Below are positions 1 through 64,000 of a stretch of 64,000 nucleotides of DNA, piece by piece. A program made the position numbers and the translations under genes. Source of the DNA: Limonium bicolor (taxonomy: Eukaryota; Streptophyta; Magnoliopsida; Caryophyllales; Plumbaginaceae); the NCBI GenBank assembly GCA_023374045.1, contig CM041780.1:168078085-168142084 (forward strand), in the 5' to 3' direction. The notes below the pieces were generated by a model. That model saw nothing but the letters and a program-made list of their open reading frames with translations. It ran no database searches and was not told the DNA's origin. Each line of letters begins with the position of its first letter. Positions within the stretch are counted from its first letter, which is position 1.

Positions 1-311
1 GTGTGTGAAAAGAATTTGATCATTTTCAATAAAGAGTCTTCTACGATTACAAAATCTGTATCATCCATTAGTTTCCTAGATGTTGCGATAATTACAGCGG
101 ACTGAAAAGAACATAAACAGCAAGAAAAAAAGGAAAGAGGAGAAGCGAGGGATGATCTCGCTATTCAGTCTCACAACACAATATACATGATCATCGTCAA
201 CATCCCTTTTTAATCGGACAGAGAGCTCAACAGCACCAAAATCTCATCAATCTCCACTGTTGAGCATATATACTATCTGATCACAACATAAGGAAAGAAA
301 TAATTTTTGAC
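1..311 (-). other. Intron of the ECD gene up to the window edge
   Basis: Read on the minus strand this follows the probable donor AG|GTCAAA at 312/311. No stretch continues the Ecdysoneless homology, so the next exon lies left of the window or is not recognisable here. Nothing else is seen. Confidence 0.5.
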
Positions 312-1516
312 CTGGCACTATGGTACAAGGAGCTCTTCCGGTAATACTCCTCAGCATTAGCCATCAACCTCTTATACTCCTGGGACCCTGGAATCAAACC
401 CTGAAAATACCCATTCTTCTCCAGGCTCTCAACAAAAGCCTCCCAACTCCTCCCTTTACCTTCCTCGCCTTCTTTCTTCCTCTGCTGATACATCATCTCA
501 AACCCACAAGCAATCTTCATCCCAAGCTCAGCCTCAATGAATGCCGTCCTATCCCCTCTACCAGGCATCGGATAACACTTCGGAGCCTGAAACTTCTGCT
601 GGATCAACTGCGCATACATAGCCCTCGACATCACCACACTCGTCACCACCAGCTCCTCCTCTCTACCCTTCTCACAAAACCTCTCCATTTTAGCCGCAAA
701 CTTCATCGCATCAATATCCCTATCATAAAACCCCTCAACCGCCAATGAAATCAAGCACGGTTCGTCCTTCAGCACTCTCGCCACGGAAACCGGTACTCTA
801 ACCCTAACCCGATGCAAATTCCTCCTCGCCTTTTCTGGATACTCAGATACCCGAACCTTTACAGCAGACTGGATTGATTCAGACGCACGAGTAAGGTCGC
901 CGTTGGTGATGAGACATAACAGAGCATCGGAGATGGTTGGAGTGGATGGGAATCGTCGCTTGGGGATTATGTGAAGTTGGCCATTGCGGATGAAGACACG
1001 GTTGGGGGTGCTTTCAGGGTTGAGCCAGCGTGGGAGATGAAAGGCGGCTTCAATGAGGAGGAATTCGCCGTCAGAGTCCCAGACTCGGATTGAGAGAAGT
1101 GGGAAGGTAATAGAGAGGTGGAAGAGAAGGAATACGACGAACCACTCATCGTCTAGGTTGTCGCCGAATCGAAGCTTCCCATGGAGGTGAAGGGGAACGG
1201 AGTTAGGGTTCTCGACGGAGCAATGGCAGCGGGAGCTGGTAGAAGTGCCGGGTTGAGAGGAGACGGAGAGGGTGAAAGGCTCGTGCTGCCAGATGTAGGA
1301 GGAAGTAAATGTGGAGATGGAGTTGAGTAGTTGGAGGTGGAGGGAATGAAGGTGAGCGGTCATCTCAGAAGTAGACTTGGCGGTGGATGGAGAGACGGTG
1401 AAGTCCGGGAAAATTGAGTAGAAGACGGTGTCGTCGGGAAGGCGAACTCGATTACAAGAGAACAGGTCGTCGGTATCGCTGGTTGTAGTGGCGGCTTTGA
1501 AGCCGACTTTCGCCAT
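312..1516 (-). CDS. ECD: Ecdysoneless (ECD/SGT1 family) homologue, first exon, partial gene
   Basis: About 401 codons of an Ecdysoneless-family protein (Pfam SGT1/ECD). In animals and fungi the family binds the splicing factor Prp8 and affects pre-mRNA splicing, transcription and the cell cycle; the plant role is poorly known. Family blocks seen: TVFYSIFPDF (residues 30-39), YIWQHEPF (74-81), FGDNLDDEWFVV (117-128), DSDGEFLLIEAA (147-158), NRVFIRNGQLHIIP (172-185), YPEKARRNLHR (226-236), FYDRD (263-267), YAQLIQQKF (301-309) and ELGMKIACGFEMM (330-342). The start is the first Met of the open frame. The frame stays open seven codons past residue ~404, but the likely donor AG|GTCAAA at 312/311 ends the exon there, in phase 2. 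Relatives run to roughly 600 residues, so the acidic C-terminal third is outside the window. No break is seen, so it is probably functional. Confidence 0.93.
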
Positions 1517-1914
1517 TTGTTGAAGCTCGGGGGAAGCTCAGATTCTTCGCGCTTATTCTCCTTCGCCTTATGTTTGCGCTGCAAATGGTGTGACCTGTCC
1601 CTGTGAGACGTTTTATTTTTTCCTCGGTGCTCTTGACTGTTCTGTTATCTTCCCTGAAGCTTCTACAAGTTGCCATTCTACTTCTGGGCTCAAAATGCAA
1701 GGCCATACGTATAGCCCGATTCCTCAATGAAATTTTGGGCCTTAAATTAAATCTGGTTGATTTCAGTTTTTTATACCACAAGACTGGAAAGTTTGTGTTG
1801 TGGATGATCAATAACAGGTGAGATAAAGAGCCAGAGTCACAGTAGTTCATTAGATATATGTACAAATTGAATTGAAAAAACAAAGCAGAACTACTTGACA
1901 AGTACCTTCAAACG
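1517..1914. promoter_or_regulatory. Upstream region of ECD, no defined motif
   Basis: About 400 bp between the ECD start codon and the left end of the duplicated segment. It must hold the ECD promoter and 5' UTR (a purine-rich stretch precedes the ATG on the minus strand). I can point to no convincing TATA box or other element. Confidence 0.35.
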
Positions 1915-2353
1915 CATAAAGGTGACCATGGTTTATATGAGAATTTGATATGTGTTGAGTGAACCTTTTATTCAATTAAAAATTGACACATGTTTGCACT
2001 TTTAAAAAAAGTAGCTTAAAATTTCATTCGTGCTTAAAGAATGGGACCTAAGTTCCAAGAATATGAAAATAGAGTTAGCCTTTTGTCATAGTATGTTATG
2101 TATCCTACTTCATTAAACTTCATTATTATCGAAAAAAACCCAAACAGATCCGACAATTACAAATAATATATAGATATCTGAAAATCTTATATTTGTCATA
2201 TATTTCGTCAGTTCTAAGGTCCTAGTTTTGTATATAATTATTAATTGAAAATAGCCTAAGAGCCCATTCGTTTAATGCGGTAACATTTTACGGACCAAAA
2301 CAAAGGGAGGGATACACCCCTATACTTCTAACACTTCTAGTTCTACTAACATA

Positions 2354-2381
2354 GATATAAGATATAAGATATAAGATATAA
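2354..2381. repeat. Microsatellite (gatataa)4
   Basis: Four perfect units of the 7-mer gatataa. The paralogous site in copy C (51334-51347) has two units, so the repeat changed length after duplication. Confidence 0.9.
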
Positions 2382-2936
2382 GCCATATAACGCATGCATC
2401 ATACAACACAACATCCACGCTATATATTCTTGCATTTAGACCCTTTATGAATGGTGCATCCACTTCATCCTTATGATCCATTGAAATCGAAAGTTCCTAC
2501 TTAGTTCACCTGAATCGAAGACTCAATAAGAACAATGCAACCTGAGTCTAAAACTCATAAGAGCCCGATTACCAAATAAAATATACGATTGAAATTCTAT
2601 TGGTTTTGAGTGGAATTGTCATTACACATTCACGTATTCCAATGAATACTCAAGCGCCCGCGTCAAGAACAGGCTCTTGACAAAGTGTACACATAATTCG
2701 ATCTCTCACACCAACCCTAATTGAATTACTAACTCGTAATAACTAGAACTCAGTAATTTAGCTCTCTCAATCTATTCTTACTTCAAATCACACACCCTAT
2801 GTGTTTCTCCTACAAGGTATATATATATTCTCATGAATTCTATAATCTAGATTTTATCTTTCTATAACAAAAAGGATAAATATAGTCCTAACAAACTTAT
2901 TCTTTTTAAGTTGATTCATTTGGACAAACGCATGAG

Positions 2937-3111
2937 TAGGGATGGCAATAGGTGACGGGTGTCCATTTCACCCGATCACCCGGCCCACTTAAACGGGTGA
3001 AAAACCCATAAAAAACGGATGAAAAATGGGTGACGGGTGAAACGGGTTCAGGTGATGGGTCGGGTCGGGTGAAAAATTTTCTCCCGTTCACCCGACCTGT
3101 CACCCGCATAC

Positions 3112-3143
<32 letters not shown>

Positions 3144-3543
3144 TTAAAAAAAAATACTTATTTCATGGTTGATTCTCTATGTTTTGAGTATGCTGTTGAC
3201 ATTAGTTGATATGGTATGTCTTTTAACAAACATGGATGTTTTTAGCAAAAAACTAAGCTTATATAGGTGTTACAAAATAAAAATATATGCTGGAAAAAAA
3301 ATGGGTGACGGGTGAAACGCGGGTGAAATGCAGGTGAAATGCGGGTGAAACGGGTGAAATGCGGGTGAAACGCGGGTGAAACAGGTGAGAAATACATGCT
3401 GGAAAAAAAACGGGTGACAGGTGAAACGGGTGACGGGTGGTGATTTATCGGGTGACAAGTCGGATCGGGTGATGCGGGTGAAAAACGAGTGACAAGTCGG
3501 GTAGAGCGTCACCTGACCCGAACCCGACCCGTTGACATCCCTA
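2937..3543. mobile_element. hAT-type MITE rich in 'gggtgacggg' repeats
   Basis: A 607-bp non-coding element flanked by the perfect 8-bp duplication CGCATGAG (2929-2936 and 3544-3551), as expected for hAT. Its ends are TAGGGATGGCAA and TTGACATCCCTA, an imperfect terminal inverted repeat. The interior is many degenerate copies of ggtgaa(a/t)cgggtgacggg, in both orientations at the two ends, plus an (AT)n run near 3111-3136. Copy C has the empty site at 51893-51904, confirming an insertion after duplication. No protein is encoded. Confidence 0.85.
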
Positions 3544-3551
3544 CGCATGAG

Positions 3552-5126
3552 GCGCCTGATTTTTCTCTAATTGTTTCACCACTGAAGTTAGTTCAACACT
3601 CATTATATGTGTTGTTGCATTAGTATGGGCTTGCTCATCAAAACTTAGCACTAAAAATTTCCCCCTTTTTTGATGCGGAAAACCTTGTGAATCTTGATCT
3701 GATGTGTGTTTCCCTTGAAGTCCTGCATTTATTGATAAGTTTGGAGCTTGAAAACTACAAGAATTTGTTCCCTCTAAATCGTTGTATTTCTCTTCATAGC
3801 CATACAGGATTAGAGACACATGTATGTTCAAGGCAAATTTCGTCCTTTTGCCATATAAAGAACCATTAATGGGTGTTGATCATGTCAATCTCAAAGCAAA
3901 GGTACTCAGACCAATCATATGGAAGTGCATCATGGTCTGATCACCGGGAAGGAGATGACAAATCTGAGAGAGTTAAACTGCCTTCTTGGGAAGTTTGATT
4001 GGATTGATTAGTCTTAGGTGCCCAACCTGCTTGAGCCTAGTTGTACATACAGACTTCAAATAGCTCATAGAAACCCACATTTTAGAATGCGATCTATTAA
4101 CTTTGGATGAGTTATGTCTTGATGATTTTTCACACACCGTTTTTCTCAACAATATGGGACATCATTTGATCTTGTGTCCTAGTTGATAACTGTAGGATTG
4201 TGGGACTGACTCAAAGTACTTCAAGGAGTTAGTCTACGGAGTACATTGACTCTATCGAACTTAGGTCACAGAACGATCAATCGACATTGTCACATACACA
4301 ATATAAACTCTTTATTAATGATCTTCAAAATAAAGAGTTTACATTGCCTACTAAGTATAAGGATTCCACTTAGCAGGAACTCATCCTACAGTTTATATGA
4401 TCAGCTCTTTTATGAGTGTAGTAAGACTAGGAACACCCTAGATTGAGCCTATCGATAAAGCGCTAACAAAATTTTCTATTACAAGTGATAAAAATCACTT
4501 CTCTCTCTCTTTTCCTGGGTAAATTTTCCCTAATATAGGAAGTATTGGAGCAGAAAAGCACGAAGCAAAATTGAGCTTTCTTTAATATTGAGGTTGTCTG
4601 GAAAATTGACAGAGTATGTTTCCGACTTTTCAGGAGCACAACGTCCACACTGCATGATTTTCGGGCCTAACTATTTCCTGGACGTTTCTGAGCCTTGGCC
4701 CTTAAATTTCGGCCAATTACCAAGCGAGTGGACGACTTGACAACATTCTTCCGTGAATTTCGCTTTCCTTACAACTGTCATCTTCAAATCGACTATAAGT
4801 GGATGATGGACTCTATCAAGGTTATGGTACTAAATAACTTTTAAAAAATCTAAGAAATGTTTCCTTTTTTTCAATGTTTTGTGATATTTTAATATATATT
4901 TTGTTATATATTTTTATAATTTTTTAAATATTTTAATAGTTATCTTTATTTTTATAGTATTTTAAATATTTTGTGAATTTTAGTGTATTTTTACACTTAG
5001 AGGCATATTGTGAACTTTGAAATTAATTTGTTAACTAGTGGGGGTATTTTTGTCTTTTTTGTTTCTAGTCAATGACATAGTGGTATTTTATGAACTTTTA
5101 CAAAAATATAGTGACATTTCGTGACT
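3552..5126. other. Non-coding copy-A sequence
   Basis: About 1.6 kb shared with copy C (51904-53400) and, from about 4545, with copy B. Short open frames are not conserved in frame among the copies and resemble no family. No gene is supported. Confidence 0.6.
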
Positions 5127-5128
5127 TA

Positions 5129-5366
5129 CTCCCTCCGTCCAGAATTGACTTTCTTGTTTGCTTTATGACACGTTTTTCCACTTCAATATTAAGCATATAA
5201 GATAAAATAATTTTGTAAATCTAAAATTTATAATGCATAGTTTATCATGTAAGGAATCATATGCAAAACTTAAATTTTAAAAATTATTTTATCTTATATG
5301 TTAAATATTGAAGTCAAACGACATGTCCAAATAGTAAACCAGAAAGTCAATTCTGGACGGAGGGAG
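5129..5366. mobile_element. Stowaway-type MITE (Tc1/mariner)
   Basis: A 238-bp element with ends CTCCCTCCGTCC and GGACGGAGGGAG and a TA duplication on both sides (5127-5128, 5367-5368). This is the classical plant Stowaway signature. The interior is AT-rich with long imperfect inverted symmetry. A 238-bp relative lies in the opposite orientation at 54837-55074. Confidence 0.93.
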
Positions 5367-5368
5367 TA

Positions 5369-5831
5369 TTTTTTAGTAGCAGTAATGAATTAGTCAAAAA
5401 TATAGTGGTAAGAAGATTAGTAACGAAAATTTTGTTGCTAATATTATAAATCAGGAATTAAATATTCCGCTGCGAATTAGAGATAGGATTGTTTCCGTCG
5501 TTAATATGTCTAATTGGTGATTTCTAATAGTGTTTTTTTATTATAAGTGGTGTACTTGATTCAATGATTAAAAAACACCAAATAAAATAGATCCATGTTA
5601 CATCTGCTCGGGCTCTCATCCATATCGATCCTTGTTACTCATTAGTTAGTATGCTAACATAATCTGAAGAATTAGCCCAAAACCGTCTATCCTAACCTAA
5701 ATAAAAAGCGTTGAATCTAAAACATTCCCACTTTATAAGTACTCAAAATGGAATATTTGATCGTTTCCTGGATCGATGAATATGATCTAGAACTTATAAA
5801 AATTAGAACCTAGCTAGCCGGCCGGTTAAGT
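5369..5831. other. 3' flank of the ZIP gene
   Basis: AT-rich sequence downstream of the ZIP stop codon, shared with copy B (16270-16708) and in part with copy C (53420-53608 and 55452-55709). It should contain the ZIP 3' UTR and polyadenylation signals, but I cannot choose a specific site. Confidence 0.4.
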
Positions 5832-7611
5832 TTAGGCCCATAGTGCCATGAGAGACATTCCACCAGAACCTAGCAATGCCATCCCATAACAATACAGTTG
5901 AAGCTTCATGTTCTCTTGTAGCTTCTTCCCTTTGAAATCTGCAGCCAAGAGATCTACTAGTGCCATGTATATGAGTAACCCAGCCGACACCGCGTTCAGC
6001 ACTCCTTCCACTATGAGTGAGGTTGGACTGTTTTGTTTGTAAACATGTTGTAGAAGAATCCCTAGTATAATTCCAGATGGAGTTGTGATGGAGAAGAAAA
6101 ATACCATTGTTGCCTTCAATTTTAACCCGTAGTCCGCCTGCTTGTAGATCAGATTGCAATAAATCAGTAGATGGAAATTTTAATTAACCTTAATTATACC
6201 GTCCTATTTGATTATAACTCTTTTACTAAATGGTGCAATTGAATGAAGTAAGATTGAATTTAACCAATGTAGGTAGATTAACAGATTTCTATTTAAGTTA
6301 CCTGAACAATGCAACCACCAAGACCCATCCCTTCGAATAGCTGATGGAAGCAAATGGCTGCAATAAGCGGTTTAATGGTGCACACATTATCTGATGCCCC
6401 CATTGAAAGCCCAATCACGACCGAATGCACTACAATCCCCAATTCCAATACCTGGAATGAATGGTACCATCTTAAGTTAGTAACATGTACCGCACGTTTG
6501 TGAGATCCTCTTGTGTTGTTTATTGAAATTTTGATATGCAGAAAACAAATTATTAATTTTATGTATTTATTAGTTAGATTAGTTATGAATAAATTCAAAT
6601 TTATTTAAAAAGTTGATGAAACTTTTTTTAGCTCTACATAATTAGTCTTGCAAATATATACTATATAATGAAAAATAACAAAAGACTGAAACAACAAGAC
6701 TTTTTAATATTTTTTTAATTTTCTAATTGTTAATAAATATTTCTAAAATTATTTATTAATATATAGTCATATGTCAATATGTTTAGATATTATTTATTTA
6801 CTAACCTTCTCAAAATTGATCACATACAAAGTTTTTAACCATAAATTAAATCCTTAATTACTATCTATATTGGACGTTATCGATATAATTATTAACTTTA
6901 AAAAATAACTACCTGAGCCACAACACGATGCTTCAACAAGTTGCTTCTTTTCAACCGCAGTGTATGCCCATGCCCATGACTTTCCTGATGATTCTCGCCT
7001 CCATAATTCTCCTCATCACCATGATCAACATCAATACCACCCTGATTCTTCTCATCATCGTCATCAACACCAACGCTGGTCGTACCACGGCGGTTCACTT
7101 TCGAGTTCGAGTAGTAAGACAGCGCAAACGTATCCATCATCATTGTCAAATAAACCGACACCATAGTTATAAGAGGAGTAATCGGGTAAATCCTCCACGG
7201 TCTTCTTCGGAAGCAAAAAGAAGTCAAGTCATTCCATGAATCCGGCATGACATGCATGAATCCAGTCGCAATGATCACACCCGACGCAAATGCTTTCACC
7301 AGCGAGAAAAGATTCTTCTCAGGGCTGGTGCCGTACCACCCCACACACCACCACCGCCCATCTCCGCCGCCTTTGAGAATAACGGTAAAAAACACCCCCA
7401 TGCTCGCCACCAGTATGGCTCCGACACCGATGTAGTTCAGTGTCTTGGCTTTTGACCGGTCAATGCAGTTTGTTGAACCGCTGGTGTTGGATGTGGATGT
7501 GACGCATTTGTTGTTGTTGGATTGGGCTAGGGTTTGGTGAGATATGGAGAGGAGAATAATTAGTATGAAAGAGAGGAGCGGTTGTTGTCGGATTACTGTG
7601 GATCTCACCAT
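5832..7611 (-). CDS. ZIP-family divalent metal (Zn/Fe) transporter, three exons
   Basis: Membrane importer of divalent metals (Pfam ZIP). Exons on the minus strand: 7611-6913, 6451-6302 and 6137-5832, giving 384 residues, normal for plant ZIPs. Junctions are CAG|GTAGTT...CCAG|GTATTG and CAG|GTAACT...GCAG|GCGGAC, both in phase 0. Residues 1-30 form a signal peptide ending near TLAQ. TM segments fall near 58-80, 102-121 and 142-167, with the family motif [20 protein letters not shown] at 106-125. The variable cytoplasmic loop (170-220) is acidic and His-rich, with SHGHGH at 211-216. Exon 2 holds the metal-site helices: [10 protein letters not shown] (242-251) and [13 protein letters not shown]. 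Exon 3 carries TTPSGIILG and the last TMs. A TATA box lies 106 bp upstream of the ATG. The frame is intact, unlike its two paralogous remnants. Metal specificity and the exact ZIP clade cannot be set from sequence. Confidence 0.92.
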
Positions 7612-7716
7612 TCTTGATGATATGATAGTGATGGAAATTGAAAAGCAAGGCTGAGGAGTCTGTTTGTATGTCTGCTGATGAAACTGACTGCAGGGGAGAG
7701 TGCTCTTACGACGAAG

Positions 7717-7726
7717 TATTTATATA
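7717..7726 (-). promoter_or_regulatory. TATA box of the ZIP gene
   Basis: TATATAAATA on the minus strand, 106 bp upstream of the ZIP start codon. This would place the transcription start near 7690 and give a short 5' UTR. Copy B keeps the same motif upstream of its pseudogene (near 17957-17968). Confidence 0.65.
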
Positions 7727-7863
7727 CAGAAAATTGAAGGAGCCATTGGTGAAGGTGATACGAGAGTAGGGAGAAGCTTGTGTATGACTTGTGTGGAGTG
7801 TGCCGGGACTTGGAGTGAGATCGGCGGCGCTTGCGCCCTGACATGTCCTCCAAATTCTTAATT

Positions 7864-7873
7864 GTGTCGAGGC
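7864..7873. promoter_or_regulatory. Possible degenerate zinc-deficiency response element
   Basis: GTGTCGAGGC matches 8 of 10 positions of the ZDRE consensus RTGTCGACAY, which is bound by bZIP19/bZIP23-type factors at plant ZIP promoters (established knowledge). It sits about 140 bp upstream of the TATA box. The match is partial and only one site is seen, so this is tentative. Confidence 0.25.
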
Positions 7874-8662
7874 ACATGTGGCAACGAAACCAGTAGAGAA
7901 ATTACAAGCTTACTTGTAACTAATTTGCTCCAAAATCGAAAAAAAATATATTTTCATAAGAATTGACAATAGTTTAAAAAATGACATTTAACATCATGAA
8001 CAAGTTTCAACAACTTCTTCTAAGAACATTTAAACAAATGGGAGCGGATTTCGTCAAACATCATACTAATGGGTGTAATTTTTCAAAAAAAAAAAAAATT
8101 ATAGTTTTTTGTCAAAAGATACCCAGCCATATTATATGATGAGCAAAGAGTCATTACATAAACCTGTTGTCCATCCAAAACTCATCTAAACTACCACTTT
8201 TTCCCATGTTTGCTAAAGATATGTGCCACCACATTCTCCTTCATCGGGACAAAACACCATAAAACCTTCCTAAACATGTACATAACCTCAAAATATCATC
8301 CTCAAAAAATTATAGTTATATACTAGTAGCTTTTAAGAAATTTTATGCGAAGATATTAAAACAATTACTTCAAGTTTTCGCCGGTACGATTATTTCTTTA
8401 CTTTAATAATGGATATACAGTATTATATGAAATTATACGGATATCTGTTGTAGCGAATTACAGCATGTAATTGTAAATGTTCATTACATATACTTTATTT
8501 TTTCATATATAACTATCAAAATATGAAAAACTGTATGTCATATTATACGTATTTTCATATACATTTTGTAAACATGAATGTTATATGATTAGAATGTAAA
8601 TTTCTGCAGTAACCAGGGATTCTCGGAAGTCCCATTTTCCATTTTAAATATTGTTTCAGTCC
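7874..8662. other. ZIP upstream sequence and remainder of copy A before the hAT
   Basis: AT-rich, non-coding. It is shared with copy B, where it is broken into 18120-18266, 24401-24567 and 42205-42585. No gene or RNA is recognised. Confidence 0.5.
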
Positions 8663-10080
8663 CATGTGGTCAGAGGCCGACCTACATGGGTCAAGTGACC
8701 CCGTTAATTTTGAAAAATTCTGAAGTTTTGGAAAAAAGTGACCCCATAATTCACACGTCGGAAATTTTTTTTACCAAACTTTTGACTTCACCCACCCCAC
8801 CTCACCGAATCCCACACCACTCAATTTATTTTACTATTGCTTTAATTTGTTTTCAAGTTCCATTCTCACGACCCTCCATTCTCTGCTTCTCCCTCCCTTT
8901 TGAGTTCTCTCTTTCCTCCTTCCTTCTTCAAAATTCTTTTATGATTTATCCCTTCTCCATCTTTAGTTTTCGAGTCTGCAACCCATTTTTTTTTGTTTTC
9001 CCCAAATTCTTTCATCTCTTCTCCATCTTTACACATACAAAATTCCATTCAATTTGTATTTATCTCCACCAACTTTCCCCAAAATTCCAATCGTAAGCAA
9101 GGTATGCTATTTAACTCTTTCATTTTATTCAATTATTTTTCTTCAAGTTCCAATAACTATTTTACCTAATTCTAAAATTTTAATTTGCTTCCATGAAATT
9201 ACAAATTAGAAATCTAAACCCATAGTTCTAATTTTTGTTAATTTGAAAATGTTATTTTGGCATCAGTATGTTGTATTATTATTAGTAGCATTTTTATATC
9301 ATTGGTTTTTGTTAGTTAGAAATTACAGTTTGCAAATTTTGTTAATATAATATGGAAAATTGATTTATATATTTCTTTTTATTTGTAGCTACAATAATTA
9401 GCATGCTAATTATATTTTTTTTTACATTATAGAAATGTATAGATATTTCAAAGCATCAAACTCTAAATCATCAGCATCTGGCATAACTCAAGAGAAGGCG
9501 GAATATGTCGAAGTGAGGCCTGCAAATCCAGTCAGAACAAATTTAGTAGAACAGATTACTGAAGAATCTCATCCTTCATTAATAGATGAAGTTGATGTTT
9601 CTTCCTTGCCAGCTGATCCAGCAGATAGACAATCTATTATGCTTTATCACCCTAATGTACGAGATGAAGTGAGAAGACATTCACTACAAAAAAATGCCAT
9701 TTAGGGACACATTTTTTGTGTCAGTATATCCATAAAAAGTGTTAGTATAGGCTTGGTTGACCTTTACCGACACACAAAAAAAGTGTCGGTATAACCTTAG
9801 ATACTATAGGTCTATATGACACTTACAGTGTGTGTCGGTAAAGGGTTCTGAACTTTTACTAACACTTATTTTGTTAGTAAAAAAAAAATATATACTAACA
9901 CTTATATTAACTGACAGAAAATTTGTACTAACACAAAACTTAAGTGTTGGTATACCTGTATACTAACACATAATTTGTGTTACTAAAAGTTATTTATACA
10001 AACAGAATCTACCATCATGTAATAGCTATACTAACCATGTTAGTAAAACTTTTACTTACATAAAAATTAATTCGGTGCAA

Positions 10081-12600
10081 TTTAATATTTCCACAATGCC
10101 ACGTATCTACCTGCACTGATAAATTCTCATAGAATAAATGTGATAGCTTAAAGGCTCCAATGACATTGAAAATGTTAAGAGTTTACAGCGCAACTAACAC
10201 TAATATTCATCATCACCCTCACAAAGTATTGTAGTCAACATCAAGATATGTAGCATCTAAGCCAAAGATACACTTTTGTTCTTGAACGAGTTTAGGAGTG
10301 AAACATAGCACTTTCTTCCTTCAAAAGTCTCATACTTCTAAAATAAAATCTGGATACACTTCATCTAATTTCTTTTACTCAGCACCTGCACCCAAAAAGA
10401 ATATATCGTCACAAAGATGGAAGATAAATATGTAACTGGGAATCAAAGATAAGCTTAAAGTATTCATTAGCAAGAAAGAGTACCATTAGTATTTCTTTCA
10501 CTCAACAAAAGTTGATTTTCATGAATTGAGCAATTCGTACCGCTAGAGATATCATTTGGAACCTGAATTATATTAAATAAATGTCATATAAACTTATAAT
10601 TTGACACAAGACTCCATCTCAATGTTGCAGAGGCGTTGCTGGTATCATCAACCATACTTTTCACACACCACATTACAAAATAAGAGAGTGACACAGACAA
10701 ACAGTAAGAAGTAGAAAATGCAATCTTCAGCCACATTTAGTCACAACATAATCTACATGTAAAAGTTGATATGAATTACAAAATAAAAATTGCAATCATC
10801 AGCTATACTTTTCCATGTAGCAGCTGCTGTCCAATAGAGGAAAAGATAGAGAACCCAAACGAGTGCAATAAAATCTCTATGGCTAACTCCCGCCAGAAAT
10901 TAGAAAGCTTGTCAGCCATATTTAGTCACAACAGACAAACAGTAAGAAGTATACTCCATATTTTCATCCGCATTTAGCAGTCACAACAGACAAACAGTAA
11001 GGAGTATACTCCAAATTTTCAGCCACATTTATTCACATCATAATGCATACTCCAAATTTTCAGCCACATTTAGTCACACAACAAACAGAGTATACTCCAA
11101 ATTTTCAGCCACATTTATTCATATCATAATGCATATTCCAATTTTTCAGTCATATTTAGTCACAACAAACAACAGTAAGAAGTATACTCTAATCTTCAAG
11201 CCACATTTAGTCACAACAGAATCTACAATACAATAAGAAGTACACTCTCCCTAATTATTGTTATTTTGGTTCACCATGATAAAGAATAAAATAATCAAAT
11301 ACAGGAAAAGTTTAATTACCTTAAAGTTGACTAATACTTTTTTGATTTTTTTGCTCTTCTAGATCTCCTCAATCTGAAACTAACATGAGTGGATTTACTA
11401 TGTATCCCTGATGCAAGAATAACCAATAAACAAAATTAATAATAATGGTATTAAAAGCAACATTCACTTATATTCTAACTAAAATGAATCATGATCCACA
11501 CTATTAAATCTTCATGCCTGTTTACCAGTGCAACAAAATATATTCAGAAGAAGCTAAAACATTACTTAAGCATTTTAATATCTTCAAACCTGTCATACAT
11601 CTTTTACAAAGGCAACTGAGAGTAAAAGACTACATTTCAATCATAAGGATTAAATGATGATGATGATCAATACAGCTTATTCGGATAAACTAGTGAATTA
11701 ATTTAAGTTCAGATTTTATATTTATACATATTTAAGAAGGTTTAACAAGGCATGAGCATTTTTTTTAACTAATGAGAGCACGAGAACAACTTGATTGATG
11801 TTAATTTCCTTCTGAATTGCATCCCTTTGACGTACTGAAGCTTTGCTCCTTATTGATGATTTCTATACAAGTAGCTGAATGCGAGCACAGGATGTATATA
11901 TTATGGGAATATTTTCGCATCTGTTGGAGAAAACTCTTTAACTAATGTTAAAATATCACAAAGTGTTTCCAAATGCAGCACAACGACCAACTGCCATAGA
12001 ATCTGAGAGCATAGCAACAACATATAGAAGCCGACACTGCAAACGATCTTTATCGTCGACATACAAGGAAGATCAATTCAATAGAAATATACAAATCCTC
12101 CTCAAATGCAAAAACTTGACATTTCTAATCGTTTTGCAAATCCACCCCCTCAACGCATGACTTTACCATGTGAGATTGCTTATTTGGAATTGATTTGTCT
12201 TCAATCTTACCACCAGGTTAACATGGAAGAAATTCCTAAGACTGAGAAAAACCATGGCAGTAGTACCTATAACACTAAGGCTGAAAAAAACTACAAGAGC
12301 AATCTTTAATTTTCTCCTAATCTAGTTAATCTATCCAACAACATGTACAATATCACTTGGTCATTTTAACAAACACCTAGAGTGCACTAAACAGAGACAG
12401 CTTATTAGAGACCACCACAATAAATACTATGCTAGTTGCTGATTAAGCAAATAATTTTATTCTTAACAAACATGCTGCCAATAGATCCAGATAAATACAT
12501 GAACAACTTGCTCGTGAAAATGCTTAACAAACATGCTGCAATAAACACTATATGCTTGTGTAATTTATGATACATGAAGATTAAATAAACCTGGCCTTAT
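10081..12600. other. Interior of the CACTA element, no gene recognised
   Basis: About 2.5 kb of AT-rich sequence between the subterminal repeats. It holds a degenerate tandem array (10910-11225) and only short unrelated open frames. Nothing matches a transposase. Splice-like and exon-like patches could be host-derived, but I recognise none. Confidence 0.5.
10910..11225. repeat. Degenerate tandem array, 42-56 bp unit
   Basis: About seven copies of a unit with the core 'tcagccacatttagtcaca' followed by 'acagtaagaagtatactcc'. Unit spacing varies between roughly 42 and 56 bp because of internal deletions. A further isolated copy starts near 10729. It lies inside the CACTA element. Confidence 0.75.
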
Positions 12601-12722
12601 TTGCAGTGACATTGCATTTGCTGAAGAGCTAGGGAAGCAAGCAATACGGAGAGAAAACTCACAGCCGAAAGGAAAGGAAAAACCTGAAAACAGAGAAGAG
12701 GATAATATTTGAGCTTGGTCGT

Positions 12723-12974
12723 TTATGAGTCAGAGGAGGAGGTTTGGTTGCGACTTGCGACGAGAGAACAAATACCCAGAACAGAAGACTGTGAAACTCG
12801 ACTTACAGGAGCACTGAAGAGGAATGGTGACCGAAGAGAGAATGAATGACCAAAAAGAATAGAAGCGGCGGCTGGTGTCATGTTGAACGTCGAAGAGGTT
12901 GCAGAATGTTGAGGATGAATTTGTGCGGTAATCTGAGGCGCGAAGAGGAAGTTAACGCGGCATGGGTTAATCAA
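12723..12974 (-). CDS. Unrecognised 83-residue frame near the CACTA right end
   Basis: A minus-strand frame beginning MINPCRVNFLF, rich in Ser and Ala, with no recognised domain. The surrounding 12600-13030 is less AT-rich than the rest of the element and looks like a plant 5' exon, so it could be a captured host fragment or the first exon of an element transcript. A splice-donor-like CAG|GTTTTTCC lies downstream on the minus strand. It may equally be a chance frame. Confidence 0.25.
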   Translation of the reverse strand: MINPCRVNFLFAPQITAQIHPQHSATSSTFNMTPAAASILFGHSFSLRSPFLFSAPVSRVSQSSVLGICSLVASRNQTSSSDS

Positions 12975-15699
12975 AAGGGAAAAAATTCTGAACGGCGTAA
13001 GGACTTGATTGAGATAAAGAAGTTTTTTTTTATTGCAGTGATGTGTTAGTATAGTTAATTAGTAGTATATACACTGTCCCATTGGCATTTTGTGTGAGTA
13101 TAAGTATTAAGGTTTACTCACATAAGTTAAAATTCTGTCAGTATAGGTGTTATATATAGTGACTTAATTAATTATATGTTACTATAAGTTACTTGACTTT
13201 TACTAACATATGTTATGTGTTACTATTAATCGATTATACTAACTCTAATTTATGTGTCAGTAAAAACGTGTGTTAGTAAATGGCGTTTTTTTTTGTAGTG
13301 ATTATATTCAAAAAGGTCCGTATCAGCCTCAACTTAAGAAGTATCCTCAAACTACCTTTACTAACAAACAACGTGCATTTGTCCGTTCATGGTTTGATGA
13401 ATACCATAACTGGATGGAGTACAGTATTAAGAAAGATGCCATGTTTTGTCTTCCTTGCTACTTGTTCTCTGATGAATTTCCTCACCGTGGAGGAGATACG
13501 TATGCAACTAAAGGTTTTAGTGATTGGAATAAAAAAGATAGATTCCGTATGCATGTTGGTGAGCCATCTAGTATTCATAATCAGTGTTCTAGAATGTGCA
13601 TTGATCTTATGAATGAAAAACAGTCCATCCAAACAGCTTTGGTAAAGCAAACAACACAAGTCCAGTGCGAGTACCGAACTCGCTTGAATGCTTCAATCGA
13701 TATTGCAAGACTACTTTTGGCATCTGGGTTGCCTTTTCGAGGTCATGATGAAAGTGTGTCTTCAAACAAAAAAGGTAATTTCCTAACTTTCTTGCATTGG
13801 TATGCAGAGCGTGTTGAGACTGTGGGAGATGTTGTTTTGAGGAATGCCCCAAAAAATTTGCAAATGACTTCTCCTAAGATTCAGAGAGATATTATTAAGG
13901 CATGTGCAAGAGAAACAGTCCAGAGTATCATAAAGGATATCAATGATGATTATTTTGCAATTTTAGTTGATGAATCTCGGGATGTGTCTCACAAGGAACA
14001 AATGGCTCTTGTTTTAAGATATGTTGATCGAAGGGGATTTGTAATGGAGAGATTAATTGGTCTTGTACATGTTGGTCAAACAAGTGCTATGGTATTGAAA
14101 GATGTAGTTTATTCATTGCTTGCTCAGCATTCTCTTAGCCCTTGCAAAATTTGTGGTCAGTGCTATGATGGGGCAAGTAATATGCAAGGACACTTGAATG
14201 GATTAAGGACTTTAATTAAGAGTGATTATAGATCTGCACATAGCATTCATTGCTTTGCTCATCAGCTTCAGTTAACTCTTGTCGCAGTTGCTAGGACTCA
14301 TGTTGATGTTGAATGGTTATTTGATGTTGTTGGTATGGTCCTGAATGTAATTGGACCTTCATTCAAAAATAGAGATGCACTTCGAGGAAAGCAAGCATCA
14401 CGGAAAGAAGATGCTCGTCGCTTGGGTGAAATTGAAACAGGTCAAGGATTGAATCAAGAACTTGGGCTAAACAGACCTGGTGATACTCGTTGGGGTTCTC
14501 ATTACAAGTCTTTATTGAATGTGATGACTTTGTTTCTATCTTTGGTTGAGGTGATTGTTGATATTGCAATGGATGGCCAATCTTCAAGTGATCGAATGAG
14601 GGCACAAGGACTTCTTGGCTCTTTGCATTCTTTTAGATTTATCTTCATGCTGCATCTTATGAAGAAGGTTTTAGCAATCACAGATGAGTTGAATATTGAT
14701 TTGCAAAAAAGAGAGCAAGATGTTGTTAATGCTATGAGTTTACTTGTTACAGCTAAAGGACAATTGCAAAGGATGAGAGAAGATGGTTGGGAAGAGCTCA
14801 TTTTGAAGGTTACATCTTTTTGTTGTCAGCATGATATTGATATACTTGACATGGATGCTATGCATATACATTGGACATGGGGATTCAAATCAAAGCGTAG
14901 AGTTGACGATGTGACCAACAAGGATTACTACCGTGTAAGTGTTTTGTATGCAGTTCTTGATATGCAAATTCAAGAGCTTAATTCTCGTTTTTCAGAGGTG
15001 AACACAGAATTATTAATTGGCATGAGTTGCCTGAATCCAGCTGATTCATTTTATAGCTTTGACAAGACAAAGTTGTTGGTTATGGCTCGTCTATATCCAG
15101 ATGATTTCAACGGTGAAATTGAGATCCAAGAGCTTAGTTGCCAGCTTGATAATTTCATCGCAAATATGCGTGAAGATTCTAGATTTATCAACTTGAAGGA
15201 ATTAGTGATCTTGCGAGAAAGTTGGTTGAAACAAAACAACATTTGAACTTTTCGCGGGTATTTTTGCTATTGAAGCTTGCATTAATTCTACCCGTCGCTA
15301 CAGCAACTGTTGAAAGGGCATTCTCTGCCATGAAATATATCAAGACTGACTTGCGGAGCAAGATGAATGACGAAGTGCTTAATGATGTTTTAATTACTTA
15401 TGTAGAAAGAGATGTTTTTGAGACCATTAGCAATGAAACTATTATGTGTCATTTTCAAGCAATGAAAACCCGAAGAGGACAAATGTAACTGAATGTTGTA
15501 ATTTATTTTAAAATTTTATATGCATTTATTAATATTATCAAAAAATATATCTTATTAGAAAAAAATAGTGACCCCATAAACTTTAGATTCTGGGTCCGCC
15601 CCTGCATGTGGTACGCCTTATATCTTGTACTGGCGAGAATGGCTCTTTATGAGCCGAGTATTGTCGTTTTGCTGTAATTCAGCTAGCAATAAAAAAAAT

Positions 15700-16700
15700 G
15701 AATCAGCAAAATTGAGCTTTCTTTTATATTGAGGTCGTCTGGAAAGTTGGTAGAGTATGTTTCCGACTTTTCAGGAGCACACCGTCCACACTGCATGATT
15801 TTCGGGCCTAACTATTTCCTGGATGTTTCTGAGCCTTGGCCCATAATTTTCGGCCAACTACCAAGCCAGTAGACGACTTGGCAACATCCTTCTATGATTT
15901 TTTTTTTTGTCGTTGCAACTGTCATCTTCAAATCGACTCTAAATGGACGATGGACTCTATCAAGGTTATGGTAATAAATAATTTTAAAAAATCTAAGAAA
16001 TGTTTCCTTGTTTCAATATTTTGTGATATTTTAATATACATTTTATTTATTTATTTTTATAATTTTTTATAGTTATCATTATTTTATAGTATTTTGATTT
16101 TTTTGTGAATTGTAGTGAACTTTTACACTTAGGGACATATTATGAACTTTAAAAGTACTTTGTTTAATAGTAGAGGTATTTTTGTCTTTTTGCTTCTGGA
16201 CATGACATAGTGGTATTTCATAGACTTTTGTAAAAATATAGTGGCATTTCATGACTTTTATTTTTAATAGCATTTCATGAATTAACCAAAAATATAGTGA
16301 CAAAAAGACTAGCTAGTAACGGAAATTTCGTTGCTAATATATCATAAATATTCCGTTGTAAATTAGAGATTGATTGTTTCTGTCGCTTTTTTGATAATTA
16401 CTGGATAACCAGTTACATAAAAAACTAAAAAAAAACATATCGATGTTACATCTGCTCGGGCTCTCATCCATATCCATCCTTGTTACTCATTAGTTAGTTT
16501 TTTTTGATAAGTTGTTACTCATTTGTTAGTGCTAACATAATCTGAAAAACTACCCCAAAACGTCTATCCTAACCTAAATAAAAAGCGTTGAATCTAAAAC
16601 ATTTCCACTTTATAAGTACTCAAAATGGAATATTTGATCGTTTCCTGGACCGATGAATATGATCTAGAACTTATAAAAATTAGAACCTAGCTAGTCGGCC
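15700..16700. other. Non-coding copy-B sequence
   Basis: Equivalent to 4545-5830 of copy A but without the Stowaway MITE, so it preserves the MITE's empty region. It is AT-rich and no gene is supported. Confidence 0.5.
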
Positions 16701-16708
16701 GGTTAAGT

Positions 16709-17848
16709 TTAGGCCCATAGTGCCATGAGAGACATTCCACCAGAACCTATCAACGCCATCCCATAACAATACAGTTGAAGCTTCATGTTCTCCTGTAGTT
16801 TCTTCCCTTTGAAATCTGCAGCCAAGAGATCTACTAGTGCCATGTATATGAGTAACCCAGCCGATACCCGCGTTCAGCACTCCTTCCACTATGAGTGAGG
16901 TTGGACTGTTTTGTTGTAAACATGTTGTAGAAGAATCCCTAGTATAATTCCAGATGGAGTTGTGATGGAGAAGAAGAATACCATCGTTGCCTTCAATTTT
17001 AACCCGTAGTCCGCCTGCATCGGATTGCAATAAATCAGTAGATGAAATTTTTAATTAACCATAATATTGGGTGTATTTAATTTGATGTTATTAGCTTTTC
17101 ATACTGGTTTTCGATTTTTTTTCTCCTCTACTTCTATGTAGCAATTAGTTTGTCAGCTGACAAAACAGTTCGTCATCAAATGGTTGTAATTAAACTGTCC
17201 TATTTGATTATAACTCTTTTACTCAATGGTGCAATTGAATGAAGTAAGATTGAAATTAACAAATGTAGGTAGATTTACAGATTTTTATTTTAAGTTACCT
17301 GAACAATGCAACCACCAAGACCCATCCCTTCGAATAGCTGATGGAAGCAAATGGCTGCAATAAGCGGTTTAATGGTGCACACATTATCTGATGCCCCCAT
17401 TGAAAGCCCAATCACGACCGAATGCACTACAATCCCCAATTCCAATACCTGGAACGAATGGTACCGAAGTTAGTAACATGTAGTTAATTGAATTTTGATA
17501 TGTGGAAAACAAATTATTAATTTTATGTATTTATTAGTTAGATTAGTTATGAATATATATTTCTAAATTTATTTTAAAAGTTGATGAAACTTTTTTTTAG
17601 CTCTACATAATTAGTCTTACAAATATATACTATATAATGAAAAATAATACTTTTTTTAATTTTCTAATTGTTAATAAATATTTCTAAAATTATTTATTAA
17701 TATATAGTCATATGTCAATATGTTTAGATATTATTTATTTACTAACCTTCTCAAAATTGATAGTGATGGAAATTGAAAAGAGGAGAATAATCAGTATGAG
17801 AGAGAGGAGCGGTTGTTGTCGGATTATTGGATCAGTGGATCTCACCAT
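16709..17848 (-). pseudogene. ZIP transporter pseudogene (copy B)
   Basis: Paralogue of the ZIP gene at 5832-7611. Exon 3 is 17014-16709 and exon 2 is 17448-17299, with all splice signals still present. Exon 3 has single-base changes in length relative to copy A (an extra C near 16868 and a missing T near 16915), so its frame is broken over a short stretch. Exon 1 is reduced to the start codon at 17848 and about two dozen codons of the signal peptide. Roughly 726 bp equivalent to 6821-7546 of copy A is gone, removing TM1-TM3 and the His-rich loop. The upstream region with the TATA box remains, so it might still be transcribed, but it cannot encode a transporter. Confidence 0.9.
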
Positions 17849-18266
17849 TCTATATGATATGATAGTGATGGAAATTGAAAAGCAAGGCTGAGGAGTGAGG
17901 AGTCTGTTTGTGTGTCTGCTGATGAAACTGACTGCAGGGAGAGTGCTCTTACGACGAAGTATTTATATACAGAAAATTGAAGGAGCCATTGGTGAAGGTG
18001 TTGCGAGAGTGGGGAGAAGCTTGTGTGTGACTTGTGTGGAGTGTGCCGGGACTTGGAGCGAGATCGGCGGCGCTTGCGCCCTGACATGTCCACCAAATTC
18101 TTAATTGTGTCGAGGTACATGTGGCAACGAAAACAGTAGAAAAATTAAAAGTTTACAAGATGTAACTAATTTGCACCAAAATCGAAAAAAAAATTCATTA
18201 AAATTGACATAGTTTAAAAAATACTTTAACATCATGAACTAGTTTCAACAACTTCTAAGAACATTT

Positions 18267-18680
18267 GAAGACAGAAACGAAACGAAACGAAACGAAACCA
18301 AAAAGAAAGAGTGTGAGAGAGAGGTGGTAAGTAAGTAGTTTGAGAAAGGTCACCATCTTTATATGCCCAGATTAATATTATATAGAAAGAGTAACTCACG
18401 CCGGATTTGTAGTAGAAGACGAAGAAAAAGAAGAACCATCATCAGCTTGCTAGCATTAAACGATGGCTCTCTCTAATCTCTCCCTCCTCTCTCCTCCCTC
18501 AACCTCTTCGCCCCTCACCGGAATCCCCTCAGAACCATGCCTCTAACCGACAGCCAACTCATCCACCGCTTCGCCGCCTCTTACCACCACAAAATACTCC
18601 TTATCTCAGTCCATCGCCTTCTACCAACCAAAATACCCCTAAAACTCAGACTTCATCAACGCACATAAGCACGAGAGGAT
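18267..18680 (+). other. LINE-1 5' leader resembling a host gene start
   Basis: Begins with a (gaaac)n purine run. It later holds a short frame opening MALSNLSLLSPPSTSSP at 18463, Ser/Pro/Leu-rich like a transit peptide, closed by a stop after 27 codons. An overlapping frame continues to the ORF1 start. It lies inside the target duplications, so it arrived with the LINE. It could be the normal 5' UTR or a fused host 5' end. Confidence 0.4.
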
Positions 18681-20692
18681 ATGGAGGAGACAGAGACCAT
18701 TTTCATTGACAACTTGCATGAATCTACTGGCTTAGGTACACTATGGAGGACATTCCATGTATACGGGAGAATCGTCAATATACATAGGCCAACAAGAAGA
18801 CGCATGGCTACAAACACCCGATATGTCTTTATCAGGTTCAGAACCAAACAGGAAGCAACAAGGGCGGTGATGCAAGCGAACGGTAAGTGGGTGGACGGAA
18901 ATAGAATTACAACCCAGCTCGCGAGACCCTTGAGAAGGCCCCGACAGGAGTATCGTAATCCAAGGGTATACAAACCGCCAGAAACAGTACCTCAATCCCA
19001 AACGGTTCCACCAGAAGTAGTGCAAGAGGAACACACGAGAAGCCAAGAGGAGAATTGGGGAGGATACGAACCAAATAAGAATCATGACACACAAGGCCCG
19101 GTGAAACTATTCCCATCTGCAGTACTTATCCCTAGGCTGGACAGATGCGCTGTCATTCGCACTAAAGGAAAATGGAGCCTAGAGGAGATCAGGAAGGCGT
19201 TGGCAAAAAATGAAGCCATCGAACACATCTTTACTAAGACCATGGGTGAGCACATAGTGATATTCTATGACGTTAATGGGAGGAACAAATTCTTGCAAGC
19301 TCAAAAATGGGATATTGGAGCATGGGAGGTTGAAGCATGGAAGGAAGGAGGCTCGGAACCAAAACGGATCGTGAATGTGGTGATACGTGGTATTATGCCG
19401 GAGGCGTGGAGTGTAGAATCGATGACTACCATACTGAGTAAGCTTGGGAGAGTCTTGGAGATTGAAACCGACATGACAGTACTACCAGAAAATATGGAGG
19501 TATTTGCAAAAATTGAAACAGGGATATTCAGGATCATCAACGAGGAAATAGAGGTATTGTTCGATAACAAAATAGCAATGGTGGGTGTGATTGAAGTATG
19601 GAGCGGAGAGATAAGTGAGAAGAAGGCGGAGCAGGCACCCGGAAATACTAGGACGGAGACAAAGCCAGAAAATGGGTGGACGGTGAACCTTCCGGCGATG
19701 GGTGATGTCGACGGAACGGCGGTAACGGCGGCAACTGACGGCAACACGTGCAAAATTGCCAAGAATACAAACCCTTGAAGTGGTAAAATATAAAACTGAA
19801 AAGGAAAAAGTATATCCGGTATGTTCTCCACTTACAGTGCGCAGGCACATTGGTAACAACGACACCATGGTAGCCATTTATGCGGGGAGTGGAGCCCAAT
19901 GATATGGAAAGCCGGTCTTGGAAATAACTGGAATTGCTGGATGGAGCTTAGATTATTAAAATCAAAAGCAATGACGATTGCTCTGCAGAGATGATGGAAT
20001 AATCACAAAGATGGAAGATGGAATAATAAAGAGAAAAGGAATTAGTGGGAAAGGAAAAAGCGAACAGGGACGTGTTGACGGGGAATAATTCGCTCACAGT
20101 GGTAACTGGACAACTGAGAGATATTGATAGAATAAACCAAGGGGATATAATAAAGGACTGGTCAGAGTGCAATAGTGGGTGCGGCTCAAGTGAAATGGAG
20201 CCGTATTTATCGATATCCCCACCTGACCATCAGGACAGAAAGTGGAAGCCCATAAGTGTGGGTCTAACAGACAGTCCAAACAACGGAAGCCCAACCCCTG
20301 CAAAAAGTGGCCAACTGATAGGTATCAAGCTCAACGTGGTTCTTTCTCCAGAAGCAGTTAGTTCTACATTCGACGAACAGAAAAGTAAGAGAAAGCCTAA
20401 AAGGAAACTTCTACAGAAGCCATCTACAGAAGCGAGGAAGTGTTTTAGATATGGTCAACGGCTGCGTATCATTACTCCATACCCAAAGAGATCCTTGGCT
20501 AACATCGACAGGATACTGAGACGCTGCGGAAGGAAATCAAAAGGAGAGAATAATGGGAATGGTGATAGCCGCATACAACGTTCAAGGAGCAAAAAAGCCA
20601 GAAAAGTGGCGGCTGATAAGGAGAGAGATTCGACAGACTCAAACCAACCTTCTCTGTCTCATGGAGACACATCTCACGAAACCGTGCAATAA
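18681..20692 (+). pseudogene. LINE-1 ORF1 (RRM RNA-binding protein)
   Basis: The first frame, 18681-19778, encodes 365 residues. Residues 5-85 form an RNA-recognition motif with RNP2-like IFIDNL and RNP1-like RYVFIRFRT. A second conserved-looking region follows (roughly 150-300, with VNVVIRGIMPEAWSVESM). The frame closes at 19778, and a related basic frame follows at 20045-20692, ending in a Lys/Arg-rich tail just before ORF2. I infer that the two are halves of one ORF1 separated by a decayed stretch. RRM-type ORF1 defines the BNR subgroup of plant L1 LINEs; the protein binds the element RNA in the ribonucleoprotein. Confidence 0.75.
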
Positions 20693-21464
20693 AGAGCGTC
20701 GCTTGTGGGGGTCTGGAGGTGACACACAATGGCTGGAAATATTGGCAACCGGACATTCAGGAGGGTTGATTGTAACATGGTCCCCCAGCGAGATTACGGT
20801 GAAAGAAATAGCAAGGGGTATAAGATGGATAGCTCTAGAAGCAGTTATAAAACCACAACAATTTCAAGGTCTGGTGGTCTTCGTATATGGACCGACGAAC
20901 CCAACAGACAGGGGAACGGTGTATCAAGAGATTCTACAAATGAGAAACAGATGGGATACTCTGATACTTGTTATGGGAGATTTTAACGAAGTCCTAAATG
21001 GAGGGGAACGTAAAGGTGGGGACCCCAGAGTGCGGAGCCCATCGATGAGAGAATTCGGTAACTGGGTACAGGACATGGAGCTAATAGAAATTGATCTTAC
21101 TGGCTGTAAGTATACATGGTCAAGGAGAGGTGCATGGAGTAAACTTGACCGGGCCTTTTGTTCGGCGGAGTGGCTCGCAACATATCCACATATGACACTG
21201 AGAGGAAGACCAAGGAAGATCTCTGATCATAGATATATGTGGGTTCAAGTACAAGCCGTAGACTGGGGACCAAGGCCGTTCAGAACGCTAGATATGTGGC
21301 TCGAAGATAAATCTTTCGTGACTTTTTTTCAAGAAGAGTGGCATAAGTTAAGTCACGGGAAGGTTCAGGAAAAACTGAAAAGAATGAAGGAGGTGCTCAA
21401 GGCGTGGAATAAAAATCAGTTTGGTATGATTGACAAAGCTATTGATCAAGTCTCAAAGAAATAG
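20553..21464 (+). pseudogene. LINE-1 ORF2, APE-type endonuclease part
   Basis: Nicks target DNA to prime reverse transcription. Residue landmarks: AAYNVQGA (metal-site Asn), LMETHL (catalytic Glu), GDFNEVLNGGERKGG, SKLDRAF and the C-terminal SDHRYM (Asp-His pair). All expected catalytic residues are visible. The frame overlaps the end of ORF1 and ends at a stop near 21464. Homology to the linker continues in another frame from about 21450 (KEIDEIDNLE...), so a frameshift separates it from the RT. Confidence 0.85.
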
Positions 21465-23781
21465 ATGAGATAGATAATCTGGAGTTGCAAAATGGATGCT
21501 CTGAGGAGAATCTGACAGAGAGGAGCAAACTAAAGGCTGAAATGTGGGGACTGTTAAGGAAGGAGGAACGATACTGGAGACAGATGGCGCGCGAGAAAAA
21601 TGTAAAGGAAGGAGACTGTAACACCCGCTATTTCCATCGCAAAGCCACCATCCAGCGTAACTCAAACAGAATCACAGCGCTTATGATAAATGGAAGAATA
21701 TCGTTTAGCCCTTCGGCAATACGAACAGAAGTAAGGAGGTATTTCCGCGAGCTATATAATCGCAGGTGGGCCTCAGGCGCATTTCTATGTGAGAGAGGCA
21801 GACCCAGCTTATCCAGCCAAGATAAAGAAGCTCTAATAACAATACCCACCGTGCTGGAGATCAAAGAAATAATCAAAGAATGTGATGGGCTAAGGCCCCG
21901 GGTTATGACGGTTTCAATTTCAATTTGATAAAGAGATTGTGGCCTGTAATTGGAGATGAGTTCAGTGCAGAGGTAATCAGTTTCTTCAGAGATAACAACC
22001 TACCGACGGAGCTGAATACTACTTGGGTTACTCTCATACCGAAAGTACCAGACGCGGTCAACATCGAAAAGTTCAGGCCGATCAGTGTTATCGGCTGCGT
22101 ATACAAGGTAATCTCAAAACTCCTGGCTAAAAGACTTAGCAGAGTAATTGGCAAATTGGTGGGGGAAACACAAACTGCCTTTATAAAAGGTAGACATATA
22201 TTAGAAGGGCCACTAGTGGCAAATGAAGTTATAAGCTGGATGAAGAAGAAGAAACGGAAAGGGGTGATAATCAAGATAGATTTTCGCAAGGCATACGATT
22301 GTGTCAGCTGGTCCTTCGTACTGAAAATGCTAAAAACTTTTCAGTTCCCAGAGCGGTGGATTACATGGATAAAAAAATGTATTACCACGCCAAGAATATC
22401 GGTGTTAGTGAATGGCTCACCGACCCCGAATTTCAAACCTAGAAGGGGCCTCCGACAAGGGGACCCTCTCTCTCCACTTCTCTTTATCCTAGTGGCTGAA
22501 GCACTCAACTGGATGTTGGATTGTGCGGTACAACAAGGCGATAGAGAGGGCCTGGTGGTCGGTGCACAGGAGGTTAGAGTCTCTCATATGCAATTTGCAG
22601 ATGACACTGTTATTTTCAGCTCCTTTGAAAGAGAAGAACTACAGATTGTGAAGTGGGTTGTAACATGGTTTGCGGACATGACTGGCCTAGAGGTTAACTG
22701 GGAAAAATCTGTAGCCTTTGGGATCAACTTGGATGCAAGTGAAGAAACTATATTAGCTGATACGTTCGGATGCCAGATTGGAAAGCTACCAGGCATCTAT
22801 CTGGGACTACCGTTGGGAAGTAACACACGTAAGGCTGAAACCTGGAGGCCAGTAGTAGAAAAAATAGAGAAGAGGTTAGCTGGGTGGAAATCCTCATCTT
22901 TATCCAGAGCCGGAAAACTTATTCTAATCAGAACCGTGTTGGAAAGCATCCCAATATATTATATGAGTCTTTTTAAGATGCCCAAGAAGATTGTGAATAA
23001 AATAAATGCCATACAGAGGCGCTTCCTCTGGTGTAATGGAAGGGATAAGGGCTTAGCATTGATGAGATGGAGCAGATTAGCTCGTCCCAAAGAAGCAGGG
23101 GGGTTAGGCATCTGTGATATCGAGACGAAAAATGCAGCGTTACTGTTCCGGTGGTGGTGGAAATATCACCAGGATGGAGATAAACTGTGGAAGAAGGTTA
23201 TGGCTTCTGTTCATGGGGTTCCGGTGAGCCTACCAGTAACAGATACACTCTGGAACACAAGTAAGCAAGCAGGAGCTTGGAAATCAATATTATCAATACA
23301 ATCCTGGACGCATGAGATTAAAGAGACGCTTATACACAATCTGAAATGGGTAGTCCGGAATGGCGAAACCACCAGATTTTGGTTGGATCCTTGGCTGGGT
23401 GAGTTCATCTTGAAAGATAAGTTTCCACGATTATACTCAATAAGTCAATGTAAAACAGCAAAGATATGTGAGGTGGGAACCTGGAATGGTAATGCTTGGA
23501 CATGGAACTTGAGATGGCGTAGAACGATGTTTATGTATGAGTCCGATGAGGTGGACAGGCTCTTGAGATTGATCAATGAGTCAAACGTAGGCTCAAGTGA
23601 AGGACCAGATGGCGGTGCAGATTCACTAGTATGGTTGGCTGATAGATCAGGTGCGTATACTGTCAAGAGTTTATATAATACAGCCATGAGTAAATATCCT
23701 CCTCCTGATATCTCATGGCACATTGCAAATTGGAGTAAGTGCACCCCCCCAGAGGAAAGTTATTTACATGGTTCCTACTGA
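21465..23781 (+). pseudogene. LINE-1 ORF2, reverse transcriptase part
   Basis: Two frames, 21485-21928 (linker with GDCNTRYFHRKA) and 21925-23781. The join near 21885 is a frameshift inside the conserved KAPGYDGF motif. The RT shows FRPISVIGCVYKVISKLLA, TAFIKGRHILEG, IIKIDFRKAYDCVSW (catalytic Asp), RRGLRQGDPLSPLLFILVAE and FADDTVIFS (the YxDD box, intact). The thumb and connection run on to about residue 600. The frame ends at a C-run near 23745-23751. Confidence 0.88.
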
Positions 23782-24230
23782 ATGGTAAGCTTGCTACCCG
23801 AGATAGACTGTTTGGGTTGAATTTGACTACGCTAGGGTCGGTGTTGTGCCCGCTGTGTCAAAGAGCTGTCGAATCAATTGAACACCTCTTCTTTAGATGT
23901 CATCAATCACGGTCTTTCTGGGGTATAATTGGACGATGGTGGGGAGTAGATTTGATACTAGATGTGGAGCTACAGGAAGCTTGGAAAAGCTGGTGTGAAC
24001 AAACACCATCTACAAGATGCAGAAAGCTGTGGCTGTCTACATTCATGTTCTGCGTTTACAATCTCTGGTTCCTAAGGAATAAAATGGTATTTGATCAGGA
24101 GAGTGCTGACTGGAGCAAACTGGCACTGTCTACAAAGCTGCAGATTTTGTCATGGTGCAGCAAGTGCTCCAATGCTGCGGGAGAAACAAATCGACTACTA
24201 TTTGTCTCTAATTTGAAGGAACTGGTGTAA
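23739..24230 (+). pseudogene. LINE-1 ORF2 C-terminal zf-RVT region
   Basis: Continues ORF2 after a slip in the C-run near 23745-23751. It contains the Cys-rich reverse-transcriptase zinc-binding motif (LCPLCQRAVESIEHLFFRC, a Cx2C...HxxxxC pattern) preceded by KLFTWFLLNGKLATRDRL. The stop is at 24228-24230, followed by a 3' UTR and the poly-A at 24392-24400. Confidence 0.8.
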
Positions 24231-24416
24231 AACGTGAAATACTAGTGTCTGTGTGCCGCTGAATTGTATCTGTATGTTTTGTTTTGACTGATTTGTATCT
24301 ATATCTGTATGTTTTGTTTTGACCCATGGTGGCTCAACACCACCTATGTAGACCAGTTACTGGTTGTACTGCTACTTTGTAGCCCACCGATAAAAAAAAA
24401 ACTTCTAAGAACATTT

Positions 24417-24720
24417 AAACAAATTGGGAGCGGATTTCGTCAAACATCATACTAATGGGTGTAATTTTTCAAAAAAAAAATTATAGTTTTTGTCGACATA
24501 TTATATCAAGAGCGAAGCGTCATTACATAATGAGCTATGTTGTCCCATCCAAAACCCATCTAAACTAAAAAAAAGCGCATGTCTTACCTACACCCGAATG
24601 TAGCAATTATGGCTACATGCGCTGCTTTGACCTAGTCCCTTAAGTTCCACGGTCCTTGAGACCCCCGAGGACAAAGGTCCGAGGGATGGGCATCAGTTGA
24701 AGGGCACGATGCGTTGTTCT
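24417..24720. other. Copy-B remnant plus unassigned sequence left of the Ty3 element
   Basis: 24417-24567 continues copy B (equivalent to 8040-8195). From 24568 to 24720 the sequence is unrelated to the duplication. It contains a 9-bp inverted pair, AGCGCATGT / ACATGCGCT, at 24574-24582 and 24615-24623. It probably belongs with the foreign block that continues right of the Ty3 element at 40693. Confidence 0.45.
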
Positions 24721-27700
24721 TGAAATACCCCAAATCTAATTAATATTATTAAACCATTATTTAATGGAAAATAATTCAAATATAAATCATATCACGTACG
24801 CATGCAAACCCATGCATGAGAACGTTACGTAAAATAGTCGTTTCTCCATAAACGCTAAAACGCCTTAGAAACATGTGATCAAGCATGACCTTGTATGACC
24901 TTCTAAAACTTAAACCAAATGGTCATACATTCATTATATGAATATATAAACATATTCCATAGGCTATACTCAGTCAAAAACGCAAACGCTCGGGAGTGCT
25001 CACGCGCCCCTTAAAAGCACGAAAAGCCCGGAGGAGTGCCGAGGTGGCACGAACTCCTATAAAATTAATTCCTTGAGTTCCTAACATCATTATTAACCAT
25101 TATAAAGAGAACCCATGAAGTGATTTCTCAAAATTCAGCAAAAACCACAGGAGGATTTCTTAGCGCTTCTTTTTGCCCGGGTGTGTCCCGATGGCCTGTA
25201 AATTATGTCATGGGTTGATATAACCCCATATAACTCAATGTAACATCTTAGTATATGTTTATTTACTATAATAAGTGTTCACAAACACCTGGAACATAAA
25301 AACAATTGGTTTCCCAAAATTTTCTTAGAGCACAAAAACACACCTTCGGGTGTCACGAAAACGCGTTTTACGCAATTACCTTGTAGTTTTTGACATGCCA
25401 CGAATTGGTAATCTTAAAAAGGGTTAAAATTACCTTCTAAATCAGTTGGTGAGACTAGTCAACAAGGTGCTCTATAGGGGCCGATTTTGAGAGCAAAAAC
25501 TAGTATAAAATTTGCTTTTAAAGTTTATAAAAGGCATAAAAGATAATGACTCATCATCCCATGTGTTGTATTACTTAATGTCAAAGTATGTAGGTCTTAT
25601 TTTACCAGCAAGCTGTCGAAATTATGCAGAGGAATAAGGCCATGTGAGCTAGGAAGAAAACAAAATGCAAAAAGGCAAAAAGTAGATCTAGATTCCTTTC
25701 TTTTGCTTTCTTAAAAACTAAGTAACCTTCCATGCTTCTTCCAAGCTATTCATGGCCGGTTGTTAAGCCCCATTCAGACCTCCAAATCGTGCAACACAAT
25801 GAGGAAGAAGACAAGTCATTAACTTAGAAAAATCAAGAGAATATACCTTACTTTTCTTACCTTGTCTTCTAGCTCATAATCTTTTCTTTCCAACTCTTGC
25901 CTTGTCACACACCACATGTCCGAAATTTTGCAGAGAACATGGGCATTTATTGAGCCAATAAACCTGTAATAAACTAAGGAAAAGTAAAGTCATTTGACAT
26001 TAAAAATTGACAAAGCAAAAATCAAATTCCAAATGCATTTTCTTACCTTATACAATTCATGAGTCTCATTCTTCTCCTTGCCCTCTTCATTCACGAATTG
26101 GTAAGGCTCCCTCCTCTCTCTTCTAGCTTCATCTTCTTCCTTTGAAGCTCTTAAGTCCATTAATGGAGTTTTAACTTCTATCTTCATCTTTAAGGTAATT
26201 TCCTAGCATTTATTGTCAAGCCTTGAAGCAAAACTCTTCCTAGCATACCAACAAGCATTCGACATCAATTAGTTCTCCAAGGAGGTTGTCCAAACCAACA
26301 TTAAACCAAGGAGCATCTCAAGGTTACCTTAAGGTAGTTTTAATGCTTAAAAATCCTTAAGGCACATTTTTATGTGTAACCAAGTTCTACTTCTTCTAAG
26401 ACTCTTTTCTTCTTCATTTTCATGAAGGAAAAACTTGTTCTTCATCTACCTTTGGTGAGCCGAAATTATAAGGAGAAAAAGCTTAAGGTAAATTCTTGTA
26501 AAACTACTTACAAATCTACTTAAGATCTTTATTCAAGATCTAACTCCTAAACTCCTTCACCACTTGCATATAACCGAAGTGGAGCATAAAAATTTCCTTG
26601 GAGAAAGCTTGGAGATTCAAGAGGAGTTCAAGCACTTAACCACCTTTGTTAAGAAGTAAGTTTACTAAGTAAATCTTATGCTATAAGCTTTGTTAAGCTT
26701 CTAAAATTTTTAAAAAAATTATGTACATCTCCTAGGTTTATTAAAACCGAAACTATATGGTATTATATGCCAAAAATACAATCTATAACTTATATAGAAA
26801 ATATTACCTTAAGACACATTTTTGTGTCACCAAATTTAGTTATGTTACATTAATTCAAGCCGAATTATCAAGGGCAAAAATGCTTTATTTTGAGCTAAGA
26901 ATCATATAAGACATTACAATAATTTTTACATGAGTTATATGACTCATATGAATTTATGTACATTTATTATGACATATAAATCCACTTTTATATACTATAT
27001 GGTCACTATTAATTATGGCCGAATTGCCTAAGTGAAAATATATTTTATGAGCTACTTAGTATATAAACTTATATCATAAAGTTGGTGAGTTAAAAATTCT
27101 ATTAGTGCTTAAATGGCTAATTAATTAAGTTATGGCTTAAATGTAATTTTTATAAAGTTTGGTGAGTTTAATGTGAAAACCGTGAGTTAAGTGTATTTGG
27201 TGTAATTAAATATAATATAAGGTTAGGAATTAAGTTTAAGAATTTTAGATAATTTAAACAAGCTTTAAAATAACTTTTTTAAAGTTTTGGGCTATTACGT
27301 AATTTATAAAAGTTGTTATGAAAGTTTAGAATTTATTAGTGGGCAATTCATAATTAAGAGATTATTAGGTTCACTTTCAAATTTTAAGAATTAAATATTT
27401 AGACTATAGTTTTAAGTTATTAAGTAACTATTATAAAGTTTTGGGATGAAAATGTAATTAAGGAAAGATAAATGACAAAGCCGAATTACTTTGGGGTTAG
27501 TTTGGTAATTTAAGGATTTATATATATATATTCAGCATTTATGGAGAATTAAAATTAAAACTATAGTTTACATGACATTATGTAAAGGTTATAAGATTTT
27601 GTGGTGATTGTGATTATAAAAAAATTATTAAGGCCGAGAATTTGAGGGGCTAAGTTGTAATTTTAGAAAGTTATAATATTCAAAAGCTATATACCAAAAT

Positions 27701-29535
27701 ATTAGAGGTGGTTTGTAATTTAACTAAATAAGAAGTTAAGCTCTATAATATAGAGATTAGAATTTAATATAAAGTTTATGAATTTATGTGGTTGTTTTGT
27801 AAATAACCGAAATAAAGGGTAAGAATTTAGATTAAAATAAATATAGGTCCTATATGGATATTTTGGAGAATTAGAAAGAAGAATTTTGATTAAAGGATTA
27901 TGAAGTTTAACTATGACTTATATAGTTATAAGGAATTTAAAGTAACCAATGATTATTACTTTTGGTTAAAGGAGGAATAATGAAAACTATAAGAATTTAT
28001 GTCCATGTATGACATATAAATATTAAGGAATATAAGTTGTTATGTCAACTAGACAAAAAAATAAATAACAAATATAGTACATGAATAATAAACACATATA
28101 TGTACATTAAAGGATTTATAAATAAATCAAAAGGAATAACAAATAAGTTATACATAAATCATGAGGTAATTAAAAGAAATAAACCTCACATGAAATAACA
28201 AATACGAGATTTGTTAAAAGATTCTAGATCATTATATAAGGGTAACATAAATTAACCCTCTCAGTTAATCCTATTCTAGGACTTTGTTTGACCAGACGTT
28301 GACCGGGAATTAAACAAGTACAGTCTACGGTGAACGGTATGGGATTCTTGCAACCTGTTTTCTACCGGATTACACCGGCTTGTGTGCTATCTGTTGTTTG
28401 AAATAACGACCAAGATAATTAATGTAAAATGTTGTTTACTCTTGTGCACTGTGTATTATTTTATGTGCGTGAATGATGCTGACTACAACGTGTATGTCCC
28501 ACGCATACAAACACTACTATACCAGTGGATTAAATACCTGCGCTTCAGTATACCGAGGACTTGTACTCAAGTCTCTCACTAACTTCACTTTATAACAAAC
28601 GTCATTATCCTAAACGTGATAATTGACAATACACATTGTGTTTTGTTTAACGTCTTTATATGACACTTAACAACCTATACTACGAGAACGAGGAGCCCAG
28701 TTGGATCTGGCCATGCATGCTACAGGAGTTGTACCTGTCTCAGGTCGTCTCCTACTACGTCGCGACGGAACATTTCAGTTGGAGGAAGACTCTATTCCTC
28801 TCGGGTTTCTAATGCCCATCAGTTCAGTTGAGGAAGACTTCATTCCTCTCGTGGGTTCTATTTCCCACACTCTCAGTTCAGGGTTTAACTACGTTATCTC
28901 CTGGGGTTTTTATACCCAACCTTTCATCTTAACGAGGTCACTATACCTCCACTATTTGAGATATTCAGTTATACTTGTCAGTCCCATTGTGTGGACCCGA
29001 CTATCATTAAAAGGATTTCAGTTCAGCTAACTTGACCTTCTGCAGTCTTGTTCTATGTGACATTATTGTCCTTGTATGGATACTTGTTATTATACTATGC
29101 TTGTTTACAGCTTTATAAAAATGAACTGCATGTTTCGACAAAGTAGTTGGTGTGGCCCGGTAGACGATGGGCTGCACGTTTTCCATACCAGCATTGTTTG
29201 CTGAGCCCCTTTGGGGGCACCCCCATTTTTCAGGTACCTGAAGTTGAGAAGATTACCACACCGAGTGTAGGTGGAGTAGATTCAAGCTATGGGAGTCTTC
29301 TATAGTTATTTGTTTTTACTTAAGTATTTTACATTGAGTTTGATTCCTAGTATCTCGGGTATTCGTATTCAGACCGTGACTTTTGGAGATTGTATTTGGA
29401 TTTAGCCTTGTTGGTCACAAGGGTGGCCAACGGCATTGTAATACCGCCCGGTTGTTGTATTTATTTCCGCTGCAGTTGTATTTTATTTGGGAGTGATCGC
29501 CGTTCAGTTATTGGATTTCGGGTTGGGGTGTTACA
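24721..29535 (+). repeat. 5' LTR of the Ty3 element (4815 bp)
   Basis: Begins TGAAATACCCC and ends GGGTGTTACA, directly followed by the primer binding site. It is AT-rich with long non-coding tracts. The last 1.2 kb is less AT-rich and highly similar to 39400-40692. Short open frames in it are repeated in the other LTR with length changes and are not genes. Confidence 0.92.
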
Positions 29536-29540
29536 AAAAG

Positions 29541-29552
29541 TGGTATCAGAGC
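29541..29552 (+). other. Primer binding site, initiator Met-tRNA
   Basis: TGGTATCAGAGC begins five bases after the 5' LTR. It is complementary to the 3' end of plant initiator tRNA-Met, the usual primer for Ty3 chromoviruses. Confidence 0.95.
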
Positions 29553-29710
29553 GTAGTTACGCTCTGGATACAAGGATACACCGAGATTAGGATATCTAAG
29601 ACTTAGGTTAAGGGTTGAGATAGTATTGAAAGGTTTAAGTTAGTTTTACTTAGACTACTATCCAAGACCAAGATTTGACCACAGTGCTAATATACCTCAA
29701 CATCCTGCAG

Positions 29711-31054
29711 ATGTCAGGAAGAGGAGGACGTGGACAGGCTGATGAGGAGCCAAACAGGCTGGCAGACATTGCTACTTAATCGCTCAGGCATTTGCACAGG
29801 CGGGGGTTGCACAGCAGCAGCAGCTACCTCCCACCACCACCCAGGGAGAGATGGGTGAAGAGTTTGGCTGATCTGAGGCCACTGCATTCAAGGGGCAGAC
29901 TGACCCTGCTCACTTAGACATACATCATGGAGATGGAGACAGCGTTCGAGACGCTTGCAGTCCCAGCTAGGGAAAAGTAAGGCTTGCTGCCTTTTATCTG
30001 AAGGATGCAGCTAGAGATTGGTGGAACATGGTGAAAGCCGACCACCTGGATGACCCAGCTTTTACTTGGGGACATACACTGCACTACTTAGGGGCAAATA
30101 CTACCCGGCCCACACCAGGATGGTGAAGACTAGGGAGTTTGACGCCCTGGAGCAGACGGGAAAGATGTCAGTGGATGAGTACTATGCGAAGTTCACTTCG
30201 CTACTCCGACTACCCGGTATAGGATACTCGGACCAGGTGTTGGTCGACCGTTCTACGGGGGACTGAGCCCTCGACTTCAGTTTGGGATGGGACCAATCAT
30301 CCCTACCAGTTTGCAGGTAAAACAGGAGAGACATAAACCAGTTGAAAATTTTTACATACTATACCCCGTCATGGGAGATTTGGAGATTATACCTTGAGAT
30401 TTCAGGAATGCTATCATGCTGCCTCCGTGGTGGAGATCACTTGTAAGAGAAGGGATGCTTTGAGCTCCCAAAAGAGGAAGGACGGACCTGGTGGCGAAGA
30501 TGCCAAGCAGGGGAACTCCAACAAAAGGAACAAACCCTATCAGAAAGGCCAGGGGTCCTACAAGGGAAGGGGAACCAAACTACTGGGAACCCCCAGTCAG
30601 GAACCTACGGAGCGGCAACTCACAGAAAACCTACCCATCTAAGGGTAGGCACTCTAATCAGACAGTTAGATTTGAAACTTTTGTGATTACTTCAGTACCG
30701 TTGGAATGTATAATTACCTTGATTGTATTAGGTTCTGGATCTGGCTCAAACACGGGCCAGAAGTATGTCCGCCGTTTCAACTGTAGACAGTGTGGAAAGA
30801 TCACCCCCGTGGACTGCCAAGGGGAGAAAGTCAGTGTGCCGCTACTCTCAGATACTCGGCATCGTGCCTTCGAGTGTATCCGAAACCCGGAGAGCAGGAA
30901 CTACCGCCCGGGAGCAAAGCAAACACCGGCCAAAGAATGGAGCTAGCGATACTCGCCCTCCACCAACAAACCAGCTCAGGGGTATAAGGGCAAAGGCCCA
31001 GCATCGGGACCCGCCCTGCATGTCATGGACCGCTCAGATGAGGCTGGTCCTTCT
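29711..31054 (+). pseudogene. Ty3 gag, broken
   Basis: Starts MSGRGGRGQADEEPN at 29711, closes within about 25 codons by frameshift, and continues in other frames. Landmarks are a Gln-rich stretch (29800-29830), KVRLAAFYL-type capsid wording around 29970-30030, and TREFDALEQTGKMSVDEYYAKFTSLL-like capsid homology at 30129-30230 (the retrotransposon-gag domain). A zinc knuckle near 30775-30825 reads CRQCGK but has lost the His and second half of the CCHC pattern. The gag tail runs into the AlkB-like block around 31055. At least four frame changes mean no capsid protein can be made. Confidence 0.8.
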
Positions 31055-32040
31055 ACCAACCCAGGTATTTCTAAACCATGTGAACCGTTATTGAGCAATG
31101 GATGATGTGAATGAGTGCTTGCATGCCTTGATTGCCTAATTGAGTAGGAAAAATTAGTAAGACTCACTAGTAAAATTTAAACCACGTAGGAAGCTATAAG
31201 ATATGCTTTCCTATCCCCTCACCGCCCTCCCTGGAGAAAACATTATCAAAGTACAAGAACCAGGGAACGAACAATGTAAGGTTATCCAACCAGGTTTGAT
31301 ATTACTCAAAGGATACCTAACACCGGAGACACAAATTGCAATCATCAGAAAATGTCAGAATTGGGAGCAGGACCAGGAGGGTTCTACACTCCAGAATTTC
31401 CAGGAGGATCAAAATGAAGCTGAAAATGATGTGCTTAGGAAAGGATTGGAATCCTTACTCAAAACCTACCAGATACAAGAAATGGAGATGGAGCACAAGT
31501 ACCAAAAATCCCAGAAGAATTTTTACAATTGTGGAACAAGCAGTTAATACAGCTCAACAGCTAGAAGAAGATCCAGTTCCCAATCTAAGGGCTGATCTAT
31601 CATCAACTTCTATGAAGAAGGAGGCCGTTTAGGACTACACCAGGACAATGATGAAACAAAGGGTCCCTTGAACAGGGGATACCAGTATTATCTTTGTCAA
31701 TTGGAGATGACGCAGAGTTCCTTTATGGCGAGCAGAAGCGTGTGGACCTTGCAAAGAAAATCATATTGAGTTCAGGAGATGTTTTAGTAATGGGTGGAAA
31801 GTCAAGGTTGCTTTACCATGGAGTTAAAAGGATCAAACTAAACACAGCACCTTCGACAGTGATAAACACCACTCACATGAAACCAGGAAGATTAAGTTTG
31901 ACCTTTAGAAAGTATTAGTATTGTAATTGTTTGGACATCTGAAAGGAGATCATCTCATCAATGAAGCATTATTGTTATGAAAGTGAATGTCTTTAGACCC
32001 CATCATATATCAAAGTACTCACTCAGATTCTGTTATTAGG
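31055..32040 (+). other. Foreign ~1-kb block between gag and protease
   Basis: Gag-tail wording stops near 31055 and pre-protease wording (EGALSILTEEEASKGG) starts near 32055. The block between has no Ty3 homology. It contains an AlkB-like coding sequence with short flanks on both sides. Edges are approximate, set from where the homology changes. Confidence 0.65.
31237..31918 (+). pseudogene. AlkB-like 2-oxoglutarate/Fe(II) dioxygenase, intronless captured copy
   Basis: AlkB-family enzymes oxidatively demethylate nucleic acids. Pieces in order: VIQPGLILLKGYLTPETQ (31280-31333), KDWNPYSKPTRYK (about 31441-31479), KIPEEFLQLW (about 31509-31538), INFYEEGGRLGLHQDNDET (about 31603-31660) and SIGDDAEFLYGEQKRVDLA, ending GRLSLTFRKY and a stop at 31918. 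The iron ligands are visible: HQD in LGLHQDND and the distal His in LLYHGV. The 2-oxoglutarate Arg pair sits in the final RLSLTFR. Pieces fall in different frames, with small indels and an in-frame stop, so it is not functional as it stands. No intron interrupts the conserved stretches. The best guess is a plant ALKBH1-like host gene captured through an mRNA copy. It runs in the same orientation as the retroelement. Confidence 0.85.
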
Positions 32041-32054
32041 TTGTGCTAAGGAGA

Positions 32055-32490
32055 CGGAAGGTGCCTTAAGTATACTTACTGAGGAGGAGGCCAGCAAGGG
32101 CGGCGCGATCCTCACTGGTACCTTTCCTGTTAATGGAGTGGATGCATTAGTACTGTTCGACTCCGGAGCCTCACATACTTTCGTTTCGCCTTCTTGCGGG
32201 GAAGTTGGGGCTAGACGCTGTAGAGTTACCTGATTTTAAGGTGGCACTCCCGTCTAAGGAGAAGATCAGTTGCACTCGTCTTTATAGAGGAGCCACTATC
32301 AGTATTAAGGAGGAGGATTTCCTATTGACCTTATTGAGTTCAGAGGTCTAGGATTCGATGTTATAGCCGGGATGGACTGGCTGGGGCGGCACAGAGGCCG
32401 CATTCTTTGTGCAGAGCGCAGACTGTTGCTTAAGAGCCCATCAGGAGTGACAGTATCTTACCGTCAGAGCCCTAGGCACCATCGATAAAA
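32055..32490 (+). pseudogene. Ty3 aspartic protease, broken
   Basis: Retropepsin region: ILTGTFPVNGVDALVLFDSGASHTFVS (about 32109-32190) contains the catalytic DSGA. The flap and second half (DVIAGMDWLGRHRGRI-like) follow around 32355-32405. The frame changes after the SGA motif and again before the end. The protease would normally be cut from a gag-pol polyprotein. Confidence 0.85.
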
Positions 32491-32502
32491 GTTATATCTG
32501 CT

Positions 32503-33905
32503 ATGTCCATGTACAAGCACGTCAGGAAGCAGAAGGAGTATACTATGCTATGTTCAGATGTAGAGCACGACCCTGATTTTGATCCAGCTATGCCAGTGGT
32601 GTCGGAATTTCCAGATATTTTTCCAAAGGAACTTCCAGGCTTACCGCCATCCAGAGAGGTAGAGTTCTCCATCGAATTACTACCAGGTACCGGTCCCATA
32701 GCTAAGGCACCGTACCGTATGGCACCAGCAGAGATGGCTGAGCTGAAGGAGCAGCTGAAAGATTTATTGGACAAGGGATACATACGACCTAGCGTATCTC
32801 CTTGGGGAGCACCAGTCTGTTTGTGAAGAAGAAGGATGGAAGCCTTCGTATGTATTGATTACAGGGCTTAATGCAGTGTCGGTGAAGAACAAATATCCAC
32901 TACCACGGATTGATGATTTTTTGATCAGTTGAGGGAGCAAAAGTGTTTTCGAAGATCGATTTGAGATCAGGCTACCATCAGATACCCATCAGGGAGCAAG
33001 ACATAGAAAAGACAGCATTCAGAACACGGTATGGCCACTATGAGTTTACAGTTATGCCTTTTGGCTTGTCAAATGCACCTGCAGTCTTCATGGATTTGAT
33101 GAACAGATTATTCAGAGAGCAGTTGGATAAGACCGTGGTTGTATTCATCGATGGCATCCTAATTTATTCAAAGTCTAAGGAAGAGCATGAGAGTCACCTC
33201 CGACATGTACTTGAGATCTTAAGGGAGAACCAGCTTTATGCTAAGTTCTCCAAATGTGAGTTTTGGTTGGACAGAGTTTCCTTTTTAGGACATGTTATCT
33301 CTGATGCTGGGATCGCAGTGGATCCAGCAAAGATAGAAGCAGTTCGCACTTGGCCTAGGCCAAAGACAGTTACGGACATCAGGAGTTTCCTTGGTTTAGC
33401 AGGATACTACAGAAGGTTTGTCAGAGACTTCTCCAAAATAGCCAAACCTATGACCAGCTTAATGAAGAAAGACGCACCTTTCACATGGACTACTGAATGT
33501 GAGACCTCATTCGAGCTTTTGAAGAATGCTTTGACATCAGCACCAGTTTTGACTATACCTGAAGGCACAGAGGGTTATGAAGTTTACTGTGATGCATCAG
33601 GCAGGGATTAGGGTGTGTACTCATGCAGAATGGGAAGGTAGTCGCCTACGCTTCCCGACAGTTGAAGAAACATGAGGAAAACTATCCCACACATGACTTG
33701 GAGCTTGGAGCTATTGTTTTTGCATTGAAGATCTGGCGCCACTACCTGTATGGTGTCCAGATGACCGTATATTCGGATCACAAGAGTTTGAAGTATGTAT
33801 TCACCCAGAAGGAGTTAAACATGAGACAAAGAAGATGGGTTGAATTTCTTAAGGATTGATATTGATTTGCAGTACAAAGAAGGGAAAGCTAATGTTGTAG
33901 CAGAC
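32503..33905 (+). pseudogene. Ty3 reverse transcriptase and RNase H, broken
   Basis: Frames 32503-32826, 32943-33611, 33623-33859 and on to about 33905. Landmarks: [14 protein letters not shown], then [16 protein letters not shown], a decayed palm start around 32830-32900, [36 protein letters not shown] and [11 protein letters not shown]. The last should read FIDD, so the second catalytic Asp is Gly. RNase H begins EVYCDASG (33580-33603), a stop and frame change follow, and [21 protein letters not shown] and YSDHKSLKY continue it. DIDLQYKEGKANVVADALSR marks its end. Confidence 0.92.
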
Positions 33906-35393
33906 GCACTGAGTCGACGAGCACATTCTCTAAATGCCATTGTGGCTAGCTCGAGTCTTATGGACGACATAAGTAGCGCACAACAGAGTGATCAGCGAAT
34001 GATGGAGATCAGTCAGAAGTTGTCTGACGGTACATTTGAGGGTGGAAAGTATGAGTTTCAGCTACATGATGATGGACTAATCAGATTGAAGGGAGATTGT
34101 GTATCCCAGAGACAGCACAGATATAAAGGAGCATATTCTTCGAGAGTCCCACACTTCTTCCACATCTGTCCATCCAGGAGCTTCTAAGATGTACAAAGAT
34201 CTAAGAGGTATTTCTGGTGGAGTGGTATGAAGGGCGACGTGACAGAATATGTGATTCGATGTCTCACTTGTCAGAAAGTGAAATTCGAACATAGACGACC
34301 AGGAGGTATGGTACAGTCTATGCCAGTTCCAGAGTGGAAGTTTTATGATATCTCCATGGACTTCGTGGTGGGACTACCACCTACGAGAGGAGGCCTTAAT
34401 ATGATTTGGGTTGTTGTTGATCGACTGACTAAAGTTGCTAGGTTTATTCCGATGAAAGACACTTGGAAAGTGCCAAAGTTGCAGAACTATTTGAGAGAGA
34501 TTATCAGACATCATGGAGTACCAAAGACTATTGTTTCAGATCGAGACACTAGATTTCTCTCACGATACTGGCGAGCTACTCGCGAGCACTTGGCACTGAG
34601 TTGAAGCTTAGCACAGCATTTCATCCTCAGACAGATGGTCAGTCAGAGAGGACTATTCAGACCTTAGAGGACATGCTACGAGCATGTGCCTTGGATTTCC
34701 AGGGCAGCTGGATAGATAGATTACATCTCATCGAGTTTGCATACAATAACAGCTATCACGCCTCTATACAGATGTCACCTTTCCAAGCCTTATATGGCAG
34801 ACCATGTCGCACACCATTGTGCTGGGACGAGTCTAGTGAGACCGTCATCATTGGGCCTGAGTACTTAGAGCAAGTCCAGGCAGAAGTACAACAAATCAGA
34901 AGTAACATGAAAGCAGCACAAGACAGACAGAAATCATATGCTGATGAGAGGCGACGAGACCTTGAGTTCGCGTTGGCGACCAGGTATTTCTACGAGTATC
35001 ACCCATGAAGGGTGTATTCAGATTTGGGCAAAGGGCAAGCTAAGCCCGAAATTTGTAGGACCCTACGCTATCATAGAGCGGGTGGGCCTTGTGGCATATC
35101 GACTTGATTTGCCAGCCGAGTTGGGCAAAGTACACAATGTTTTTCACGTGTCTCAGCTTAAGAAATACATGCCTCATCCTTCTCATGTTCTACAACCAGA
35201 GACACTCTCATTAGAACCAACAATGCGGTATGTGGAAACACCGCAACGAATCTTAGACAGAAAGACAAGAGATACTCGAAAAAGTCTGTGAGCCTCGTAA
35301 AGGTTCTTTGGTCGAACCACGATGTGAGAGGCCACATGGGAACTAGAAGCGATATGCGAGCGAAGTTTCCCTCATTATTTACCGACTAGACAC
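33906..35393 (+). pseudogene. Ty3 integrase with C-terminal extension, broken
   Basis: The N-terminal zinc-binding HHCC region is decayed (HTSSTSVHPG at about 34150-34180, CLTCQKVK at 34262-34285). The catalytic core keeps the DDE triad: YDISMDF, IVSDRDTRFLSRYW, and the Glu in TDGQSERTIQTLE. A frameshift near 34590-34601 splits the core. The C-terminal [19 protein letters not shown] and [12 protein letters not shown] and the tail [10 protein letters not shown]...VLWSNHDV are typical of Tekay-like chromoviruses. The tail ends near 35390. I did not identify a clear chromodomain. Confidence 0.9.
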
Positions 35394-35458
35394 TTTAGTC
35401 TAGGGTACGTGGGCGTACCCCTCTTTTTTTGGGGGGTAGAGCCTTTTTCGTTTGTGAG

Positions 35459-35604
35459 TTCAGTATGCATTTTGTTGCACTTTGTGCATTTCAGTGACAC
35501 TTTGTCTTGTATGTGTTCTTGTGTAACACTGTTCAGTATGCATTTTGTTGCACTTTGGTGCATTCAGTGACACTTGTCTTGTATGTGTTCTTGTGTAACA
35601 CTGT
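35459..35604 (+). repeat. Tandem duplication of ~73 bp in the Ty3 3' UTR
   Basis: Two adjacent near-identical units beginning TTCAGTATGCATTTTGTTGC at 35459 and 35532, each ending GTGTAACACTG. They differ by small indels. Confidence 0.9.
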
Positions 35605-35881
35605 ATTGAATGTACTTTGTACTTCTACTTGTTGGTGTGTACTTGTTACACTACAATAAAAGTTTATGTGCACACTAATTAGATATGAAAAGTGACTGTG
35701 TTATTACATTACACTATATTGTTCCAAAGTATTCCTGTTGTGTTTGATGTACACTGTGAACTTAGGAATATAGAGACTTGGGACTTGATCCCTACTAGGT
35801 TGAGTTGTGGATACTTAGTGGAACTTGATTCCCCACAACCTTATAATTTAGATATGAGACTTCGGGGCGAAGTCCTTTTTT

Positions 35882-35893
35882 AAGGGGGGTAGA
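35882..35893 (+). other. Polypurine tract of the Ty3 element
   Basis: AAGGGGGGTAGA lies immediately before the 3' LTR and primes plus-strand synthesis. Confidence 0.85.
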
Positions 35894-35894
35894 T

Positions 35895-38800
35895 TGAAAT
35901 ACCCCAAATCTAATTAATATTATTAAACCATTATTTAATGGAAATAATTCAAATAAATCATTTCACGTACGCATGCAAACCCATGCATGAGAACGTTACG
36001 TAAAAATAGTCGTTTCTCCATAAACGCTAAAACGCCTTAGAAACATGTGATCAAGCATGACCTTGTATGACCTTCTAAAACTTAAACCAAATGGTCATAC
36101 ATTATTATATGAATATAAACATATTCCCTAGCTATATTCAGTCAAAAAGCAAAACGCTCGGGAGTGCTCACGCGCCGCCCTTAAAGCACGAAAAGTCCGG
36201 AGGAGTGCCGAGGTGGCACGAACTCCTATAAAATTAATTCCTTGAGTTCCTAACATCATTATTAACCATTATAAAGAGAACCCACGAAGTGGTTTCTCAA
36301 AATTCAGCAAAAACCAGGAGGATTTCTTAGCGCTCCTTTTTGCCCGGGTGTGTCCCGATGGCCCGTAAATTATGTCATGGGTTGATATAACCCCATATAA
36401 CTCAATGTAACATCTTAGTATATGTTTATTTACTATAATAAGTGTTTACAAACACTTGGAACTCATAAAAACAATTGTTTCCCAAAATTTCCTTAGAGCA
36501 CAAAAACACACCTTCGGGTGTCACGAAAACGCGTTTTACGCAATTGCCTTGTAGTTTTTGACATGCCACGAATTGGTAATCTTAAAAGGGTTAAAATGAC
36601 CTTCTAAATCAGTTGGTGAGACTAGTCAACAAGGTCTCTATAGGGGCCGATTTTGAGAGCAAAAACTAGTATAAAATTTGCTTTAAAGTTTATAAAAATA
36701 AAGATGACTCACCTCCCATGTGTTTATTACTTAATGTCAAAGTATGTAGGTCTATTTGACCAGCTGTCGAAATTATGCAGAGAATAAGGCCATGTGAGCT
36801 AGGAAGAAAACAAAATGCAAAAGGCAAAAAGTAGATCTAGATTCCTTTCTTTTGCTTTCTTAAAACAGTAACCTTCCATGCTTCTTCCAAGCTATTCATG
36901 GCCGGTTGTTAAGCCCCATTCAGACCTCCAAATCGTGCACACAAGGGAAGAAGACAAGTCATTAACTTAGAAAAATCAAAGAATATACCTTACTTTTTTA
37001 CCTTGTCTTCTAGCTCATATCTTTTCTTTCCAACTCTTGCCTTGTCACCACCACATGTCCGAAATTTTGCAGAAACATGGGCATTTATTGAGCCAATAAA
37101 CCATGTAATAAACTAAGGAAAAGTAAAGTCATTTGACATTAAAAATTGACAACGCAAAACAAATTCCAAATGCATTTTCTTACCTTATACAATTCGTGAG
37201 TCTCATTCTTCTCCTTGCCCTCTTCATCACGAATTGGTAAGGCTCCTCCTCTCTCTTCTAGCTTCATCTTCTTCCTTTGAAGCTCTTAAGTCCATTAATG
37301 GAGTTTTAACTTCTATCTTCATCTTTAAGGTAATTTCCTAGCATTTTTGTCAAGCCTTGAAGCAAAACTCTTCCTAGCATACAACAAGCATTCGACATCA
37401 ATTAGTTCTCCAAGGAGGTTGTCCAAACCAACATTAAACCAAGGAGCATCTCAAGGTTACTTAAGGTAGTTTTAATGCTTGAAATCCTTAAAGCACATTT
37501 TTATGTGTAACCAAGTTCTACTTCTTCTAAGCTCTTTTCTTCTTCATTTTCATGAAGGAAAACTTGTTCTTCATCCACCTTTGGTGAGCCGAAATTATAA
37601 GGAGAAAAGCTTAAGGTAAATTCTTGTAAAACTACTTACAAATCTACTTAAGATCTTTATTCAAGATCTAACTCCTAAACTCCTTCACCACTTGCATATA
37701 ACCGAAGTGGAGCATCAAATTTCCTTGGAGAAAGCTTGGAGATTCAAGAGAGTTCAAGCACTTAACCACCTTTGTTAAGAAGTAAGTTTACTAAGTAAAT
37801 CTTTATGTTATAAGCTTTGTTAAGCTTCTAAAAATTTTAAAAAAAATTATGTACATCTCCTAGGTTTATTAAAACCGAAACTATATGGTATTATATGCCA
37901 AAAATACAATCTATAACTTATATAGAAAATATTTACCTTAAGACACATTTTTGTGTCACAAATTTTATGTTACAATTAATTCAAGCCGAATTATCAAGGG
38001 CAAAAATGCTTTATTTTGAGCTAAGAATCAATATAAGACATTACAATAATTTTTACATGAGTTATATGACTCATATGAATTTATGTACATTTATTATGAC
38101 ATATAAATCCACTTTTATATACTATATGGTCACTATTTAATTATGGCCGAATTGCCTAAGTGAAATATTTTATGAGCTACTTATGTATATAAACTTATAT
38201 CATAAAGTTGGTGAGTTAAAATATTCTATTAGTGCTTAAATGGCTAATTAATTAAGTTAAGTGGCTTAAATGTAATTTTTATAAAGTTTGGTGAGTTTAA
38301 TGTGAAAACCGTGAGTTAAGAGTGTATTTGGTGTAATTAAAATATAATATAAGGTTAGGAATTAAGTTTAAGAATTTTAGATAATTTAAACAAGCTTTAA
38401 AATAACTTTTATAAAGTTTTGGGCTATTATAATTTATAAAAGTTGTTATGAAAGTTTAGAATTATTAGTGGGCAATTCATAATTAAGAGAATTATTAGGT
38501 TCACTTTCGAAATTTTAGAATTAAATATTTAGACTATAGTTTATAAGTTATTAAGTAACTATTATAAAGTTTTGGGATGAAAATGTAATTAAGGAAAATA
38601 AATGACAAAGCCGAATTACTTTGGGGTTAGTTTGGTAATTTAAGATTTATATAATATATTCGGCATTTATGGAGAATTAAAATTAAAACTATAGTTTACA
38701 TGACATTATGTAAAGGTTATAAGATTTTGTGGTTAGATTGTGATTATAAGAAATAAATTATTAAGGCCGAGAATTTGAGGGGCTAAGTTGTAATTTTAGA

Positions 38801-40692
38801 AAGTTATAATATTCAAAAGCTATATACCAAAATATTAGAGGTGGTTTTATAATTTAACTAAATAAGAAGTTAAAACTCTATAATAATGAGATTAGAATTT
38901 AATATAAAGTTTATGAATTTATGTGGTTGTTTTGTAAATAACCGAAATAAAAGGGTAAGAATTTAGATTAAAATAAATATAGGTCCTATATGGATATTTG
39001 GAGGAATTAGAAAGAAAGAATTTTGATTAAAGGAGTTATGAAGTTTAAACTATGACTTATATAATTATAAGGAATTTAAAGGTAACCAATAATTATTACT
39101 TTTGGTTAAAGGAGGAATAATGAAAACTATAAGAATCTTATGTCCATGTATGACATATAAAATAGTTAAGGAATCATAAGTTGTTATGTCAACTAGACAA
39201 AAAAAATAAAACAAATATAGTACATGAATAAATAACACATTATGTACATTAAAGGATTTATAAATAAATCAAAAGGAATAACAAATAAGTTATACATAAA
39301 ATCATGAGGTAATTAAAAGAAAAAACCTCACATGAAATAACAAATACAGATTTGTTAAAAGATTCAATAGAATCATTATATAAGGGTAACATAAATTAAC
39401 CCTCTCAGTTAATCCTATTCTAGGACTTTGTTTGACCAGACGTTGACCGGGAATAAACAAGTACAGTCTACGGTGAACGGTATGGATTCTTGCAACCTGT
39501 TTTCTACCGGATTACACCGGCTTGTGTGCTATCTGTTGTTTGAAATAACGACCAAGATCATTAATGTAAAATGTTGTTTACTCTTGTGCACTGTGTATTA
39601 TTTTATGTGTGTGAATGATGCTGACTACAACGTGTATGTCCCACGCATACAAACACTACTATACCAGTGGATTAAATACCTGTGCTTCAGTATACCGAGG
39701 ACTTGTACTCAAGTCTCTCACTAACTTCACTTTATAACAAACGTCATTATCCTAAACGTGATAATTGGCAATACACATTGTGTTTTTGTTTAACGTCTTT
39801 ATATGACACTTAACAACTCTATACTACGAGAATGAGGAGCCCAGTTGGATCTGGCCATGCATGCTACAGGAGCTGTACCTGTCTCAGGTCGTCTCCTACC
39901 TACGTCGCGACGGAACACTTCAGTTGAGAGGAAGACTTTATTCCTCTCGGGTTTCTAATGCCCATCAGTTCAGTGTGAGGAAGACTTCATTCCTCTCGTG
40001 GGTTCTATTTCCCACATTTCTCAGTTCAGGGTTTAACTACGTTATCTCCTGGGGTTTTTATACCCAACCTTTCTATCTTAACGAGGTCACTATACCTCCA
40101 TTATTTGAGATATTCAGTTATACCTGTCAGTCCCATTGTGTGGACCCGACTATCATTAAAGATTTCAGTTCAGCTAACTTGACCTTCTGCAGTCTTGTTC
40201 TATGTGACATTATTGTCCTTGTATGGATACTTGTTATCAGTATACTATGCTTGTTTACAGCTTATTAAAAATGAACTGCATGTATTCGACAAAGTAGTTG
40301 GTGTGGCCCGGTAGACGATGGGCTGCACGTTTTCCATACCAGCATTGTTTGCTGAGCCCCTTTGGGGGCACCCCCATTTTTCAGGTACCTGAAGTTAAGA
40401 AGATTACCACACCGAGTGTAGGTGGGGTAGATTCAAGCTATGGGAGTCTCCTACTAGTTATTTGTTTTTACTTAAGTATTTTACATTTGAGTTTGATTCC
40501 TAGTATCTCGGGTTGTATTCGTATTCATACCGTGACTTTTGGAGATTGTATTTGGAGTTAGCCTTGTTGGTCACAAGGGTGGCCAACGGCATTGTAATAC
40601 CGCCCGGTTGTTGTATCTATTTCCGCTGCAGTTGTATTTTATTTGGGTGTGATCGCCGTTCAGATTATTGGATTTCGGGTTGGGGTGTTACA
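35895..40692 (+). repeat. 3' LTR of the Ty3 element (4798 bp)
   Basis: Begins TGAAATACCCC and ends GGGTGTTACA, followed by the right target duplication GTTCT. It differs from the 5' LTR by many single-base indels, often in short homopolymers, and by scattered substitutions. Confidence 0.92.
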
Positions 40693-40701
40693 GTTCTGGC
40701 C

Positions 40702-41288
40702 GAGCTGAGTTGCGCCAGCTTGTGACTCGAGAGAGGGCCGAGTTAGCGGGTGTTGTAGAGGACACCCGTCCGGGCCTAGTAAGGACCGGGTATGCCTTCG
40801 GGTATGCACACTACCAGGGTGGCTTAGTAGTGACTCCAATAGTACGAGCACATTGTGCTTAATGCTGCCCTTAGGTTGCAAGTGCCAGTGTCACCACGGG
40901 CACGAAGCAACTAGAGGATGTCTGGGTCGAGCTGAGTTGCGTCAGCTTGTGACTCGAGTGAGGGCCGTGTTTGCGGATGCTGTGGAGGGTATCTGTCCGG
41001 GCCTAATGAGGACCGGACGTGCCTTGAGCATGCACGCTGCCAGGGTGGCTTGGTAGCGACTCCAATAGTCTGAGCATGTTGTGCTCAGTGCTGACCCTTA
41101 GGTCAGTTAGCGGGTGCTGTGGAAGGCACCTGCCCGGGCCTGAAGGGGACCGGGCAAGCCTGTGAGCATGCCTGTTCCCAGGATGGCTTGGTATCGATTC
41201 CAAGAGGTAATGAGCACTTTGTGATCAGTGCCGCCCTTAGGTTGCGAGTGCTAGTGTGACCACTGGCACGAGGCAACTAAGGGTCGTC
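40702..41288. repeat. GC-rich tandem repeat, three degenerate units of ~180-226 bp
   Basis: Units start near 40702, 40928 and 41105. Shared words are 'gagctgagttgcg(c/t)cagcttgtgactcgag', 'cgggcct(a/g)', 'aggaccgg', 'ccagggtggctt(a/g)gta' and 'gactccaatag'. It is much more GC-rich than anything around it, with no coding pattern in any frame shared by the units. It abuts the right target duplication of the Ty3 element. Confidence 0.75.
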
Positions 41289-41479
41289 CTGATTGTATGA
41301 CTCCTGCCACGAAAGGTGCAAGGGGCATTGCACATCAGAGCCGTCTTGCGGTTCGGCAAGTGTTGAGTCCTGGAACAGGGCGGAGACAGGGTGCGACGTG
41401 GTCCGCGTTAGCACACCTTACTGACTCGTACTAGTTGGGGTCTTTGGTTGTTGGGCTGTTGGAATGCTATAAGGGTTAT
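41289..41479. other. Unassigned GC-rich to AT-rich transition
   Basis: A continuation of the GC-rich block without a clear further repeat unit. Nothing is recognised. Confidence 0.4.
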
Positions 41480-41815
41480 AGTGTATATAACGTAAAAAAA
41501 AACTTGTACGGATGTTCATACAAACCTGTACAAATATTCATTAAAACATGTACATTCTCACGTAAAAACATGTACATCCTCGCATTAAAAACATACAGAT
41601 GGTCACATAAACCTGTACGAATCATTAAATATGTATATCCTCATATTAAAATATGTACATATAAGGGAGAAAACATGTACATATGACCATACAAACATGT
41701 ACAGATGTTCATGAAAAAACATGTACATTCTCACATTTGAACATGTACATTGTCACATTAAAATATGTACATTCTCATATTAAAATATGTACATACATCC
41801 TCACGTTAAAATATC
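41480..41815. repeat. 'acatgtacattctcacatta' tandem array
   Basis: About fifteen degenerate copies of a roughly 20-24 bp unit built on the palindromic core ACATGTAC followed by 'attctcac(a/g)tta'. Spacing is uneven. It is AT-rich and non-coding. Confidence 0.75.
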
Positions 41816-42204
41816 ATCGTATACATGTAAAAATAAATTTTTTTAAAAGTTGTCGAAACATATCCATGTCTGGTCTTGTTTTGAAGAGCTTGAATTTAGA
41901 TGAACAATGATATCATTTTTTTTCATTTTGGACTTATATATTAAAAGTTACAACCATTTAAATTATTGTTGTTGTGATTAAGATAAAGAAAAAAAGAAAA
42001 AAATACTAAGTAAAAGCATAAGTGTGAATAGGAAGTTCTAGTTTTCTAATTACAAAACCACCTCTTCCCCTATTTTCTATTACAAAATTACCCTTCCCCT
42101 ATTTTTTATTACAAAATCACCCATTCCCCTATTTTCTAAATTATAAAATTATCCTTGGATGTAGTCGTCCTAGCTACAAGCACATGTAGCCAAGAAATTA
42201 GGCA
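41816..42204. other. Fragment resembling the end of a MULE-like element
   Basis: The stretch 41860-41960 ('aaacatatccatgtctggtcttgttttgaagagc...') resembles the right inverted repeats of the MULE-like elements at 42595 and 53609. Repeats of 'attacaaaa(c/t)(c/t)acc' follow at 42045-42150. It may be the right end of another element whose left end is near 24600, but no clean target duplication is seen. Confidence 0.35.
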
Positions 42205-42594
42205 AAAAAAATTATAGTTATATACTAGTAGCTTTTAAGAAATTAAAGCGAAGATATTAAAATAATTACTTTTAGTTTTCGCCGGTACAATTATTTCTTT
42301 TTAATAATGGATATATACAGTATTATATGAAATTATACGAATATATGTTGTAGCGAATTACAGCATGTAATTGTAAATGTTTCATTACATATACTTTATT
42401 TTTTCATATGTAACTAATATCAAAAAATGAAAAAATGTATGTCATATTATACGTATTTTCATATAAATTTTGTAAACATGAATGATATATGATTAGGACG
42501 TAAATATCTGCAGTAACCAGGGATTCTGGGAAGTCCCATTTTCCATTTTAGATATTGTTTCTGTCCCATAGCATGTGCTACGCCTTATATCTTA

Positions 42595-44156
42595 CGCGAA
42601 TTCGAAGGTGGAGGTTGTGCCACCTTGTAATATGGAGATGGCTAATTTTGGTATTTTGTCCTGTCACATGTCAACCTTCTATTGGAGGAAAATAAAGCAA
42701 AAAGAAAAAAATAGAGAATAAGAGGGAAAGTCACGTAGAGGGGGAGAGGAGTAGGTGAGTAGGAGAGAGAAAAACACTTTTTTTAAAAATGTCATAACTT
42801 ATAAAATATAAGTGTAAAAATAAAAAAAATTATACCATTGTTTATCATTTTTTGTGCTCTTCAAAACAAGATGTATCATGGATATGTTTTGATAAACTTT
42901 TTACTTTTCATTTTTTGTATGTACATATTTTTTAAGATTCATTGTGAATCGTAAGTTCAAGAAAAGTGAATCAAAGGTTGTTAAAAAGTGAATCAGAGAG
43001 TTGCTTAAAAGTGAATATGAGTTAAAAAAAAGCAAACCTCATAAACAGAGGTTGTTTAACTAAAGTGATTCTGATTGTTTGACTAGTGTGAATCAGAGGT
43101 TTAACAAGAGTGAATCAAAGGTTGTTAAAAAGTGAATCACAAGTTGTTACAAAGTGAATCAGAGTAATAAGAGTGAATCTCGTAAGCATAGATTAAGAGG
43201 TTTAAGAAATGTGAATCAGAGGTTTTTATAAAGTTAATCATGCGTTTAAGAAAAGTGAATCAAAGGTTCAAGAAAAGTGATTCTCGTAAATAGAGATTGT
43301 TTTAACTAAAGTGAATAAGAGGTTTAAGAAAAGTGAACCAGTGGTTTAAGAAAAGTGAATCAAAGATATTTTAAAGGTGAATCAAAGGTTTAAGAAAAGT
43401 GAATATTTTGTTTAATACTAGTAAAAGTTAATCCTACCACAAACTTATGCGAGGGTGGTTTTTAGGGTGTTTGGGGGGAGGTAGGGTAATCTTTTTGGCA
43501 TTAGTTCTACACTTTATATTGTCGTCACTACTCGACAGTTGTTTAGGGGTTGTGGTTTAGGGTCTGCACTACAAACCATATAAAAACGCCTTCGACGTTT
43601 TTAGCATTCCTAGGGTGGTTTTGAGGGTGTTTGGGGGTAGGGCAATCTTTTTGGCATTAGTTCTACATTTTATATTGTCGTCACTGACTCGACAGTTTTT
43701 TAGGGTTTATGGTTTAGGGTCTAACGCCTTTGATGTTTTTAACTTTACTATGGTGGTTTTTAGAGTGTTTGGGGTAAGATTCATTTTATTAATGAATAAG
43801 GTTCATTTTATTATTAAAAAAGATTCATTTTGCTAATGAATAAGATTCACTTTAAAAATACCTAATATATACTCATTCTAAAAATATAAAATTTTAAGTT
43901 TACCAAAACATATCCATGATACATCTTGTTTTGAAGAGCACGAAAAATGATGAACAATGGTATAATTTTTTTTATTTTTGCACTTATATTTTGTGAATTA
44001 ATAATTTTGAAAAAAAAAGAATTCTCTCTCCTACACTCCCCATTACACCCGTCAACACACCTTTTCCATTTTTTTCATTTTTTTCTTCTTATCACATACT
44101 GACACTTGGATGGGAGCCACAGTACAAGGTGGCGCAAGCGCCATCCTCTCCGTTCC
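42595..44156. mobile_element. MULE-like non-autonomous element 1
   Basis: A 1562-bp element with long inverted repeats. The 110-120 bp around 42785-42900 pairs with 43900-44010, and the outer ends share the block GCCACCTTGTA. The 9-bp target duplication is nearly perfect (TATATCTTA at 42586-42594, GATATCTTA at 44157-44165), and copy A shows the empty site at 15616-15628. The interior is an array of 'gtgaatcagaggtttaagaaa' words (42950-43410), then two blocks of 'gggtgtttggggtagggtaat' sequence (43440-43790). No protein is encoded. Confidence 0.8.
42950..43410. repeat. 'gtgaatcaaaggttgttaaaaa' tandem array in MULE-like element 1
   Basis: About 18-20 degenerate copies of a 20-25 bp unit with core AGTGAATCA(A/G)AGGTT, separated by 'taagaaa' or 'gttaaaa'. 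The same array occupies 53870-54260 of element 2. Confidence 0.85.
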
Positions 44157-44229
44157 GATATCTTAAGCTTGTACTGGCGAGAATGGCTCTTTATGAGCCG
44201 AGTATTGTCGTTTCAGCTAACAATAAAAA

Positions 44230-44396
44230 AGATATGATTAGGATGCAAGTCATTATTAATTAATTTGCAACTTAAAATTTTGGAATTTTTTTTCATTTAG
44301 ATGAACATTTCTAAACATTTGAGCCGTTGAGTAATAAAAAGCTCCTTAAGTAAATCTAAATACTAAGAATGTAATATATATATAAAGATGTTATAC
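44230..44396. other. AT-rich spacer
   Basis: Sequence between the end of copy B and the MITE at 44405. Nothing is recognised. Confidence 0.4.
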
Positions 44397-44404
44397 TATG
44401 CTGT

Positions 44405-45213
44405 CAGGGGTGAGAATTTGGATAATTCGGTTAACCGAAATCCAAATTGTAAAAAAAAAATTGGATTTCGGTTAATTCGCTTTTTAACCGAATTATCCAA
44501 ATTTTGATCAAAACCGAATTAACCGAAATCCAGATTATCCAAATCCGACTTTTTTTTAAGTTGAAAACCGAAAACCGAACTGAAATCCAAAATTTCCTTC
44601 AGTTCGGATTTCAATTAACCGAATTTTTTTAAAAAAAACTGAAAACCGATTTTATAAATCGGATTTCAGTTAACCGATTTTTTTTAAAAAAAAACTAACA
44701 CGTTTTTTTGTTTCTTGTTCATCAGCAGCAGTAATAACCATACGCTGCTAGAAGATTGTGAATTCCCTAGTTACCAATTCATCACAACAGAAACAGAAAG
44801 AACTCACTCAAACATTAGACTAGTTACATCAAACTAGGGGTGAGCAGCGATGAACGATGTTTCAAAACAACCAGTTACATATAATTAATTTGACGAAAAA
44901 AGAATAGTATGACATTATATAATTGAAGGATTGGAGCAATGCGAGATAGGATTTTGAATTTTGACGTTTTGTTTGTCACGTTTAAAGAGTATTAACTATT
45001 AAGGAAAGATTTAGGGATTTTCTTTAAGAAAAAGTTTGGATAATTCGGTTAACCAAATTTTACAGGGTTAATCCCGAAATCCAAACCGAATTATAATTCG
45101 GATATCCGAATAACCGAAATTTTAAATCCGGTTTTAAAATTCGGTTAAAAAAAAATTTGGTTAATTTGGATTTTGGATAAATCCAAATTATCCAATCCAA
45201 ATGCTCACCCCTA
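44405..45213. mobile_element. hAT-type MITE with 'ttcggttaaccgaa' repeats
   Basis: Ends CAGGGGTGAGAATTTGG and CCAAATGCTCACCCCTA form an inverted repeat. The 8-bp duplications are TATGCTGT (44397-44404) and TATGTTGT (45214-45221), with one mismatch. Both arms are made of words such as TTCGGTTAACCGAA and GGATTTCGGTTAA, giving a long hairpin potential. The middle (44700-45040) is unrelated sequence with an inner 'aggggtgagcag' word near 44836, perhaps a second nested end. Confidence 0.75.
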
Positions 45214-45264
45214 TATGTTGTTGAAAATCAGCCATTAGAACCAGAGGCGACAAGAGACGGATGG

Positions 45265-45515
45265 GTGTTCGGCCCCCAACTCTTTCGGGTACATGCTTAA
45301 ATCAGTTTTTTTTGTTATATAGTTTACTTATGTTATTAGATATTTGTTCGTCCCCCCTCCCCAAACTTTCTCAGGTACATGTTTAAATCAGTTTTAGTTT
45401 TTTTTTATAATAGTTTTTTTTATGTTATTAGATATTTCTGCCCCCAACTTCCTCAAGTACATGTTTAAATTAGTTTATTTATTTGTTATATAATTTATTT
45501 ATGTTATTAGATATT
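45265..45515. repeat. Three degenerate ~85-110 bp tandem units
   Basis: Each unit has 'gcccccaact(t)tc(c)tc(a/g)(a/g)gtacatgtttaaat(c/t)agtt' followed by 'ttatgttattagatattt'. Units begin near 45269, 45350 and 45430. Non-coding, with no family recognised. Confidence 0.7.
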
Positions 45516-45789
45516 TATTTGCATAAAATCATTCACTATAATCTCACCATGATATTACTAAATTATATTTATTATCATTTTTATGTCTATTAATATGTAA
45601 TCTTTGTTCTAGTCCTAGAATTATATTGTAAAAATCATTTTTAGTCTATAGATAAGAAAACTCTTAATATTTTTATTTTAGCAACATAGTCTAAAGTAAA
45701 ATTTTATGTCAATCTTAGTAATCATGTACCCCTACTATCTATAATGCAAGTTTTTTTAGTTTTTTTATTACAAATTTTGTAAATTAAAA
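45516..45789. other. AT-rich spacer before copy C
   Basis: No gene, RNA or repeat family recognised. Confidence 0.4.
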
Positions 45790-45956
45790 GATTAAGGTGA
45801 CCATAGTTTATATGAGAATTTGAAGTGTGTTGAGAGAACCTTTTATTCAATTAAAAATTGACACAAGTTTACACTTTTTGAAAAAAGTAGCTTAAAATTT
45901 CATTTGTGCTTAGAGAACGGGGCCTAAATTCCAAGAAGCACTGATAGGGATATGGC

Positions 45957-46944
45957 GCTGTTTGGAGGACCCTAGAAAATTTCTGATAGATATTTAACAG
46001 TTCGGAGATGGAAGAGGGATTTCGATACTAAATCAGAAGCACTGACCAATTTATATGTTTGGATAAAATTCCCAGACTTGAGCTTGGAGTATTTGACAGA
46101 GGAGTGTTTAAGCGAAATCAGTAGTAAGGTTGGGAAGGTGATCAAAACTGACATTGCAAGGACTCGACTGGGTTGTGCTATCAGTGGTCGATCCTGTGTC
46201 AACCTGGACTTAACAAAGCCATTGATTGGGAAATTCAAGCTACAAGGAAAAGTCCACAAGATTGAGTATGATGGCATCCATCTCTTGTGTTTTCATTGTG
46301 GGTGTTTTGGGCATCAGAAGATCAACTGCCCAAGGTTAGAGGACGCCACGGCAGAGATAAATGAGGGTGGCTTTAAGGTTGTTCAAAATCCACCGATAGA
46401 AGATGACTCACACCTCTCAGAGAATTTTGGTCCCTGGATGCGAGTAACCAGAAAATGAAGGTCCAAACTGGAAAAGGGACCTATTAGAAAAAGAGGGAAT
46501 CCTTTTCTCTTAAATGGGGGTTCAGACTCTAAATCTCATCCTCCTACCGGGATACAGAAAGTTTTGTGCCCTAATGTTACTCCAACTGAGGATCTAGAGA
46601 CTTTGATCTCCAATAGTTTTGAGGCTCTGGCGACTAACCAGGATGGTGCTGATGTTCTTGAGAATGGGGATCATTCAAAGAGCCAGCGTTTGGGGAAGCA
46701 GCATGTGAAGCCAACAGTTAATCAGGCTGGCGCCAATAAGAAGCCCCCAGGAGTCAAGAACAAGGAAGTTTTGATGGATGGAGTGAGCAACATTGAATCT
46801 GCTACTCATCTAGCTAAGTCTTCTCTCCCCTCTACTTCATCTGTTTGTGTTGATGGTATTGAGAGATCTGACCATGCTTCTAGTGTTATACATGTGAACT
46901 CAGGTGGTAAAAGTGAGCAGGGTCCTGACCCTGTATTGACTTGA
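45957..46944 (+). pseudogene. LINE-2 ORF1 (DUF4283 / CCHC zinc knuckle), truncated
   Basis: RNA-binding structural protein of the LINE particle. It opens with the end of a DUF4283-like domain (YLTVRRWKRDFDTKSEALTNL, VWIKFPDLSLEYL), then a conserved GKVIKTDIAR...RSCVNLDLTKPL block and a perfect C-x2-C-x4-H-x4-C knuckle, CFHCGCFGHQKINC (about 46288-46329). One TGA stop at 46456-46458 interrupts it, and the same frame stays open afterwards to 46944 through a low-complexity Ser/Asp-rich tail. The N-terminus is missing. Confidence 0.85.
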
Positions 46945-46967
46945 TTTTGTTTATTTATCTAATGAAT

Positions 46968-48326
46968 TGCAACTTTAAAATTCTTGCTTGGAATGTGAGA
47001 GGAGCTGGCAAACCAGCTTTTTTGCCGTCTGTTAGAGATCTTTTAAATAGATTAAAACCTAATATTTTGTTCCTTTGTGAACCTCGGATAAGTGGTGTTA
47101 GAAGCCTTAATATTATTAATTGAATGGATTTTCCAAACAAATATATTGTGGAGGCTTCTGGCTTTAGTGGTGGCTTGTGGTTGTTTTGGGCTAATTTTGT
47201 GTCTCTTAACATTCTGTGTAGCAACAGTCAATTCATCCATGCGAGAGTAGTGACTGGTAATACTCCTATTCTTGCCACTTTCATCTATGCTAACCCTTCG
47301 GATAGTAGTAGAATCTCTCTTTGGAATGATTTGTCTAACCTAGTTATTGGCCAAGATGAAGCCTGGGTTCTTACAGGGGATTTTAACTCCATTCTGTCCC
47401 TTAGAGATAAGAAAGGGGGCATCAGGGCTATTAATAGAGGTAGTTCTGCATTTATAGACTGGGTTCACTCTAAGAGTCTGATTGACCTTCCAGCTAAGGG
47501 TAATCACTTTACTTGGACAAATAGGTCCATTTTTGTTAAACTAGACAGAACTTTAGTGTCTCATAACTGGTTTGATTTATTTGCCAATAGTTGGGTTGAT
47601 GTTCTCCCTAGAACTTCCTCTGACCATAGCCCCATTCTTTCCTACTTTAATAGATTTATGGATAAATGGAGACTAGACAAGCCTTTTCGTTTTCAGGTGG
47701 CCTGGTCCACTCATGAGAATTATAATAAACTGGTTAGTGATTCTTGGAACCCTTCTTTGGATTTAAACCAGAATTTGTCTATCCTTACCTCTGCCCTGAT
47801 GAATTGGAATAGAGATCAGTTTGGCAACATCTTCCGTTCTAAGAATATGATCCTTGCTAGATTAGCGGGTATCCAAAGAAGCCTTGAACAGCATCAGTCC
47901 TCTTTCCTTAGAAACCTTGAAGGTAACCTCCAGAAAGATCTTGAAACTATCCTCTTTAGAGAATAACTTTTCTGGTTCCAAAAAGCTAGAGAGAAATGGA
48001 TTATGTTTGGTGATAGGAACTCTTCTTACTTCCATAGGAAAGTCAAAATTAAGCGGGCAAAAACCAAAGTTCTTATGCTTGATGATCTTAAGGGTAATTC
48101 TGTTGAGGGCATGGATGGATTAAAGAATCTTGCCCTAGATTTCTATAGGAACTTGTATAAAGCCCAACCTCAATCTTCCCAGATTCCGTTAGGTCATGAT
48201 TTTCCTCTCATTAGTCTAGCCCATAAGGAATTTTGTTCCTCCTCCCCTTCTGCTGATGAAATTAGGGACACCATAAAATCTATGGGTAGTTTTAAAGCCC
48301 CTGGGCCTGATGGATTCCAGGCTTAG
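46968..48326 (+). pseudogene. LINE-2 ORF2, endonuclease and linker
   Basis: APE-type endonuclease: FKILAWNVRGAGK, FLCEPRISG (the catalytic Glu is present in CEPR), LTGDFNSILSLRDKKGG, FVKLDRTLVS and the terminal SSDHSPIL. The linker has KWIMFGDRNSSYFHRK and FKAPGPDGF. In-frame stops at 47121-47123 (TGA), 47964-47966 (TAA) and 48324-48326 (TAG) break an otherwise single frame with no frameshift. It begins just after the ORF1 stop, near MNCNFKILAWN. Confidence 0.88.
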
Positions 48327-49747
48327 TTCTTTAAAAACCATTGGGACCTTGTGAAGGATGGTATCTTGGATCTTGTGTCTAAAGCCTTTACAAGCAGCAG
48401 TATCCCGGAGGATATCAATTCCACTCTCCTATGTCTTATCCCAAAGATTAACCCTCCTTTGAACATGAAACATTTCCGTCCAATAGCCCTGTGCAATGTG
48501 TCCTATAAAATCATAGCCAAACTGATTGTCAATAGAATCAAACCTTTTCTACCTGAGGTTGTCTCCCCGCTTCAGAGTAGCTTTGTTCCTGGTAGACATA
48601 TTCAGGACAACCAGATTATTATGCAGGAAGTGGTCTTCTCTATGAATAAAACTAGAAGTAGGGAAGGATGGGCCATCCTGAAAATTGATCTAGAGAAGGC
48701 ATATGATAATCTCTCTTGGGATTTCATCTGGAATACTCTTTCATGTCTCAATCTTCCCATTAGTTTCATTGAGTTAATTATGTCATGTGTAGAGACCGTT
48801 AGCATGAAAGTGCTTTGGGAAGGTTCCCAATCTGTCAGTTTTAAACCCACTAAAGGGCTTAGACAGGGAGACCCCCTCTCCCCTATCTGTTTGTCCTTTG
48901 CATGGAAAGGCTATCTCATCTTATTGATCAAGCTGTTATAGGAAAGGAATGGTGTCCTATAAAGCTCTGTAATAGGGGTCCTGGTATTTCCCATCTATTT
49001 TTTGCAGATGATCTTATCTTACTTGGTAGTGCCTCCATGAGGAATGTATCCACCATGATAGATGTCCTTAAGGATTTTTGTATGATGTCTGGCGAAAAAG
49101 TTAATCTGCAGAAATCTACTATTCTCTTCTCAAAGAATGTTAGTGTGGGTAAAAGAATTGATATCAGTAAACATATCGGTATCCCTGTTGCTGATAATCT
49201 AGGCAAATATTTAGGTTTGAATTTAATTCATGGCAGGTATAATAGTAATCAATATGAGGATTTAGTTGATAAAGTTCGAAGAAGGGTTTCTAGTTGGAAG
49301 GCCAAAACCCTATCATTTGCGGGTAGATTAGTGCTGGTTAAATCAGTCCTTAATGCTATCCCTGTATTTAACATGATGTGTCAAAAAGTTCATGTTTCGG
49401 TCTACAATAGGTTGGATAGAATCAGTAGGGCTTTCCTTTGGGGGCACAAAGATTCTGAGAGGAAACTTCACACCATAGCTTGGGAGAAGATTTGTAGACC
49501 TAAGAATGAGGGTGGGCTGGGAATTAGGGAGTCTCACCTAATGAATAAAGCTTGTCTAGCCAGATTAAGTTGGAGACTTATTAATAACCTGGATGGTTTT
49601 TGGGCAAGAATTCTAGTCAATAAATATAATAACCCTGAATCCAGATCTGCATCCTGCACTTGGAGGAATATAATATCTTGTAGGGAAATATTAGAAAAAG
49701 GTGCTAAGTGGAGACTTGGTAATGGAAAAACATTAAATTTTGGTTAG
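48327..49747 (+). pseudogene. LINE-2 ORF2, reverse transcriptase
   Basis: RT landmarks: FRPIALCNVSYKIIAKLIVNR, QSSFVPGRHIQDN, ILKIDLEKAYDNLSW (catalytic Asp), TKGLRQGDPLSP and HLFFADDLILLG (active site intact). A one-base loss in a C-run near 48886 shifts the frame between GDPLSP and the following MERLSH. A second loss near 49741 shifts it again at the LNF-W-LDKW motif. It continues in the next frame. Confidence 0.88.
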
Positions 49748-50515
49748 ATAAGTGGTTAGTGGACTCTCCTTTGTGTAATTATGCTAACTCCTTCTCTTCT
49801 ATAGATATGGAGCCTACTGTGGCTGATCTGTGGGAAGTTAATAGGGGTTGGAAATGGGAGCTATTGGAGAATATATTACCCCCTGATATACTTAATCTTC
49901 TGCCCAGTAAAGCTATCTTAGGCTCTGAGCTAGAGGATTCCATTACCTGGAATTCTGCCAAAAATGGGGATCTCACAGTCTCCTCACCTTATGAGATCAT
50001 TAGGAACAAAGGTGTGCATAACCCCCTGTGGAATCTGATCTGGAGTGTTAAAGTACCTCAAAAAGTAAAAACCTGCCTATGGATGATTGGACAGGATGGT
50101 CTTAAAACCAAGAGTCTCCTGTTTCAGCGTGGTTTAATCCCTCACTATTCTTGTGATGCGTGTGGGGATAGAGAAGACTCTGCCCATATTTTGAAACATT
50201 GTCCTGTGAGTATTATAGTCTGGAAACATCTATTAAGAGATAGCTCTGTTATTGACCATTGGGCTAATTGTAGTACTCAGGATTGGCTCATCTTGAACTT
50301 GAAGAATCCGCACATTCCTAATATCTATAACTCTGATTGGCCATGTCTGTTTGCTGTCACTTGTTATGTACTTTGGTTTTGGAGAAATTTTAAGTTTCAT
50401 AATAATGTTACTGAGAAAGATCTGCCTATTCCTTTGCTTTTCTCTAAATTTCAGGAGTTGTTGTCCACGCCTGAAGTGAAGCATTTGCAGAACAAAATAA
50501 ATAACGGGGTACAGA
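49748..50515 (+). pseudogene. LINE-2 ORF2, zf-RVT region
   Basis: Frame 49759-50622. It contains a zinc-binding motif of the RT C-terminus: WNLIWSVKVPQKVKTCLWM, then YSCDACGDREDSAHILKHC (Cx2C...HxxxxC). It connects the RT to the RNase H domain; a C13 run at 50527-50539 then shifts the frame. Confidence 0.82.
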
Positions 50516-51004
50516 GTGGCTGGACTCCCCCCCCCCCCATTTGGATGGGTCAAAGTGAATGTCGATGGTGCAGTCTCCAACCAGGGAAGAGCAGCAGCCG
50601 GTGGAGTATGCAGGGATCATGAGGGCCAATGGCTTGGCGGATTCTCTCATGGGTTGCGACATTCTAGCATTGACGAGGCTGAAGGCTGGGCTATTTTGGA
50701 TGGCCTCCGACTAGCTGAAGCTAAAGGACTTTCCAGGATCATCATCGAGTCTGATTCCCAGGTGGTAGTGTCCCTGCTCTGTAAGCAAAGGAGCAGATTT
50801 CACCCATCAGAAAACCTGCTTAGGACTTGTGAGAACATGCTTGAAAATTTTGATAAATGTGAGATCCATAAGATAGATAGAGTAGCTAATAAAGTGGCAG
50901 ATTCAATCGCCAAGTTAGCTATAAACAGTGAGCTTTCATTCTCCTTGTTAGAGAACCCACCTGTTTTGAGCTTGCAATTTCTAAGCTCTGGTGTAGGTTG
51001 TTAG
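50516..51004 (+). pseudogene. LINE-2 ORF2, C-terminal RNase H (RVT_3 type)
   Basis: Plant-type RNase H fused to the LINE polyprotein. Catalytic landmarks are VNVDGAVS (Asp), DEAEGWAILDGLRLA (Glu), IIIESDSQVVVSLL (Asp) and RVANKVADSIAKLA (Asp). All four acidic positions are present. The stop lies at 51002-51004, about 30 bp before the A-run. The domain is intact but reached only after a frameshift in the poly-C run. Confidence 0.88.
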
Positions 51005-51044
51005 TTTTGTTGAGTAATAAAGTTCCTTTTCATCGAAAAAAAAA

Positions 51045-53608
51045 GAAAAGAGAGTTAGGCTTTTGTCATAGTATGTTATGTATCCTACTTCATTAAACTT
51101 CATTATTATCGAGAAAAAAAACCCAAAGATCCGAAAATTACAAATAATATATAGATGTATGAAAATCCTATATTTGTCATACATTTCTTCAAATCTAAGG
51201 ACCTAGTTTTTATATAATTATTAATTGAAAATAGCCTAAGAGCCCATCCGTTTAATGCGGTAACATTTTACGGACCAAAACAAAGGGAGGGATACACCTC
51301 TATACTTCTAACACTTCTAGTTCTACTAACATAGATATAAGATATAAGCCATATAACGCATGCATAATACAAACAACACCCACGCTATATATTTTTGCAT
51401 TTAGACCCTTCATGAATTGTGCATCCACTTTATCCTTATGATCCATTGATATTGAAAGTTCCTACTTTGTTCTACCTGAGTCGAACACTCAATAAGAACA
51501 ATGCAACCTGAGTCTAAAACTCGCTAAGAGTCCGATTACCAAATAAAATAAACGATTGAAGTTCTATTGGTTTTGAGTGGAATTGTCGATACACATTCAC
51601 GTATTCTAATGAACACTCAAGCTCTCACGTCAAGAACGGGCTCTTGACAAAGTATACACATAATTCGATCTCTCACACCAGCCCTAATTGAATTACTAAC
51701 ACATAATAACTAGGACTTGGTAATTTAGCTCTCTCAATCTATTCTCACTTCAAATCACACACCCTATGTGTTTCTCCTACAAGGTATATATATTCTCGTG
51801 AATTCTATAATCTAGATTTTATCTATCTATAACAAAAAGGATAAATATAGTCCTAACCAACTTATTCTTTTTAAGTCGATTCATTTGGACGAACGCATTA
51901 GGCGCCTGATTTTTCTCTATTTGTTTCACGCTGAAGTTAGTTCAAGACTCATTATATGTGTTGTTGCATCAGTATGGGCTTGCTCATCAAAACTTAGCAC
52001 TAAAAATTTCCCCCTTTTTGATGCGGAAAACCCTGTGAATCTTGAACTGATGTGTGTTTCCCTTGAAGTCCTGCATTTGTTGATAAGTTTGGAGCTTGAA
52101 AACTACCAGAATTTGTTCTATCTAAATCGTTGCATTTCTCTTCATAGTCACAGGATTAGAGACACATGTATGTTCAAGGCAAATTTCCCCCTTTTGCCAT
52201 ACAAAGAACCATTAGAGGGTGTTGATCATGTCAATCTCAAAGTAAAGGTACTCAGACCAATCATATGGAAGTGCGTCATGGTCTGATCACCGGGAAGGAG
52301 ATGACAAATCTGAAAAAGTTAAACTGCCTTCTTGGGAAGTTTGATTGGATTAATTAGTCTTAGGTACCCATACCTGCTTAAGCCTAGTTGTACATACAGA
52401 CTTCAAATAGCTCACAGAAACCCACATTTTAGTATGCGATCTATTGACTTTGGATGAGTTATGTCTTGATGATTTCACACACCGTTTTCTCAACAATATG
52501 GGACACCATTTGATCTTGTGTCCTGGTTGATAACTATAGGATTATTGGGCTGACTCAAAGTACTTCAAGAAGTTAATCTACGGAGTACATTGACTCTATC
52601 GAACTTAGGTCGCGGAACAGTCAATCGACACTGTCATATACACAATATAAACTCTTTATTAATTATCTTCAAAATAAAGAGCTTACATTGCCTACTAAGT
52701 ATAAGGGTTCCACTTAATAGGAACTCACCCTACAATTTATCTGATCTGCTCTTTAATGAGTGTAGTAAGACTAGGAACACCCTAGCTTGAGGCTATCGAT
52801 AAAGCGCTAACTATATTTTCTATAACAAGTGATAAAAATCACTTCCCTCTCTCTTTTCCTTGGTGAATTTTCCCTAATATAGGATATTGGAGCAGAAAAG
52901 AACGAATGAATCAGCAAAATTGAGTTTTCTTTTATCTTGAGGTCGTCTGGAAAGTTGACAGAGTATGTTTCCAACTTTTCAGGAGCACAACGTTGACACT
53001 GCATGATTTTCGGGCCTAACTATTTCCTGGACGTTTCTGAGCCTTGGCACTTAATTTTCGGCCAACTACCAAGCTAGTGGACGACTTGGCAACATTCTTC
53101 CGTGAATTTTGCTGTTGTTGCAACTGTCATCTTCAAATTGACTCTACATGGACGATGGACTCTATCAAGGTTATGGTACTAAATAATTTTTAAAAATCTA
53201 AGAATTGTTTCCTTTTTTCTATGTTTTGTGATATTTTAATATATATATTTATTATTTATTTTTTAAAATATTTTGTATTGTTATCTTTATTTTTATAGTA
53301 TTTTGATTTTTTTTGTGAATTTTAGTGAATTTTTACACTTAGGGGCATATTGTGAACTTTAAAAGTACTTTGTTAACTATAATATTTTTGAAAGTATTTT
53401 TATTTTTAGTAGCATTTCATTAATTAGCCAAAAATATAGTGACAAGATGATTAGTAACGGAAATTTCGTTGCTAATATATTATAAAGAAGGAATTAAATA
53501 TTTCGTTGCAAATTAGAGACGGGTTGTTTGTGTCGCTAATATGTCTAATTGGTGCTTTCAAATAGTGTTTTTTTATAAGTGGTGTGCTTGATTCAATTAT
53601 TAAAAAAC
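51045..53608. other. Non-coding copy-C sequence
   Basis: Equivalent to 2063-5550 of copy A without its two MITEs. No coding frame is shared between the copies. Nothing else is recognised. Confidence 0.6.
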
Positions 53609-53869
53609 CACGATTTCGAACCTGGAGAAGTCGCCAGGTTGTAATATGGCGATGGGCTCTTTAGTCTTAATGCTTAATACTTTTGTAAAACTTTAAAATG
53701 TTGTAGTTTATTAGATATAAGTCCAAATAACATAAATTTTATACCATTGTTCATCATAATTCGAGCTCTTCAAAATAAGACCAAACATGAATATGTTTTG
53801 ATAAATTTTTAGTTTTTAATTTTTTGTATGTACATATTTTTTTAAATTCATTGTGAATCTTAAGTTTAC

Positions 53870-54260
53870 GAAAAAGTGAATCAAAGGTTGTTAAAAAGTG
53901 AATCAAATGTTGTTAAAAAGTGAACCAGAGGGTTGCGTAAAAGTGAATAAGAGATTTAAAAAAAAGTGAATCTCATAAACAGAGATTCTTTAATTAAAGT
54001 GATTCTGATTGCTTGACTAGTGTCAATCAGAGGTTTTAGAAAAGTGAATCAAAGGTTGTTAAAAATTGAATCACAGGTTGTTACAAAGTGAATCAGAGTA
54101 ATAAGAAAAGTGAATCTTGTAAGCATAGATTGTTTAACTAAAGTGATTAAGAGGTCCAAGAAATATGAATCAGAAGTTTTTGTAAAGTGAATCATGAGTT
54201 TAAGAAAAGCGAATCAGAGGTTTAAGAAAAGTGGATCAAAGGTTTAAGAAAAGTGAATAT
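53870..54260. repeat. 'gtgaatca' tandem array in MULE-like element 2
   Basis: The same 20-25 bp unit as at 42950-43410, about 16 degenerate copies, with the same order of variants at both ends of the array. Confidence 0.85.
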
Positions 54261-54539
54261 TTTGTTTAACACTAGTAAAAGTTAATCCTACCACAAACTT
54301 ATGCGAGAACAGTATGAACCTTTCATTTATTGAAAGTGAATAATTCTTTTTAAAAAGTGAATCGTATATTTAAGAAAAGCGAACATTTCATATAAACCAA
54401 TGTGAATCCTTCGACATTTTTAGCATTCCTATGGTGGGTTTTAGGGTGTTTGGGGGGTAGGGTAATCTATTTGGCATTGGTTCTACAACTTTAGATCGTC
54501 GTTACAAGACTCACAGTTTTTTAGGGTTTGTTTGGTTTA

Positions 54540-54559
54540 GGGTTTAGGGCCCTAAACCC
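54540..54559. repeat. Perfect 20-bp palindrome of telomere-like sequence
   Basis: GGGTTTAGGG followed directly by its reverse complement CCCTAAACCC, beside further TTTAGGG words at 54520-54540. It lies in the T/G-rich block of MULE-like element 2. Element 1 has single TTTAGGG words but not the palindrome. Confidence 0.9.
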
Positions 54560-54836
54560 GCACTACAAAACCATAAAATGCCTTCGACGTTTTTAAGCTT
54601 TTTCTAGGGAGGGTTTTAAAGGGTGTTTGGGGTAGGGTAATCATTTTGGTATTAGTCTACACTTATATTGTCGTTACTGACTCACAGGTTTTTAGAGTTT
54701 TGGTTTAAGGGTTTAGGGTCGTTACAAACCATAAAAATGTCTTCGACGTTTTTAACTTTCCTAGGGTGGTTTTTAGAGTGTTTGGGGTAAGATTCATTTT
54801 GTTAATGAATAAGGTTCATTTTATTATTAAAGAATA

Positions 54837-55074
54837 CTCCCTCCGTCCTGAATTGACCGTCTTGTTTACTATTTGGACATGTCGTTTGACTTCAATATTT
54901 AACATATAAGATAAAATAATTTTAAAAATTTAAGTTTTGCATATGATTCGTTACATGATAAACTATATGTTACAAAATTTAGTTTTATAAAATTATGTTA
55001 TCTTATATGCTTAATATTGAAGTGGAAAAACATGCCATAAAGCAAACAGGACGGTCAATTCAGGACGGAGGTAG
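54837..55074. mobile_element. Stowaway-type MITE nested in MULE-like element 2
   Basis: 238 bp, ends CTCCCTCCGTCCTG and CAGGACGGAGGTAG, TA duplication at 54835-54836 and 55075-55076. It is the same size as, and in opposite orientation to, the copy at 5129-5366. Element 1 shows the empty site near 43820 ('attaaaaaagattcattttgc'). Confidence 0.93.
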
Positions 55075-55709
55075 TATTCATTTTGCTAATGAATAAGATT
55101 CACTTTAAAAATACCTAATATATACTCATTCTAAAAATATAAAATTTTAAGTTTACCAAAACATATTCATGATGCATCTTGTTTTGAAGAACACGAAAAA
55201 ATGATGAACATTGATATAAATTTTTTTATTTTTGCACTTTTAGTTTGTAAGTTATAACATTTTAAAAAATATATTATTCTCTCCCCCCTCCTAATAAAGC
55301 AACATCTAGCCCATTCGAGATTCCCTCCCTCTACGGGGGTGTTTTTATGCTTTTCCCCCTCTTTTTTTTCCTTCTACTTTTTTTTCCTACCTTTATTTTT
55401 CCTCATTTATTCAGCCAACCACATGTTGACACATGTCTATCTCCATGTTACAAAAAACACTACAAAAATGGATCCATGTTACATCTGCTAGGGCTCTCAT
55501 CCATATCCATCCTTGTTACTCATTAGTTAGTGCTAACATAATCTGAAGAACTAGCCCAAAACGTCTATCCTAACCTAAATAAAAAGCGTTGAATCTAAAA
55601 CATTTCCACTTTATAAGAACTCAAAATGGAATATTTGATCGTTTCCTGGACCGATGAATATGATCTAGAACTTATATAAATTAGAACCTAGCTAGTCGGC
55701 CGGTTATTT

Positions 55710-55788
55710 TTAGGCCCATAGTGCCATGAGAGACATTCCACCAGAACCTAGCAACGCCATCCCATAACAATACAGTTGAAGCTTCATG
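55710..55788 (-). pseudogene. ZIP exon 3 fragment (copy C), cut by a CACTA-like end
   Basis: The last 26 codons or so of ZIP exon 3, ending with the stop codon at 55712-55710. It is nearly identical to 5832-5910 of copy A. Homology stops exactly at 'gcttcatg', where CACTACTAGAGA begins. No exon 1 or 2 of this copy is in the window. Confidence 0.9.
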
Positions 55789-56039
55789 CACTACTAGAGA
55801 TATGGTCTATGACAACGTTTTTTTTTTAACTTTTTGTAACGTATTTATGCGTTGCCAGGGTCTTTACCAACGCATAAAAAGGCGTTGTGTTAGATCGCGT
55901 TGCCAGGTACTGTTGCAACGCATTTTCTAAGTGTTGGTACATATATGAAATAAGCGTTGCCATTGCCCGCAACGCTTTTGCCAACACATCTCAAGTGTTG
56001 TCACTTGACATCTTCATTCCTTTCTGGCAGCACACCCAC

Positions 56040-56336
56040 AACGGTCTCACAACAGTCTCACAACGATCTCGCAACAGTCCCGCAACACTTAACCATCGCT
56101 CCCGCAACGCTCAGCCAACGCTCCCGCAACGCTCAGCCAACGCTCCCGCAACGCTCCCGCCACACTCACGCAACGCTCACACAACGCTCTCACAACACTC
56201 AGTCAACGCTCTCGCAACACCCAGCCAACGCTCTCACAAAGCTCAGTCAACGCTCTCACAACGCTCAGCCAATACTCAGCCAACACTCAGTCAATGCTCA
56301 GCCAACGCTCAGCCAACGCTCAGCCAACACTCTACT
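56040..56336. repeat. In-register array of 27 x 11 bp, consensus aacgctc(a/c/t)(c/g)(c/a)c
   Basis: Twenty-seven consecutive 11-bp units with no indel over 297 bp. The two commonest variants, AACGCTCAGCC and AACGCTC(C/T)CGC, often alternate, hinting at a 22-bp higher-order unit. The core CAACGC is the same word repeated in the element's subterminal region. Long open frames through the array are a by-product of the repeat. Confidence 0.95.
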
Positions 56337-57570
56337 GCATTTCCCCACACATTCCCAACACTCAATTAAGTAGATTTTATACAATAGTTAATATTCCCAT
56401 AATCAGACAGATCACGGTATTTAAATATTCTTGTATATATGTAATACATCTGATACCCAAAACAACCGACTCAAACATCCATAGTTATAAACAAAACCAA
56501 TGGCAAAAGTACAACTAATAGAGTTGATAGTAGCTAATATTCTCTCAAGATAACCAACCATAATAGCTGATTGACAGAGAAATATCTAATATTCTTTCCT
56601 CTTGTATCATTTCCAGAATATTGAGCAGAAAATCAAAAACCCAAATGGGACTAACTAAGGTTTGCTTTGACATCATCTAATAGAAGAAAAAGAGGAGCAA
56701 AACATACGCTTTCTCGCAACTGCCGTTGTACGATCAGTACCTGACAAAAAGAAAACAGGGAATAGATTGAAGAACTGGCTATACTGACAAAAAGAAAATA
56801 GGGAATAGATTGAAGAACTAACTATAGATCTGAGATAACATGGATCAGAAAGAGACGATAAACATAAAAATTAAGTAACTTCACAAGCACCGCCAATCAG
56901 TCCACAAATTAAAGCAACGAACAAATCTGCAGTATAATCAATGTTAATATAAAAAAACAATAGAATAAGAGACTGCTGCATTTAAGCTACAAGTAGATAA
57001 AAGAAAGTGTGTTTTCTCTTCCATAAGAAGTAGAAGAAGAATCTTTATACGCACCATACCCATAGTGTGTTGTCTCTTCCACCGGCCAGAGCTAGCTAGC
57101 TAACACTCTCCACCTTTCCTTCACACTCACACACTACTCTCTCTCTCTGTTGGTGTAGTCCCAAAAATGTCAATACCCAGATCAAGCATCAGCCGCAACA
57201 GCAACAACAACAGAGGCAGCAGCAGTAGAACAGAACACTAAAGACCTTTGCTAAATGAAAACCTTGCCATGTACTAGAGTAGAACACAAAAGACCCACCC
57301 GACTGTTCCCAATGGGACTTATCAATTGCTGTAAGGTTCATCAGAAGAGTGGTAGTGCTGCTACGCCATTATTACTACTGCTACTGGACACCGGTGATTA
57401 ATTGTTACTACCCTTTTTCACACACACACACACAAGCATATTCCTCCAGAAACGTTACTAGAAAACACTTGACGTAACAAAAAGACCAACTATGTCGACA
57501 ATAGACGTAAGAAGTCCCATCCAACCTACCTTTCTCTGGTTACATTCTATACATTCCATATCTCATTTGA
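56337..57570. other. CACTA-like element 2 interior, no gene recognised
   Basis: About 1.2 kb with a (tc)n/(ac)n-rich patch at 57105-57150 and a CAACAG/CAGCAG-rich patch at 57190-57225 that could be a captured 5' exon (short frame MSIPRSSISRNSNNN at 57168). Nothing can be identified. Confidence 0.4.
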
Positions 57571-57575
57571 GTTAA

Positions 57576-59281
57576 TGCAGACGTTATAATCTGAGTGGTT
57601 AAACTGGTGTAAAATTAAAAGAAAAGAAATTAAAAACTCAAAATAAACGTCGGGCTGCAAACAAATCCCGGTCGTGGTAGTATAGTGAATTGTAAGCGAC
57701 CGGATGTCGAACCGTGGGACTAATATACATATAATAGTACCTAAGCGTGTCACAAGAGGGGGAATTAATTGACTTGTAAATAAAAAGGAAAAATAAAATA
57801 AACTAAGTTGATAAATAAATTAAACGGGACTCTGGTTCAGGTTAATATGGTCTGATTAATTATGCTATCTCTACTGGTTTAATTATAATTGTTTGGCAAA
57901 ATTTCTCTTATTATCTTAAGGACTAAATCATAGCCTCAAAAGAACTCGTTTACCTGAAAATGCAAGGTTCTAATCAAGGTTCAAGCATAATACGTGTAAA
58001 CGGACGGTTTAGATATGAGAAATTATTTATGCATCTGAAAATACTAACTTATTAAATCATAATAAGCTTTCTCCAAATTTACGGCTTAATTAACCGATCT
58101 ATTTGTCACCTGGTCTGATCAAAATAGACTTAGCAAGCAATTTAATAAACTCATGACATTTATTAAAAAGGCGAGAGATAAGTTTTAATACGTAACAAAC
58201 TGTATTTTAATAAACCAGTAAAAATATTGCATAATTAATACAAAAACATAATAACCGTTCCCAGAGTATAAATATTCTAGCCTAACATATTAAATAGATA
58301 AACAGAAACAAGAGTAGTAGAAATCATCTGTAGTCACTCCTGCTCGCTCTGCTATTTTGTATACGTAAGGTTAGAGGTGAATATGGTGGAAAGTGAAATA
58401 AAAATGGAGAAGACGGGAGGAGAGAAATGAGGTGAACGTGTGATGTGTGGTGAAGTGGTACGGTGATGGATTGTATGGGTGGTGGATGTGTATTTGTGTG
58501 GTGAAGTTACGTACGTTTATATAGGGAAAGGAAGAAGAGGAAGGAAGCAGAGAAGGAACGCGTGAGGAATTGATTGAGGCGGTGCAGCTCATTGATTGCT
58601 CATTTATTGCTTGCTTCATTGATTGCAGGGGGACAGAGCGTGCAGAGTAGATGGATAAATTGAAGACAGTGGACGAGTTGCAGAAGTCGGCGAAGGCAAG
58701 TTGCAGACGGCGCGAGGAAGAAGAAGAAAACTGTTCACGTTCAGATCTGGATTTTTACACGCGTCCGCGTGGTGTCCTCCTTGCTGTCCGCCTTAACTCA
58801 GGCGGTTGCCTTGTGTGGTTCTTCTGTCCGCCTACGGTACCGCCCAGGGAGAGGCGGTTGCCTTGTGATGACCGCCTATGAGTCCGCCCAACATGGGGCG
58901 GTTGCATGTGAGGATTCCCTTACGTCCGCATGGCTCAACCGCATGTTATGGGGCGGTTGCCCCTTGGTGTCTTGTCCGCCTAACCCTAGGCGGTTGCAGG
59001 GGCGGACACACCTTGTTGTGTGCTCCTCGCGTGACTCTCTTCTACCGGCTCTAGATTCTTCGGTTGGACTCCGTTTTCTGAGCCGTTTGCGTCTATGCGT
59101 TCGTCTCTTTGTCTACTTTACTCCCAGCTTGGTTTTCCTCATGTTAAACCAATAATTTTGTGAGATAAACAATAAAACATAAACTAGAGGAAAACTAACC
59201 GAAGTGGAGAAATGAGCAAGAAAAGTGATAATATATTATATGAAATACACCTATAAATCATGCTCATTTGGACACTTATCA
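57576..59281 (-). repeat. 3' LTR of the LARD element (1706 bp)
   Basis: Its 58760-59030 part is GC-rich, with alternating TCCGCC and GGCGGTTGC words. The short plus-strand frames here are duplicated exactly in the other LTR and have no domain. A stretch at 57670-57700, GGTCGTGGTAGTATAGTG, recalls the 5' end of tRNA-Asp. Confidence 0.93.
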
Positions 59282-59301
59282 CACCCCCACACTTATCTTT
59301 T
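59282..59301 (-). other. Polypurine tract of the LARD element
   Basis: On the minus strand it reads AAAAGATAAGTGTGGGGGTG, directly before the 3' LTR and after 'ttgaggacaagc', a wording common before Tat/Athila 3' LTRs. Confidence 0.85.
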
Positions 59302-60484
59302 TGCTTGTCCTCAAGCAAAATCACGTAACCAAGTAAGTAGGGAATGCTCCATACTAACAAATATTATTATGAAGGGTAGGATAAACATGATCTTTTCAAC
59401 TTATTGAGGAGTGTGAAAATAATTAACTGCTGGTGGCATAGGAGTGCTCAGAGTAAAAATAAAATATAGAGTTTCGGGGTATGATCTAAGGTACTTCAAT
59501 GTTTCTTTTTAGGTGACTCTGAGAATTTTTACCATGACCAACTTCTCTCAAGAATGGGCAATATGAGGAGAAAACAAAAGGAAAAATAGATTTATGCATT
59601 TATTTCACTTTTGCATAAGGGATGAGAAAATGTAGGCATTACGCATTTGTATTTAAGAACACTCAACTCTCTTTTGTTGGTTACCAATGGTGTCTCACAA
59701 GTCCCTTATTTTTTTTGTATTTTTCCTTCTTTTTAACAGAGAAGTACCCCTTAGCAATCCCTAAGAGAGAAGACAGAAAGAAACACTGAGCAAATAAAAT
59801 CCAACCATTTGCAGATTATTAGGTCACACCACATATAAAATGCTCCTCAAAAGTAATAAAAATTTTAAAATTTTGTACCATTTATCCTACAATTCATAAC
59901 AGTATTTATTCTTAAAGAGAACAACCCACATATAAAGGGTCCATAATATTTGAATTGGACAAACGCAAGATAAGCAGAGAGATTAAACATTAAGCACAAA
60001 ATGTCACCGAAAAGGGCACACTCCCCCACACTTAAATTGAACAATGTCCTCATTGTTCACCAGAAAAACAAGGGAAGGTTTCAGAAGACCTTTTCGGTTA
60101 AGTAGACAAAACAGAGATAACTCAAAGGTCACAAATAAACATTTAAGCACATAAACGCTCCTCTGCTGTTTTTATTTAAATAAAAGCAAAATTAAAGAAA
60201 CTGGTACTCCCCTGATATTATTTTTGCTTGCGTTATAGGAGTTCCCCCACACTTGAGCTTCAGCCTCAAGTAGCGTAGCTTGGTTGCAGTGTAGACATGA
60301 ATTTGCACCTGCATAAGACACTAGAAGCAACCATACTACAAACGGGGTTAAAAGTTAGCAAAAATAAAATTTAAAGAGAACCTGAAAATTTAAACAGCGA
60401 AAAAGAAAATAAAATAAAAGTTCATCCGGGTTGCCTCCCGGGAAGCTGCCCTTCTTTAACGTCTTTGGCTAGACGCCTGCTTCG
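59302..60484 (-). other. LARD internal sequence without a gene
   Basis: AT-rich and non-coding. On the minus strand 60421-60480 encodes VKEGQLPGRQPG, resembling wording found near the end of the polyprotein region of Tat/Athila elements. It may be a vestige of the coding ancestor. Confidence 0.45.
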
Positions 60485-61051
60485 TTATCCTGGATCAAAA
60501 CAAAACGTTATTTCGGCATATAAAATGGGAAATTTAATACTCCACAAAATCTGGTGTTTGAGGAGGTAATGCCGGGAACGTAGTTCTAACAGAAGAACCG
60601 GCGGTGATGATTTTTCTTCCTCAAATTGGAGGATGTAAATATCCTCCTCTTGTAGGAGAGGCTCGTAGAAAGAACGCTGGTTGATATCATTTTCAGAGAA
60701 AGTTAATTCTTTGAAGGTGATAGTGGCGTTTTGTTTGGATATCTTGGAGGGAGGTGATGACAATTTCTTCTCTTCATTTTCGAGGATGTAAGTATCCTCA
60801 TCTTCTGGATAGAGCACAGAGAAGGATGGAAACTGGCGGTAGGCGATTGTACAGGGAAGAGAATAACTTACATCCGTAGTGGGGTGTTCTTCTTGTTGAG
60901 CGATTGTCTCCAGGTAGTCTGGTTGATCTTCTAACCAGAGTTGTTCTTGGAATATGAGACAATCTTCATAATCATGAGCACCCTCACATACGGAGTAGTA
61001 TAAATACTGTGAAAAACAAAACTCTTGTTCGTACACCTGTTCCATTTCCAT
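60485..61051 (-). CDS. Acidic 188-residue protein of the LARD element, function unknown
   Basis: An open minus-strand frame starting MEMEQVYEQEFCFSQYLYY at 61051. It is strongly acidic, with two related segments, EDEDTYILENEEKKLSSPP (about residues 82-100) and QEEDIYILQFEEEKSSPP (about 133-150), so it seems to have grown by internal duplication. No capsid, protease, RT or zinc-knuckle motif is seen. It is the only long frame between the LTRs and lies in the sense orientation, downstream of the primer site, where gag would be. It could be a gag remnant, an accessory protein or chance. I do not recognise it. Confidence 0.4.
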   Translation of the reverse strand: MEMEQVYEQEFCFSQYLYYSVCEGAHDYEDCLIFQEQLWLEDQPDYLETIAQQEEHPTTDVSYSLPCTIAYRQFPSFSVLYPEDEDTYILENEEKKLSSPPSKISKQNATITFKELTFSENDINQRSFYEPLLQEEDIYILQFEEEKSSPPVLLLELRSRHYLLKHQILWSIKFPILYAEITFCFDPG

Positions 61052-61674
61052 TTTTTTTGTGTTTTTGTATATAAAACAAAACTACTGAAACAAATTAGAA
61101 AATAAAATGATTAGAAATAAACACAAAATAATAATAATATAAGTGGTTCGGTGAAGAAGCTGGAGCAATTCGGAGTTGGGCTGGAGTCGCGCTGTGTTCT
61201 TCTCTTCGGTTTCGAACTGGAGAAATTTAAGAGTTAGAAGAAGAACAGAGACTAAACGCCGCGTTTTTTTTTTTGAAGCGCTGGTGACGTCCGCTTGGAC
61301 GTCCGCCTGGAATGGTGCGGACACGGGTGTGACACGACCGCGTGTTATTAGGCGGTTAAGGAGGCGGAGAGGATGTGTGTAGTCCGCCTCGTTTTAGGCG
61401 GTCAGGGCGTCTGTAGTCCGCCTCGTTTTAGGTGGTCAGGGGTGTGGTGTGGGCGTCCGCATCTCCGTCCGCATGATGTTGGGCGGTTGTGCTCGCGGCT
61501 GCTTCTCTTTTTTTTTTCTTCGAACGTACTGGAGCATATATATTAGAAAACATACACACGAATAATATAAACAAAAAAAAAGATAATTAAAATAAACAAC
61601 AACAAAATAATATAAACAAAATATTCTAATATAACAAGTGAATAATCCGGGGCTTAGGGACTAGAATAAACTAG
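61052..61674 (-). other. LARD leader with GC-rich TCCGCC/GGCGGT hairpin repeats
   Basis: Between the primer site and the acidic frame. 61285-61500 repeats 'gtccgcctcgttttaggcggtcagg' type palindromes, the same words as in the LTR GC-rich part. The rest is (aaca)n-like A-rich sequence. Confidence 0.6.
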
Positions 61675-61692
61675 TCCCCGGCAACGGCGCCA
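61675..61692 (-). other. Primer binding site, tRNA-Asp
   Basis: On the minus strand TGGCGCCGTTGCCGGGGA begins three bases after the 5' LTR. It is complementary to the 3' end of plant tRNA-Asp (ending TCCCCGGCAACGGCGCCA), the primer used by Tat/Athila-type elements. Confidence 0.9.
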
Positions 61693-61695
61693 TTT

Positions 61696-63401
61696 TGCAG
61701 ACGTTATAATCTGAGTGGTTAAACTGGTGTAAAATTAAAAGAAAAGAAATTAAAAACTCAAAATAAACGTCGGGCTGCAAACAAATCCCGGTCGTGGTAG
61801 TATAGTGAATTGTAAGCGACCGGATGTCGAACCGTGGGACTAATATACATATAATAGTACCTAAGCGTGTCACAAGAGGGGGAATTAATTGACTTGTAAA
61901 TAAAAAGGAAAAATAAAATAAACTAAGTTAATAAATAAATTAAACGGGACTCTGGTTCAGGTTAATATGGTCTGATTAATTATGCTATCTCTACTGGTTT
62001 AATTATAATTGTTTGGCAAAATTTCTCTTATTATCTTAAGGACTAAATCATAGCCTCAAAAGAACTCGTTTACCTGAAAATGCAAGGTTCTAATCAAGGT
62101 TCAAGCATAATACGTGTAAACGGACGGTTTAGATATGAGAAATTATTTATGCATCTGAAAATACTAACTTATTAAATCATAATAAGCTTTCTCCAAATTT
62201 ACGGCTTAATTAACCGATCTATTTGTCACCTGGTCTGATCAAAATAGACTTAACAAGCAATTTAATAAACTCATGTCATTTATTAAAAAGGCGAGAGATA
62301 AGCTTTAATACGTAACAAACTGTATTTTAATAAACCAGTAAAAATATTGCATAATTAATACAAAAACATAATAACCGTTCCCAGAGTATAAATATTCTAG
62401 CCTAACATATTAAATAGATAAACAGAAACAAGAGTAGTAGAAATCATCTGTAGTCACTCCTGCTCGCTCTGCTATTTTGTATACGTAAGGTTAGAGGTGA
62501 ATATGGTGGAAAGTGAAATAAAAATGGAGAAGACGGGAGGAGAGAAATGAGGTGAACGTGTGATGTGTGGTGAAGTGGTACGGTGATGGATTGTATGGGT
62601 GGTGGATGTATATTTGTGTGGTGAAGTTACGTGCGTTTATATAGGGAAAGGAAGAAGAGGAAGGAAGCAGATAAGGAACGCGTGAGGAATTGATTGAGGC
62701 GGTGCAGCTCATTGATTGCTCATTTATTGCTTGCTTCATTGATTGCAGGGGGACAGAGCGTGCAGAGTAGATGGATAAATTGAAGACAGTGGACGAGTTG
62801 CAGAAGTCGGCGAAGGCAAGTTGCAGACGGCGCGAGGAAGAAGAAGAAAACTGTTCGCGTTCAGATCTGGATTTTTACACGCGTCCGCGTGGTGTCCTCC
62901 TTGCTGTCCGCCTTAACTCAGGCGATTGCCTTGTGTGGTTCTTCTGTCCGCCTACGGTACCGCCCAGGGAGAGGCGGTTGCCTTGTGATGACCGCCTATG
63001 AGTCCGCCCAACATGGGGCGGTTGCATGTGAGGATTCCCTTACGTCCGCATGGCTCAACCGCATGTTATGGGGCGGTTGCCCCTTGGTGTCTTGTCCGCC
63101 TAACCCTAGGCGGTTGCAGGGGCGGACACACCTTGTTGTGTGCTCCTCGCGTGACTCTCTTCTACCGGCTCTAGATTCTTCGGTTGGACTCCGTTTTCTG
63201 AGCCGTTTGCGTCTATGCGTTCGTCTCTTTGTCTACTTTACTCCCAGCTTGGTTTTCCTCATGTTAAACCAATAATTTTGTGAGATAAACAATAAAACAT
63301 AAACTAGAGGAAAACTAACCGAAATGGAGAAATGAGCAAGAAAAGTGATAATATATTATATGAAATACACCTATAAATCATGCTCATTTAGACACTTATC
63401 A
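61696..63401 (-). repeat. 5' LTR of the LARD element (1706 bp)
   Basis: Same length as the 3' LTR, differing at 11 scattered substitutions. A minus-strand TATA-like sequence at 62637-62644 (TATATAAA), inside the LTR, could start element transcription. Confidence 0.93.
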
Positions 63402-63406
63402 GTTAA

Positions 63407-63737
63407 CTTCAAAACTATTCCAGATAAGCATAACTTCGTCAATTATCAAATATCTCAATCAATAGAGAGTTAAACAATTAGACTATTGGAGTATACATCC
63501 AACTCTAGAAAAAAAAGCAAATATAAGCCGAGAGAAGCAAATTACATACATCCGAAATAAGGAAAGCGCCAACTAAAAATCACTTGATTGCAGGCAGCAA
63601 AGTTGCTCTGGAAATATAACAATTCCAACATTAATATTTATAAAAGAAAAGTCATGCAGAGATGTACTCACGATAAACATCAAACAATAAGTAATCAGAA
63701 TGATCCATACGGAGAGAACATACGAAAGAGCAAGAAC
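63407..63737. other. Intron-like sequence beside the SPP fragment
   Basis: On the minus strand it follows the probable donor AAG|GTTCTT at 63738/63737. The frame stays open for a while after the donor (KVLALSYVLS), but the wording no longer matches the family beyond a few residues. The expected next exon is not found before the LTR element. Confidence 0.45.
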
Positions 63738-64000
63738 CTTGAGGACAAAGAAATAGCATGTCAGAACAGCGTTCATTGGATCTTTTGATAAAAACTTGAA
63801 AAGTATAAACAATGAAAACAGCATGGCACTTCCAACCAAAGGGAACCTCATAGCATGCCCCTTTGACATGGTCTCCTGCAAAAGCAAGCAATCAAGAACT
63901 TGGCAGGGTTAAACTCGCACACTTGCAAAGAATCAGTCACAACAACCAGAAGAAATGCTCTTACAGTAGGGGGTGATGCCTTCACGGACCGATAGCAACC
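63738..64000 (-). pseudogene. Signal peptide peptidase (SPP) gene fragment, two exons, at window edge
   Basis: SPP is an ER intramembrane aspartyl protease that cuts leftover signal peptides. Visible exons on the minus strand are 64000-63965 (GCYRSVKASPPT, the family's GCFRSVK region) and 63875-63738 (ETMSKGHAMRFPLVGSAMLF and on to VLTCYFFVLK, 46 codons, TM2-TM3 area). The 89-bp intron has GT...TTTTGCAG borders and the frame is maintained across it. Two changes in a conserved stretch (KDPMNAVLT where plant SPPs usually have KDLVNAVLT) suggest relaxed constraint. The catalytic YD and GLGD exons and the C-terminus are not in the window on the downstream side, where a transposon begins. It is called a fragment captured by the CACTA-like element, but the window edge leaves open a real gene with large intronic insertions. 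Confidence 0.7.

Follow-up and report, generated by a model that had tools for sequence, protein, structure and literature searches.

The locus considered here raises the question of how a gene for an AlkB-like dioxygenase came to lie between gag and protease of a plant retrotransposon, and in what form it would be expressed there. The window, a stretch of 64,000 nucleotides from Limonium bicolor, had previously been given a sequence-only reading, in which the gene was taken to be a dead copy of a spliced host mRNA captured by a Ty3 element.

Structure and age of the element

A complete Ty3 LTR retrotransposon of about 16 kb occupies positions 24716–40697 of the window (Table 1). Ty3/Gypsy membership is indicated by the presence of LTRs, a target site duplication, a primer binding site, a polypurine tract and the order gag, protease, reverse transcriptase, RNase H and integrase. 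The primer binding site is of a type that we take to be that of initiator tRNA-Met. In single-frame pieces of the window copy, Pfam matches were obtained in order for Retrotrans_gag (30054–30266, E 1.2e-6), 2OG-FeII_Oxy_2/AlkB (PF13532, 31655–31918, E 6.4e-23) and RVP_2 protease (31997–32233, E 1.2e-9), which bears out both the AlkB assignment and the placement of the gene between gag and protease. The pol region gave matches to RVT_1, RT_RNaseH, Integrase_H2C2 and SH3_Tf2-1, with rve below its curated cut-off. No Pfam match to a Chromo domain was obtained in the C-terminal pieces 34911–35291 and 35162–35389, and SH3_Tf2-1 was found; the element has a Tekay-like look and may be a chromovirus.

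The LTRs are about 4.8 kb each and 95.9% identical over 4873 alignment columns including gaps (blastn), with 70 mismatches, 99 gap events and a K2P distance of 0.0149. At a substitution rate of 1.3e-8 per site and year, uncalibrated for this host, this distance corresponds to an insertion age of roughly 0.6 million years.

Table 1. Features of the element, in positions of the window.
Feature	Position	Strand	Basis or remark
Target site duplication GTTCT, 5' copy	24716..24720	.	same five bases at 40693-40697
5' LTR (TGAAATACCCC...GTGTTACA)	24721..29535	+	blastn of the two LTRs against each other
Primer binding site TGGTATCAGAGC	29541..29552	+	sequence
gag exon 1, capsid part, frame-broken in window copy	29711..30316	+	ATG at 29711; Retrotrans_gag in 30054-30266
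gag intron 1, 89 nt, GCAG/GTAAAA ... TTTCAG/GAATG	30317..30405	+	absent in some copies
gag exon 2	30406..30644	+	projection
gag intron 2, 87 nt, AAGG/GTAGGC ... TATTAG/GTTCTGG	30645..30731	+	absent in some copies
gag exon 3, zinc knuckle region to ...STNP-G	30732..31064	+	
Intron 3 short form, Gag/AlkB, donor CCCAG/GTATTT, acceptor CCACGTAG/GAAGC	31065..31189	+	11 joined loci
AlkB exon, ALKBH1-type 2OG-Fe(II) dioxygenase (by predicted fold), stop 31916-31918	31190..31918	+	indel-broken in window copy
Intron 3 long form, skips AlkB, Gag to Pro, acceptor TTATTAG/GTTGTG	31065..32039	+	2 joined loci
Protease, reverse transcriptase, RNase H, integrase, SH3_Tf2-1 region	32040..35392 (3' limit approximate)	+	Pfam; frame-broken in window copy
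Polypurine tract AAGGGGGGTAGAT	35882..35894	+	sequence
3' LTR	35895..40692	+	blastn against 5' LTR
Target site duplication GTTCT, 3' copy	40693..40697	.	sequence

Elsewhere in the window, by reading only, a 660-aa open frame at 13264–15246 (+) looks derived from a hAT-type transposase, 20520–24230 (+) and 47124–50622 (+) appear LINE-like with endonuclease and reverse transcriptase wording, and two host-like genes resemble an ecdysoneless/SGT1-type protein (281–1537, −) and a ZIP metal transporter (6898–7719, −). An array of about 26 copies of an 11-base unit lies within repetitive open frames at 56037–56332. Two nearly identical 163-aa open frames, at 58664–59155 and 62784–63275 (+), are 4,120 bases apart and thus form a direct repeat near the end of the window.

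AlkB in other copies of the element

The stretch 31055–32040 was found in 40/40 scored places of the 2.92 Gb host genome at 96–100% identity, the 40 being scored out of 2,620 first-look candidates and the 100% place being the window itself. A pattern for the boundary of gag and intron 3 gave 1,035 genomic matches at no more than 3 mismatches and 0 in the reversed control, so this boundary, one of the junctions for which a search had been proposed, is shared by many copies. Because the AlkB stretch was present in all 40 places, it belongs to the element and is no private insertion. A later insertion unique to this locus, one of the outcomes that were to have overturned the sequence-only reading, is refuted by the same counts.

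With an AlkB protein query, 147/150 scored places had no internal stop within the match, these places being the best-scoring and thus biased towards open frames. Sixty loci were examined, comprising a DNA-chosen set (L001–L030, with L001 the window copy) and a protein-chosen set (L031–L060); since L006 and L035 coincide, the 60 loci represent 59 places, and the 72 loci reached with the joined copies described below represent 71. AlkB was open from the CKVIQPG motif to the stop in 25/60 loci, with 0/30 in the DNA-chosen and 25/30 in the protein-chosen set. The intact relatives that had been asked for thus exist in number, and the window copy is one of a large, recently active Ty3 family.

Splice sites and joined genomic copies

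The AlkB exon lies within the GT-AG intron 3. A single donor at 31065 faces two acceptors, at 31190 before AlkB and at 32040 before protease, both in phase; the former, CCACGTAG/GA, opens straight into AlkB in the same phase as the protease acceptor. Without splicing, the gag frame ends at an in-frame TGA at 31103–31105. Of 60 loci, 57 had the donor word and all had the protease acceptor word. Among the 25 open AlkB copies, 21 had no in-frame Met before residue 55, and in 17 the first one lay at residue 82, as expected for an internal exon.

One donor with two phase-matched acceptors predicts two joined sequences, and both joins were written as patterns ahead of the genome search, with reversed patterns as controls. 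The Gag–Pro joined sequence was found at 2 loci with 0 mismatches and the Gag–AlkB joined sequence at 11 loci with 0–1 mismatches, each with a reversed control of 0; joined copies therefore make up 13 of 1,048 sites, the other 1,035 being unspliced. Twelve joined loci were fetched (L061–L072), 10 of them Gag–AlkB, with the Gag–AlkB locus C8:116196426 left out. Most aligned pieces of the joined copies were about 90–97% identical to the window copy, and on the pol side the highest identities of the two Gag–Pro copies to intron-bearing ones were 97.8% and 99.1%.

The Gag–AlkB copy L064, the one joined copy checked for a target site duplication, is an ordinary insertion, its LTR start being preceded by AGCCT (L073) and its LTR end followed by AGCCT (L080). 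An unaltered 659-aa genomic frame of this copy has matches to Ty3_capsid, Retrotrans_gag and PF13532, the last at 449–657 (E 1e-47); the frame of L067 is of equal length, giving two Gag–AlkB loci with an open 659-aa frame. AlkB was without frameshift in 3/10 fetched Gag–AlkB loci. Open frames were judged in the fetched joined loci other than L069; across the Gag–Pro join L062 had an unaltered 625-aa frame that extends from the Gag end to RVP_2 and RVT_1, that of L061 being shorter at 170 aa. Gag–AlkB copies spaced at about 11 kb (C1:98426689/98437729/98448727 and C7:92180187/92191103) were also observed, a spacing that suggests tandem LTR-internal arrays.

What the sequence-only reading missed is AlkB as a predicted alternatively spliced exon that could be fused in frame to Gag.

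Absence of gag introns and possible number of independent joins

Intron 1 was absent in 16/69 scorable loci and intron 2 in 14/71. L061–L072, picked for a joined intron 3, contributed 9 of those 16 (9/11 scorable) and 10 of those 14 (10/12), and within L001–L060, picked without regard to intron loss, intron 1 was missing in 7/58 and intron 2 in 4/59. The intron-1 join had 101 genomic matches in several sequence backgrounds, with a control of 0. Joins of introns 1 and 2 fit the GT-AG sites to the letter in all but four loci, L038 and L069 for intron 1 and L009 and L065 for intron 2, where a few letters deviate at the join or close to it.

The introns were missing in various combinations, L009 lacking introns 1 and 2 and keeping 3, L033 lacking only 2, L044 lacking only 1, and L062 and L066 retaining 1 and 2 and lacking 3. 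Such mixed combinations are what would be left by partly spliced RNAs after reverse transcription. On a copy tree of 72 tips, Gag–Pro joining took 2 changes, Gag–AlkB joining 3 (6 if no reversal is allowed) and intron-1 loss about 10, the last an imperfect tally that leaves out L061 and counts the unscorable L072. As the Gag–AlkB copies fall mostly in one part of the tree and 5/11 belong to the two groups spaced at about 11 kb, it may be that no more than two independent Gag–AlkB events took place.

Predicted type of the enzyme

An AF2 model of the unaltered AlkB frame of L037 had a pLDDT of 93.7, and its best PDB matches (Foldseek) were the OsALKBH1 structures 5XOI and 5XEG, with TM 0.91 and 0.92 by target and 52% identity, followed by E. 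coli AlkB; phmmer gave 9e-75 for 5xeg. The iron ligands and Arg pair noted earlier were confirmed, as the HxD...H iron motif (H159, D161, H219 of L037) and the R.....R and N/Y residues for 2OG (R243, R249, N148, Y150) fall in invariant or nearly invariant columns across 68 sequences, with a jelly-roll fold by prediction. Named plant relatives, several of them annotated ALKBH1C or ALKBH1D, were 43–54% identical among the best 120 listed. By predicted fold the element enzyme is thus ALKBH1-type, with putative activity. It shares the domain along its full length and the predicted fold with OsALKBH1 (5XEG/5XOI) and plant ALKBH1C/1D, whereas the host ALKBH1-type proteins inspected have a further N-terminal region. 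Rice ALKBH1 is reported to remove the methyl group of 6mA from single-stranded DNA and R-loops (PMC10469495), so the removal of m6A or m1A from element RNA proposed earlier is only one option.

Selection and frame disruption

AlkB pN/pS (NG86-type counts) was 0.18 in the 30 DNA-chosen copies, 0.15 in the 30 protein-chosen copies, a set biased towards open frames, and 0.13 in 10 junction-chosen copies; the values for Pro-RT were 0.07, 0.08 and 0.10 (30, 29 and 2 copies of the respective sets), AlkB being at about twice the Pro-RT value. Shared AlkB variants in L001–L030 were 19 synonymous to 10 nonsynonymous, compared with 22% to 72% for random changes, and singletons were 15 nonsynonymous to 12 synonymous, a ratio nearer to neutrality, as would be anticipated once copies have inserted. 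The selection check suggested earlier thus found mainly synonymous change among copies, a pattern indicative of purifying selection on AlkB.

The AlkB of the window copy runs in the sense direction, and its frame is broken. Across L001–L030, the AlkB sequences had 138 indel events relative to the reference frame, of which 129 were deletions and 118 were one base long. Nonsense substitutions in AlkB numbered none in L001–L030 and one in L031–L060, and Pro-RT had three in L001–L030. The 115 isolated one-base deletions in the AlkB of L001–L030 sit on 41 sites, one of which is affected in 13 copies, and 94/115 lie in runs of at least two identical bases vs 54% of positions. In the window LTR pair, too, gap events outnumber mismatches. 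Systematic assembly error likely contributes to the frameshifts in L001–L030, and some deletions possibly derive from shared ancestry. As a statement about the lineage, the description as dead is doubtful given the many open copies and the same-site one-base deletions in base runs, and broken frames are weak grounds for it.

Divergent AlkB-bearing families and the search for a donor

The database proteins closest to the element AlkB, P0001–P0005, were at 61–74% over the aligned part. In a tree of 60 sequences, from which the near-duplicate rows P0008, P0127, P0136 and P0146 were left out, the element AlkBs and P0001–P0005 formed one clade of 11 tips with support 88 (98 in a smaller tree). Beside it stood a group of 42 proteins (support 98), being named angiosperm proteins and two others, and the remaining 7 were bacterial or unlabelled. 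We infer that P0001–P0005 are element-borne and from other species.

A P0002 query of the host genome gave a second AlkB set of 141 scored places, 68–74% identical to P0002, and P0002 was nested inside this set with support 100. The three loci inspected (L077–L079) keep the order gag, AlkB, protease; in L077 and L079, 252-aa AlkB frames are open, 62–63% identical to the window-family AlkB, and a phase-1 donor is paired with a phase-1 acceptor before AlkB. In a further variant (L083 and L084), both acceptors are in matching places, and the frame before AlkB is shifted so that the phase is unreadable. The L079-like unspliced pattern had 19 genomic matches, and joined sequences are known from the window family only. 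The presence of AlkB in divergent families in the same order indicates that it was there before the families split.

An extra GT-AG intron was seen in the protease of L079 (about 2460–2533 of the oriented locus, VITG/TFPVNG) and apparently also in L078. It is absent from L077 and the window family, so that introns come and go in such elements.

No relatives were found in viral contigs. The host donor gene was sought with a 69-residue piece of palm ALKBH1D and none was found among 150 scored places (best E 3e-5), the three loci inspected having element-type AlkB frames. Capture of a spliced host mRNA, as first proposed, is not supported, the donor gene not having been found and a working-looking splice acceptor preceding the AlkB exon.

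Comparison with known elements

The Phalaenopsis element Gypsy_Pa_2799 is reported to be a multicopy Ty3/Gypsy element with an AlkB (2-ODD) domain that has demethylase activity in vitro, and a screen of 121 angiosperm genomes found the domain in two Phalaenopsis species only (PMC9289625). An AlkB-bearing Ty3 lineage, which the sequence-only reading called unusual, accordingly has a precedent. The two are alike in being multicopy Ty3 LTR elements with very long LTRs and an AlkB with conserved Fe and 2OG ligands. The Phalaenopsis element is described there as having a reverse transcriptase sister to Ogre/Tat, a tRNA-Arg primer binding site, a single gag-pol ORF and an AlkB of ALKBH5/9B type in an independent ORF2 (PMC9289625). 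In contrast, the present element has three introns, with AlkB inside the gag/protease intron and joined to Gag in some copies; its primer binding site TGGTATCAGAGC is not complementary to tRNA-Arg, and its AlkB is set apart from ALKBH5/9B by its closest structures, OsALKBH1 and E. coli AlkB. In the features compared, it is a variant separate from the Phalaenopsis elements.

In Ogre (PMC6317226), BARE1 (PMC3735527) and EVADE (PMC12786077), splicing around gag/pol sets the protein made; in the portions of these sources available, the gag/pol intron is described without an enzyme exon inside, unlike the present element. No report of a plant LTR element in which splicing selects an enzyme exon came up in a literature search largely confined to papers outside subscription and excluding bioRxiv.

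Proposed mechanism and alternative explanations

The splice sites and genomic copies make it likely that this is a Ty3 family with three spliceosomal introns, in which an ALKBH1-type AlkB was captured at the gag/protease boundary and kept as an alternatively spliced exon, giving Gag, Gag–AlkB and Gag–Pro–Pol. An ancestral element would have taken up the gene at this boundary. Assuming that the element is transcribed, unspliced RNA would serve as genome, and where intron 3 is retained Gag would end early at the in-frame stop. Removal of introns 1 and 2, read from genomic copies, would give full Gag; judging from genomic retrocopies, use of the donor at 31065 with the acceptor at 31190 would give a Gag–AlkB fusion and with that at 32040 Gag–Pro–Pol. 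The Gag part might then carry AlkB into the virus-like particle, where, going by its enzyme family, it could demethylate or repair element RNA or single-stranded cDNA. Only tentatively do we extend this to the full account, in which the choice between two 3' splice sites makes the three products, a Gag-fused ALKBH1-type demethylase is loaded in the particle and there removes or repairs methylated bases of the packaged RNA or the nascent cDNA, and the trait is of long standing, having been retained across families and probably across species.

An AlkB translated separately from unspliced RNA by internal or non-AUG initiation, with the Gag–AlkB join as a by-product, appears unlikely. Cryptic splicing of long RNAs is common, and the orchid element has its AlkB in an ORF of its own (PMC9289625), but the first in-frame Met comes at residue 55 or later in most open copies (21/25) and the window family, L077 and L079 all have an acceptor whose phase fits Gag. 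That phase agreement also tells against AlkB being a functionless passenger from an old capture, dispensable to the element and harmless because it is spliced out as an intron. Its removability in the two Gag–Pro loci, a pN/pS above that of Pro-RT and the broken frames in many copies would suit such a passenger; yet substitutions are mainly synonymous, nonsense changes amount to none in L001–L030 and one in L031–L060, and the 252-aa frames of L077 and L079 are open at 62–63% identity, which leaves this explanation quite improbable.

We also considered that the joined forms are ancestral, and not splice products, and that the introns, including intron 3, were inserted later. AGGT on both sides of the long intron could be a target duplication, and the Gag–AlkB copies are partly clustered. 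Against this, the joined copies are few (13/1,048) and closely similar to intron-bearing copies, the sets of introns absent vary from copy to copy among 1, 2 and 3, all introns are GT-AG and the L079 sites are in matching positions, so that later gain is very unlikely. That a processed host AlkB transcript landed by chance in the window copy alone and is dead there would agree with the broken frame of that copy but not with the 40/40 places, the 1,035 boundary matches and the AlkB of divergent elements, and its probability is negligible.

Implications

An alternatively spliced AlkB exon would make this family a second and distinct example of AlkB retained in a Ty3 element, with another enzyme type and another mode of expression. 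An LTR element would here combine several introns with an enzyme exon subject to alternative splicing, and as its joined forms are preserved in genomic copies, DNA could serve for the study of splice use. Retention of the enzyme would suggest that base methylation affects retroelement replication enough to select for an eraser.
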